In this document: one piece after another, positions 1 to 64,000 of the stretch
How the letters are laid out: every line of letters begins with the position of its first letter
Position numbering within the stretch: position 1 is the stretch's first letter
NCBI RefSeq assembly: GCF_026151205.1
Contig: NC_087079.1
Location: forward strand, 1,452,028-1,516,027
Direction of reading: 5' to 3'
Length of the DNA: 64,000 nucleotides
Source: Bolinopsis microptera
Taxonomy: Eukaryota; Ctenophora; Tentaculata; Lobata; Bolinopsidae
Made by a program: the position numbers and the translations under genes
Notes under the pieces: generated by a model
Database searches by the model: none
Seen by the model: only the letters and a program-made list of their open reading frames with translations
Told to the model about the DNA's origin: nothing

Positions 1-455
1 AACCTAGTAAGGTTGCCTAGTAACCAGGTAGAGGTTATCTAGATAACCAGTAGAGGTTATCTAGTAACTAGTAGAGGTTGCCATAGCGAACTAGTAGAGG
101 TATTCCTAGTAACTAGTAGAGGTTGCCTAGTAACAGTAGAAGGTTGCCCCTATAACCTAGGTAGATGGTTATCCTAGGTAACTAGTACACAGTAGTGGCT
201 ACCTATAGTTACTTAGAGCCAGTAGAGGGTGCCGAGTAACTAGTAGAGGTTGCCTAGTACTAGTAGAGGTTGCCTATTAACTAATAGAGTTGCCTATAAC
301 TAGTAGAGGTGGCTTAGTAACTAGTAGAAGGTTGCCTAGTAACCAGTAGAGGTTATCAAGTAACCAGTAGAAAGGTTATCTAGTAACTAGGAAGTTGCCT
401 AGTAATAGTAGTAGGTTGCCTATAAATCTAGTAAGTTGCCTATACTATAGAGTTG
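1..455. repeat. Noisy 20-21 bp tandem repeat
   Basis: Imperfect copies of a unit close to TAGTAGAGGTTGCCTAGTAAC follow one another with frequent single-base insertions and deletions. The irregular indels look partly like consensus error. The unit resembles the cleaner 20-bp minisatellite at 17752-18451 (both contain AGA-GTTGC-TAG-TTAC in this order). No coding potential is seen. Confidence 0.75.
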
Positions 456-1084
456 ATGGGTGTAAGGTAAGTCTGTACAGATTATCATAACCTTCAGCTT
501 CAATTGTACTGTCTTGGCTGTCTGCCAGTACCCATGGTAGTATATTTCCTCTTCCTGTCTACATTCAAATGTTCAGGTCCGGGACTTTTAGTGTGTATGA
601 AGCGAAACCCCACCTGAAGATGCAACTGTAAGGCTAGGTTATTTGGTGCAATGTGCACTATAATGAACTATACATTTTTCAAATCTCACAAAAATTCGGT
701 TGTTAGGGGGGGTTAGCCGTTTAGCCGTTAGCCTTAGGCTGTTAGGGTTCTAGTTAGGGTTACGGTTACGGTTCTAGGTTAGGGTTACAGTTCTAGTTGG
801 GGGGGGTTAGGCCGGTAGCCGTTAGCAGTTAGGGTTACGGTTCAGTTAGTGTTAGGTTCTGTTAGGGTATTTGGTCGAAAAAGTTTTGCCTCCTCCCTAA
901 AGTTTATACATTAAATGGAATTTTGAAGCAGAGATTAAAATGTTCTGAATGCATTCGAGCATACGTGTATTTTCGAAACAGTCTATTTAATCTTAAAGAT
1001 CAAACAAGACCGCGGACATCGTGTTTCCAACATTTATACTCTCCTTATCCTTATGTAGTGAGGTACGTATCCTGCTTCTGTTGT
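456..1084. other. Non-coding stretch with a TTAGGG-like patch
   Basis: No gene is recognised. Positions about 697-870 hold irregular GTTAGGGTTACGGTT-type repeats mixed with GTTAGCCGTTAGCC. They resemble degenerate telomere-like (TTAGGG) sequence, but the array is too irregular to call a telomere. The rest is unremarkable. Confidence 0.45.
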
Positions 1085-1320
1085 CTACCTGGTCCAAATA
1101 AACGAATTCAGTAGCCTACCTGGTTAAATGAACATATCCAGTAGCTACCTGTCGAAATAAACATATTCAGTAGCTACCGGGTCAAATAAAGACCATATTC
1201 AGTAGTTACCTGGTCAAATAAAAATATTCAGTAGCTACTGAGTCAAATAAACATATTCAGTATTTATTACCTGGTCAAATAAACATATCAGAATAGTTAC
1301 CTTGGTCAAATAAACTATAA
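1085..1320. repeat. About 30-bp tandem repeat (eight or so copies)
   Basis: Units run as CAGTAGCTACCTGGTCAAAT followed by AAACATATT, with variable indels. The array runs directly into the corrupted region starting near 1321. Confidence 0.75.
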
Positions 1321-4300
1321 ACCCCCACAAAAATTTTTTTTAAAAGTGGGGGACCTTAAACAAAAAAACCCCAAAAAAACCCCCGTTAAATTTTAAGGGT
1401 TTAACCCCCAAAACCCCGGGAAAAAAAAAAACTGTTTTAAAATGGTGTACCTCCTAAACGGGGGAAAAACCACACCAACCCTTTTAAAAATTTGGGGGCC
1501 CCCTAAACGGGACAAAAACCACACCAAAACCCAATTTTTAAAAAAAATTTTTGGGGCCTCCAAAAACCTGGGAAAATTCCCACCCCAACCATATTTTTTT
1601 ATGTTACCTCCCCAAATGGGGAAAAACCAACCCCCCCCCCCCTAAAAAAAAAAAACCCCCCCGTTTAAAGTTTTGGGGTTTTTAAATAAAAAAAAACCAC
1701 AAAAAAATTTTTTTAAAAAATTTTGGGAAATCCCCCCAAAAATATTTAAAAACCCTTCCCCTAAAATTTTTAAAAAACCCCCCAACCCCGAAATACGTTT
1801 TCCTTTCCCAAAACCAAAACCAACCACATTAAATATGTTACTTTTTTTAAAAAAATTAAAAACCAAACCAAAAATTTAGTTAATTAAACCCGGGTAAACC
1901 AACCCCAAAAAAAAAAAAACTGTTAATCCAAAAAGGGTAAACCCCCAAACCCCAAAAATTTTTAATTACGGTTTTGGGTTTTCCTTAAAAGGAAAAAGAA
2001 ACCACCCAACCCAGTTTAAAATACTGTGACCCCAAAAAAAAAATACCCCCCAACCCCCCCAAAAAAACTAGTTAAAGAAAGGGGGCCCCCTTAAGGGGTA
2101 AAAACCCCCCAAAAACCCCCTATTTTAAAGTAAATGTTTGGTCCTCCTAAAACTGGGCTACCCAAACCACAAAAATATTTTTATTCCCCTAAACGGGAAA
2201 ATAAAACCCCCAACCCCCCCATTTAAATTTTCTGTTTACCCTCCTAAAAAGGGGGGAAAAAAAAACCCCCCCCAAAAAATTAAAAATTTTGTTTTGTGTA
2301 AATCCTAAAAAAAACCCCCCAAAAAAATTTTAAATTTTTTTTAAATGGGGAAAACCCCCAAACCCCCGTAAATACTTTAAAAACCCCTAAAAACTGGTAA
2401 TTTAAACCCCCAAAAAATATTAAATAAAACCCCCCCTAAAAGGGAAAAAAAACCCCTTTTAAAATTTTTTTTTTAAAAAAAAAAAGTTAAACTTTTTAAA
2501 AAAATGGGGGGGCCCCCAAAACCCAAACCACCAAATTTTTAAATACTGTGTCCCCTAAAAACCCCCTTTAAAAAACCCCACCCAAAACCCCAAAAAAATT
2601 TTTTAAAATTTTTTTTTTTTCCCCCCAAAAACCCCTTTTAAAAAACCCCCAACCCCCAAAAAAAAAAAAGACTGTGTACCCCCCTTTTAAAAAAAAAATA
2701 AACCCAAAAAATTTTTTTAAATCAAAAAACCCCCTTTAAACTTTAAAATAAAACCCCAAAAAAAAAAACCCAAAAACAATTAAAAGGGCCCCCCCAAAAG
2801 GGGACCCCCAATAAAAAAAACCACCCAACCCAAAAGTTTTATTTAAAATGGGGAAAAACCCCCCAAAATTTAAAAATTTTTTTTTTTTCCCAAAAACCCC
2901 AAAATTTAAAACTTTTCCTTAAACTGGGGGTTTTAACCCCAAAAACTGTTAAAACAAAACCCCCTTTAAAAAGGGCCTTAAAAAATTTAAAAAACCCCTT
3001 AAATAAAAATAAAAATTTTTTTAAAAAAAAACCCCCCAAACTGAAATTTTAAAAACCAAACCCCCCCCCAAAAAGTTAAATTTTCTGTGTACCTCCTAAA
3101 GGGAAAATAAAAACCCCCCACCCAAACCAATTTAAATACTGTGTTTTTGTACCTCCCCCAAAAAAGGGAAAAAACCACACCAAACCACAGTTTAAAGTAA
3201 ATTTGGGGGTTTAAAAAAAAAAACCCTTTTAAATACTGGTTTTTTAAAACAAAAAACCACCCCCAAACTTTTTTTTTTACCCCCAAATGGGTAAACCCCC
3301 AAAAAAATTTTTTTTAAAACAACCCCCTAAAAAAAAAAAACCCTACCACCCCAAAAATATTTTAAAAAACTGGAAAAAAAACCCCCCCTTTTAAGGTATA
3401 CCACCCCAAAAGGCTTTACCCCCCAAAACTTGGGGGAAAAAAAACCCCAAAAGGGGCCCCAAAAAAAAATTTAAACCAAAATTTTTAAATTTGTTCCTTC
3501 CAAACCCCGGGGGGAAAAACCAAAAAACCCAAAAAAAACTTTTTTCCCCCCCCCAAAAAACCCCCCCCCCCAAAAAATTTTTCCTCCAAAAAAGGGGGGA
3601 AAAAACCCCCCCCCCAAACCCCCAAAAATGTTTTGTTTATGTTCCCCTAAACGGGGGGAAAAAACCCCCAAAAACCCCCAGTTAAAGTTTCTTGTAATTT
3701 TAAAAAAAAAACCCCTTTTTTAAAAAATTTAAAAACCCCCCCCCAAAAATTTAAATTTTAAAAAACCCTAAACCCCCAAAAACCCCAAAAAATAAAACCC
3801 CCAAAAAAACAAAAAAATTTTGTTACCCCTAAACTGGGTACCCCCAACCCCCCCAAAAAGTTTGTTTTGTGTTTTTAAAAAAACCCAAAAAAAATTTTTT
3901 TTTAAAAACCCCCCAAAACTGTTTGGGGGCAATTTTTAAACCCCAAACAGGGGAAATAAAACCCAAAAAAAAAGTTAAAAATTTTACCCCCAAAAAATGG
4001 GAAATACCCCCCAAAAAAAAAATTTTAAAAAAAAAAAATAAAAAAACTTGTGGGTACCCCCCTAAAGGGGGGAAAAAACCACAACCCAACCCCTTTTTAA
4101 AGTACTTGTTTGGGGGTTTAAAACCCCTTAAAAGGGGGAAAACCCCCCCAATAGTTTTTTAAAAAAAACCCCTTAAAAAATAAAACCCAAAAACTTGTTT
4201 TTTTTTAAAAACTTTAAACCCCAAATAAATTTCCCCCCCAAAAAAAAACTTTTAAAGGGTTTTACCCCCAAAAAACCCCCGGGAAAAAAACCCCCCCTAT

Positions 4301-4830
4301 TAAAAAAATACTTGGGACCCCAAAAAGGGGTTTTTTTAAACCCCCCTAATTAAAATTGGGTTTCCCCCCAAAATGGGGGAAAAACCAAAAAAGGGTTTTT
4401 AAAGTTTTACCCCCTAAATAAAATACCCACCCCCACAATTTTTTAAAATATGGGGGGCCCCCAAAAAGGGTTTTTCCCCCCCAATTTTTTTAAAAATGGG
4501 TTACCCCAAAACGGGTTCCAAACCCAACAAAAAAAGGGATTTTTACCCCAAAAGGGGAAAAACCAAAACCCAAACTAAAAAAACGTTTTCCCCAAAAGGG
4601 GGGGAAAAAAAAAACCCATAGTTTTTTTTGGGGAAAACCCCCAAAAAGGGGTTAATAACCCAAAAAAAAAAAAAATTTTTAAAAAATTTGGGATTTTTAA
4701 CCTCCTAAATTTTGGGAATTTTCCCCCCCCACTTTTTAAATCTTAAACCTCTCGGGAAAAAACCAAACAAAAATTTTGTTTTAAATAAAAAAAATTTTAA
4801 GTTTTGGGGGTTTTTTAAATTTTGGGGGAA
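1321..4830. other. Homopolymer-corrupted consensus of a tandem array
   Basis: The stretch is almost only runs of A, C, T and G three to ten bases long. Remnants of the clean 51-bp unit that follows at 4831-5187 recur throughout: GTACCTCCTAAAC near 1446, CTGTGTACCTCCTAAAGGG near 3085, ACTGTG near 2030, and CCACACCAACC-like pieces. I read it as a long version of the same array whose consensus was called badly, and not as real sequence. About 69 units of 51 bp would fit the length. Open reading frames here (Lys/Pro/Phe/Gly-rich) should be ignored. Confidence 0.75.
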
Positions 4831-5187
4831 ATACCTCCTAAACTGGGATAATACCACACCAACCACTAGTTAAAGTACTGTGTACCTCCTAAACTGGGAC
4901 AATACCACACCAACCACTAGTTAAAGTACTGTGTAGTGTGTACCTCCTAAACTGGGACAATACCACACCAACCACTAGTTAAAGTACTGTGTACCTCCTA
5001 AACTGGGATAATACCACACCAACCACTAGTTAAAGTACTGTGTACCTCCTAAACTGGGACAATACCACACCAACCACTAGTTAAAGTACTGTGTACCTCC
5101 TAAACTGGGATAATACCACACCAACCACTAGTTAAAGTACTGTGTACCTCCTAAACTGGGACAATACCACACCAACCACTAGTTTTA
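4831..5187. repeat. 51-bp tandem repeat, about seven clean copies
   Basis: Units begin GTACCTCCTAAACTGGGA, continue with ACCACACCAACCACTAG and end AAAGTACTGT. Copies differ mainly at one position (GGGACAATA versus GGGATAATA), and these two types largely alternate. One unit near 4930 carries an extra GTGTA. The array is the intact edge of the corrupted block to its left. Confidence 0.9.
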
Positions 5188-5309
5188 CACGTGGTGGAAT
5201 ATAGGGTTAAACTTTATCCGCCATTATATTACCCCATTATCCTTAACAGTATGGTTACCCGAGAAAATGGAGGACAATCAACGTTTTACACCTATTACTA
5301 TCACGGTGC

Positions 5310-5545
5310 AGGACACTGTATCAGCTTATCAGACATCCTAAGCTACTTGCCAGTGATTTAGTCTTATGGGAACCTATGCATGGTACAGCACAGCAAGGCC
5401 AACCAAAACAAAGCTACTTGTCTATAATACTGAAGGAAGTTGGGACAAACTCTAAAGAGGAACAGCAAACCCTGATGCGGGACAGGGATATATGGAGGGA
5501 ATTATCTGGAGTAGATCGGACTTAGTTCCGACATAGTAGTAGTAG
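5310..5545 (+). mobile_element. LINE 3' end (reverse-transcriptase ORF C-terminus)
   Basis: An open frame ending at a TAG near 5523 reads LASDLVLWEPMHGTAQQG, then a Tyr/Leu-rich stretch, then [18 protein letters not shown]. This is the typical tail of non-LTR retrotransposon ORF2 proteins (WEP.HG....G.P..SY...L, then L..DR..W). The element ends in (AGT)n at about 5536-5548 and has no poly-A. A second copy of the same 3' end lies on the minus strand at 26071-26218. The 5' part is absent. Confidence 0.75.
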
Positions 5546-5603
5546 TACTATCACAGTGATATGATCGGCTCATTAAATAACTTTAGTAACTTTAGTAACT
5601 CAC

Positions 5604-8600
5604 TTGAGTAGCATGTTAATGTTATCGTGGGCACCGGGAGCTGTGTTGATAACCTCCAACAAATCCACCACCTCTTCTCCGTTCTCCAGCAGTATACTCT
5701 GAACATTTGGGAATTAGACTCATAATTATATCTAATTAGATAATAATGATAATTGAGATCATATTATGATAATCGATGAATTATGATAATAGTTAGCAAT
5801 GCAAATGTATTATTGAGTGTGAGAAATAACCATGCGTATCTTAACACGTGTCTTAAGACTGAGAAAATACAAACAACTTGAGAGGGGATTCTTGAAACAG
5901 ATAAATGATAGCATGGTAGCAGGAGCTTTCGAAAAACAAATTTGGAAATATCGTCTTCAACTAACTCTGAAAGGTTGGTGCCGTTTAGCAGCCTGGTAGA
6001 AAATAAGAACTATCTCTAAAAGGTTGGTGCCGTTTGGCAGCCTGGTATAAAATAAGAACTAACTCTGAAAGGTTGATGTCGTTTGGCAGCCTGGTAGATG
6101 ACATCAGCTCCAATCTGTTGTAGAGCCGGAATATCTTGTTCTGTCATCTTCAGCATTACTTCGTCAAATATCACCTGTAGTAATTGGAAACTTTTAATGA
6201 AGGTAATTATGATTTTAATCAAGGTTATTATACACTTGAGAGTTACAGCTCATGATGACTTCATGGCCAGTATGATTCGATTATCTGCAGCAAATTCTTG
6301 CAGACACGATCAATAATGTGCAATAATTTCAACAGACTTCGTTATATTAGTCGAATTATAGTCCTAGCAATAATATGAAAATTCAAAACGCTGTTTCTCA
6401 AAATACCTTGAACTGAGTATAGTATAATAATATATAATATTATCACACTTTCGAGCCAAATTTGGCAGGAAAGCAGAATTGATATTCCATGCCCCGATGG
6501 GGAGCACTGGCTCTCACCCGGGGGCATGAAATATCAATTAGTTGCTCAGAGAGTGCTCCATAGAAACGAGGAGCCCGCTCTCAGCAACTGATCTACTACT
6601 GTAAGGTACTGATTTAAATAATGATTTAAATCAATAACCTGAGTAGTCTACGACCTTAAATGCAATGGTCAGAGAGAATTTACAATTTGATGCAAAATGT
6701 ATACTTAAACGAAAACTTAAAACATTTCCTTGCGTTTCAGATGCGTCAAGCGAAATAAAAACTTTCCTTGTAAAACTTCCTCCCAATGTTGACTTTCTAT
6801 TGTACTTCTTAGCCTAATAAGGCAGGAAAGCAGAATTGATATTACATGCCCCGATGGGAAGCACTGGCTCTCACCCGGGGGCATGAAATATCAATTCGTT
6901 GCTCAGAGAGAGTCAGATATTCCCATAGGAACAAGGAGCCCACTATCAACAACTGTTCTACTACTGTGAGGTACTGATTTAAATAAAGATTTAAATCAAC
7001 AACCTGAAGTAGTCTATGACCGTAAATGCAATGATCAGATAAACTTTCCAGATTTAGGAAAAATATATATTTATACCTTGTTTTAAAAACATTTCCTTGC
7101 GTTTGAGTATGTTAAGCAAAATACAATTTTTTGTTCTAAAACTTTTTCAAGCTGTTGCTTTTTTACTGCACTTCATAGTTCAAAACCTAATTAGGCTTCG
7201 AATGATGAAACAAAGTAAAAACTCCCTGGTTTGTACGAGTTTCAAGCGACTTAAGGTTACTGAAAACGAGATCAAAGTTTACAAGCAGACTTGAAAGTTG
7301 CACAAAGTTTTGGTACTTGTCAGCGATACAATCAATCAGACTCATTAATTTCCTTAATCGCTTACTTGAAATTAAAAAGGAAGTGTCAGAACAAACTACA
7401 GTCACCCTCACAAAAAGTAGTAAACACAGAAACGATGTTTGATCTATTCGAAGGAAGAAAACACACAAAACAAAGCCAGATTTCAGCCATTTCAGACCTG
7501 AATTTTAACCCCCTCTGATCCCTTCTTTGAGCCATATTCCATATAGAAATTGTGCAGAAATTATACTTGGCTTTTCCAAACCGGTTTCGCCTAGATTAGC
7601 TTGCGAAATTCGTGGCTGATCTATAAACAGACTGATAAAGAGACTTATATGTAGATTCTGTACAATAAAGAGCGGAAATTCTATCCCAGGACTAGTTTTA
7701 ACTGAATTTTAGTTAGTGCAAATAAGTGCAATAAAAACATCCTATAAAATATATTATTTATATAAATATATCAAGGGACGAATGACGTAACTTAATCAGC
7801 TAATCTGGTTATAAATTAGTCTGGGCACTGGGGCAAACAGGTCCGATGATTAATGTGCTGCCATTCATTAGACCAATTCAATATTGGTAACAGTACGGGT
7901 GAACTACCTGGCCATGACCAGGGTGGTTATAGGCTGGTGGAGTACTGCGTTCTAAAATGTTGAAGAGATACATTTGAATATTACAAATGTTCTGATAATT
8001 TCCAGTTCAGATAATTTCTAGCTCGAAGCAGATAATGGCAAATAATTTATAATGGCAAGTAAAGATGAATACTGACTAAGAACTAAGCAGAATACTTGAT
8101 AAAATTCTAAGTCAACGATTACAAGTTGCATTGATTAAATCATTCTGAAATAACAGACAATCAAGAATCAAGACGGACGATAATATTGTTGATGTAAATT
8201 AGAGAGTGTAGTGTATAATGTGGACTGATAAATAGACACTAATTATGACCCCACAGCTCTATTCAAATACAAGAACTAGGAAATTCTTTCACCTTATCGT
8301 AGATACAGATTATACGATAAGAACTGTGATGTATAATCAACACTTAAACGGATGTTCTATACATTATACTGCATCTACAGTTTTAATGACTCTAAAAATA
8401 TCTAATAGAAATAAAGTATTAGAATCACCTCACATCAATTGATTTGCAGGATGTAATTACGTATCAAACGCGCTCGCGGCGGAATATTCTAGGCTCATAA
8501 GTACAAGACCAATAGGCGGAAAACACATTAATATTGCATGCACTAGGTAGCAGTACAAAGCAAATTCAGCGCGGCACACAGCATTCACTGTGTCATAAAT

Positions 8601-11600
8601 GTGAAACGCGAGATTCTAATTTCACGTATTGTATCTTTAATATATGAAATACTAACTTATCGAGAGCTATATATAGCTTGGACATTATAAACATAAATAA
8701 GTTCGACATGTCTAGTATTGCTTTGGTGAGATTCATAACTAACGTTTGATCAAATTCTGATTTCCAGGCCAAATTTGGCTCCAAATAATGGCAAATAATG
8801 GCAAGTAAAGATGTATACTGACTAAGAACTAAGCAGAATACTTGATAAAATTCTAAGTCAACGATTACAAGTTGCATTGATTAAATCATTCTGAAATAAC
8901 AGACAATCAAGAATCAAGACGGACGATAATATTGTTGGTGTAAATTAGGGTGTGCAGTGTATAATGTGGACTGATAAATAGACAATCATGGCGCCACAGC
9001 TCTATGTAAATTTAACAACCAGGAAATTCTTTCACCTTATCGCAGATACAGATTATACGATAAGGACTGTGATGTATTATCAACACTTAAACGGATGTTC
9101 TATACATTATACTGCATCTACACTTTTATTGACTCTAAAAATATCTAATAGAAATAAAGTATTAGAATCACCTCACATCAATTGATTTGCAGGATGTAAT
9201 TACGTATCAAACGCGCTCGCGGCGGAATATTCTAGACTCATAAGTACAAGACCCATAGGCGGAAAACACATTAATATTGCATGCACTAGGTAGCAGTACA
9301 AAGCAAATTCAGCGCGGCACACAGCATTCACTGTGTCATAAATGTGAAACGCGAGATTCTAATTTCACGTATTGTAACTTTAATATCTGAAATACTAACT
9401 TATCGAGAGCTATATATAATATATAGCTTGGACATTATAAACATAAATAAGTTCGACATGTCTAGTTTTGCTTTGGTGAGATTTATAACTAACGTTTGAT
9501 CAAATTCTGCTTTCCCGGCCAAATTTGGCTCTAAAGAAAGTGTGATAAAACATTAATCACATGCCTTCTCATGCGATATCAACATTTTCAAAACTCGGCA
9601 AGCCTCGTTATTGAAAATGTCGATATAACCCTCGGCAAGCCTCGGGAAATATCGAAACTTTCGCTAACTCGGCAAGCCTCGTGGGCGAAAGTTTTGATAT
9701 CGCATGAGAAGGCATGTGATAAATGTATAATATTATATAATAAGATAATATGAGATGTAATAGTAACTTACCAGAAGTTTATCACGTTCAATGTAGTACC
9801 GTGCAGCAGTAGATTGGGTCAGCACTACTCTCAGTAACTTCAATAAACACATGTCTATACCCACACTGCCTGTTAACATGGTTACTGTTAACATGGTTAC
9901 TGTTAACATGGTTACTGTTAACATGGTTACTGTTAACATGGTTACTGTTAACATGGTTACTGTTAACATGGTTACTGTTAACATGGTTACTGTTAACATG
10001 GTTACTGTTAACATGGTTACTGTTAACATGGTTACTGTTAACATGGTTACTGTTAACATGGTTACTGTTAACATGGTTACTGTTAACATGGTTACTGTTA
10101 ACATGGTTACTGTTAACATGGTTACTGTTAACATGGTTACTGTTAACATGGTTACTGTTAACATGGTTACTGTTAACATGGTTACTGTTAACATGGTTAC
10201 TGTTAACATGGTTACTGTTAACATGGTTACTGTTAACATGGTTACTGTTAACATGGTTACTGTTAACATGGTTACTGTTAACATGGTTACTGTTAACATG
10301 GTTACTGTTAACATGGTTACTGTTAACATGGTTACTGTTAACATGGTTACTGTTAACATGGTTACTGTTAACATGGTTACTGTTAACATGGTTACTGTTA
10401 ACATGGTTACTGTTAACATGGTTACTGTTAACATGGTTACTGTTAACATGGTTACTGTTAACATGGTTACTGTTAACATGGTTACTGTTAACATGGTTAC
10501 TGTTAACATGGTTACTGTTAACATGGTTACTGTTAACATGGTTACCGTTAACATGGTTACCATTAACATGGTTACTGTTAACATGGTTACTGTTAACATG
10601 GTTACTGTTAACATGGTTACTGTTAACATGGTTACTGTTAACATGGTTACCATTAACATGGTTACTGTTAACATGGTTACTGTTAACATGGTTACTGTTA
10701 ACATGGTTACTGTTAACATGGTTACTGTTAACATGGTTACTGTTAACATGGTCACTGTTAACATGGGTACCGTTAACATGGTTACCGTTAACATGGTTAC
10801 TGTTAACACGGTTACTGTTAACATGGTTACCGTTAACATGGTTACTGTTAACATGGTTACTGTTAACATGGTTACTGTTAACATGGTTACTGTTAACATG
10901 GTTACTGTTAACATGGTTACTGTTAACATGGTTACTGTTAACATGGTTACTGTTAACATGGTTACTGTTAATCCGATGGATCGCAGCCCATATTGGGTTG
11001 TGGGGAAATGAAAAAGCGGATGAGCTGGCCAAGCTTGGCACGACCAGCGAACACGTTTTGAAATGCCCAATCCCTCAATCTTACATCAAACGACAAATCA
11101 ACAACAAAGTCCACAGACTGAATCAGGATATCTGGTTAACGGATGGTCCTAGACACACCAAACTAACACTTGGCCAAAAGCACACCAAAATAATCAATAA
11201 TATAAACACGTCACTCATCAACAATAGACAAGACTATAGAACCGCAGTCCACCTAATCACGGGCCACTGTGGCTTAAACAAACACCTTCACACCATCCGC
11301 AAATCTAGCACCAGTGCTTGTCCTATGTGCGGTGACGGAGAGGAAACTGTCTCACACTTTCTTGGACAGTGCCCAGCTATTGCCCAACTAAGAGGTCAAT
11401 ACTTTCGGGACTACTACCTCTCGGTCAACGACATATTCGACAACCACCACATTACCACAATCGTCAACTTCACAAACCGCACCAAACGCTTAATAGTACC
11501 AGAAGAACTGGATCAGACTGGTGTAACTTAGCGCATTAACACATCACATTTGCAGCCTTGCCTAACTGATCTATAAACTCATCTGGTACCAAAGCGCGGT

Positions 11601-11732
11601 ATTCCCATTCAGATCATTACCACCACCGTCCTCCACAATTCACACTGTTGTCTCCAATAAACCCCTCCTCATCCCAGAGGTAGGCAAAGCATCTTAATGC
11701 TATCCTCTAGTGGGCTTTCTATGCCCAGCCTC

Positions 11733-11763
<31 letters not shown>

Positions 11764-13335
11764 TGGTTACTGTTAACATGGTTACTGTTAACATGGTTAC
11801 TGTTAACATGGTTACTGTTAACATGGTTACTGTTAACATGGTTACTGTTAACATGGTTACTGTTAACATGGTTACTGTTAACATGGTTACCATTAACATG
11901 GTTACTATTAACATGGTTACTATTAACATGGTTACTATTAACATGGTAACTTACTCTCAGTCATGAGCATGGTAAGGAGTCTCGGGGACTCAATGATGGT
12001 CTGTCCGAGGGAGGGGGAGTAGTCCACCAACCAGAACACACATTCCAGACATTGTCTGAAGTCTTCCTCGTCTGGAGATACAAGTCCTGGGGGTGATAGT
12101 CAGTATTTGGATCTGATAAAAACGGCTTTAAATGTGATAACTATGGTAACGAGGTGATTCACAGGGTAGCAAGGGGAATTAACAGGGTAACAGTGGTGAT
12201 GGAAGCTAATAGAAATATCTTTCCCTAGAGGCTAGAACTATGTACTTTATTAACGCATTACGTAATCTACCAGAGCTACAGTATGAGACCATTCAGACCA
12301 AGGTTAATGGTTATACTGTTATCCAATGATTTATCAAATTTAACGAGGTATGATCGTCATCTTCTTAGAGCGTTTGATGTCTGTGTGAAGGTAAAATGTT
12401 GACATCCCATTACTTTAGTATTGCTATACAACTACTACAGATTTATTTAATTGATTAAATGTAAACCATGCAGGCTCTCAACTAGGAGGTTGGTCAGGAA
12501 GTCGGGAATTTGATATAAAATATTGATCAACCAAAACTAATATAATATGGTCAGTGCACAGTTGGTGCATAATATCGAGCGAGTGTACTTAATGTTGAAC
12601 CTTGAATGTTATTGGCTAGTTCCATGAAACTATCGACCACCAAAGGGAGGAAAACACCAGAAAACTCCTGTGACTGAGTGAAGCCCATGCAGCACTTAGC
12701 TAGGAGAGTGCAGAGTTTAGTAGCCGTGCTCCAGGGCACCCTCAACCCCTCAAAATCTTGTTTTATCACATCCGTCATGGTGCTGGGATCATGGAGAGAG
12801 ATGTAAGACTTATGTGGCAATATCCTGCTTTTCATGGTATTGGTAATATTGTTAAAACACTGATCACTATTTAATTACGGTTATAAAACTTCTTGTCAGA
12901 TTATAGTCTGACAAAAACCACAATCATCAGTTACTTAATAACCCTGAAGGTATCATGTTTCAAACCTACCTCATGATCTCGTTCTCCCAGAGCAGTGATC
13001 TGATCTCCCTGTTATCATGCTGTTCCAGCAGCTGTTCTATCTGGTAGATTGGAACAGTAACAACTTCATTAGTTCATTAAATCGATCATTATTTTAGGGG
13101 ATTTATTCACTTTACTTGTTAGTAATGTAGGATTCATCGCGGATATCATTGGATTTTAACAATATTCCCTAACAAATAATAATTTATAACAAACTTGTAG
13201 ATTTTAAGCTAATTGAAAATTATGTTAAAGCAAGCAATAAGTTAAACAAACCTGTAAAAGAAGTGTTGGTATGTTGCTATCTCCCGCTTTAGACAGCTTG
13301 TACAAGAGAACATCAACCTCTTGTTTCGCAGCCAT
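5604..13335 (-). CDS. Multi-exon gene, unidentified helical protein (3' end not found)
   Basis: Seven exons join with matching phases and GT/AG sites: 13335-13252 (ATG, 28 codons), 13040-12970, 12824-12601, 12086-11955, 9869-9772, 6174-6064 and 5698-5604. The product starts MAAKQEVDVLLYKLSKAGDS and includes EQLLEQHDNREIRSLLWENE, FWLVDYSPSLGQTIIESP and DIPALQQIGADVIYQAAKR. The Leu-rich helical character, with no signal peptide or membrane segment, would suit an ARM/HEAT-like scaffold, but I do not recognise the family. The last exon found ends in phase 2 at a GTGAGT donor, so coding continues to the left, in or beyond the repeat-rich 5.2 kb. Phase agreement at all six joins makes the model strong even though the function is unknown. 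Confidence 0.8.
5963..6096 (-). repeat. 49-bp unit repeated at an exon's 3' end
   Basis: Three consecutive units (5963-6011, 6012-6060, 6061-6096 and on into the exon) repeat the last codons of the exon 6174-6064, ending YQAAKRHQPFR, together with its splice donor. The donor GTTAGT survives in the first and last units and is changed to GATAGT in the middle one. The next exon (5698-5604) joins in phase from the exon-proximal copy. The distal copies look like by-products of a local tandem duplication and may act as decoy donors. Confidence 0.75.
6465..7190. repeat. Two tandem copies of a ~356-bp multi-hairpin repeat
   Basis: Copies start GGCAGGAAAGCAGAATTGAT at about 6465 and 6821. Each contains serial inverted repeats. 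In copy 1 the first (6477-6539) pairs AATTGATATT..ATGCCCC with GGGGCATG.AATATCAATT. The second (6542-6587) pairs TTGCT.AGAG with CTCT.AGCAA. The third (about 6592-6643) pairs AGGT.ACT.GATTTAAAT with ATTTAAATC..AACCT. The block lies in the 3.6-kb intron between exons 9772 and 6174 of the minus-strand gene. The entry motif GCCAAATTTGGC recurs near 8780 and 9525, so the family is dispersed. Confidence 0.7.
7191..8042. other. Intronic sequence, nothing recognised
   Basis: AT-rich intron of the minus-strand gene. Short open frames here show no family motif and no splice context. A TATATTATTTATATAAATAT patch lies near 7750. Confidence 0.5.
8043..9532. repeat. 745-bp tandem duplication (two copies)
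   Basis: Copy 1 (about 8043-8786) and copy 2 (about 8787-9532) match closely along their length, at an offset of 743-745 bp. Both end in CCAAATTTGGCTC. Each holds a small hairpin (CTTATCGTA..TACGATAAG) and a 65-residue open frame with no recognisable domain, probably chance. It lies in the same intron as the multi-hairpin repeats. Confidence 0.8.
9556..9720. mobile_element. Cloverleaf-like foldback element with 27-bp terminal inverted repeats
   Basis: Perfect 27-bp terminal inverted repeats (9556-9582 and 9694-9720; left arm begins ATCACATGCCTTCTCATGCG) enclose three stem-loops that tile the interior: 9582-9620 (stem ACATTTTCAA), 9621-9654 (stem CGATAT) and 9655-9694 (stem AAACTTTCGC). Each loop carries the same 14-nt motif CTCGGCAAGCCTCG at 9594, 9631 and 9668, exactly 37 nt apart. 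No ORF is present. The stem differs in each hairpin while pairing is kept. It sits just downstream of exon 9869-9772, in the intron. It may be a MITE/foldback element; the function is unknown. Confidence 0.85.
9870..10970. repeat. 15-bp satellite, about 73 copies
   Basis: Near-perfect copies of GTTAACATGGTTACT. Variants (GTTACC, ATTAAC, GTCACT, GGGTAC) cluster in the last third, at 10545-10840. The unit has no stop codon in several frames, so long artificial reading frames (VNMVT, MLTVT, NHVNS repeats) cross it. It fills the intron between exons 11955 and 9869 of the minus-strand gene. Confidence 0.97.
10971..11763 (+). mobile_element. 5'-truncated RNase H-bearing LINE inserted in the satellite
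   Basis: An open frame enters directly at 10971 and stops at 11531. It reads RWIAAHIGLWGNEKADELAK (the C-terminal part of an RNase H domain, with the GN..AD..A motif). A zinc-knuckle-like C-terminus follows: CPMCGDGEETVSHFLGQC, a CCHC pattern. This is typical of I-clade-like non-LTR elements with RNase H. A 3' UTR (11532-11736) and a 27-nt poly-A (11737-11763) follow, and the satellite resumes at 11764. The copy is dead because EN, RT and most of RNase H are missing. Confidence 0.88.
11764..11948. repeat. 15-bp satellite, continuation after the LINE
   Basis: About 12 more copies of GTTAACATGGTTACT, the last four carrying ATTAAC. It is contiguous with the 9870-10970 array apart from the LINE insertion. 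Its edge meets the GTAAGT donor of exon 12086-11955 on the minus strand. Confidence 0.95.
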
Positions 13336-13748
13336 TTTACAAACCGACTTCACAGGCTTTTTTTTCAGTTACAAACTTGCTTTTTTCTTGTCTTACATCT
13401 AAAGCTGTGCTTTTGTTAGTCAGCTGATTGTTTTTATGATATTTAACAAAAATTGGAATTGACGGATTTTTTCGAGTAACTTTCATAAAATGAAAAAATA
13501 AATAAACTCGCACAATCAAAACTTGCAACAAAACTAACAATAAAAACTTACAATCAATATGAATTTAATCATCGTCGAATTCTATACAATATAAAATTAC
13601 CAACTTGAAAAATGCAACCAAAAACATAGATAGCAGATACGTGATTTAAAAACCCAGAAGAATAATTTTGTTTGATGCATAGTTTACCCATAATTGGCAT
13701 ATTATTCATTTACTATTCATCCCCTCACAGTCTAGTTCCTCACACATT

Positions 13749-15900
13749 CTAACAAAATACATAGTACGACACAGCTCCTCCAGCGCCAACAACTGCAAAA
13801 ACCGGAGCTGCAGCAGTACCAAGAATTGAGGTGGCTCCCAGACTTTGTAACCATGCGAAAGCAGAACCGGCGGCGACATTCCCGAAGTAACCTTGTATTG
13901 CAGCAGCGATTGAACCACCAGCAATTCCATTTGCGGTGAAACCTGTTAACCATGGTAGACCTAGGCTAGATAAAAAGCCGGAAAGAATACCGACTCCTTC
14001 CGCCCCTATTTCACATAGATTGAAACTGAAGATAAATGAAAAAGTTACAGGATATAACATTATTGTAGGGTCATTTTGGCATTTGCCAAAATAATAATTT
14101 TATTGTCATAGTCTATCAATTTATAACTACAATGTATCGGTGGACATAATAAAGATAGACGACTGATAAGAAAGGACCGTGAAGAAGGACGTGGAGAGAG
14201 AAGAATACGAAGGGAAGCCTAATGGATGCGCAGAGGAGATCGCGAGAAGTGGAGCCCTAATGGCAAATGGACTTGAAACTGTTTAGATTCTAAACTTGAT
14301 TAAAGTTGGTTTTATATCATAAGTTTATATGCATGTCAGTATTAGTTCAGTATTTTAGCGTAGTATTTTAGGGCATTTATAAGTGTACGAAATTTAGTAC
14401 AGCAGGGTAGTGCAGAGAGTTCAGTTTAAGGCCACAGGGGGGGGGTCGAGGCCTCAAAAAATGCAAAAAAACATTATGCTTTGAATCAATATATATTTTT
14501 GTGGTGGATACTTTGCCACCACTCATTTGTCTGTAGCTATTTTACTTTTTTTTATAAATGAGGTTAACCAATTCTCATTTAACCTCATTTTTTTGATAAA
14601 TCGATAATGGAGGGCAGAAATATTGATGCCATTACAACTGAAAACTACGATAAGCTTTGTTTTTATTGTTTTTGTGTTATTTCAGCAGTTAAACTTTGAA
14701 AAATATACAAATAAAGGCAAAATTCTCAAAAATCACATAACATAAAAAACAGTTTTTTGCCTCTCCTGAAAACCTCGAATTTTTGACTTCAAAATCTATC
14801 TTCTCCTAGAGTTTTTATCCATTTCACCTCAAATTTGGAACTTATGTTCCTGACATAAATTTAAAAGTTTGTTATGTAACGATTGTTGTAATTTTGCTCC
14901 TAACTCTTTTTATGAGGTTAACCATTTTAAATTTTGTAACCCGCACTCATGGTTAACCTCATATCTCAGCTTTGGAGCAAGATATCATAAATCGTTACAT
15001 AACAAAAACTCAAAATACCTTGAAGAACATTGTTGCCAAGTTACAAGGTTCTAAGTCATAAACTGAAAAAGAAGATAGATTTTGAACACGATTTCATTTA
15101 AAGTTTTCATTTACAATAGAATTACAGGTAAACCTCAAAATTCAACGCGCGATATCTTCAAATAGGAAACTTTGTTTTCGGTAAGGACAAAAGCATTTGA
15201 AAATTTAGATCGAACTCTACAACATATCTCAAAATCTCAAAATCGACCTCGGACCCCCCCCCCCTGTGGCCTTAACACCTCTGTTTTGGGGAGCGGAGAG
15301 TTCATTTTAACATCTCTGTTTTGATTATCAGAGGGTGCATTGTAGCACCTCTGTTCTGGTTACAAAGAGGATAGTTTAGGAATTGTTTAGAGCAGAGAGA
15401 TTTGGGGAGCAGAGAGTTCATTTTAACATCTCTGTTTTGATTATCAGAGGGTGCATTTTAACACCTCTGTTTTGGTTACAAGGAGGATAGTTTGGGATTT
15501 GTTTAGGGATTGCTAAAACGAGTGGGAGATTGTTTATACTATCAGGGGGTATTTAAGAGTGGGCCTGTTGGATGGCAGGACACACCCTTTTTGGTTGAGT
15601 GCCACGGAATTTGCAGTTAAAGTTGACAGTTAAATAACTAGTATATTCGAATTATTAACATAGTATTTGAGGAACACTGAGATATTGTAATTACAATTCT
15701 TAACGGTTTATTCAAATTAAAGTATTTCCCCTTGTCAACTTGCTGAACAAAATATAAAGGAAAAGAGCCTTTTATCAACATATTATAATTAACCATATTC
15801 TATATCGAATCAATAGGCAGTAGGCACGGAAAAAGAAAGATATTTTAATAATTACTCACGGCAGGTCTTTTGCAGATTCTCCTTCAAGTATATATTCCAT
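13749..15900 (-). CDS. ISG12 / IFI6-IFI27-like small hydrophobic protein
   Basis: Two exons: 15900-15860 (ATG, 13 codons plus 2 nt, donor GTGAGT) and 14025-13749 (acceptor CTTCAG, stop TAG). They join in phase 2 to give 105 residues. The product starts MEYILEGESAKDLP. It contains a Gly/Ala-rich hydrophobic core, LTGFTANGIAGGSIAAAIQG and GNVAAGSAFAWLQSLGA, which matches the ISG12 signature (GF...GI..GS.AA..Q....NVAAGS....LQS.GA). In vertebrates the family is interferon-inducible and acts at mitochondrial or ER/nuclear membranes; the role here is unknown. A second gene on the same strand (16786-17178) has the same intron phase near the N-terminus. The 1.8-kb intron contains a TTAA-flanked element and a 116-bp tandem repeat. 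Confidence 0.85.
14430..15271. mobile_element. 842-bp TTAA-flanked inverted-repeat element (piggyBac-like MITE)
   Basis: Terminal inverted repeats begin GGCCACAGGGGGGGGGTC on the left and read the same from the right (with three more G). Both ends are bounded by TTAA (14426-14429 and 15272-15275), the target-site duplication typical of piggyBac-superfamily elements. Internal inverted segments include TTATGTAACGATT (about 14872) against AATCGTTACATAA (about 14990), plus repeated GAGGTTAACC. There is no transposase ORF, so the element is non-autonomous. It lies in the intron of the first ISG12-like gene. Confidence 0.75.
15280..15515. repeat. 116-bp tandem repeat, two copies
   Basis: The block TTTGGGGAGC.GAGAGTTC followed by CATTTTAACATCTCTGTTTTG recurs with an offset of 116 bp (15285 and 15401). 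Within each copy, ACACCTCTGTT-type pieces repeat again. It directly abuts the TTAA-flanked element. Confidence 0.75.
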
Positions 15901-16117
15901 AATTGACTCCTATCATATCATCAAGTTTGTTTAAAATTCACTCGAATTTATTTAAATAGCTACGGTAATTTAGATACACAATCTCGCTATAGTAACGCTA
16001 TATTATCAAAATAAACTTAACAAACATTGCTTTTATTTATCATCCCCATCGTGTAATACATCGTTGAACTATACTAATTATTTCCTTTAACATTTTGATC
16101 AGAAAATAAAGTTTTAC

Positions 16118-16280
16118 TCAATAACGAATAAATAACAAAGCGGAATTGAATGATCCGTCACCAATTAACTGCTGTACAAAATATGTAGCTCCAGATCCTG
16201 TTGCGACTCCACTCCAAGTAAAGCCCGCAAAATAAGTAGCGCTCGCCGTGACCCCTGTCGCCCACTTGTTGTCATATAAT
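16118..16280 (-). pseudogene. ISG12-like fragment or divergent exon
   Basis: Reading leftward, the frame gives TASATYFAGFTWSGVATGSG and then ATYFVQQLIGDGSF before a TGA at 16118. The pattern AGFT.SGVA.GS.A...Q follows the ISG12 signature of the two neighbours, but the NVAAG..F..LQS.GA half is missing and the frame stops early. A partner first exon was not found. It may be a decayed third copy, or a real divergent terminal exon. Confidence 0.55.
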
Positions 16281-16785
16281 AATATGTATGTTTGACTAAT
16301 GCATCGATTTACTTAAATGATTTAATGAGGAAGAAAATAATGTCTCATGTGGAAGAGCGTATAATTATAACAGCTGATGAACGAGTCACACAGAAAGTGT
16401 GTCATATTTCTAGTTCAACATTTGATTTAGTTCGGATAGTTACCATAGTCATAAGTGAAACAATCTCTTATTCTAAATTTTTAATAACAAGATAGTGATA
16501 CAAAAACATCAATAAAAGATACTCAAGATGATAATTATGTGTAATGAAATTTATAAAAACGAGCAAGTTGTCGCAAGAAAATTTGCGCAAAAAAGTATTC
16601 TTCTAATTTAGAAAAAAAAAACAATAACATAAAAACATGATTCTTATTTATTGATCATGAATTTAACAACGTGGAGTAAAATTATCTTACTAAATCTAAC
16701 ACGTCCAGATAAGAGTTTTGTTCGCAATAAATTAATGTTTTGCATAAAAAGTCCTCTCAAAATCACTCCTCCCAACAGGTACTTT

Positions 16786-17178
16786 TTAACAGATGATAAA
16801 GAGAGCGACACCGCCTACAACTGCAGCAGTTCCAATTACTGTTGTGGCAGCAACACTCTGCATGAAAGCGAAAACACCCCCTGCAGCCACGTTTCCAACT
16901 GCAGCCTGTGCGGCTGCCGCTGCTGACCCTGCTGCTATACCAGAAGATGTAAAGCCCGCCAAGAACGGTACGCTAGTAGCGATACCTGCCCCAATGGAGC
17001 CTAGTCCTCCAACAAGTGCACAAATACCCCTGCAATATTAGGAAATATATATATTATATAATAATAATAGGAGATAATAGTTTCATGATGGAAAAAGTGT
17101 TATTCTGAACATTAAATTATGGAATCATTATTTCGCAAGCTTTTCAACGGATACATTAAATTGAAATACTTACGGCAT
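16786..17178 (-). CDS. ISG12 / IFI6-IFI27-like protein, second copy
   Basis: Exon 17178-17174 carries only ATGCC before a GTAAGT donor. Exon 17029-16786 (acceptor TTGCAG) completes an 82-residue product ending in TAA. The core reads FLAGFTSSGIAAGSAAAAAQ and GNVAAGGVFAFMQSVAATT, a clear ISG12 signature with two hydrophobic Gly/Ala-rich segments. The intron interrupts codon 2 in phase 2, the same phase as in the copy at 13749-15900, which supports a tandem duplication. The extremely short first coding exon is unusual but is supported by good splice sites. The function is inferred from the family only (small membrane-associated protein). Confidence 0.82.
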
Positions 17179-17751
17179 CTTTGTGAATTTCTTTTCTACG
17201 GAAAGTTAAAATTAGTTATACAAATTATGATATTCTGAGAATTGCGTCAATTAGTTAATGATTAAGAGGAGAATTAAGAGGAGAAAGTAGATAATTCAAC
17301 GAGAATAGACTAAATTAATAACCGATAAACGAGTCACAAAATAAGTGTAACGTTACGTTAGCACTATCATCTCATCGCAACCAAATGAAATGTCTTGTTT
17401 TCTAATTATGACAAGGCTACATTAATACTACTAAAAAAATAATTAGCTACATTTTAATTTTTAGTATATTTAAGTATTGTTAGTAGTTACTCCAATGCTT
17501 AAGACCCAGGCATGGCATGGTTAAATAATTCAACTAGGCTTCACGACACGTGGAAATTGATTATTTAATTACAGGATCAGGGTTTTATACTAGTATAAAC
17601 TGCAACTGGATGCCATTATATTATATTAATTTGAGTTAATTATTCATAGTGATTCATAACTTAACAAAATATAACTACATTTTGGGTTGAAACAACATAC
17701 AAGATAGCAATGGTAAGAACTCTAGGTTACAATTATTAGAGTTGCTCGGTT

Positions 17752-18451
17752 TATACAATTAGAGTTGCTAGGTTACAATTAGAGTTGCTAAGTTACAATT
17801 AGAGTTGCTACGTTACAATTAGAGTTGCTACGTTACAATTAGAGTTGCAAGGTTACAATTAGAGTTGCTAAGTTACAATTAGAGTTGCTACGTTACAATT
17901 AGAGTTGCTACGTTACAATTAGAGTTGCTACGTTACAATTAGAGTTGCTAGGTTACAATTAGAGTTGCTAGGTTACAATTAGAGTTGCTAGGTTACAATT
18001 AGAGTTGCTACGTTACAATTAGAGTTGCTACGTTACAATTAGAGTTGCAAGGTTACAATTAGAGTTGCTAAGTTACAATTAGAGTTGCTACGTTACAATT
18101 AGAGTTGCTACGTTACAATTAGAGTTGCTACGTTACAATTAGAGTTGCTACGTTACAATTAGAGTTGCAAGGTTACAATTAGAGTTGCTAAGTTACAATT
18201 AGAGTTGCTACGTTACAATTAGAGTTGCTACGTTACAATTAGAGTTGCTACGTTACAATTAGAGTTGCTAGGTTACAATTAGAGTTGCTAGGTTACAATT
18301 AGAGTTGCTAGGTTACAATTAGAGTTGCTAGGTTACAATTAGAGTTGCTAAGTTACAATTAGAGTTGCTAGGTTACAATTAGAGTTGCTACGTTACAATT
18401 AGAGTTGCTAGGTTACAATTAGAGTTGCTAGGTTACAATTAGAGTTGCTGC
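17752..18451. repeat. 20-bp minisatellite, about 35 copies
   Basis: The unit is GTTACAATTAGAGTTGCTAG, with diagnostic variants at the junction (CTAGG, CTAAG, CTACG, CAAGG). Their order recurs (AAG-ACG-ACG...AAGG blocks), which suggests higher-order segment duplications. It is related in sequence to the noisy array at 1-455. Confidence 0.95.
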
Positions 18452-21400
18452 GAAGTACACAAATTTAAAAGACGAACTCAAGTATAATAAATCGTACAGA
18501 ATTCAAGGATGGGGTGAGTGCTCATGTGATACTGATAACAGATAAATAACATGGTCTGTGAGTGTGATGGCTGAAGCGGCAATGCAAGATACGTGAAATA
18601 TAGGAAAGTATGATATAAGAGCAGACTATAGTAGAGCTGGCCATTCTATTGGTCAGTTTGCACGTGCATCAGGGTAAATAATGACGTCACGCCTCTTACA
18701 AGCTGTTAAACAGTGCAGCTGTAACAAGACACCAACAATATGAACTCAGAGGTGAGATTGTGCATTATGGCGCTGCTGCAAATGCGGACTATAGAGAAAT
18801 GAGGTGTAATGGACTGATGATTATAATTAATAGGACGGATGTAAATTGTAAATGATAATCACAGTCACTTCGACTTTACTGCTTATTCTGTAGATAACGA
18901 ATGTAGATAATAATCACAGTCGCTTGGACTTATTGTGAACATAACACACGGACTGTTATGCTAGAGTAATATGGTAAAGTTGAGGCATCATTTTAAATCT
19001 GGCAGATGTCTTATACAATCGCTTATTATAATTAATGAACCTTTATTGTTATATAGATGGACATTTTTTAGGTTTATATTAGAGTTGCATGGAGAATGAA
19101 ATAAAACGAGGAGATTGATTTAAATCAACAACTTAACATTGTTATTACATAACCAATAATGTTGTTAAACAGCATTTAAAGATAACATGAGGTTAATATT
19201 TTATCAAGATAGCAACACATGTTGATATAATAACAATAACATATTATTATTAACGAGTAAGATAACAAAACATCAATTAGGATACAAATTATACCAGCAT
19301 TATTAAGGTTATTATAAATTTATAAGTTTATAAAAACGTGTTGTTTTATAAGTTTATAAGTTCAATGGCGTTCAACCCAAGAATAAGATCTAAATTTAAA
19401 TTAAAGACTCGAAGGATTATTAAACAACTAATGATGATAATTTTAGGTATCGTTCGACTCTTCAAACCGATTTACGGTACCCTATTCCTTCAAATTTTAG
19501 TTCAACATAATATTATAAGCATACCTACAGGTTATTCGACATTCTGCAAAATAAATTCAGAAGATTATTTCGTTTAAAATGTTGTCTTAACTATTCATCA
19601 GAATACAAAAAAAGAGATTCTATTGTTTAAAAACCCAGTAGATATATTCCATAGGCTCGATTATCACAAAAATTTCAAAAACGAATACTGCATGAACGGG
19701 TACAGCCCATAAACTGCATTTAAACAGGACATGCAAAAAAAGATTAATAACAAATAATTCAGCAATTTCAAAGTATTAAAGCATTTAGTTAATTCCGTTA
19801 TGCATCATGAGTTAACCAGGTGTTATCGAGTTTTCAAACTGAGTTTCTAAACCAGCAAAATTTACAAAATTTTATAAACCCACAACAAATTAAACTTTAT
19901 AACCAAACTAGCAACTGCATCAAACCAATTAAACACTAGCTATGATTTCATATCCAGATAAACCGATATAAATGTTGAATAATATTAATGCTATCAAAAA
20001 TGATCAGAGTAGATATATGATTAAGGATGTTGCTCTTATCTTGAAAGAAGTTTTATAATTATAAACCTATCAGTTACACCTACCAAAAGTTTAATTGCCA
20101 TAATAATTATTATATGTTAATAAGAAAAATAATCGATACAAAACGCAAGTTAATTGAGCAATTTAAAAGTAAATTATGTTGAATTTCATAGCACGAGACC
20201 ATGACACATATTACATAATATCCTGAAATTTGGGCTTGCTCAAAAAATTTCAGGAGGGAAGCTCCAAAAGATTTATCCCAATGATTTAACGATTTTTGTC
20301 AATTGCAAGGCCTTGCAGTGTTTATATCTTTATCTTTTAACGAGTAAATGAAATGATCCAGATTCACGAATTTAGTACTGATTAATAACAATTCGACAAT
20401 TATTACAGACAGCGAATTGTTGAACCAAAAATAAACGCGTGTTTAGTCCCGTATCTAGCTCCCGCACTAAATTCTGGTTCAAGTTAGAAAAAGTAGCAAA
20501 AATTTAAATACAGATTAGTTAACAGCAGTAGAGATTGTTAAAGCTAATCGGTGATGGTTAATAGGAAATGAGTTCTGGTATTATCTCTCTTATCAGTTAA
20601 TGTGCTGTTTCTGCCAACAGATTCTTACGGAAGTGTAATGTGTATACTCTACTCACAAAAACGTTTCAACCTACCAAGTTGTATTCTAGATCCTTATTTG
20701 GAGATAAGAAACTGAGCACTGTTTCTACTGCATGTACTTCATACAAAAACACCAATAATACGGAACGCTGTTTGAAGCACCACGTGTTACGTTAGTTTTG
20801 TTATTTCATATTTCATAGATAATACTTTAGACAGGCTAGGTGTCGCAATAAAGTTTGAATTCCTAGATTATATATGAATTGAGCTAGTACTGTACAGTGA
20901 ATTGAGATGCTAAGTGTATTATAATCTCACAAATAATGTGAAGCTATGAGGACTGTAACAGCTGGTACAAGGAGTGGTTTGCTAGTTCATGTCAAAGACA
21001 AGGAGAGAAAGGAGAGAGAAGAAAGAGAAAAGAACGAGAGAAAGCTGTGTATTTAAAAATATAATGTAAGTTATGTCATTACATCTATAAATAAAGGCTA
21101 AAGAGTTAGGGACTTGAAGAAGAGGGAGTATATACATTGTCCACATATTATGATACAGAGAAACGCTATCTTAGGCGAGAAGGAGTAGGACTCCTCGAAC
21201 TACATTCAATCCTACTGTAAAGTCCTCAATAAATGTAAAGATTTGTAGTGTTAAAATTAGTTAAAAACATATAATACTAGAAACCCACCGCTAGTCGAAA
21301 GCTTTGTTCGAGGAAATTTTAAGCATCAGTTATGTTTTAATTTCTCTTCATCATATAGCCCCAAAACGATACTTTTTACCGCATCAAAAAATTTCAATCA

Positions 21401-22660
21401 CAACCAAAGTTATAAATATATATAGGTATATAGCGTCATGAGGGTAAATGTGAGCTAGTTGTGAAATTCTGATATTTCAATCGAGAATGACAGTCAATTG
21501 AATTATTGCCAGGCAATTAAAATGTTTAACTGCGCAAAGTTATTTGCGTAATTAGAAAACAACAATATTTTTGTTGATTGTGTGTGCGCGGCGTCATGTC
21601 AGCATTGTGTGTAGTTCTAGCGAATTTAGTATCGAAAAAAAAGTATCGATACTTTTTACTGCATCAAAATATTGCAATCACAAACAAAGTTATAAGAAGT
21701 CATAGCGTGAGCGTAAATGTGAGCTAGTTTTGAAATTATGACGTATCATACAGCATAACAACGCGCGTTGTTAATCTGTGGTTGCTCGCGCACGTGCATT
21801 TTTATCGTTGCTACGCAACAGCGCAGTAAACCTTTGCTTAAATAACGCCATTATTCTAACGATTATTTAACCTCACTTCCGACGTTAATTATAAAAAATC
21901 TAAAGCCTAAATCAAAATTCTAAGAATGCTATAGCCTATTCCTATCCTTTTTCTACAACCCTGCTAAAAATGGCGAGGTTTCAACTCCATTTGCGAGCTG
22001 GGTTTGGCATCACCAGAGGGTCATTTTGAGGTCGATTTTCGGTGTTTTTTCTTCTATGTCCCCGTTGCCGGGGAAATTTCGTCAAGTTTAAAATATAATA
22101 TAGATATTATATAACTGGACCAGACGTTTATAGCCATAAAACAATATACACTAATGACTTAGGTGGAACTACTTTGAATTTTAGTTATATAACTTGTGTG
22201 GTGTCTGATGTTATTATCGAAACTATTATTAATCAGTAATTTAAATCTAAGATGAATCTATCCAAATTTTCATGTTTAAATTCGTTAAAACTTAAGTCAG
22301 GTTGCGGTGGATTGAATTTTTAAAACAGCTGAAGTTTTCTTCAACATATTAAGTGGAATTCAATTTATGGGTAACTTACGAAAAATGTTTTCTCTAGAGT
22401 GTTTAAGCAAAAAATTCCTTTCTAGTGACTTTATTGAGGCTTATTCAGCTCTTTAGTATTTGTATTGGTGTGGAGCTCCCATTTTATACCATAATTTAAT
22501 AAACAGCACAAATCGCTGAACAGCAGCGTTTCAACATATTTCAAAAGTCTTGCAACCAGTGACAAACTCCCATTAACTCAGCAAAACATGACTCATTTCA
22601 ACATAATACGCCTAGAGTCTATTAATGAGCAAATAAAAAAGCGAAGATATATAAATTATA
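18452..22660. other. Intergenic, no gene recognised
   Basis: No conserved coding exon was found on either strand. A roughly 110-bp motif is present twice (about 21368-21475 and 21645-21745: GATACTTTTTACYGCATC..., TGTGAGCTAGTT). A purine-rich GAGAAAGGAGAGAGAAG patch lies at about 21000. An A+T-rich stretch at 19100-20200 contains only chance open frames. The upstream exon(s) of ARF6 could lie here but were not detected. Confidence 0.5.
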
Positions 22661-22661
22661 T

Positions 22662-24508
22662 TTAACATTCAGAGCTGTGGTTGTTACTTCGAACACGCTT
22701 TAACAGGATGTCTAGCTTGAGGGTGAGCTCCTGGTTGGCCCGCCTCAACTCCGATATAGAGTGCTCCTGAAAATTCAGAGATGTAATTTGGACATAATTC
22801 GATCTCCGCAAGCAATTAGCTAAGTCTGGTATCTAAGTGTAAAAGCTAATTTACAAGCAAGGTGGTAATGTGTTTCTTAGATTGTCACAAAGTCTTACAG
22901 GTAGTCGACTTTAAATAATAATTAACAGTTCAAAATAAAATCGTGAATTATATTAAGTTAAGTAATATTAAGTTATATTATGTTAAGAGTACTATACCTG
23001 TTTTTCGAGGTTGCAAGACATCCTCTCCAGGGCGAGTGCTGGGTCCAGAAGACCAGTGGGGGACGAGGTCATGGACTGAGCGTCTTCTTCGTCTTTAGCT
23101 CCAGGGTTCTTCTGAAGCTCTGAACAAGCAAATTATATGTAAAATATGTAAAATATGTAATAATATGCAAATATGGAAGACAAAAACAACTTTCTACTTT
23201 TATAAGATGTAAACGTACGGCAGTATCCAAGAAGCTCGACCCAGTCCGCGGACAACATATGATATGATTGTATTATTAAGCAGATCATATAATATGTCCG
23301 CATAGTAGTTGAATGATATGTATGAATGGTATGTACATATGAATGGTATCATGGTATCTTGGATGCAATTAGTTACGACTAACATTAATTGTAATTACGT
23401 AGTAAATTGCTCAATGAAATTAACGATTTTTATCAAAGTGTGGTGTATAAATCATTTGATTCCTATGGAGTATTATAAATTACCGTTATCATCAACAACA
23501 ACTATTCCTCTGGAGTCTGGAGACGACTAGGGATTTACCTACTTGATTACACTTGTCGAGAGGAGAGGTAGTTTTACAAATGGGAACGGGTGGATTTTGG
23601 GGNNNNNNNNNNNNNNNNNNNNNNNNNNNNNNNNNNNNNNNNNNNNNNNNNNNNNNNNNNNNNNNNNNNNNNNNNNNNNNNNNNNNNNNNNNNNNNNNNN
23701 NNAGATGACGTCTTCTGATGATTTCATACATTTTTTAAGGCATCACATCATTGATCTCACACAGTGTTATGATAATGAGGAGATAAGATATGTGTACAGG
23801 GTTTGTGTAATATGTAAGAGATATCATAACATGACGTACTCCATGCTATCCTGACATTTTACTGTTTTGGAACCTGATAATAGATAACCTTCTAAAGATA
23901 TCTGACAAATTGCAGATAAATACCTCACTAATCACTATACGTTATCTTGGTCCCCATTCTCAATGATGCATTCCTACTGTAAAATTCCCAATTTTAACAT
24001 GATTATTTAAACGAAGGGCACACTTTTTTTTGGCTGAAAAATGCTTGTATGATGACAGCTTCACGTCAGTAAAACGTCTAAAAAACCCAAAAGTAATTAT
24101 TACAGACAGAACACTTTCGTGTCATGACGTATGATGAGGTCATTTTACACTGTATTTAGAGTATTATGTTCAGATGTTCCTCTTTTCGTTATATTTGACA
24201 CTGGTTTGAGTTACTGGTAGAGAGTCTAGACATCGTTTGTTCTATTCAATACACAGGTCTTTAATAACAGATCAAATTATATGATTTCCTTCTTGGCTCA
24301 GTTTTAGGTTCAGTCAACTGTAACATTTCCACCTGGAGCCATAAGTTACTCTTTTCAAGATTGTTCAATTAAAAATCGTCTCAAACAGTACATACATGAT
24401 AACACAATCGAATGAATTTAAAATAAGTTTCAAATCTCCTTAAAAGGGTGTATCTTGTATGTGAGCTGTTGAGCTGTTCAAATCTAAATATACCTTTGTC
24501 GCCACCAC
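22662..24508 (-). CDS. C-terminal exons of a coiled-coil protein
   Basis: The last exon, 22766-22662, encodes EHSISELRRANQELTLKLDI and continues to a Cys and TAA. The preceding exon, 23119-22998, encodes a Lys/Asp/Glu-rich linker and ends LALERMSCNLEKQ before a GTATAG donor. A 15-nt candidate microexon at 24508-24494 (acceptor TTACAG, donor GTATAT) would add GGDK in the right phase (codon G|AG). The heptad-like leucines of the last exon suggest a coiled coil. The N-terminal part of the gene lies further right and was not found, and the 100-N gap falls in the intron. The family is not identified. Confidence 0.65.
23603..23702. other. Assembly gap (100 N)
   Basis: A run of exactly 100 N, the usual placeholder for a gap of unknown size. 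It lies upstream of the first ARF6 exon seen and inside the coiled-coil gene's intron, so missing exons could be hidden here. Confidence 0.99.
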
Positions 24509-24624
24509 CTGTAATAAAGCTGTAGAAATGTACAGTGTTTTAAATAATGCTTATTTTAAACTCCCAAATCCCAATAAAGCAATAACCTATACAATTATTC
24601 AATGTGACTAACTTTAACATGCAG

Positions 24625-27600
24625 GTCAGAGTGTTACGACGATACCAACTGTAGGATTCAACGTGGAGACAGTCACGTACAAGAACGTCAAGTTTAATGT
24701 CTGGGTGAGTGAAAGTGAAAGTTGTTCAAGATATTAAATTTATTCCGATTTCAACCTAATCTTGTTAGTTGTTACTGAGGCTAAGATAAATATGACCGTT
24801 ATCAAGGCTACGTATAAGAATATAAGATCTCTTTCAACTTACGACATCACATGTTTTATTCTCACAAAGATAGTTTTGCGGCAACTGCGCCAAACAGGTT
24901 TATTCATTGACGGCTAGCTCACAAGACATACGTAATTACCATCAAAAGAATCGCCTTTGTTGCTAAAAATAGCAGATCATAAATCCTGTATGTTAATTTA
25001 TAAGTGTCAAGGCTCAAAGCACTCAACAATTAGGAAAGTTCAAAGTCACCAGCAGCTCTGACAGTGTTCTAGTATGATTGTATATAGCACAGCTGTGTGT
25101 GTGATCTTGTGAACTATCTAGTTAGTGAACCGACAACCAGTCTGCTTAATCAGCATAATTAGACATAATTATGGTAATTAAAGAGATAATCATGGTGATT
25201 ACAGAGGTAATTAGGGTTTATCAGAGGAGTAGTGATGATAGGAATATGATGGGAATCATGATTTATTCATGGTTACTGGTTATGTTCAGCTGTGGTATAC
25301 ACATTGTACGTGATGATCATTTTATGTCACTCTCGTCTCTCAACCATAAAGATTGCTTTATCATCTCTAAATAAAACCTTTGTTCGAGTAAACGACTGAA
25401 TCAGTCCAACTACATTATCCAACAACTTTACATTATGTAAGTAGTTAAAAAACTGCACTGAATAGTGCAAGAAGAACACTGCAACAATACTCGCATGAGC
25501 ACTGAGCAGTAACCCATTTGTTCTGTAATAAGCGGAAATGATAGGAAATGGTAGCTCAGTAACTTTACTGTGTGCTGTTAGATCTGTGTACCAATGTCAC
25601 GTGTCACGCGGTGCTGCACTACTTGACTACAGCTACGAGACCAAATCCTGGCTGCTTGTTATTTGAGGTTTTCATCTGGAAATGAGATGCCACCTAACAT
25701 GTGGCCAAGACATGCTGCCTGTAACATGCAGCCAGGACTGACTAAACCAGAAATAGATCTCACTGCTCCCAACCTTGTAGTTGTACCTATTATAGCTCAT
25801 ATTACTCAGTTGTAACCTTGTAGTTGTAACTACATATACATCTGCAATATGTATACTGTATAAACATTTTAACAAGTTAAGAGGTTACTTTAGGTAATGT
25901 AAATGTTGATGTGGTCCCATGTTTACATGAGATTTGTGTGTAATAAGGGACTACATTTACTTTACTCCCTATACCCCAGTATTGTAATATTACAGTATAT
26001 TATTATTATAGCGTCTACATATTACAACACGTGACACAACATCAAGATGTATACTGTTTATACTATAGTTTACTACTACTACTACTACTACTATGTCGGA
26101 GCTAAGTCCGATCTACGCCAGAAAACCCCCTCCATATATCCCTGTCCCGCATCAGGGTTCGCAGTTCCTCTTTAGAGTTTGTCCCAACTTCCTTCAGTAA
26201 CATAGACAAGTAGCTTTGTCTAGTTTAAATACTGTTAATAATGTTTATACTGTGTCGTCTGGTAGAAACTTCAGTTAAGTAAGCAGTTACATTACCCACG
26301 TCACAACGTATTAACAGTTAACAGTTAACAGTTCCACATGTGGTCTACTGCTGTAAACTTGGCAATTTGCTTGCAGTAATTGTAATGCAAATGTATTTTA
26401 AACTAATTACAACACTAGAAATCTATTGCATTTATTGAGTATTATGTAACGCGATGGAAATATTTTAAGCGGGTAATATCCTGTCCAAACCCAGGATACA
26501 TAACATGAAGACTTTGTTGTAACTTGTATGAAAAGCATTAATATATACATATATATATATGTATATGTATGTTATATATAATATTACACGCACGTAATAC
26601 AATAATTACTATCGCATTCGTCTGCGTTGCGAAGCAGGAAGTTCCTCGTTAGGGCCAATTAATGAGACATGTTAGTTTTATTGCAGTGTATTTAAGCGAG
26701 TAATGTTACATAACATTACTAGTATGTGACGTTAGGAAAATAAACTTGTTCGAAACATTCAGAAGCTGATGTTCTGCTAATTAAACAGGATAGACGCTCT
26801 GTCTGTCTGTCTGTATGTATGTATGTCCATACTTGTACATTGTACATGAATCTGTGTTTGTTTGTATGTACAGAAGTATAAGTGTTTAATACAAATAAAA
26901 GTAAAAGTGTGTACGACCAGGAAGAATATGAGAACATGATACCGTGTCGAGACACTAATTAAATATAAAAACATGTGTGTTTTGTAATGTTATTTGGCAG
27001 CTGTACAACCTTTTATACTTGCTTCATTGTAGAAATCACCCCATAAAAAGATGGTATTATTTGTACAATATTTCGTGGTTAGTTCACATCAATTAAATAC
27101 ATAAAAATACTATGTAGTGGTATAAGGTATTGCAGGTGTGGTAGTATTGCAAGTGTGGACTAGGCACTAGCACACGTACAATATAAAGATATACAGCATT
27201 ATACAATATATTATATAATTTTATAACATACTGTAAGACAAATGACAATGAATCTAACAATGAATCTAACCAACTACGTATAAAAATGTCGACTAACAAT
27301 CATCACATTCATAAAACATAGATCAACTGATCATGATCCTGGGTGATTGTTATTATCCTACATTCAACTTTTAGAAGGCTGGATTGTCATTTGTCTCACT
27401 CGACACTCTGTGATATTTCGAATGTTAATTTTAGATAAAAAAGAATCACACCGATCATTATACTATGATGGGTATGATATAACAGTACTATAATATATTA
27501 TGATACACTATAGCTATAGTCAACTTCAGTATAAGTACACTGTACAGTGCTGTAACACAATGCAATATAATATGAGAATATGCAGTATTATCAATTATTA

Positions 27601-30600
27601 TTATATACTACTAAAATATTAATAAACAGTACTAACTCGTCCTATAGTATACTGAGGTACCTTTCGAATACGTGACCAGCTTTCAGATACAGCAAACCTG
27701 TAGGAAATATTACAGATCAGTTGTTACCCCCGCTAAGTGTTGAACTACCCCGCTAAGTGAGGTACTACACCCACTGCTAATTATCTTATTAAAGTATTAC
27801 AATATCATTACATTACCGGACAAATAACTTGCAGTTTCATAATCGGTGAAAATAACTGAAATTCCAGCGTTACACACACGTTTTTACACTATTACATTAC
27901 CATTCTGGTGTACATGGAGTTAAAAACGTTCTCTGTAAACATTCGTCTATTTCACACTGTAACTTGTGTAGGGGTCGGAAAACTATTTATATACATTTTT
28001 ATAATAATGATATGTTAATTGTTAATAATATGTTAATTGTTAATAATTGTTAATTGTTAACAGTATATAAAAGCTATATAAAGGTTTAAAGTTGTGGTGA
28101 TGAATGTCTGGACAGTGTAAAGTACTGTAAGTTAATAATAGCATTGTGCAACAAGCCTTGTACGAGGATGATAGTGCGATTGTTCGCTATACTCTTACTG
28201 TTCATTACTCAGGACTATAGGATAGAATTTATTTGATATTCTGCGGAAATCCACTTAAGTACTAAAATTATGTCAAGATATTAAGACGTCATACAATTTT
28301 AAGTGGAATGATATAAAATGTTGGACCACTGATTTTCCTGGAAATTGTGATGAATCTAAAGTCGGTTGAACTGTGATTCTGTTAACGGATTATATGCTGG
28401 TCTATAAATAGCACGTGTAGATACACAGACTCTAATCAGTTCACATGTAAGCTTCAGCCGCGCTAATTTTCTCAGATTATCCTTAAAACAGTGCAGTGTA
28501 TTACCATGTGATCTGTTTTAATACTCAGATTACTTCGTTTTATTGTTTCCGTTTAAGATCGTTCCGTGACGTCATTCGAAGTGTGACTGTTTTGAAGCTG
28601 TTGTGAACAAAGATACTTATTGTACTAATATAACAAGATTTCAAGAAATACTGACTATTGGACATTCCGAACATTTTGGCGCCGTAAGAAAGTTAAAAGT
28701 ATTATCATTGTTTTTGAATGTCCTATGATGATAGCAATAGGGTAAGCGGCTAAATGCCTATCATATTATAATAACTTAAATTCAACGTGAAGCAGAACTC
28801 GCCGTACCATAAACCCTGGTTAAGTATCAGTACACTTGGTTAAACCCTGGTTTAACTTTACAGAAACGAGCTAGCTGCTAGACTAATGACGGATTAATTA
28901 AATCCTTATCTCATGCAGTCTGCTGTAACCTTTACAGTGAAAATACTCTGAAATGAGGAAGAGAATTTGAAACTTGATACTTTTCTGGAGATCATCAGAT
29001 TGGACTGGATTATCAGAATTATATTCGTGTTCCGTGTTCTGTATTGCGTCATTGTACGTATGATGTGTTATTATAGCAACACACGTGTATTGACATAGGA
29101 TACAAGCAGGATCTTACTTCTGAGGAATTTTAAGAAAATGCCTTTCCCTGGCCCCTCACCCATTAATAGATGTCAACATGAACTTGAACTGTGCTTAATG
29201 TTTTATATATTTTGCTCGGTATTTTACGAAGACGCACGTGCAATACACTAACACGTGCAATACACTAACACGTACAATACACTAACACATGCAATACACT
29301 AACACGTGCAATAAATTAACACGTGCAATACACTAACATGTACAATACACTAACACGTACAATACACTAACACGTTTAATACACTAACACGTGCGTCGTG
29401 CAATACACTAACATGTACAATACACTATTGTATATCACTATACAGTTCCTCTTTAGAAAAAGTGCATGTGACAAGTAACGAGACAAGGATGCTCTAGGAT
29501 CAGGAGCGACAAATGATCAATTGTTCTAGACGTGAGGCTTTCTGCAGTAACGGCCCTAGCGAACAGGGGGATGGTTGTTCGCTTGAGTACTATGATGCGG
29601 TTATACAAGTCTGGCAAAACAATTTGTGACCTGCCTATTGGCCGGGCGCCGCCGTAGACTCAACACATGGTGTGTGGGGTATTTACCTCGGGCACACACC
29701 TTAATCTCTCGACCGGCGGGTCACACCCAAATCTCCTGCTCCAACTCTTTCAAAGGCTGGTACCCTACTACTACGTGGCCAGAAGGAAATTCTTGTAGGA
29801 ACTCTTAATGTACGAACAATAAGAGAACAATACAAGAGGGATGAGCTGGGTGTATGCATGAGGGATAGTGGCGTACATATTTTGGGCATTCAGGAGCATC
29901 GGGTAGTACATAGCACTGAAATCGAGTATCAAGATCTTGGAAGCTCTCACCTCATAACAACTTCGGCATGGAGAACCAGCAATGGGGCGGCTGCTGGTGG
30001 GGTTGGTATTGTCTTGGACAAAAAGACAGTATTCAACTCATTGATTAGTGTATACTCACATGACAGGAGGACGATGGTAGCCAACTTTGCAGGGAACCCG
30101 GTCACAACTGTTATTGTGACTTATAGCCCGACAGAGGGGGCGACTGTCGACGAAGCAGAAAACTACTACGACAGCCTTGGTGGTGCCATCGACCAGATAC
30201 CAGCCCACAACTTACTATTCGTTGTAGGAGACCTCAATGCGCATGTCTCATCATCAGGAAACTGGACATCCTTCCACAAGGGTCCAGCAAACCGAAATGG
30301 TAGACTGCTAGAGGATATGCTGTTGGAGCGACAGCTAGAAATCACAAACACCAGATTTCAGAAGCGAAGAGGTAAACTCTGGACATATCTCTCAGATATG
30401 AGTCAAAGTAAATCTCAAATCGACTTCATCATTTGCCGGAAGAAATGGCGGAACTCCGTCAAGAACTCCGAAGCATATGGTAGTTTCCACAGTATTGGCT
30501 CGGATCACAGAGTAGTCGTAGCAAGGGTAAAGCTTAGTCTACGGATAAGCAAGACGGAGAAGAGGGCTCCGGTTCTGGACTGGTCTAAACTTAAAACTGA

Positions 30601-33600
30601 TATCGCTCTACAAGAGAGGTACACAGTGGAAGTTAAAAACCGCTTTTCCATACTTGAAAAGGATGATCAGACGGCAACAGAAAGGTACCAATGCTTTATT
30701 GATGCGAATAGGACAACTTCTCGACTTTTACTACCTGAAAAGGAGAAAAAGAAAAGATGTAAAATCTCAGCGACTCCAAGTGTTGAGATTGCCAGGCTGA
30801 AGCTGAGGGAATGTAGCATAAAATACCACTCAGATGCTACAGAAGACAACCGAATAGCTGTTCAAGAGGGCAAACAGAAGCTAGGCGATGCTTATCAAGC
30901 AGCCAAAGAGCACCTGCTGGAGGGGCAGGTCCGGGAACTGGAGGAAGCAAGTTGGCAGGGCAGACATGCTAAAAGCTGGACCATGATCAACAAGATCACA
31001 GGTAAAGCTCCATCATATACTGGCAAAATCAAGGGAAACTCACCAACGGAAAGGGTTCAGAAATGGAAGGACTATTTTGCTACTCTTCTCGGCTCACCAC
31101 CGACGGTAGAGAACGCGGAAGAGGATATTGATCCAGTCCACCCACCTCTGAATATCGGAACAGAACCGTTTACGTTGGATGAGTACAGGAAAGCAAAGTC
31201 CAGCATAAAGGAAGGGAAAGCATGGGGTGACGACAACATAGCCCCAGAAGTCTTAAAACGATGCGACCTTGATCAAATTGTCTTAGACTTCTGTAACAAT
31301 GCTCTATTGAAAGGTGAGAAACCAGACCAATGGTCAACTGCCAACATCATACCAATTCCAAAGAAGGGCGAACATGTAGCGAACACTAATAATATAAAAA
31401 CCTGTGTGTTTTGTAATGTTATTTGGCAGCTATACAACCATTTATACTTGCTTTATTGTAGAAATCACCCCATAAAAAGATGGTATTATTTGTACAATAT
31501 TTCGTGGTTAGTTCACATCAATTAAATACATAAAAATACTATGTAGTGGTATAAGGTATTGCAGGTGTGGTAGTATTGCAAGTGTGGACTAGGCACTAGC
31601 ACACGTACAATATAAAGATATACAGCATTGTACAATATATTATATAATTTTATAACATACTGTAAGACAAATGACAATGAATCTAACAATGAATCTAACC
31701 AACTACGTATAAAAATGTCGACTAACAATCATCACATTCATAAAACATAGATCAACTGATCATGATCCTGGGTGATTGTTATTATCCTACATTCAACTTT
31801 TAGAAGGCTGGATTGTCATTTGTCTCACTCGACACTCTGTGATATTTCGAATGTTAATTTTAGATAAAAAAGAATCACACCGATCATTATACTATGATGG
31901 GTATGATATAACAGTACTATAATATATTATGATACACTATAGCTATAGTCAACTTCAGTATAAGTACACTGTACAGTGCTGTAACACAATGCAATATAAT
32001 ATGAGAATATGCAGTATTATCAATTATTATTATATACTACTAAAATATTAATAAACAGTACTAACTCGTCCTATAGTATACTGAGGTACCTTTCCAATAC
32101 GTGACCAGCTTTCAGATACAGCAAACCTGTAGGAAATATTACAGATCAGTTGTTACCCCCGCTAAGTGTTGAACTACCCCGCTAAGTGAGGTACTACACC
32201 CACTGCTAATTATCTTATTAAAGTATTACAATATCATTACATTACCGGACAAATAACTTGCAGTTTCATAATCGGTGAAAATAACTGAAATTCCAGCGTT
32301 ACACACACGTTTTTACACTATTACATTACCATTCTGGTGTACATGGAGTTAAAAACATTCTCTGTAAACATTCGTCTATTTCACACTGTAACTTGTGTAG
32401 GGGTCGGAAAACTATTTATATACATTTTTATAATAATGATATGTTAATTGTTAATAATATGTTAATTGTTAATAATTGTTAATTGTTAACAGTATATAAA
32501 AGCTATATAAAGGTTTAAAGTTGTGGTGATGAATGTCTGGACAGTGTAAAGTACTGTAAGTTAATAATAGCATTGTGCAACAAGCCTTGTACGAGGATGA
32601 TAGTGCGATTGTTCGCTATACTCTTACTGTTCATTACTCAGGACTATAGGATAGAATTTATTTGATATTCTGCGGAAATCCACTTAAGTACTAAAATTAT
32701 GTCAAGATATTAAGACGTCATACAATTTTAAGTGGAATGATATAAAATGTTGGACCACTGATTTTCCTGGAAATTGTGATGAATCTAAAGTCGGTTGAAC
32801 TGTGATTCTGTTAACGGATATGCTGGTTTATAAATAGCACGTGTAGATACACAGACTCTAATCAGTTCACATGTAAGCTTCAGCCGCGCTAATTTTCTCA
32901 GATTATCCTTAAAACAGTGCAGTGTATTACCATGTGATCTGTTTTAATACTCAGATTACTTCGTTTTATTGTTTCCGTTTAAAATCGTTCCGTGACGTCA
33001 TTCGAAGTGTGACTGTTTTGAAGCTGTTGTGAACAAAGATACTTATTGTACTAATATAACAAGATTTCAAGAAATACTGACTATTGGACATTCCGAACAT
33101 TTTGGCGCCGTAAGAAAGTTAAAAGTATTATCATTGTTTTTGAATACATCCTATGATGATAGCAATAGGGTAAGCGGCTAAATGCCTATCATATTATAAT
33201 AACTTTATTTCAACGTGAAGCAGAACTCACTGTACCATAAACCCTGGTTAAGTATCAGTACACTTGGTTAAACCCTGGTTTAACTTTACAGAAACGAGCT
33301 AGCTGCTAGACTAATGACGGATTAATTAAATCCTTATCTCATGCAGTCTGCTGTAACCTTTACAGTGAAAATACTCTGAAATGAGGAAGAGAATTTGAAA
33401 CTTGATACTTTTCTGGAGATCATCAGATTGGACTGGATTATCAGAATTATATTCGTGTTCCGTGTTCTGTATTGCGTCATTGTACGTATGATGTGTTATT
33501 ATAGCAACACACGTGTATTGACATAGGATACAAGCAGGATCTTACTTCTGAGGAATTTTAAGAAAATGCCTTTCCCTGGCCCCTCACCCATTAATAGATG

Positions 33601-36600
33601 TCAACATGAACTTGAACTGTGCTTAATGTTTTATATATTTTGCTCGGTATTTTACGAAGACGCACGTGCAATACACTAACACGTGCAATACACTAACACG
33701 TACAATACACTAACACATGCAATACACTAACACGTGCAATACATTAACACGTGCAATACACTAACATGTACAATACACTAACACGTACAATAGTCAATAC
33801 ACTAACACGTTTAATACAGTAACACGTGCGTCGTGCAATACACTAACATGTACAATACACTAACACGTACAATACACTAACACGTAAAATACACTAACAC
33901 CTGCAATACACTAACACCTGCAATACATTAACACCTGCAATACACTAACACCTGCAATACACTAACACGTGCAATACACTAACACGTACAATACACTAAC
34001 ATGTACATTGTACAATACACTACACATGTAACATACACCCTACACACACATGTACACACTATATAGCCGAGACTAGGGAGGCAACTACCCTGTACGATGA
34101 CGTACAAATCCCGTCACCATATACCAGGAAGTATACATGTGTCTTGACTGGGCTTGTGTGGTTTCTCTTATCAGAGGATATGTGATATCACCCAGGATAT
34201 AACGCGCTCTCTAACTATTGATACAGGATATTGTTATTACTACAGGGTACATCAATATACTGTCAGTGTTTATTTCCCTTTAAATTAATATAATATTTAT
34301 TATCAACATGTCTGCACTAAATCTATTTACACATAGTTCCTTCTTTAACACGTATTAATATCTAAAAACCCGAAAGTCTCGTCTTTTGCTTTTTGTACAC
34401 AATATAAGCCGTGAGGACATGCTCACTGATTTAAACCTTGGGTGGGGCAGTCTGTCAAAATTAAAATAAACGCCGGCTTGTAATTTACCCTAATATTACG
34501 TGATAATACTATTGCGATCCTCTTAGTGACCTACGGTAGTTGTCAGTTATGAAATATAAATTTACTCGATGTAAATATTCCAGTTTTACCCATATAAGGA
34601 CCTAAAATTGTTTGCCAGCACACAGTACATACACACCAACCAAAATAAACACTTGGCAGTTGGCGGCAAACCGTGTCAATGTTAGTTAAGAATAAGTTAC
34701 AGTGATAATACAACACATTACAACACATTACAACAGAGCAATTAATCGCGTGCTAATCTACGGGCCATGCGGGCGTGTCAACACTTGGAACAAGCCCGCT
34801 GTAACCTTGTACTGCGTCTATATCTCCGTCAGACCTTGTCAGACCTATCTAGCAAGTGGCACGTGACCCTGTCAGATCTAGCACGTGACCCTGTCAGATC
34901 TAGCACGTGACCCTGTCAGATCTAGCACGTGCCCATGTCAGATCTAGCACGTGACCCTGTCAGATCTAGCACGTGACCCTGTCAGATCTAGCACGTGACC
35001 CTGTCAGATCTAGCACGTGACCCTGTCAGATCTAGCACGTGACCATGTCAGATCTTGCACGTGACCCTGTCAGATCTAGCACGTGACCCTGTCAGATCTA
35101 GCACGTGACTCTGTCAGATCTAGCACGTGACCCTGTCAGATCTAGCACGTGACCCTGTCAGATCTAGCACGTGACCATGTCAGATCTAGCACGTGACCCT
35201 GTCAGATCTAGCACGTGACCAGTATATAGTTGCTAAGTTACTAAGTTAGCTGTGTCTGTTGGTGGTTAAAACATGGGTATAACACAGCTTCACAGCTATA
35301 TGGGTATATTAATGTAGCAGTCTTATACATTGATACTATCGACATGGACATGATCTTCTGGCTTCGTGAAGATTCCTAACTTGTTATATTATTATGCAAC
35401 TTTTAGTTACTAGTTATACTTGTTTGTTAAAAACAAACACAGTGGTATGAGACGTATCATGATAATGTGTTAGTCAATGTATTTAATGGTAATGTGTGTA
35501 ATAGTGCCATGACTCTTTCTTTAGAAATGTTACGAAATGAGACAACAAATTAGTCACCAAACGTGTCCTGTCAGAGCAGCTTTTAGTAAGCTAATTCGTT
35601 GTCTCGCTCAGTCGCTCCGTAACAATTCCTATTTGCTCCTTGGTTTCTGTACAAGGATACTATGTTGGGAGAAGAAAACATGAGCAGGGATGTGGTAACT
35701 GAGCAGGGAGGTGGTAACTGAGCAGGGATGTGGTAACTGAGCAGGGAGGTGGTAACTGAGCAGGGATGTGGTAACTGAGCAGGGAGGTGGTAACTGAGCA
35801 GGGATGTGGTAACTGAGCAGGGAGGTGGTAACTGAGCAGGGATGTGGTAACTGAGCAGGGAGGTGGTAACTGAGCAGGGAGGTGGTAACTGAGCAGGGAG
35901 GTGGTAACTGAGCAGGGAGGTGGTAACTGAGCAGGGATGTGGTAACTGAGAAGGGAGGTGGTAACTGAGAAGGGAGGTGGTAACTGAGAAGGGAGGTGGT
36001 AACTGAGAAGGGAGGTGGTAACTGAGGTGGCAACTGAGTGGAAGCAAATGTATCTCCTGACAGTCTTGTTACTATAATATATGTAATGTCTGCCTGTACT
36101 GTACTGTACGAGCCAGACATTTGAAAGTCCTAACTTTTACTGTTCTAGAGTTGCTTAATGCTTGCTCTACAGAATTGACTACAAAATGTAGCCAATGAGA
36201 CTGTTAATTGTGAAGTTCTCCACTTCCATGAATTATATATATATAATAAGATAAAACCTTAAAATCTGGCCAGTTTATTATTCGAAGTAATGGCTCCTGG
36301 CGACTGTATTGATGTATTGAGCCTCATTCCTTGTTGATAATTTGGCGTCATACAGGTCCGAACTGGGGAGTTTCACTTGAAGTTACTAATTTTATCTTAT
36401 AATTTATAATTGTGTATTATATGTATTTATGATTGTATATTATGTATGTTATGTCTAATTTTATCTTTTTACAGGACGTCGGTGGTCAGGACAAGATTAG
36501 ACCTCTTTGGAGACATTACTTTGCGGGTACACAGGTAATTACATTAATTAATTATAACGCTAATTAGTAATTATATATCATACTAAACGATCATATTGAC

Positions 36601-39050
36601 ACACATACGTACATAATGTGCATACTTATGTTTCATGACTGTATAGTAATAATGATGCACACGCACACCTATTCTTGGTACTAGAACCTGAGATTCCTGA
36701 CGATAATATGACCAGTTATCGACCTTAACTATCAACCTTAATTATATTAAAAGGGCCCCCGCATTATTTGTGATTCAACTATTTGTTTGTTACTAATGTC
36801 AGATCGTTGCGTAATGTAATTATTTGTGCATAATTCGCATAATTCACATATTTTACAATTAAGGCTCACGATTTGGAGTTCTTCTTCAAGCTAATTGTTA
36901 ACACTGTAAAACAGTAGGCTATGGACTATGGCATGGAATGTTCGCTTAATTTCAGAATATTTTCTACCTCTGTAACTGCAATAATACTCTACATTTTTCT
37001 CTATTTTACAACTCTTTTTTCATTGGGTATTAAAGTGTAAAGTAGTTGTAATTATTATATCCTGATATTTATGAATGTGAAACGTGGAATATCCTGACTC
37101 CTGAGTAGATATTGCATATCGACTATCGTAAGATAAAAGTTTGCATTCTTCAGAAAACTAGTTCCTACTTGATATCGACCTGCTTACACACAAGACATAC
37201 ACACTCCACACAGTGGATATCGTATCTTGAGTACTAACTATTTTAATATCATGTATCATGCACGTTGCAACCACTGCCTTACTTTATAAAAGTCGGGATC
37301 CAGAAATCCCTTTTATTTATTTAGAGCTGTCAGCTGTGTAGATAGTGCTAGTAGATACGTGTGGGGAGGCAGTGAAATCAGTACCAAGGGGACCGTGGCG
37401 GTACTGCAAATGAAAAGGAGATTGATTCCTCGTCCACTTCATTAATTCCTTCGTTTATTCATTCATTCAGAAGTCAATAAATCAATTCTGCATATGTAGC
37501 TTAATCTCCAGCAGGTTATTATAATAATAAAATTGATTCTTGAGGAAGTGCAATTTCTCCAAAACGTCAGAAATTTGTATTATTGGCAGTATTGTCCATA
37601 TATGATTAATTTTGATTTAACCAATTATCTTTTGGCAGGGTCTCATATTTGTAGTGGACTGCGCTGACAGAGACAGAATCGAGGAAGCAAGACACGAACT
37701 GCATCGAATAATTAACGACAGAGAAATGAGGGAGGCAGTAATTCTCATATTTGCGAACAAGCAAGATCTTCAAGACGGTATGTCACAAGTATTTCAAATA
37801 TTTGTGTACGGAATTAGTTGTAGATCACACAGGCGTAGGTGTGTACTATTTTATCAGAATTATAAAGTCAAAATAGAAATTCACACGTAAGATAGGTTAG
37901 TGATCTAATATCTTGTTAAAAGTTGTGACAGCATCTCAACCAAACAATGCCACGCCCTTGTGTTTAAACTCTCTCAAATTGTTACAATGTGACAAGTCGT
38001 TTGGCAGTAGAGATTTTGCACTTCTTCCACTTTCGCTGGTTTTATATATTGCACATTGGCCAGCGCAATACGGAATAATAGCCACATTTTGAGGCGGTTT
38101 TCTTTTGGCCGCGTGACAGTTACAACTTTTGCGCGCGCAGTGCGCGGCACCTCAAGCTGCTTATTGCTAGCAATTTAATCGTATGTAGATGGTGTACGCT
38201 GTACCATTTTGTGTACTTGGCTGAAAGTACATTTTATACACAGTTTGAAATTAGTCTAGATTACAATATAATTTGAGCACTTATTTTGCAATGAAATATA
38301 CATAAGAGCGATAATTTAATGTCCAATCAAATAAAACATACTGATTAATTTGGGATCTATTATAATTGGTAATTACCAACGACTTACAATTCTAATCGAA
38401 CGAGCCGTCATCTTGCTTCGTGGGAAACATGCTCGATTCGTTTGGAAAACAAAATGTCTACTCTTTGTTGACGCTCTACTTAAAAGTGCATCGAGTCCCT
38501 TTATTAAAGCAGGAGAAATGCTCTCTTATCAGAACTAACTTCTCGAATTTGTGAAGAAAAGTTAAAAATAATGTTCAGAACTAACTTCTCGAATTTGTGA
38601 AGAAAAGTTAAAAATAATGTTCAAACCAGACCACTCAAGTTACAATTACGATACAACTTTTGTTATGGTATTATCACTAACCGTTGATTTTTCAGCCATG
38701 AGGCCTGCTGAAATCCAAGAAAAGCTTGGTTTGTCAAAGATCGCCGACAGAAAATGGTACGAATAAAATCTGTTAATCTACTATTTATACCAGTACTTAA
38801 ATTGACTAAGCAATGTTTTACAATTTATTTAATAACATTTAAAAATAAACACGACTGTTGCCTCTAATCTGGAAAGGATCCCCTTTTTCTGATACACCTT
38901 AGTTCCGTTCACATCACACTCTTAAATTACTTTTTCAACAACCATCTTTTAAAAACAAAACCCCGCAGGTTTGTCCAGCCCTCATGCTCGACTACAGGCG
39001 ATGGGCTTTACGAAGGACTTAACTGGCTGACTGCCAACGCTAAGGGCTAA
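24625..39050 (+). CDS. ARF6: ADP-ribosylation factor 6 (small GTPase), first exon(s) missing
   Basis: Five exons join in phase: 24625-24704, 36475-36534, 37639-37777, 38696-38756 and 38969-39050 (TAA). They encode about 139 residues, from the switch I region ([19 protein letters not shown]) to the C-terminus. Visible motifs are [12 protein letters not shown] (G3/switch II), ANKQD (G4) and the SCSTTGDG region (G5). The residues [15 protein letters not shown] and VDCADRDRI are typical of ARF6, not ARF1. ARF6 is normally about 175 residues; the myristoylated start and P-loop (about 36 residues) must lie upstream, perhaps in the 23.6-kb gap. It acts at the plasma membrane in endocytosis and actin remodelling (family knowledge). 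The 11.8-kb intron is full of repeats. Confidence 0.93.
26071..26218 (-). mobile_element. LINE 3' end, second copy
   Basis: On the minus strand the frame reads [20 protein letters not shown], then [18 protein letters not shown] and a stop, followed by (AGT)n. It is the same 3' terminus as at 5310-5545 with a few substitutions, and is heavily 5'-truncated. It lies in the long ARF6 intron. Confidence 0.8.
26962..29430. repeat. Segmental duplication, copy A
   Basis: Nearly identical to 31391-33860 (offset 4429 bp at the start), with a handful of substitutions and small indels. It begins at AATATAAAAAC, just after a shared ACACTAAT, and ends inside the 17-bp minisatellite. No coding exon is seen. 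Lies in the ARF6 intron. Confidence 0.93.
29229..29430. repeat. 17-bp minisatellite (copy A)
   Basis: Units of AATACACTAACACGTGC, with variation between CACGTGC, CACGTAC and CATGTAC. The array is shorter than its counterpart at 33660-34020. Confidence 0.9.
29433..31390 (+). mobile_element. LINE fragment: 5' region, endonuclease and start of reverse transcriptase
   Basis: An open frame runs from 29705 to about 31390. It contains [14 protein letters not shown] (start of the EEP/APE-type endonuclease), [12 protein letters not shown] and [11 protein letters not shown] (the catalytic Asp-Asn and SDH motifs). A Lys/Glu-rich linker follows, then the RT beginning ([18 protein letters not shown] and [14 protein letters not shown]). 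These are the sequences often mis-annotated as craniofacial development protein 2-like. The frame stops being LINE-like after VANTNN, where duplicated non-LINE DNA begins, so the palm domain is lost. It may be the same family as the 3' ends at 5.4 and 26.1 kb. Confidence 0.9.
31391..33860. repeat. Segmental duplication, copy A'
   Basis: Second copy of 26962-29430, fused to the truncated LINE at 31390/31391. Differences include a 4-bp deletion near 32815 and a TACA-like insertion near 33145. After the minisatellite the two flanks are unrelated. Confidence 0.93.
33660..34020. repeat. 17-bp minisatellite (copy A')
   Basis: The same AATACACTAACACGTGC unit as at 29229-29430, with extra units including CACCTGC variants at 33895-33955. 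The length difference between the two copies shows instability after the duplication. Confidence 0.9.
34021..34850. other. ARF6 intron, nothing recognised
   Basis: No exon or repeat was recognised apart from a CA-rich stretch (ACACATGTA) near 34025-34060. Confidence 0.5.
34852..35222. repeat. 22-bp minisatellite with CACGTG and AGATCT in each unit
   Basis: About 16-17 copies. Each unit carries AGATCTAGCACGTGACC followed by CTGTC. CACGTG is the palindromic E-box core, and AGATCT is a second palindrome. Variants are few (GTGCCC, GACCATG, GATCTTG). Located in the large ARF6 intron. Confidence 0.93.
35680..36035. repeat. 19-bp minisatellite with a partly alternating 38-bp pattern
   Basis: Units of GGTAACTGAGCAGGGA end in GGT or TGT. 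In the first half the two types alternate, giving a 38-bp higher-order repeat. In the last part GAGCAGG changes to GAGAAGG. Pro/Ser/Thr-rich open frames on the minus strand are a by-product of the repeat. Confidence 0.92.
38530..38621. repeat. 46-bp tandem duplication
   Basis: CAGAACTAACTTCTCGAATT and the following sequence occur twice head to tail, in the ARF6 intron just before exon 38696-38756. Confidence 0.85.
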
Positions 39051-40600
39051 TCTTGAAAATCTTTGTTAACTTAGAGCTCACGGACTGATAAAGAGGCTGC
39101 ACTGCAGATTTTAGTTTTTTAACGTTAAAATCTCTTTCGTTTCGGTACAAGTCAATGCAATGACTATTTTAACTAGGTTAATAGACACAAAGCATTACTA
39201 CGATGTGAGTGATTAAATACTGCACGCTAAAATGGTTTGGGAAGATATATTAATGTATCCTAAATCCATTACCTTCCATTTTATTGAGGACCCAACGGCC
39301 TTTTCTTTACGCTGGAATTCTTGTTCCGGTGCCGTTTCTCGTAAAGAACCAATTCGCAGTTGGTTGAGTGGTTTTTGTATTTTTACTGAAATTGCAAACT
39401 TGATAGATAAAAATGAATTGCATACTTAACTTTCTTTTTATATACAAATGTTTTGTAGACATTTTTTTCGAGAAAACCTGCAAAACATTTCAAGCGTTGA
39501 TTTCATCTGATCTCCTCAGATGCTATTAGAGATTTTATGAAAACTTTACCGTGCTCATGCTTCTTGCTTCATATATGATTTTGTCAGTTTAAATTGGCCC
39601 CTAAAGTTCGTGTGACAGCCACCTGGCAGTCGATTGGTCAATTCTGTAATTAATTAATTAATCAATTACTGTCTCGTGTCAAATCAAGGTGCCTCGTCTC
39701 CTTAGAACACTGGCAATCCAGGGGCAAATTTAAATTGACAACATTATATTCTGAACTGCTTATTCGGACTCTATAACACGATGCTTACTTTTGCCGAGTG
39801 ATTTTTTGAATTGAGATTTAATGATATGATACACTACTATTGTACAATTTGACGGTGAAATTTTAAAATTCTGTCCGGGATATAGAAGCTTTACATGTGA
39901 TGAAATTTTTGATTTGAATTATTTTATAAAACAAACCGTGGTTGTCTGTGGTTATTGGTATGTATGAGACACAGCAACACTCAGCGAATATTTCAAGCTT
40001 TCAACTGGAGAGCACCCCCAGCATTCCATATCAGCTGCCACGTGGTCTACATTCAACTGTGCGTTCACGATACGTAGTAAATATGGAGTATTAGGCGTTG
40101 TTGACTGTTGAGTAGCCCGAACTGAGCGAATAGTAGGCTCTGATTTAAGTCACGTGACTTCTATCCTGCTGTTTGATTGGCTTATTTGAGCTTGCTTTAA
40201 ATTATACCCACTACTGTTTGAAACCGCTATTTGAATATGCACACAAATGTGGTTACGGATGAAATATCGCTGAATGTGCTACCTGATGAGGACTACAAAC
40301 ACTGTTGGAAATGTTCGAGCCTCTAGAGTGGTGTATATTGTCTGAATGTGAATTTGTGTGTGGCCAATTTATTGCGATCGTGTGATAGTATGTAGTGTAC
40401 TGCTCAAAGGAGCTGTTTGACTCGTTCTTGGTAAATACAACGATGTTTCAGAGCACTTTTTAACATTTTTCCTAGCCACATTTATTCACTTTTGGGGTAA
40501 ATTTAATTTAGGAATTTTGTAATGATTATAATAAATATGTTTTTACTGCAGTTCTGCACATCTCTGTCAATAGGCCACAATAAATATTGAAAATATCGCT
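39051..40600 (+). other. Probable ARF6 3' UTR and flank
   Basis: Non-coding sequence after the ARF6 stop. AATAAA-type signals occur near 40526 (ATAATAAATATG) and 40571 (CACAATAAATATTG); either could end the transcript. A small inverted-repeat element lies inside (39587-39741). The UTR end is not determined. Confidence 0.35.
39587..39741. mobile_element. Small MITE-like inverted-repeat element (~155 bp)
   Basis: The left end TCAGTTTAAATTGGCCCCT pairs with the right end AGGGGCAAATTTAAATTGACA as imperfect terminal inverted repeats. The centre has TTAATTAATTAATTAA. No ORF. No clear target duplication was established. Confidence 0.5.
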
Positions 40601-43600
40601 TTTTACTTCGTTCTTTCATTTAATTTTAAATTTTAAAGCTCTAAACGAGTGAACAAGTTCGTACCAAGGCACTCATTATACTATTTAAGTAAATTGGAAA
40701 CCTAAAGACAAACGCTAATGACGTTTCTAAACCTGTTTGACGTAATGAGAAGGATGAACGTGACGTCACAGCCTTCTTGACGTCAAGAAGGACGTACGTA
40801 CGTACGCACGTAGAACCCACCTAATTTATCATTAACGTTTCAGGCTTTCGCTAATTTGTTTGCGGGAAAATTAATAAAATTTTAAGTAAGATCCTGGCAT
40901 TGTACGGAACATCTGAGGCCGGTAGATCTTTTCACCAAACGCTTTGAAGTATTGTCTAAAACAGAAGAACTAAGCAAATACGGGTGTGTGCTTTGTTTAT
41001 TAATTCATTAAGTGGTCACACCTTAGTTCGACTATATCAAAACCATAGATACGTTACATTGGTCGAAGGGATATTGTAAATAAGATGTGACAGATAAAAA
41101 TATGAATCATATAAACTACCTTAAGGCTGATTATCCTTAGTTAATTAAGTAAAGTTCTGTAGGTTTACAAGCTGCATATGAACTAAACCTAATCGTTCAG
41201 ACTTTGCGCGAGTAATAATATTATATAATAATATATTATAAATATCAATATGTATAATATTAGGATTTAGGATATATAATATACCTCCATACAGACTGAG
41301 GACTGGTACTCCATGGTACACAATATTATTGCACAATTTAGTAGCAAATATTCTAGAACTTCAGGAATATCAGACACGTTACAGTGCTCTCGTGTGGCGT
41401 GAAACTGGTTCAGGCTGATATCATTCTACTTTACCAGACAGTCTCCTTACCGCGGCCAATTACAGAGAATTATTGGAGTTTGGCACTGAATAGTTACCTT
41501 GGGTTCAATACAATGCGAGTTATTGCATCTTAACAAATACCAAGAAATAGGAATAGTGCATGCTATGTTTTAGAAAAAATAAATCCCAGTATTAGGACGC
41601 AGACTACCGACTATACAGACTACTGACATGTGAGAAATGTTTCCTATTCAATAGATTTGGATTCGGGTGAGGATATGAGGCATATTTTCCTTGACACGTG
41701 ACAGTGATTCTGGGGTTTGAGTGGTCAATAGTCGAAGCTGATTGGTGAATTTCTGTCACGTGTAAACAAATCTGACTCGCCTCCCCACCATAATCCATAT
41801 TTCATCTATAAACCTACCTCACATAGGGCTCGTGTTGTGTACGGTGGTGGGTAATTCTTGTGTTGTCTTGCAAATGAGTAATATGCAGGTTTTATTATGC
41901 TGTTTGGAGTTGTATAATATGATAACGCTTTAATCGCATAATATTTCATTCTTGTTGCAGAATAGCCAACTCTGCGGTGAAAAAAAAAATAAAACTTTTT
42001 GGGGACAAAAATAGTCTCTTTTTGCTTAGTAGTAGTACACAACACATATCACCTGGGGACCCAGGCTTATAGTGTAAACACGAATAAATTATGAAGATTG
42101 GCAGAGTGACAGACACAAATAGCCTAAACAGGGTACGCAAAACGGTTATCATGGACGCAAAGTAATCTATATAGACAACATACAATGACACACAAATTTG
42201 GATACTGGTAGGAGGGTGGGCTATTAGATACTGTATACATGATGCGGCTTATAACAAGTCTATAATCATTGCATAAGTCTATAATCATTCCTAAACAATC
42301 AAACCCCTGCCCTTTGAAGATTCGAATTAATCATCTGTTTATCATGTATAATTGTAATGTAAGATATAATTGTACCAGCTCCTTTGCCAGGATCAGTATG
42401 TAGTATATCCAGGGAGCAGTGTTTATTGAACGTTCTGTTGCAGTGTCACAACACATGTGATGTAACAACAGAAGACTGCAACTCTATTTTAACTAGAGAG
42501 TAGCTACTCGTTAGTCCTTCATGTCATTTGTCAAGTTTGATCATTGATAGTGCTCAGTTAAATTGAAATATGAACGAGCTTATGATCTAAAGCTGCATCC
42601 TTCTTCCCACCTGATTCTGATTAATTATATTTATAACTTGAAGCTTTACTGTTAGACCTTATAATGACCATGGTATTAAGATTGATATCACGCAAAATGT
42701 AAATAGACTATGAACATAGACCAAGAATCAATTAGCTAAAGATTTTGTTGTTCTAATTAAAATTGCAGCTGCAACAGAGGATTAAGATTGTTGGCAGGTG
42801 TTTTGAAGTTGCCCAGCATGCACCTTCCTTTAATTAATTTTCTTTCTGAACCAGCTCATCTAAATGAATAGTACGTTTATTTCGCCAGGTCAAATAGTTG
42901 TTTGATCCACTTACTCATACTGCATACTGATCTACAGAACGAGCTTTTGAATTTATTTCGCTGCAACTTAAGAGATTTGTAATTTATAAAGACTTTATTA
43001 TTATATTTTAAACCTGGATAATGGATAATAATCCAGCCAACAATACAAGAGGAAGTAAAGAAAACAATTGAATTCCTTGCCACGTGATTTTCACGACAAT
43101 TACAGCAGACAGGGAATAGACTTTAATCGTATATTTGATCATGTTTCTACTTTACGTTTAATTAACTTTCTTTTTGAACCTGTGCCAGCTCATCCAAAGA
43201 ATGGTATGTCTAATTACGTTTCTACTCAGACAGTTGTAAAGAATTTGTGCTTGTTTATCAATACTCCGTAATGATGAGCGATTTAACAGGAAAATAGTTT
43301 TCATGCCAAGAACAGTGACGTAATCAACTTTATGACGTCATGAAATTCCAATCAAATGATCAGTGCGCGGCCCGGGACAATACAAATTGTTTTACAAATG
43401 TAATTGTAAAGAGAAAAATAGTTACTTGAACCAATAACTTAACCTGGATATTGTCCAACTAGCAAGAGGAAGTCAGGGAAACAATCAAATACCTCGTCAC
43501 GAGATATTCACTTGAATAGTATTAGTAGCAGACAGGGTGGCATGACAAACTATTGAATGGTACATTTTGGGCATTTGTTTTTACCACGGCGGTTTCTTGT

Positions 43601-46375
43601 GCAATTGTCTAGACCATTACACAATATCGCTTGACGGACCGGTTTTGTAAACAATGATGGTTTAAGAAAACAATGATGCTGAACTGCGTGCACTTGTTGC
43701 AGCCCTGATACTATCAATAATGATTACCTAATTAGGTAATGACGTTGGCAGTGAATATGGCTGAAATAAAATGCTATATAAACCAATGAGAAGTAATTTA
43801 TTCATTCGACAAAATTGTTTCATCAGTCTTACCACTTCAACTTGAAGTGGACGATGCATTTTAGAATATATCTTTAAATATATTTTTAGTAAGCATATCA
43901 GTATAAGTATTTCCGGAATCGGGAAATTCATATATCAGTATATGATAATCATTCGTAACCTCTCCGGGATAAATATATTTGTAATTCAGCTCTGGAATGA
44001 AAATGTCTCATGGCAGTTTTGAATAATTATTTCACTTTCGTCGCCTTTCATCGATATTTCCAATAAACGTATTTTGCGTTTTATAAAGCTTGTTGGTAAG
44101 TACGTTGATAGCATGTCCCACGTACATAATTTTACCTGGGGACCCCAGGCCGGCTATAATGTTCAATGACAGGCTGAGCTGAGCGCCGCCCAGTAAACAG
44201 AACTTGGAGTGTGTCTCTTATTATCTATCACTTCGTAGATGATCGCAGATTTCCGTAAATTAGATCCTACATTCTGATTCATTTTTAGACCTGTCTTTTT
44301 TTCACGCCGCAATTCTCGTTCCTGGATGCTCATCTCTGACAAATTTTACTCTTTATACATTTCCCGCATGGAGTTGAATGTTTAGTGCCAGTTTGTATAC
44401 TATAGGAGTATTAGTATGTATACTAATACTCCTATAGTATACAAACTGGCATAAAGGTATCATCTCCAGATTTCTACTCATTACCTTTTCTTTGTCTGCC
44501 ACGCTTGCATTAAATTTTTGACGTTTAGAAGAATGAACGATGATATCACTTTGTTCAAAATATCATCAAATTGACTGGAGCTGTATCGCAATTGTGCAGA
44601 AGTGTTCAGTTTTGTTTCGGCCGTCTTTAGAGTAGTCTTATAAATCAATTACTCAATCAATATGTTCAGTAGCAGTTATTAGCACTTACCTTTGCAGCTG
44701 TCTCGTTATTTATAGTGGAACTGCAAGATCGATTTAAGACTTCTAAGATATAGAGTCGTTAGCATCTATTGATAATGCTACACTTGTCAAATGTTAAATG
44801 ACTTAATAAACATGAACATTCGTCGCAAGTAACATTTTTCTTGTGGTACGTGCTTTTTACTTTTTGATAACAATTAACAAGTCTTTGGTGAGGCTCTCTC
44901 AGTTGTACTGCTACAATTTGTACTTCTAGTAGTGACAGCTGGTTATTATTGGATGGTAAAACCTGCAATTCAAATAATTACAACCACAATCTGTGTTGCT
45001 GTAACTTTAGTTTTTAATTTGATTTATAGGAGCTCTAATGAATTTATTCACATGGAATGAACAAAGATCAAATCACAATACCTAGAGTCATAAACATATT
45101 ATACCAGATACCTAATAAAATAGCATAGTTTCGTCTATCTGTTAGTGTTCTCTTCTCACGAGAATTCAACTCCTCGGTTTATTCCTCAGGACTCCTTACT
45201 GATTACTCTTACTCTATGTGTAGTGCAAGGGTTGCGAGGGGCCGGAGAATAAGAGAAGAGGTGATTTTAAAACACAGCATTAGTGTTGATTGTTGAAAAA
45301 AAGAATTTACTTGAAAAATATATTCTATAGAGATAGTATATCAAAATAAAGTTGTTGTTCTCCAACGCTCCTCCCCTCAATTTTTAATTTTTACGACAGT
45401 GATCCTATGCAAATAAAAGAAGCTATTTAGATTAATTAGTCTGTCAAATTTCAAGCAATTAATGGCACCCTGATATCAAAGCTAAAGGAGATATTTATCT
45501 TTTACATCGGTCTAGCTCACAGGGGATTTAAAGGTTTCGTCTGTTTACAAACTTACCATAAGATATAATTATTGTTAGTAAAGCTCTAATGATAAGTTAT
45601 GAGTTATGTTATGATATGCAGGTCCCTCATGGAATAGAACATAAAGTTAGTGACGTAGCAAAGGGAGGTAAAGGGTGGTTTCGGTGCCTTGGCCAGACTG
45701 TGACTGATCATTATTGGGGGAGGGGGAACATTCGTAGTCTTTCATTTCGGCTTCTTTTGTTGCAGTGTTGCTTAATTTGATTTTATCTCTTTTTGATATT
45801 AATATGATATGTGGGAATTTTGGATCTATTCAACAAATATTAATGTAAATAAAACATTAGTACTTCCGGTGCGTAATTCACCGAACAGTCTATTTTTTTT
45901 CAAAGTGAACCTTTTAAGTTAAAGCACACCAATTACTTCCGTCACCGAAAATAGGAGTATAAAGGTAGGGCAGTTTCAAGATCATATTTTATTTTTACGA
46001 CCAACGTTGCAAGGTTCGGTCAAAGGTTGCTTTGTAAATTATGTTTCATCACTCATCAGCGGTCTTTTCCGAGTGAAGTTTTTAAATTTGGATCAATGTG
46101 TCTACCTCACAATTCTTGATTATGTTTGCTTACGTTGTTACTCTCGATTATGCTTGTTTGTTGTTTGCCCACCTATTTGATACATATGACGCTTTTAACT
46201 ATTAATTTTAATAATAATAAATATACTTTTTTTGAATTTCAATATTTACTTTGAGACCAACAAGATCATCATCCGAGTAACAACCACACTTTACATGCTC
46301 AATTTGAATTTTACCGATTCGTGTTAAAGTCGGTGAATCTAATCCGAAAATTGGTTCTCCTTATCAGAACGGATC
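40601..46375. other. Intergenic, no gene recognised
   Basis: No supported exon was found on either strand. Noted items: an ACGTACGTACGTACGCACGT patch (about 40793-40812) after a TTGACGTCAAGAAGG palindrome; two diverged copies of a roughly 110-bp segment (about 43013-43125 and 43443-43545; ACCTGGATA...CAAGAGGAAGT...GCAGACAGGG); and a perfect hairpin at 44386-44451. Short open frames lack splice context or motifs. Confidence 0.45.
44386..44451. repeat. Perfect 32-bp inverted repeat with 2-nt spacer
   Basis: The left arm 44386-44417 (TGCCAGTTTGTATACTATAG...) is the exact reverse complement of the right arm 44420-44451, separated only by GT. It would form a very stable hairpin. It could be a foldback element, a hairpin-RNA locus, a recent snap-back replication event or an assembly artefact. 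Confidence 0.95.
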
Positions 46376-49300
46376 ATGAAAATAGTTTTGTGTTTTCTCC
46401 TACTTTGTGTGCATTGTGGGGTCCTGTCACGAAGCTCGGACTATAAACTTGGCAACACTTACGGGTACAGAAGCTCTAATTCTAAAAATGATATCTGGGA
46501 AGATTCAAAACAAGATGATACATGTTACAAGGTAAAATTATATTTAAAACTGACATTATAGTTATGCTGACAAATATTTACCAGGATCGATCATTTGTGA
46601 ATTCGAAAAAGGTCGTTGCGCATAGAAGTTTGGAAGAAATTTTTTAAACTTCATCATCATGGTACATTATTGTTTGATTTTATTGCATGAATTGATTCGA
46701 TTAGAAAGTTACTCCGAACCATATATACTTCAGCGCGGTATATCGTTCCTAGACAAAAGTTTAGACGATGAAATTGAAGAGGAAATTGCAGGTTTTAACA
46801 TGCAACGTAGTTGGAACGGACGGGTATGTTTTTAAAAGTTTTAATTGTTAGTAGTGCTTGTAACCTTAAGGGTCACAGATGTAAATTTCAATTTATTGCA
46901 GGAGATGATAGCTCTTACTTTCAAGTTTCATCATCATATAAATAATTTAATATCTTTTCTAGTTAATATATGTGAGAAATTCAAATAATGATCCGTCCAA
47001 GAGTAGTAAAATTTGAACATCCTATCCAATTTCTTCAGAAAGTGGTTTATAAGATCGACAACTTACCAAAGTGTACTGATATAAAAGATGCCGCAACAGT
47101 AAAGATGATTATTGACAATGCTGCAGAGACGTGGAATAAAGTTGAGGGGGCTAATGTTATGTGGGTGCAACATTAATTTATATATATATATATATTATTT
47201 ATATTAATTTCTATACATTAGGACTTTGCTACACGTTGTATACATTAGGACTTTGCTACACGTTGTATACCTCTCTCGTGCGATCAAAAGGGGTTGCAGC
47301 GTACGTGTACGTGTGTCAATTAGGACTGGGTTTTCCGACCGGTAACCCTAAAACTTATCTTGACCTTAATCTAAACCCGATTCAAAACAAATTCTATCAC
47401 TATCAGCATGGTTTAAATTTTCGCGTTGGTACTGTAATTGTAAGATTAAAAAAGATATTTTCCTAAAAGATCATCTCATTGCAATGATCTTACTCAACAG
47501 GTTGGTGAATATTGAGGATATTAAAAATAGCAACAAAGTTAAAGACAACCAAGACTTCGACAATAACAGCGAAAAGAACAACAATAACAGCAACGAAGAT
47601 GAGTTTAGTAACGACACCGAAGAAATGGACGAATTACAATCTGCAGACTATAACATTAACGACTCTGAGTCAGACTTTCCAACTGACTACCAGGGTGTTG
47701 ATATAATAGTGAGCTTCGAGCCCTGCAACCACTTGAAACACCGGGATAAGAACCCTAACGCATTCCTGGAGGAGTATGGGGAGGATTGTGAGGGAGTTTA
47801 CGCTCACGCTCATTTCTTCGGTATGTACAAATGTGTAATATATCAACATTATTTTCGAATCACTCTGTTTTTTGTGGTATTTTCTGTCTTCACAAACTTT
47901 ATTTCAGCTGGACTGATACTCGCTCATTTGTCTTACCATTAACTTAAAGTCATAACTATAAGACGGTAACACTGATTATACTCTACAGGTGATATTCATT
48001 TTAACGAGTTGATGACGTGGACAGATAAGGTGTTAACTGAGAAAGATCTGACTTTTAACGATTACGTAAAGCCAAACTTGTACTCTATTGCTTTACATGA
48101 ATTTGGACATAGTCTGGGACTCAGGTGGGTGATTTAAAATTCCTGTAATTAATGGAACTGCATGTTTATAAGTAAGATCCTGTGCCCGAACAGTTTCAGA
48201 GAGTTTTCGGGCAACTGCACTTCTGCCTGATTTTAAATTCCAAAATCTGCAGGCACACGCTCGTGAAACAGGATGCGATGTACTGGGATTTTAGTGGTAT
48301 GAGAAAACAAGAGCTGCTGGAGCTCGGAGAAAACGATATCAAGGAACTTAAGAATCTTTACAAGGGTGAGGGAATTAAACTTATCGAAGTTGTTTTATAA
48401 TTATTTGTTTTATTAATTAGTTTACAACTTGTGACTTAATATTCGAATTTTTAACGAAGCTGCTATAATCCATATACATATTCACTATCTAGATGTTATG
48501 AAGTGCGCGTTTACGAGAGTATATTTGAACTACTTGTTTTCTTCTCAGCCCAATACTTAAATGATATTTCAGTGAAAGATAAGTGTCAAGACAAAGTGTC
48601 CATTTGTTCCAGAAACCAAGATCAGTACTGCAATAACGTTGAACAAAGACCGCTTTGTGCAAAAACCTGCGGCGATTGTGGTAAGTAAACTAGTTAAGGT
48701 GGTCAATATTTCTGTGAGTCCCTTTCCGATAGGACATTTTAATAAAAGATGGATTGAGCGACAATTTGACAGTAAAATGATTATTAGACACGATTTATAT
48801 GACTACTTACACCTCTCTCCCCCAGATGAATGTGGTACAGGCTTAGTAGACGACTATATGAAGTGCAGTGAGAGCATCTGTAACGATATGAATCATCAAA
48901 TGAGACCGTTCTGTCGGAAAACTTGTAAACTTTGTGACCCCGGCTCTATTACTGGTACGAATTTTATTTATAGAATTTGTTAATTCTCAACTGATTTAAA
49001 CTGAGTAAATAATAATATGTGTTTTCTTCAGTATCTGTAAAAGCATTATAGGACGCGCATATCAGCATATTATTTTATCTTTATAAGAACAAAGGGAAAA
49101 CAAATTACTAATGTCTACTGCATGTCTCGTAGTTATTACTCGTTAAAAACTCTTTAAGTACTTAACTCCAATACTTTGATCCCCTCCCCTAATTGCCCTC
49201 CCCCTTCTCTCCTAATCTCCCTCATGATTAACATTGCTCGTCAGGTAAGTGCACTGGACTACCCGGTAATATCTCCCGGCTGATTACAGATGAGAAGTTT

Positions 49301-49450
49301 CCTATTATCCGGGGTACCCCTGTTAAAGTGCGGTGTGAGAAGGGCTACAAGATAGACGGAGACGAGGTGATTACTTGTAGGGACGGGGAGGTCTTTACTT
49401 GGGAGGAAGAGGAACCTGAATGTGAACTGATACAGATCGAAGGTACTTAG
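46376..49450 (+). CDS. Secreted matrixin-type metalloprotease with two ShK domains and a Sushi domain
   Basis: Exon 46376-46531 gives a signal peptide (MKIVLCFLLLCVHCGVLS). Further exons are 46705-46823, about 47002-47160, 47501-47820, 47989-48124, 48253-48365, 48549-48680, 48836-48954 and 49245-49450. From 47002 on, the phases agree. The catalytic domain shows DNAAETWNKVEGANVM, VDIIVSF, AHAHFFGDIHFNELMTW, the zinc site HEFGHSLGLRH (split by an intron) and a Met-turn-like DAMYWDFSG, as in matrix metalloproteases. Two ShK domains follow (ending KTCGDC and KTCKLC), then a CCP/Sushi domain (GYKIDGDEVITC). Exon 47501-47820 inserts an acidic Asn/Asp/Glu-rich stretch before VDIIVSF. The joins of the first three exons do not keep frame, so that end needs revision. 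It presumably remodels extracellular matrix. Confidence 0.85.
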
Positions 49451-49762
49451 CTAGTCAGCCAGTGAGACCGTAAAACAGTCAATGAGTCGTGTTATTTTGA
49501 TTAATTTCCCAAGCCTGAAATGTGGATGACTTTTTGTCCAGTTGTGGAGGTAAATAACGTGTGCTGATTTATTCCTTATCATAACAGTCTCTGCAACACG
49601 ATAATATTGTTCTATTAGTCCTCTCTAACTGGAAGAGGGTTCCTTGACTTTGATTTAGTGAGTTAAGTTTAACCGGACAAAGAAACAGTTCTAAAATGAA
49701 TTTTCAATCATCAATACTTAGAGTTTTTTCAATCATTAATTGCATACAATTCGAGTGCATCC

Positions 49763-52132
49763 TTAGAAACGATAATAATCAAATTGAGATGTGGTACACT
49801 TGGGAATATCACAGTACTCCCAGGAGTCCAAAAATGTCCAGAATGCGTTCTTGTAGCACCACGGTTTTGTCTGGCCAGCCTCCCAATGGTTTCCATACTC
49901 AGGCTTAGGAGAAGGGTTCCTACATAGTGTGTGGTCTCCGACTCCAGCCCAGCTGAATTCAGGAGTTTGGTAGTCGTGACTAACCGGGTAGTCTAAGTTC
50001 CAGTTCTGGCAGCCGTACCCACTGATTGTTTCGCTGACCTTGCCCCGATAGCTGGCCCCGTACACAGAAAAGCAGTCCATATCCCAGATACAGGACGGGA
50101 TGTCACAATCTTCTTTCTCTGTTTTGCTGATGTAACAGTAGGGTTTGGTAGCGTGTCCGTATCCATAAGGATTCTGGCAGAAGTGGTTTGGAGCCGCTCT
50201 GCCAGCTTCAGGAGTCTGCCTCCAGTTGATGCAGGCCTTGCCAGACTTTGAGGTCTTTCGGATAGATCCATGGTACTTCCAGCCCTGGTCCAGGCTGCAG
50301 AACACGTCGTTTATGAGGGCAACGAAGGATCCGACGTTAGAGAGTCTGCCAAGTTGATTCACGTTGTGTGCTCTCTGTCTTTCAGAAAGTCTCCTGCGGG
50401 ACCCCTTTTTGTGGGATAATTCAAACAAATCAAACTCACCACTGATCACCCTGACAGATCGGACTGTGATGTTTAACTTCATTTCGTTGTCATAGTAACG
50501 GTAGCAGTTACCAGTCATGTCTTCTCCGGTGCACACCTCAATAACGGGTCCAATGCAGCCCTCCAGAGAGTCGGTTCCTACAGACCAAGTGAATGCAGTG
50601 TCTGGACACTGCATGCACTGCACAGCTCCTTCGACCGAGCTGTACTGGTGTCTAGGACAGGACCTGCAAGAGACAGGGTTTTCAATGTTGCTGAATGTAC
50701 CCTTAGGACAGATCTGGCAGCCTTTATCAGGATCTCTATACCACCCGACGACACACTTCATTTCTTTGCATTGGTTGATGGACGTTGCAGCTACCTGGGC
50801 AGTTTCTTCACCCTCTGGACAGGCTTTGCAGCTATCAGCAGACGCAGCACCAGCCAGATCATTGTAAGTGTTCCTAGGACAAGGTTTTGGTTTGGATGAT
50901 CCCTCTTCACAGAAGTGTCCAGCAGGAGCCGGCACGCAAGTGAGAGACCCTTGAAGAGAGTTGTAGGAGCCGGCAGCACAGAGTGAGCACACGGCAGCCT
51001 TATCGTCAGAGAACTGTCCGGCAGGACACAGCTCACATTGAGAGGAGGAGATGGAGTAGCTTCCAGCATCACATTCCTGGCAGGAGAGCTGACCCTCAAA
51101 CTCGGTGATGGTTCCAGCTGGACACTCTTGGCAAGCAGCCTGTCCCTGTTGTGAGTTGAAGAACCCGGCAGCACACTTGACACAGCTAGCGGCAGCGGCG
51201 GCAGGTCCGTAGTATCCAGCAGCACAGTCCCCGCAATAAGCCTGTCCTGTCCTGTCCTGGAACTGTCCAACAGAACATTTCACGCACTGTGCGGCACCCT
51301 CAGCACTGTAATGTCCAGCACCACACAGGATACAGGACACGGAGCCAGCTTGGTCGGAGAATGTTCCGGCAGCACAAGGAAAGCACTGTCCTTCAGTCTC
51401 GTACTTTCCGGCAGCACAAGCTTTACAAACTCCATTAACAGGAACCTGACCCTCAGGGCAGATCACAATCTTGCACTCGGTAGCTCCTTCTTTATCAGAG
51501 TTTGAGGGGCAGTCCTTACAGGCGGTGGCTCCAGCTGCATCCCCGTACTTCAGGACGGGACAGAGAAGGCACTCAGAGCCGTCAACAGGGGAGTAGCTGC
51601 CTGCAGGACAGTCATAACAATGATCAAATGCTCCGCTTTTCATCGGGGAGGAAGTTCCTGCTGGGCAGAGTTTGCAGTCGGTAGAAGCAGCAACATCCTG
51701 GTATTGGCCAGCCGAGCAGATTTTGCACCCTGCTGCTCCTTCTTCGTCCTGGAAGTGTCCGGGGAGACATTCCTCACAGACGGTTCCACCCTCAATGGGA
51801 CTGTGCTTTCCTTTATCACAAGGGAAGCAATCGTAGCCACCAGTCTCTGTTGTGATCGCTCCAGCAGAACACTTCATGCACTCCCAGTACCCCATCTCGG
51901 GGGTGTAAGTACCGGCGGGACACATGTCACAGGCAAAACTACCCTCCATATTGGCGAACTCACCCTCGTAGCACTGTTCACATTCGTCATATCCTTCAAC
52001 GTGTGTTCCGTTAACAGACCAGGTACCTTTAGGACACTCGTCCCCATCAGCTAAATCCAAGATATCATCAACAGAGGTTCTGTCTCCAGAAGCCTGGAGA
52101 ATAAGCAGTAGACACAGAGCTAAACTTCTCAT
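49763..52132 (-). CDS. Secreted Cys-repeat/kringle protein, copy 1 (short form)
   Basis: A single open frame of 789 residues without introns. It has a signal peptide (MRSLALCLLLILQASG), followed by about 500 residues of ephrin-receptor-like / GCC2-GCC3 cysteine repeats (C.AG.Y....G...C..C.AG). A stretch at about 534-572 (GEDMTGNCYRYYDNE, SVRVISGEFDLFEL) resembles part of a beta-gamma-crystallin Greek key. Two kringle-like domains follow, at about 612-681 (NHFCQNP, DCDIPSC) and 687-779 (CRNPSP, PWCY, YCDIPKC). The product ends FDYYRF. Compared with copies 2 and 3 it lacks two blocks of repeats, about 174 residues in total. It lies convergent to the metalloprotease, 312 bp from that gene's stop. 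Presumed extracellular; ligand unknown. Confidence 0.92.
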   Translation of the reverse strand: MRSLALCLLLILQASGDRTSVDDILDLADGDECPKGTWSVNGTHVEGYDECEQCYEGEFANMEGSFACDMCPAGTYTPEMGYWECMKCSAGAITTETGGYDCFPCDKGKHSPIEGGTVCEECLPGHFQDEEGAAGCKICSAGQYQDVAASTDCKLCPAGTSSPMKSGAFDHCYDCPAGSYSPVDGSECLLCPVLKYGDAAGATACKDCPSNSDKEGATECKIVICPEGQVPVNGVCKACAAGKYETEGQCFPCAAGTFSDQAGSVSCILCGAGHYSAEGAAQCVKCSVGQFQDRTGQAYCGDCAAGYYGPAAAAASCVKCAAGFFNSQQGQAACQECPAGTITEFEGQLSCQECDAGSYSISSSQCELCPAGQFSDDKAAVCSLCAAGSYNSLQGSLTCVPAPAGHFCEEGSSKPKPCPRNTYNDLAGAASADSCKACPEGEETAQVAATSINQCKEMKCVVGWYRDPDKGCQICPKGTFSNIENPVSCRSCPRHQYSSVEGAVQCMQCPDTAFTWSVGTDSLEGCIGPVIEVCTGEDMTGNCYRYYDNEMKLNITVRSVRVISGEFDLFELSHKKGSRRRLSERQRAHNVNQLGRLSNVGSFVALINDVFCSLDQGWKYHGSIRKTSKSGKACINWRQTPEAGRAAPNHFCQNPYGYGHATKPYCYISKTEKEDCDIPSCIWDMDCFSVYGASYRGKVSETISGYGCQNWNLDYPVSHDYQTPEFSWAGVGDHTLCRNPSPKPEYGNHWEAGQTKPWCYKNAFWTFLDSWEYCDIPKCTTSQFDYYRF

Positions 52133-52666
52133 GATTACGAATTTGCAAATATCGGAAAATGTTTTAGCTAATGTTGGAAGGGGTTTAATTGACAGGAGTT
52201 TATTAAGTAAGTCTTTTGACCAGGTGTAACTGTGTGAAAAGACAAACTGGAATTATTGATTTAGCCGCGTCAATCAAATCGTCCGGTTCAGCACTAGACG
52301 AGTTAGCGTCCCAAAAGTCCAGCTGCTGATCGGCTAATCTTTTCACAGCTGTCAGTCTGTCACTTTGACTGTGAAATATTGCGTTGTAACTGTAAAGCGG
52401 AAGTTTTACTATCAGTATCACCATCAATAATAATTTGGTAGTTGAGCAATGTTCCGTGAATTGAATTAGAATGAAAGCTTTGAAGAGACTTTGTTTATAG
52501 TAGCTAGAATCATAAACAGTAAACGTGGTATCATGATTTTACTAGAGCGAGAAATTACCAGTGAATTGCAGCATCTTTTATATATTCAAGTTAAAACGAA
52601 ATATTCTTATAACAGTAGCTTAGCTTGAAACATTTCATTAGTCGTATAAAATTCAATTGTTTTCAG

Positions 52667-52830
52667 AAGAAGAGCAGTGTGTTGATGTACGTGCGAAAAA
52701 CTGCAAAAGGCTAAAGTCGAAACCAGATAGAATAAAGAAGAAATGCAAGAAGTCCATTTGGAAGAAGTCGTGTCCACAAACATGTGGTGCTTGCAAAATA
52801 GGCCCCGAAAAGAAAAAAAGAAAAGTGTAA
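52667..52830 (+). CDS. Orphan ShK-domain terminal exon
   Basis: After a good acceptor (TGTTTTCAG), the frame (phase 1 entry) reads EEQCVDVRAKNCKRL, continues through a Lys-rich middle, and ends SCPQTCGACKIG with a basic tail and TAA. The six-cysteine spacing, with C.D....C and C..TC..C, is that of an ShK domain. The entry phase matches the phase-1 ShK and Sushi exons of the metalloprotease at 46376-49450. Splicing from GAAG|GTACTT at about 49443 across the minus-strand kringle gene would keep the frame. Without transcripts it could equally be an orphan exon copied during the array duplication. Confidence 0.6.
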
Positions 52831-53492
52831 AAGAAGACTTGAACGGAAACATGGACGAAAAGTCCTCGTATTAAATTTAAAGTTAAATGCCCCGGACTTG
52901 GTCATGAAATTAAATGCATCTCTCAGCTCATTGATGAAGATCTGAATTGTATTTTATGTCCGGATGCGACTTTAAATATAAAATATGTAATTATTGATCG
53001 TTGAAAAAACTTATAGTGAGCAGATCTCTCTTCGCCATCAGCCAAACTAAAGACAGTGCCTGAGTGCAACTACAACACGTTGGGTAGTGATTGGTCACTA
53101 TCTTGTGTTATCATAATATGTTATAAACTAATTACAACAGCTAATTACGACACTGTTTTAAACCATGTAATTACAACACTTTAAATATATTACATTTATT
53201 GAGGATGTTACGGAAGGAATTAATTTAGTGTAGTCCGAGGAGACACAATCCTCCTCTCGTCCTTGAATGAACTAATAGTATGTTTACAAATTAAGCGATT
53301 TACGTACGTTGAAGTTATTTGTTGCTATGTCATAATGTTATAATATCATATTAATCCTAAACATGTTTCACATTATTTAACGTTGAAATGGTTAGATTTT
53401 CTTTTCTTTTGAGTTACCCACACAAGATTAACGTCACAGTTCACACATAACGTCACAACTACTCAAATAGAGTTCAGGAGGGGCAACATATA

Positions 53493-53708
53493 TTGCTTAC
53501 AGTGTTAGCAAGAGTGAATGCGGTTAATCCAACCCTTCAACAGTACTTTAAGAATCGTGATAAAACATTAATAATATCAAATGAAATTACGGTTATGAGC
53601 CTAATCACTAATACTGGGTTGTTTTTTCGAACAAGAGTTCACGTTTATTCAGGTAGTAGGAAGGAACGGAAAAACTGGTTCATGCGATTAGCAAATTTTG
53701 CTCGCTGA
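53493..53708 (+). CDS. Short conserved frame, unknown
   Basis: 71 residues, starting MLTVLARVNAVNPTLQQYF. A matching frame occurs in the next spacer (58271-58480), shortened by an in-frame 6-nt deletion. No domain was recognised. Conservation may simply reflect the recent duplication. Confidence 0.25.
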   Translation: MLTVLARVNAVNPTLQQYFKNRDKTLIISNEITVMSLITNTGLFFRTRVHVYSGSRKERKNWFMRLANFAR

Positions 53709-53735
53709 CTTAACTTCTCTACAGTATCCGCATTC

Positions 53736-53897
53736 ATGTGTCAAGTTATGCATCCAAGAATTCCATCACAAATTAAGAATTCAAAAAAAATTTTAGACAT
53801 TGAAGAAATTGAGAAAGTTTACAAGTTTACAAAAGGGTTTTTAGATAGATTCAGACCCTTGGAGTTAGAAGAACCGAAAGCTGAGAGCCTCGTTTAA
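53736..53897 (+). CDS. Short conserved frame, unknown
   Basis: 53 residues, starting MCQVMHPRIPSQIKNSKK and ending EEPKAESLV. A counterpart lies at 58534-58695 with only substitutions. The sequence is charged and probably helical, with no recognised family. It might be an exon of a plus-strand transcript through the spacer; a CTACAG acceptor lies just upstream, in copy 1 at about 53723. Confidence 0.25.
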   Translation: MCQVMHPRIPSQIKNSKKILDIEEIEKVYKFTKGFLDRFRPLELEEPKAESLV

Positions 53898-54047
53898 CTT
53901 TAAGCAGCCAGCTTTACTCATTAAGTGCAATATCATTTACTTTATATTTTTACTGACAAATAAAACAGTTCAACGATTTATTTCATACCATTAATATTCA
54001 AACTTTTTACCAATCATTAATTTTAATACAATACATCAATTGCATCC

Positions 54048-56939
54048 TTAGAAACGGTAGAAATCAAACTTGGCTCTGGAGCAGGCAGGAATATCACAAT
54101 AATCCCAGATCTCAAACCAAGACCAGAAGTAGTCCTTGAAGCACCAGGGTCTACCCTCGCTCTCCGGGCTCGGGTTCCTGCACTTTGTGTGCTCTCCTAC
54201 ACCAGCCCAGTTGTATTCGGGAGAGTGGTAGCTGTGGATAACAGGGTAGTCAGTGTTCCAGTTCTGGCAGACGTGTCCACTGATTGTGTCACCAACCTTT
54301 CCTCGGTATTGGACTCCGTTACCGGTAAAGCAGTCCATGTCCCAGATGCAGGATGGAATGTCGCATTCCTCTGTTTCTGTTTCGCTGATGTAACAGAAGG
54401 GTTTGGCAGCGAGATGGTTTCCGTTAGGATTCTGGCAGAAGTGGTTTGGAGCCGCTCTGCCAGCCAGAGGGGTCCTCTTCCAGTTGATGCAGGCCTTGCC
54501 AGACTTTGAGGTCTTCCGGATAGATCCATGGTACTTCCAGCCCTGGTCCAGGCTGCAGAACACGTCGTTTATGAGGGCAACGAAGGATCCGACGTTGGAG
54601 AGTCTTCCAAGTTGATTCACGTTGTGAGCTCCGTGTCTCTCTGCAAGCTTTGTGTAGTATCCCCTCTTGTTGGATAAGTCGAACAAATCAAACTCTCCGC
54701 TTATAACCTTGACAGATTTTACTGTGACATTTACCAGCATTTCGTTGTCGTAGTAACGGTAGCAGTTTCCAGTCATGTCTTCTCCGGTGCACACCTCTAT
54801 AACGGGTCCAATGCAGCCATCCAGAGAGTCAGTTCTTTCAGACCATGTGAATGCAGTGTCTGGACACTGCATGCACTGTACAGCTCCTTCAACAGAGTTG
54901 TACTGGTGTCTAGGACAGGACCTACAAGCGACAGCATTTGCAATGTTGCTGAATGTACCCTTAGGGCAGATCTGGCAGCCTTGATCAGGATCCCTGAAGT
55001 ATCCCGGAACACAGTTGATATCTTTGCATTGGTCGGCGGAAGTTGCTGCTTTCTGAGCAGTTTCTTTACCCTCTGGGCAAGCTTTGCAGCCATTAGCAGC
55101 TACAGCACCAGTCAGCTCATTGTAAGTACTTCTAGGACAAGGTGTGGGTTCAGCTGAACCATCTGGGCAGTAGTGACCAGCAGGGCTAATCTCCTCTTGA
55201 TCAGATTCACTGCCAGCAGGACAGTAATATCCAGCACTGCAGAGACCGGAGGGGGCTACTAAACCAGCCTGGTCACAGTATTTCCCGGCAGGACACACAA
55301 CGCACTCATCAAGTGAGACAGAACCAGCGTTGGGGTTGTAGGTTCCAATAGGACAGGGTGTTCCAGAAGAGGATCCTTCTCCGCAGATACTTCCTGCTGG
55401 GCAGTCAGTAGGAGCGACAGAGCCCTCCTCACAGTAACTTCCTGCTGGACAGACCTTAGCATCAACAGCACCCTCGGAGTCTACGTATTTACCAGCAGGG
55501 GCGGGCATGCAACCAGAAGATCCTTCATAAGGGGTGTAGGAGCCGGCAGCACAGAGTGAGCACACGGCAGCCTTATCGTCAGAGAACTGTCCGGCAGGAC
55601 ACAGCTCACATTGAGAGGAGGAGATGGAGTAGCTTCCGGCATCACATTCCTGGCAGGAGAGCTGACCCTCAATCTCGGTGATGGTTCCAGCTGGACACTC
55701 TTGGCAAGCAGCCTGTCCCTGTTGTGAGTTGAAGAAACCGGCAGCACACTTGACACAGCTAGCGGCAGCGGCGGCAGGTCCGTAGTATCCAGCAGCACAG
55801 TCCTCACAATAAGCCTGTCCTGTCCTGTCCTGGAACTGTCCAACAGAACATTTCACGCACTGTGCGGCACCCTTAGCACTGTAATGTCCAGCACCACACA
55901 GGATACAGGACACCGAGCCAGCTTGGTCGGAGAATGATCCGGCAGCACAAGGCAAGCACTCTCCTTCAATCTCGTACTGTCCGGCAGCACAAGCCTCACA
56001 TTTACCATCCTTCACGATCTGACCAGCTGGACACACGATCTTACACTCAGTCATACCCTCTGCATCGTTACCGTCACATGGCAGACATGCTGTCATGCCC
56101 TCTTCAGCACCATAGGTCTTCACGGGGCAGATGCTACAGCTAGCAGCTCCTGAAATGTTGCTGTAGTAGCCCTTGGAGCATTTGGTGCACGAATCAGCGC
56201 CAAGTAAGGCAAAGGAACCAGCATCACAAGCTTCACAAACTCCATCAACAGGGACCTGGCCCTCGGGGCAGGCAAGGGTGCAGTCGGTAGCTCCTTCTTT
56301 ATCAGAGTTTGAGGGGCAGTCCTTACAGGCGGTAGCTCCAGCTGCATCCCCGTACTTCAGGACGGGACAGAGGAGGCACTCAGAGCCGTTAACAGGGGAG
56401 TAGCTGCCGGCAGGGCAGTCAACACAAGCAGTAACAGCTCCGCTCTGCGCTGGGGAAGAAGTTCCTGCTGGGCAGAGTTTGCAGTCGGTAGAAGCAGCAA
56501 CATCCTGGTATTGGCCAGCCGAGCAGACTTTGCACCCTGCTGCTCCTTCTTCGTCCTGGAAGTGTCCGGGGAGACATTCCTCACAGACGGTTCCACCCTC
56601 AACGGGACTGTGCTTTCCTTTACCACAAGGGAAGCAATCGTAGCCACCAGTCTCTGTTGTGATCGCTCCAGCAGAACACTTCATGCACTCCCAGTACCCC
56701 ATCTCGGGGGTGTAAGTACCGGCGGGACACATATCACAGGCAATACTACCCTCCATATTGGCGAACTCACCCTCGTAGCACTGTTCACATTCTTCATATC
56801 CTTCAACGTGTGTTCCGTTAACAGACCAGGTACCTTTAGGACACTCGTCCCCATCAGCTAAATCCAAGATATCATCAACAGAGGTCCTGTCTCCAGAAGC
56901 CTGGAGAATAAGCAGTAGACACAGAGCTAAACTTCTCAT
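54048..56939 (-). CDS. Secreted Cys-repeat/kringle protein, copy 2
   Basis: An intronless frame of 963 residues from the conserved start MRSLALCLLLILQASG; an upstream in-frame Met exists but would bury the signal peptide. Residues about 30-715 are ephrin-receptor-like/GCC2-GCC3 Cys repeats. About 717-755 is a beta-gamma-crystallin-like segment, and about 795-864 and 870-953 are two kringles (NHFCQNP, CDIPSC; CRNPSP, PWCF, CDIPAC). The product ends FDFYRF. The N-terminal part and upstream DNA resemble copy 1, while the C-terminal part is almost identical to copy 3, so the gene looks mosaic. Strongly acidic Cys modules and kringles suggest extracellular binding; no enzyme domain is seen. Confidence 0.93.
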   Translation of the reverse strand: MRSLALCLLLILQASGDRTSVDDILDLADGDECPKGTWSVNGTHVEGYEECEQCYEGEFANMEGSIACDMCPAGTYTPEMGYWECMKCSAGAITTETGGYDCFPCGKGKHSPVEGGTVCEECLPGHFQDEEGAAGCKVCSAGQYQDVAASTDCKLCPAGTSSPAQSGAVTACVDCPAGSYSPVNGSECLLCPVLKYGDAAGATACKDCPSNSDKEGATDCTLACPEGQVPVDGVCEACDAGSFALLGADSCTKCSKGYYSNISGAASCSICPVKTYGAEEGMTACLPCDGNDAEGMTECKIVCPAGQIVKDGKCEACAAGQYEIEGECLPCAAGSFSDQAGSVSCILCGAGHYSAKGAAQCVKCSVGQFQDRTGQAYCEDCAAGYYGPAAAAASCVKCAAGFFNSQQGQAACQECPAGTITEIEGQLSCQECDAGSYSISSSQCELCPAGQFSDDKAAVCSLCAAGSYTPYEGSSGCMPAPAGKYVDSEGAVDAKVCPAGSYCEEGSVAPTDCPAGSICGEGSSSGTPCPIGTYNPNAGSVSLDECVVCPAGKYCDQAGLVAPSGLCSAGYYCPAGSESDQEEISPAGHYCPDGSAEPTPCPRSTYNELTGAVAANGCKACPEGKETAQKAATSADQCKDINCVPGYFRDPDQGCQICPKGTFSNIANAVACRSCPRHQYNSVEGAVQCMQCPDTAFTWSERTDSLDGCIGPVIEVCTGEDMTGNCYRYYDNEMLVNVTVKSVKVISGEFDLFDLSNKRGYYTKLAERHGAHNVNQLGRLSNVGSFVALINDVFCSLDQGWKYHGSIRKTSKSGKACINWKRTPLAGRAAPNHFCQNPNGNHLAAKPFCYISETETEECDIPSCIWDMDCFTGNGVQYRGKVGDTISGHVCQNWNTDYPVIHSYHSPEYNWAGVGEHTKCRNPSPESEGRPWCFKDYFWSWFEIWDYCDIPACSRAKFDFYRF

Positions 56940-57470
56940 GATTACGAATTTGCAAATATCGGAAAATCTTTTAGCTAATGTTGGAAGGGGTTTAATTGAC
57001 AGGAGTTTATTAAGTAAGTCTTTTGACCAGGTGTAACTGTGTGAAAAGACAAACTGTAATCTTTGATTAGGCCGCGTCAATCAAATCGTCCGGTTCAGCA
57101 CTAGACGAGTTAGCGTCCCAAAAGTCCAGCTGCTGATCGGCTAATCTTTTCCCAGCTGTCAGTCTGTCACTTATACTGTGAAATATTGCGTTGTAACTGC
57201 AAAGCGGAAGTTTTACTATCAGTATCACCATCGATTATAATTTGGTAGTTGAGCAATGTTCCGTGAATTGAATTAGAATGAAAGCTTTGAAGAGAATTTG
57301 TTTATAGTAGCTAGAATCATAAACAGTAAACGTGCTATCATAATTTTACTAGAGCGAGAAATTACCAGTGAAATGCAGAATTTATATCTTCAAGTTAAAA
57401 CGAAAGATTCTTATAACAGTAGCTTAGCTTGAAACATTTTATTAGTCGTATAAAATTCAAATGTTTTCAG

Positions 57471-57634
57471 AAGAAGAGCAGTGTGTTGATGTACGTGCGA
57501 AAAACTGCAAAAGGCTAAAGTCGAAACCAGATAGAATAAAGAAGAAATGCAAAAAGTCCATTTGGAAGAAGTCGTGTCCACAAACATGTGGTGCTTGCAA
57601 AATAGGCCCCGAAAAGAAAAAAAGAAAAGTGTAA
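57471..57634 (+). CDS. Orphan ShK-domain terminal exon, second copy
   Basis: Same structure as 52667-52830: acceptor TTTTCAG, phase 1 entry, EEQCVDVRAKNCKRL... through SCPQTCGAC, a basic tail and TAA. All cysteines and the frame are intact. This argues for constraint, or for a very young duplication. No partner exon lies close by on the plus strand. Confidence 0.55.
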
Positions 57635-58270
57635 AAGAAGACTTGAACGGAAATATGGACGAAAAGTCCTCGTATTAAATTTAAAGTTAAATGCCCCGGA
57701 CTTGGTCATGAAATTAAATGCATCTCTCAGCTCATTGATGAAGATCTGAATTTTATTTTATGTCCGGATGCGACTTTAAATACGTTGAAAAAACTTATAG
57801 TGAGCAGATCTCTCTTCGCCATCAGCCAAACTAAAGACAGTGCCTGAGTGCAACTACAACACGTTGGGTAGTGATTGGTCACTATCTGGTGTTTTCATAA
57901 TATGTTATAAACTAATTACAACAGCTAATTACGACACTGTTTTAAACCATGTAATAACAACACTTTAAATATATTACATTTATTGAGGATGTTACAGAAG
58001 GAATTAATTTAGTGTAGTCCGAGGAGTCACAATCCTCCTTTCGTCCTTAAATGAACTTATAGTATGTTTACAAATTAAGCGATTTTACGTACGTTGAAGT
58101 TATTTGTTGCTATGTCATAATGTTATAATATCATATTAATCCTAAACATGTTTCACATTATTTAACGTTGAAATTGTTAGATTTTCTTTTCTTTTGATTT
58201 ACCCACACAAGATTAACGTCACACATAACGTCACAAATACTCAAATAGAGTTCAGGAGAGGCAACATATA

Positions 58271-58480
58271 TTGCTTACAGTGTTAGCAAGAGTGAATGCG
58301 GTTAATCCAACCCTTCAACAGTACTTTAAGAATCGTGATAAAACATTAATAACATCAAATGAAATTATGAGCCTAATCACTAATACTGGATTGTTTTTTC
58401 GAACAAGAGTTCAAGTTTATTCAGGTAGTAGGAAGGAACGGAAAAACTGGTTCATGCGATTAGCAAATTTTGCTCGCTGA
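58271..58480 (+). CDS. Short conserved frame, second copy
   Basis: 69 residues, matching 53493-53708 apart from a 6-nt in-frame deletion (ITV region) and a few substitutions. No domain was recognised. Confidence 0.25.
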   Translation: MLTVLARVNAVNPTLQQYFKNRDKTLITSNEIMSLITNTGLFFRTRVQVYSGSRKERKNWFMRLANFAR

Positions 58481-58533
58481 CTTAACTTCTCTGCCGTATC
58501 AATTTTTTTTAAACCTCGACAGTATCCGCATTC

Positions 58534-58695
58534 ATGTGTCAAGTTATGCATCCAAGAATTCCATCACAAATTAAGAATTCAACAAAAATTTTAGACATTG
58601 AAGAAATTGAGAAAGTTTACAAGTTTACAAAAAGGTTTTTAGATAGATTCAGGCCCTTGGAGTTAAAAGAACCGAAAGCGGAGAGCCTCGTTTAA
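58534..58695 (+). CDS. Short conserved frame, second copy
   Basis: 53 residues, MCQVMHPRIPSQIKNS..., the counterpart of 53736-53897. Length and stop are the same. Function unknown. Confidence 0.25.
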   Translation: MCQVMHPRIPSQIKNSTKILDIEEIEKVYKFTKRFLDRFRPLELKEPKAESLV

Positions 58696-58845
58696 ATTTA
58701 AGCAGTCAGCTTTACTCATTAAGTGTAACATCATTTACTTTATACTTTTACTGACAAATAAAACAGTTCAACGATTTATTTCATACCATTAATATTCAAA
58801 CTTTTTACCAATCATTAATTTTAATACAATACATCAATTGCATCC

Positions 58846-61737
58846 TTAGAAACGGTAGAAATCAAACTTGGCTCTGGAGCAGGCAGGAATATCACAATAA
58901 TCCCAGATCTCAAACCAAGACCAGAAGTAGTCCTTGAAGCACCAGGGTCTACCCTCGCTCTCCGGGCTCGGGTTCCTGCACTTTGTGTGCTCTCCTACAC
59001 CAGCCCAGTTGTATTCGGGAGAGTGGTAGCTGTGGATAACAGGGTAGTCAGTGTTCCAGTTCTGGCAGACGTGTCCACTGATTGTGTCACCAACCTTTCC
59101 TCGGTATTGCACTCCGTTACCGGTAAAGCAGTCCATGTCCCAGATGCAGGATGGAATGTCGCATTCCTCTGTTTCTGTTTCGCTGATGTAACAGAAGGGT
59201 TTGGCAGCGAGATGGTTTCCGTTAGGATTCTGACAGAAGTGGTTTGGAGCTGCCCTGCCAGCCAGAGGGGTCCTCTTCCAGTTGATGCAGGCCTTGCCAG
59301 ACTTTGAGGTCTTCCGGATAGATCCATGGTACTTCCAGCCCTGGTCCAGGCTGCAGAACACGTCGTTTATGAGGGCAACGAAGGATCCGACGTTGGAGAG
59401 TCTTCCAAGTTGATTCACGTTGTGAGCTCCGTGTCTCTCTGCAAGCTTTGTGTAGTATCCCCACTTGTTGGATAAGTCGAACAAATCAAACTCTCCACTT
59501 ATAACCTTGACAGATTTTACTGTGACATTTACCAGCATTTCGTTGTCGTAGTAACGGTAGCAGTTTCCAGTCATGTCTTCTCCGGTGCACACCTCTATAA
59601 CGGGTCCAATGCAGCCATCCAGAGAGTCAGTTCTTTCAGACCATGTGAATGCAGTGTCTGGACACTGCATGCACTGTACAGCTCCTTCAACAGAGTTGTA
59701 CTGGTGTCTAGGACAGGACCTGCAAGCGACAGCGTTTGCAATGTTGCTGAATGTACCCTTAGGGCAGATCTGGCAGCCTTGATCAGGATCCCTGAAGTAT
59801 CCCGGAACACAGTTGATATCTTTGCATTGGTCGGCGGAAGTTGCTGCTTTCTGGGCAGTTTCTTTACCCTCTGGGCAGGCTATGCAACCATCAGCAGACA
59901 CAGCACCAGCCAGCTCATTGTAAGTACTTCTAGGGCAAGGTGTGGGTTCAGCTGAACCATCTGGGCAGTAGTGACCAGCAGGGCTAATCTCCTCTTGATC
60001 AGATTCACTGCCAGCAGGACAGTAATATCCAGCACTGCAGAGACCGGAGGGGGCTACTAAACCAGCCTGGTCACAGTATTTCCCGGCAGGACACACAACG
60101 CACTCATCAAGTGAGACAGAACCAGCGTTGGGGTTGTAGGTTCCAATAGGACAGGGTGTTCCAGAAGAGGATCCTTCTCCGCAGATACTTCCTGCTGGGC
60201 AGTCAGTAGGAGCGACAGAGCCCTCCTCACAGTAACTTCCTGCTGGACAGACCTTAGCATCAACAGCACCCTCGGAGTCTACGTATTTACCAGCAGGGGC
60301 GGGCATGCAACCAGAAGATCCTTCATAAGGGGTGTAGGAGCCGGCAGCACAGAGTGAGCACACGGCAGCCTTATCGTCAGAGAACTGTCCGGCAGGACAC
60401 AGCTCACATTGAGAGGAGGAGATGGAGTAGCTTCCAGCATCACATTCCTGGCAGGAGAGCTGACCCTCAATCTCGGTGATGGTTCCAGCTGGACACTCTT
60501 GGCAAGCAGCCTGTCCCTGTTGTGAGTTGAAGAACCCGGCAGCACACTTGACACAGCTAGCGGCAGCGGCGGCAGGTCCGTAGTATCCAGCAGAACAGTC
60601 CTCACAATTAGCCTGTCCTGTCTTGTCCTGGTATTGTCCAGCAGAGCACTCCGAACACTGTGAGGCACCCTCAGCACTGTAATGTCCAGCAACGCACAGG
60701 TCACAGGACACAGAGCCAGCTTGGTCGGAGAATGATCCGGCAGCACAAGGCAAGCACTGTCCTTCAGTCTCGTACTGTCCGGCAGCACAAGCCTCACATT
60801 TACCATCCTTCACGATCTGACCAGCAGGACACACGATCTTACACTCAGTCATACCCTCTGCATCGTTACCGTCACATGGCAGACATGCTGTCATGCCCTC
60901 TTCAGCACCATAGGTCTTCACGGGGCAGATGCTACAGCTAGCAGCTCCTGAAATGTTGCTGTAGTAGCCCTTGGAGCATTTGGTGCACGAATCAGCGCCA
61001 AGTAAGGCAAAGGAACCAGCATCACAAGCTTCACAAACTCCATCAACAGGGACCTGACCCTCAGGGCAGATCAGGAGGCAGTCGGTAGCTCCTTCTTTAT
61101 CAGAGTTTGAGGGGCAGTCCTTACAGGCGGTAGCTCCAGCTGCATCCCTGTACTTCAGGACGGGACAGAGGAGGCACTCAGAGCCGTCAACAGGGGAGTA
61201 GCTGCCGGCAGGGCAGTCAACACAAGCAGTAACAGCTCCGCTCTGCGCTGGGGAAGAAGTTCCTGCTGGGCAGAGTTTGCAGTCGGTAGAAGCAGCAACA
61301 TCCTGGTATTGGCCAGCCGAGCAGACTTTGCACCCTGCTGCTCCTTCTTCGTCCTGGAAGTGTCCGGGGAGACATTCCTCACAGACGGTTCCACCCTCAA
61401 CGGGGCTGTGCTTTCCTTTACCACAGGGGAAGCAAGCGTAGTTACCACTCTCCATAGTAATCTCTCCAGCAGGACAGTTCAAGCACTCCCAGAATCCCAT
61501 CTCGGGGGTGTAAGTACCGGCGGGACACATGTCACAGGCAACACTACCCTCCATATTGGCGAACTCACCCTCGTAGCATTGCTCACATTCGTCAGCTCCT
61601 TCAAAGTGTGTTCCATCCACAGACCAGGTACCTTTGGGACAATCGTCCCCATCAGCTAAATCCAAGATATCATCAACAGAGGTCCTGTCTCCAGAAGCCT
61701 GGAGAATAAGCAGTAGACACAGAGCTAAACTTCTCAT
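58846..61737 (-). CDS. Secreted Cys-repeat/kringle protein, copy 3
   Basis: An intronless frame of 963 residues from MRSLALCLLLILQASG. It has the same order as copy 2: signal peptide, many ephrin-receptor-like/GCC2-GCC3 Cys repeats, a beta-gamma-crystallin-like segment (about 717-755), and two kringles (about 795-864, 870-953), ending FDFYRF. It differs from copies 1 and 2 early on (GTHFEGADECEQC, GFWECLNCPAGEI) and in the middle repeats (SQCSECSAGQYQDKTGQANC), but its last 250 residues are almost identical to copy 2. The upstream DNA differs from that of copies 1 and 2, so its promoter may be distinct. It is the outermost (right-hand) gene of the array. Confidence 0.93.
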   Translation of the reverse strand: MRSLALCLLLILQASGDRTSVDDILDLADGDDCPKGTWSVDGTHFEGADECEQCYEGEFANMEGSVACDMCPAGTYTPEMGFWECLNCPAGEITMESGNYACFPCGKGKHSPVEGGTVCEECLPGHFQDEEGAAGCKVCSAGQYQDVAASTDCKLCPAGTSSPAQSGAVTACVDCPAGSYSPVDGSECLLCPVLKYRDAAGATACKDCPSNSDKEGATDCLLICPEGQVPVDGVCEACDAGSFALLGADSCTKCSKGYYSNISGAASCSICPVKTYGAEEGMTACLPCDGNDAEGMTECKIVCPAGQIVKDGKCEACAAGQYETEGQCLPCAAGSFSDQAGSVSCDLCVAGHYSAEGASQCSECSAGQYQDKTGQANCEDCSAGYYGPAAAAASCVKCAAGFFNSQQGQAACQECPAGTITEIEGQLSCQECDAGSYSISSSQCELCPAGQFSDDKAAVCSLCAAGSYTPYEGSSGCMPAPAGKYVDSEGAVDAKVCPAGSYCEEGSVAPTDCPAGSICGEGSSSGTPCPIGTYNPNAGSVSLDECVVCPAGKYCDQAGLVAPSGLCSAGYYCPAGSESDQEEISPAGHYCPDGSAEPTPCPRSTYNELAGAVSADGCIACPEGKETAQKAATSADQCKDINCVPGYFRDPDQGCQICPKGTFSNIANAVACRSCPRHQYNSVEGAVQCMQCPDTAFTWSERTDSLDGCIGPVIEVCTGEDMTGNCYRYYDNEMLVNVTVKSVKVISGEFDLFDLSNKWGYYTKLAERHGAHNVNQLGRLSNVGSFVALINDVFCSLDQGWKYHGSIRKTSKSGKACINWKRTPLAGRAAPNHFCQNPNGNHLAAKPFCYISETETEECDIPSCIWDMDCFTGNGVQYRGKVGDTISGHVCQNWNTDYPVIHSYHSPEYNWAGVGEHTKCRNPSPESEGRPWCFKDYFWSWFEIWDYCDIPACSRAKFDFYRF

Positions 61738-62400
61738 GATTACGAATTTGTGAAAGTCTGGGAATGGTCTAGCTAAGGGCTTAAGAGGAAAATATATTGA
61801 CGAGGGTATAAATGAGTTAAGTAACCAGGTGCCGAGGTACACGTGACTTAAGTTGGTTACTTGACCAGCCCGTCCCTGTATGAGTAGACCGACTGTAATT
61901 GTTAAGTTGAACGTGTCAATCAAATCGTCCCGTTCAGTGTGCCAGTCTGACTGAGTTAGCGTCCCACTAGTCCAGCTGCCAAGCTGCTAATCTCCTTCCA
62001 AGCTGCTAATCTCCTTCCAGCTGTCACGCTGACTCACTGACTGTGAAGATGTTCTTTGTAATTGCAGAGTGGAAGTGTTACTATCACCCTTCACAATTGG
62101 GGTACGTCTTGTTTAACACGATTAAAAGATGTAAAATTTTGTTGAATTATTAAGACTGGTCTACTTCAGGTAATAAATTTGTAAAATACAGATGGTTGAT
62201 GGCAATAAGAAAAAGAAGGAGCATTTCTCCTAATTGCACTTCCTCGCTACTATTAATATAAAATTCACATTTTAAATATTTTCAGACGAAGAGAAGGGTG
62301 TTACTGGGGTGTTGGAACTTGGAATTGGCTCCATTTTGTCGATTACATCACATTACTTTATTCCAACGTTTAGAGATTCCAGCTAGATCTCATCGCAGTT
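61738..62400. other. Upstream region of copy 3 with a decayed ShK-exon edge
   Basis: Contains a short tandem repeat at about 61970-62020 (CCAAGCTGCTAATCTCCTT). At 62281-62300 the acceptor and first bases (TTTTCAGACGAAGAG) match the start of the ShK exons, but the cysteine-bearing part is absent. The duplicated unit therefore breaks off here. Confidence 0.5.
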
Positions 62401-64000
62401 TTAGCCCTTGAGTAGGTATGATGTGGAACATCGGCATTTAGCCATTGTTATTGAGGGTGGAAATAAAATCTGAAATGAAAGTGATTAATATAATTTGATA
62501 CTTCAATGAACCATTTCTTTTTCTAGGATCTTGAAAAATAGGATGGACTCATATAAAACGTACATTCCTGAACGTTTCTTTTTCCTCGGTATTACTCAAT
62601 CATCATTACTTTAGCAACTGCGTTGTACTGGTACAAACGCAAGTACTTTCTTTATTTTATAACTTAAACTAATTAAAAAATAGGTAAGTTAGTCGGTTTT
62701 CAATAAGTACGTACACAGACACAACAATTGATTGACGATGTTGCATTCGTTCAAGTGTCTTTTTTACCAAAGTTTGTAATTTGACGATATTACTTAACGA
62801 TGCATTCAAATTAGTTCTCGATCATGCTATCAGAGCGGAGCGCTTATTTCCCTGGGAAATTTTTTACGGCAGTTGCAACGCTGAATGAGAGCAAATTTCA
62901 CGATGAAATCGATATAATGTGATGCTATCCGAGAGCAACATCTTACTTTGAGTAGATTAATATTCATCATCCGGCACTGCAGAGAAAATACTCTCATAAA
63001 CAGAGATGTTAACTTTTTTAATTTTATTTTTCTTCTCCACTTTATGATCACAATGAAGTGAATAACGATTTTACCACATGTTGTATGTTAATGCAGTTTA
63101 ACGACTCACCGAGACTTATCGAAGCCGGATTTACCACTAGGAATCCACTTTCATTTCTACAACATTCATTGCCGCTGAGAGAAGACTCACGTGCCAGACT
63201 TATTTATGTCGTCACTGTCTTAGTGGTATGATAGCGCAATTTTTATTGTTTAGGAATCTTTTTAATTTCCAGTTATAACTTGATATCTTCATTTCTCTCC
63301 AATTCGTAAAGGAATGTATCAAAAACAAAAGCCCATTAAAATTGCTTAATGTTATCGCTGTGACACTCCTGTAACTATTCCGCCATTGTACTTGTTACCT
63401 TTCATTATTGTACAGCAGGAAGAAGCTTTGAATAATAAGTTTGAGACATTACATTAAGTTTGCTGTTGTACCGTGGGTCCCACAGTCCGTGGTATGGTTT
63501 ATAAGCTTGGGATGAATTTTGGGCTTGAGATGTCCTATAACATAGGAGCTATTCCTTTTCGTGCAGCGCTGCTGTTTGGCAGTCACACCTTGGCAGCCAC
63601 ACCATTTTATTCTGATGTTTAAATACTCTTGGAATCAGTACTCATATTGATCGTATTCTTTTCAATTATTTCACAGCAGCTGCTTTATTGAAGATGAGAG
63701 TATAACTGGTTTGTTCCCGCCAAGTTCTTGTTAACCGGTAACCATGACAACTAACCTTGTAAAGCTTGACGAATCCTAACATCTCCCCTAAAGAGTAAGG
63801 ACAACCTAGCCTTTGCCATGAGCCGTGCTACTGCTAGGAAAAATACATACTAACTTCAATAATCATTATAAAGATATTAATATGAAGTATAAACATAAAT
63901 CAAGTGCTGTAAGAATTTTATAAAACAATTTCTCAACATGTCTTTCAAATATTTATCAGAGGATGCGTCAAATGGTCGGAAGAAAGTTTATTGGTCAACA
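62401..64000. other. No gene recognised
   Basis: AT-rich sequence with only short open frames and no domain or convincing splice structure on either strand. Confidence 0.45.

Follow-up and report, generated by a model that had tools for sequence, protein, structure and literature searches.

A predicted DNA cloverleaf at the 3' end of a repeated non-coding element in the ctenophore Bolinopsis microptera

In a 64,000-nucleotide stretch of the Bolinopsis microptera genome (NC_087079.1, positions 1,452,028 to 1,516,027; hereafter, the window), three copies of the motif CTCGGCAAGCCTCG start at positions 9594, 9631 and 9668, with an exact spacing of 37 nt, between two long complementary arms. The initial annotation of this locus described a cloverleaf element of 165 bp and took the arms for its terminal inverted repeats. 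Is this structure a mobile element in its own right, a part of a larger one or the trace of a structured RNA, and by what kind of enzyme would it have been spread?

The predicted fold

The closing arms (9556–9582 and 9694–9720, forward strand) are complementary at 27 of 27 positions. The minimum-energy fold uses 26 of these pairs (9556–9581 with 9695–9720), while the last A and T go to hairpins 1 and 3. The predicted structure is a four-way junction with no unpaired bases at the junction and with three hairpins: hairpin 1 at 9582–9620, hairpin 2 at 9621–9654 and hairpin 3 at 9655–9694, which carry the motif at their tips (9594–9607, 9631–9644 and 9668–9681, respectively). Folded as single-stranded DNA, the region 9548–9730 has a minimum free energy of −56.9 kcal/mol, compared to −17.9 ± 3.1 kcal/mol for 200 dinucleotide shuffles (z = −12.7); as RNA, it reaches −90 kcal/mol (z = −14.3). 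In neither case was any of the 200 shuffles as low. The three-hairpin structure and its 37-nt period, as initially described, are thus real. An alternative pairing, in which the junction would branch-migrate and act as a conformational switch, was written out and rejected, being 12.8 kcal/mol worse. The stretch 9545–9731 had no match in phage records.

In several details, the fold departs from the initial annotation. The stems had been called perfect, but hairpin 1 has a bulge of one base at 9610, and hairpins 2 and 3 contain internal mismatches. The motif had been taken for an open loop of 14 nt, but each copy is predicted to form a paired hairpin tip, C-TC-GG-CAAG-CC-TC-G. On the bottom strand, this tip reads C-GA-GG-CTTG-CC-GA-G, which presumably resembles the tandem sheared G-A motif. 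Nor is the motif nearly self-complementary, as had been stated: its reverse complement is CGAGGCTTGCCGAG, and the proposed pairing between loops is therefore without support. The window carries a T at 9609, at which it differs from the majority variant among 31 aligned copies, a G. With the G, the upper part of hairpin 1 is predicted to fold otherwise, at equal total energy. A search pattern built from the window's own variant matched the genome in the window only.

We aligned 14 tails, old ones included, and compared 13 of them with a main copy. The 758 comparable cells held a single two-sided change that kept the pair, 12 one-sided pair-keeping changes and 40 that broke the pair. The observation that the stems differ while their pairing is kept thus stands for the three hairpins within one copy, but not between copies, where one two-sided change is set against the 40 pair-breaking ones. 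Covariation gives the fold no proof, because the young copies are nearly invariant and the old ones decay; the predicted fold is supported by its energy and complementarity.

Extent, copies and insertion sites of the element

The genome (264.65 Mb in 232 contigs) was searched for the structure. The exact tip motif occurs 219 times (107 and 112 on the two strands), compared to none for the reversed control, and a 19-mer core around hairpin 2 has 66 exact copies, bearing out the suspicion of repeated mobile DNA. A 175-bp query matched at least 40 copies at 99–100%, each on its own strand (40 of the 87 candidates scored). The extent of the repeat unit was determined by comparing the window with the first 20 sampled loci, and then with 15 extended copies. 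Similarity among the copies extends far upstream of the arms and ends 9 nt past the 3' arm. Rather than standing alone, the cloverleaf forms the 3' terminus of a non-coding repeat of ~3.3 kb (6440–9729, forward strand), which reads TTATCAC...TGTATA between flanking TA and ATAT and whose boundaries are common to the copies and are fixed by an empty site (see below). The span 9556–9720 given at first describes the structure correctly but covers only part of the repeat unit, and the arms are the stem of its 3' end, the element having asymmetric terminal inverted repeats (ATIRs) of its own. Within 6440–9729, all stop-to-stop frames are shorter than 110 aa.

The element ends in TTATCACACTTTCGAGCC on the left and GGCATGTGATAAATGTATA on the right. 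The 5' ATIR (6440–6484) contains the palindrome GCCAAATTTGGC and was identified by aligning it locally with the reverse-complemented 3' ATIR (9503–9548), which lies immediately upstream of the cloverleaf. The ATIRs are about 45 bp long, and the 3' ATIR ends (9548) about 180 bp from the 3' end of the element (9729). Folding of 6440–6560 as DNA (z = −5.4) predicts a hairpin inside the 5' ATIR (6448–6473), followed by a second, longer foldback at about 6477–6539. Self comparison showed two tandem units of ~360 bp, 80% alike, in the left part (6454–7178) and two of ~750 bp, 94% alike, in the centre (8029–9538). The 3' terminus, TGTGATAA-ATGTATA (9715–9729), is seen in the head-to-tail junctions of L001 and L003 (loci sampled from the genome are numbered L001 onwards). 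When the 3' end is joined to the 5' end, the sequence reads TGTGATAA-ATGTATA-TTATCACA, a palindrome with 8-bp arms around 7 nt that was equalled in 28 of 20,000 random joins.

The two ends of the element occur together. In the first alignment, of 28 copies, homology ends right past the cloverleaf in all but L004, which has an inverted tail; two of the other 27 pass directly into the 5' end of another copy. When exact 5' ends were chosen regardless of the tail, 54 of 67 were followed by an exact core on the same strand at a distance of no more than 9 kb. The other 13 comprise three with a slightly changed tail (L040, L047 and L048), two in which the core is farther off behind nested inserts (C5:5697955 and C3:3708823), two with hairpin-deleted tails (L058, with one hairpin left, and L060, without hairpin 2), one that faces an oppositely oriented tail (C11:2779770, L068) and five for which no tail was found in the ~4.9 kb sampled (L056, L057, L059, L061 and L062). 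Conversely, 53 of the 66 exact cores are preceded by an exact 5' end at no more than 9 kb; of the other 13, 11 have ATIR and body upstream, and two belong to L004 and L067, whose tails are inverted or fused.

The segment between the arms is inverted in L004 (1794–1926) and L067 (556–839), and the inverted tail of the latter leads into a second, forward one. L044 (1117–1352) consists of a tail-to-tail palindrome of ~240 bp, without a body match and bounded by two 3' ends. Such inverted and tail-to-tail forms would be expected from template switching or snap-back at a long palindrome. The deleted tails (L058 and L060) and the inverted ones (L004 and L067) constitute a set of natural mutants.

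Among the 31 aligned copies, the 181-bp tail (9549–9729) is nearly invariant (π = 0.0014), with four variable positions and 26 copies identical to the majority sequence; the tail of L040 has, beyond these positions, an 11-nt deletion. The corresponding values are 0.010 for the 3' ATIR stretch (9480–9548) and 0.114 for the adjoining body (9170–9479), a contrast between tail and body that is inflated because the 31 copies were picked for having at least two exact motifs. At the 5' end, which is less constant than the tail, 19 copies gave π = 0.005 for the initial 20 bp and values of 0.02 to 0.07 for the 200 bp that follow. On the simplest reading, the family is young and recently spread, and the lines that were still moving differed in body, not in tail.

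At L010, an element-free paralogous copy of the insertion site lies nearby in inverted orientation, and the 400 bp of joined flanks align with it at 394 positions, without gaps. The left flank ends in CTTT, and the right flank begins with ATATC. This empty site therefore fixes both ends to the base and shows the absence of a target-site duplication (TSD), a feature that the initial annotation had proposed to check. Since most flanks read TA, we also considered a TA duplication of the kind made by Tc1/mariner-type DDE transposases, but L010, with TTT as its 5' flank and no duplicated base, ruled this out for that copy. L011 lies inside a perfect 91-bp satellite, and the array runs on at both sides of the junction with no loss or gain; L058 lies inside a 35-bp satellite.

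The target preference is mostly TA|RTAY. Counted over matches in the sampled loci, not all of which are independent, the 5' flank ends in TA in 26 of 29 cases and the 3' flank begins with RTAY in 39 of 48 (ATAT 32, GTAT 4 and ATAC 3); the other nine read TTAT (two, head-to-tail), ATCA (two, inverted tails), CCTT (two), GTCT, GCTA and GGTT. In the window, the target side of the 3' junction is ATAT (9730–9733). The right end of one copy abuts the left end of the next with no base between them in L001 and L003 (TGTATA|TTATCAC). Three copies, of each of which one flank was seen, had entered one homologous position in the body of other copies; its homologue in the window is ACATTA|ATATTG (9273–9274), as shown by the inner copy in L007, whose 5' flank stops at 9273. 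In a recombinase-carrying element (see below), the left flank of L081 ends at base 4615 and the right flank of L005 begins at base 4616.

Proposed rolling-circle transposition and its alternatives

We favour, with some reservation, the reading that this is a rolling-circle-type, mostly non-autonomous element without TSDs, in which a greatly enlarged 3' terminator takes the form of the cloverleaf. On this reading, we infer a Rep-type enzyme, acting in trans, that would nick the 5' end at N|TTATCAC, after which one strand would be peeled off or copied. The folded 3' end would then be recognised and a cut made after TGTATA; the circle would be closed or the single strand passed on, and the product would be joined to a TA|RTAY target with no bases duplicated. 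The cloverleaf, which probably marks the point at which copying of the element stops, would correspond, in enlarged form, to the lone 3' hairpin by which Helitrons end their transposition.

The anatomy of the element is consistent with this. In Helitron2, as described in the available text of PMC3627910, the 5' ATIR lies 0–2 bp from the end and within a hairpin, the 3' ATIR lies upstream of the 3' hairpin and the first base is T. The present element likewise has its 5' ATIR at the terminus and within the predicted 5' hairpin, its 3' ATIR upstream of the 3' hairpin structure and T as its first base (TT in 29 of 29 matches in the sampled loci). Helentrons and HINEs have palindromic subterminal repeats, central repeats and no TSD, according to the accessible parts of PMC4067079 and PMC7492417; our element shares the central tandem repeats and the lack of a TSD. 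It also resembles the canonical Helitrons (Helitron1 and Helraiser), as far as these are covered by the available portion of PMC4778049, in its 3' hairpin, its lack of a TSD and its exact head-to-tail junctions, precise circle junctions having been reported there for Helraiser. It differs from canonical Helitrons in that it lacks 5'-TC, CTRR-3' and insertion at A|T, and ends in TTATCAC...TGTATA instead. Compared to Helitron2 and HINEs, for which the available texts give 20–30 bp and 38–60 bp, respectively, its 3' ATIR is farther, about 180 bp, from the 3' end. In place of the 5–10 bp palindrome given there for mite HINEs, it has a predicted four-way cloverleaf of 165 nt with a 26–27 bp stem and three hairpins, and its target is TA|RTAY, unlike the TT or T-rich insertion sites of Helentrons. 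Because TT targeting, ATIR distance and palindrome size all differ, we do not file the element as a Helentron, but as one that would work like a Helentron.

The candidate enzymes in the genome were examined as well. An S between G and P in the HUH motif was proposed by the Helentron/HINE authors as a sign of a Helentron-type Rep, and this signature (preceding HxH) is found, together with a PIF1 helicase, in three Rep groups (L052–L054). Of 41 genomic Rep (PF14214) matches, none lies less than 32 kb from a listed exact 5' end or core, and there is no cloverleaf tail downstream of one member from each of four Rep groups (L052–L055). Second members of these four groups were compared, but this did not fix their 3' ends. 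A 20.8-kb span at C5:5697955 was considered as a large autonomous element and rejected, being a copy broken by an insert of ~17 kb. This insert (C5:5697801–5719000, L049–L051; joined positions 1381–18214), nested in a cloverleaf element, has inverted repeats of 1,459 bp (98%) and contains C2H2 zinc-finger and YqaJ-like ORFs. Counting against the rolling-circle reading are thus the lack of a Rep with these ends, the TA|RTAY target, the ATIR distance, the lack of covariation and the recombinase gene described below. In the paper library searched, Repbase entries not included, no paper joined transposon, cloverleaf, terminal inverted repeat and non-autonomous. If the rolling-circle reading is true, the 165-nt four-way junction, hardly changed in sequence while the remainder of the element drifts, would be a natural terminator of unusual size and would offer a clean substrate for asking whether Rep/helicase enzymes read shape or sequence and how much of a hairpin end they need.

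The main rival is a Crypton-type tyrosine recombinase (YR), which would circularise the element and integrate it at TA|RTAY, acting on the circle junction as its core site, with the cloverleaf serving as a structured accessory site or as a folded site of attachment. A 6.5-kb element at C5:12916720–12923200 has the family's 5' end and cloverleaf with YR-type ORFs between them, in the same orientation (L036:78–1929, L077 and L017). Its two overlapping ORFs match QRICH1 (E = 0.0034), DUF3504 (E = 6.7e-8) and Phage_integrase (E = 3.2e-4), of which DUF3504 alone is above the Pfam cut-off. A second such element (C3:3708823–3719010) encodes a protein 98% alike and is interrupted by a nested copy. Of four places where the YR is matched at 88% identity or more, three are within 2 kb of a family 5' end. 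A search of solved structures with one YR ORF gave no match at E up to 1. The element's junction palindrome is laid out like YR sites, with shorter arms; in the part of PMC3212892 available, YR sites have arms of 11–13 bp, 6–8 bp apart. The site preference and the three insertions at one homologous body site would suit a YR. Two copies may hold traces of double-strand exchange: in the old tail of L043, a different 7-mer replaces ATGTATA before ATAT, and the 5' end of L026 is preceded by ATGTATA, with no tail in the 21 nt seen.

Several observations argue against a YR as the engine. In the C5 and C3 elements alike, the gene is divided over two frames, and would thus have been copied in a broken state or be read via a frameshift or intron. 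At C1:15149662, a single frame of 673 aa covers the YR gene (frames were compared by coordinates), and the flanks sampled there (1.2 and 2.1 kb) hold no ends of the cloverleaf family. Homology of the gene flanks elsewhere is limited: at C1, it starts about 170 bp before the gene frame, and downstream of the gene, seven of eight partial matches stop 112–118 bp past it, the eighth (C10) at 67 bp. This limited homology suits a Crypton gene that was captured or nested and later copied along. At C10, a scrambled YR set lies near a 5' end, with the gene antisense to that end, and no trace of the YR gene is seen in the sampled non-coding copies. With double-strand exchange by a YR on unequal spacers, the ends would be expected to be less uniform than those observed, which have TT at the 5' end throughout and ATGTATA before the 3' junction in 40 of 48 matches (the others being two inverted and six diverged tails).

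Like Cryptons (CryptonA, as described in the available text of PMC3212892), two full-length relatives of the element carry a DUF3504/YR gene, and there is no TSD. Animal Cryptons, however, are reported without terminal repeats in that part of the paper, whereas the present element has ATIRs of ~45 bp and a terminal cloverleaf, with the gene in two frames in both gene-bearing copies; fungal, oomycete and diatom Cryptons have terminal direct repeats of 4–6 bp. The YR gene of the full-length relatives is cargo or a different engine, and we consider it rather unlikely that it drives the family. A Crypton gene inside such an element would mean either that the engine of one transposon was captured by another or that a YR is able to serve this anatomy, and telling the two apart bears on the origin of Helitron2-like ends.

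We also considered that a eukaryotic transposon YR might recombine a folded single-stranded end, by analogy with integron integrases acting on attC, the cloverleaf being the substrate. This would explain both the near-constant strand position of the crossover and the almost invariant 181 bp. Integron attC cassettes, as presented in the accessible part of PMC8946536, similarly have, next to the point of recombination, a palindromic single strand that is folded, and a polarity of the junction; attC is bacterial, however, and the likeness is one of resemblance only. We regard this as improbable.

The invariance of the tail might instead have been produced by a transcribed, structured RNA or by concerted evolution (gene conversion), with no recognition of the terminus. 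The predicted RNA fold is very strong, and identical tails are found on bodies that are 3–26% off the majority (gaps counted). However, the window has no Rfam match at gathering scores, covariation is lacking, conservation ends exactly at the point of integration, and the 3' ATIR stretch and the first 20 bp of the 5' end are conserved too, as terminal signals should be. This makes such an origin very improbable. The notion that the 165-bp cloverleaf is an independent foldback element or MITE that landed by chance at the end of a larger repeat has the bare palindrome of L044 in its favour, but is largely refuted and hardly credible, given the exact 5' ends upstream of 53 of the 66 cores and the nature of the other 13.

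Other features of the window and genome

Downstream of the element, the window contains a minisatellite with a 15-bp unit (9870–10971; about 73 units, 98% matches) and a shorter array of the same unit at 11763–11951. One long frame crosses the large array into sequence that, by eye, has an RNase H-like look. At 13749–14099, an ORF matches the interferon-induced 6-16 family (PF06140, E = 8.3e-9). The same series of three small repeats is found at 27245–28060 and 31674–32489, 4,429 bp apart, which suggests a local segmental duplication. Elsewhere in the genome, Rep (PF14214) matches at C11:3834408, 3846209 and 3856595 lie in equal frames of 1,759 aa, ~10–12 kb apart, perhaps a Helitron array. 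Farther along the window (49763–61986) are three adjacent long frames that are alike in sequence, one of which (54048–57080) encodes Ephrin_rec_like repeats and two kringle stretches.
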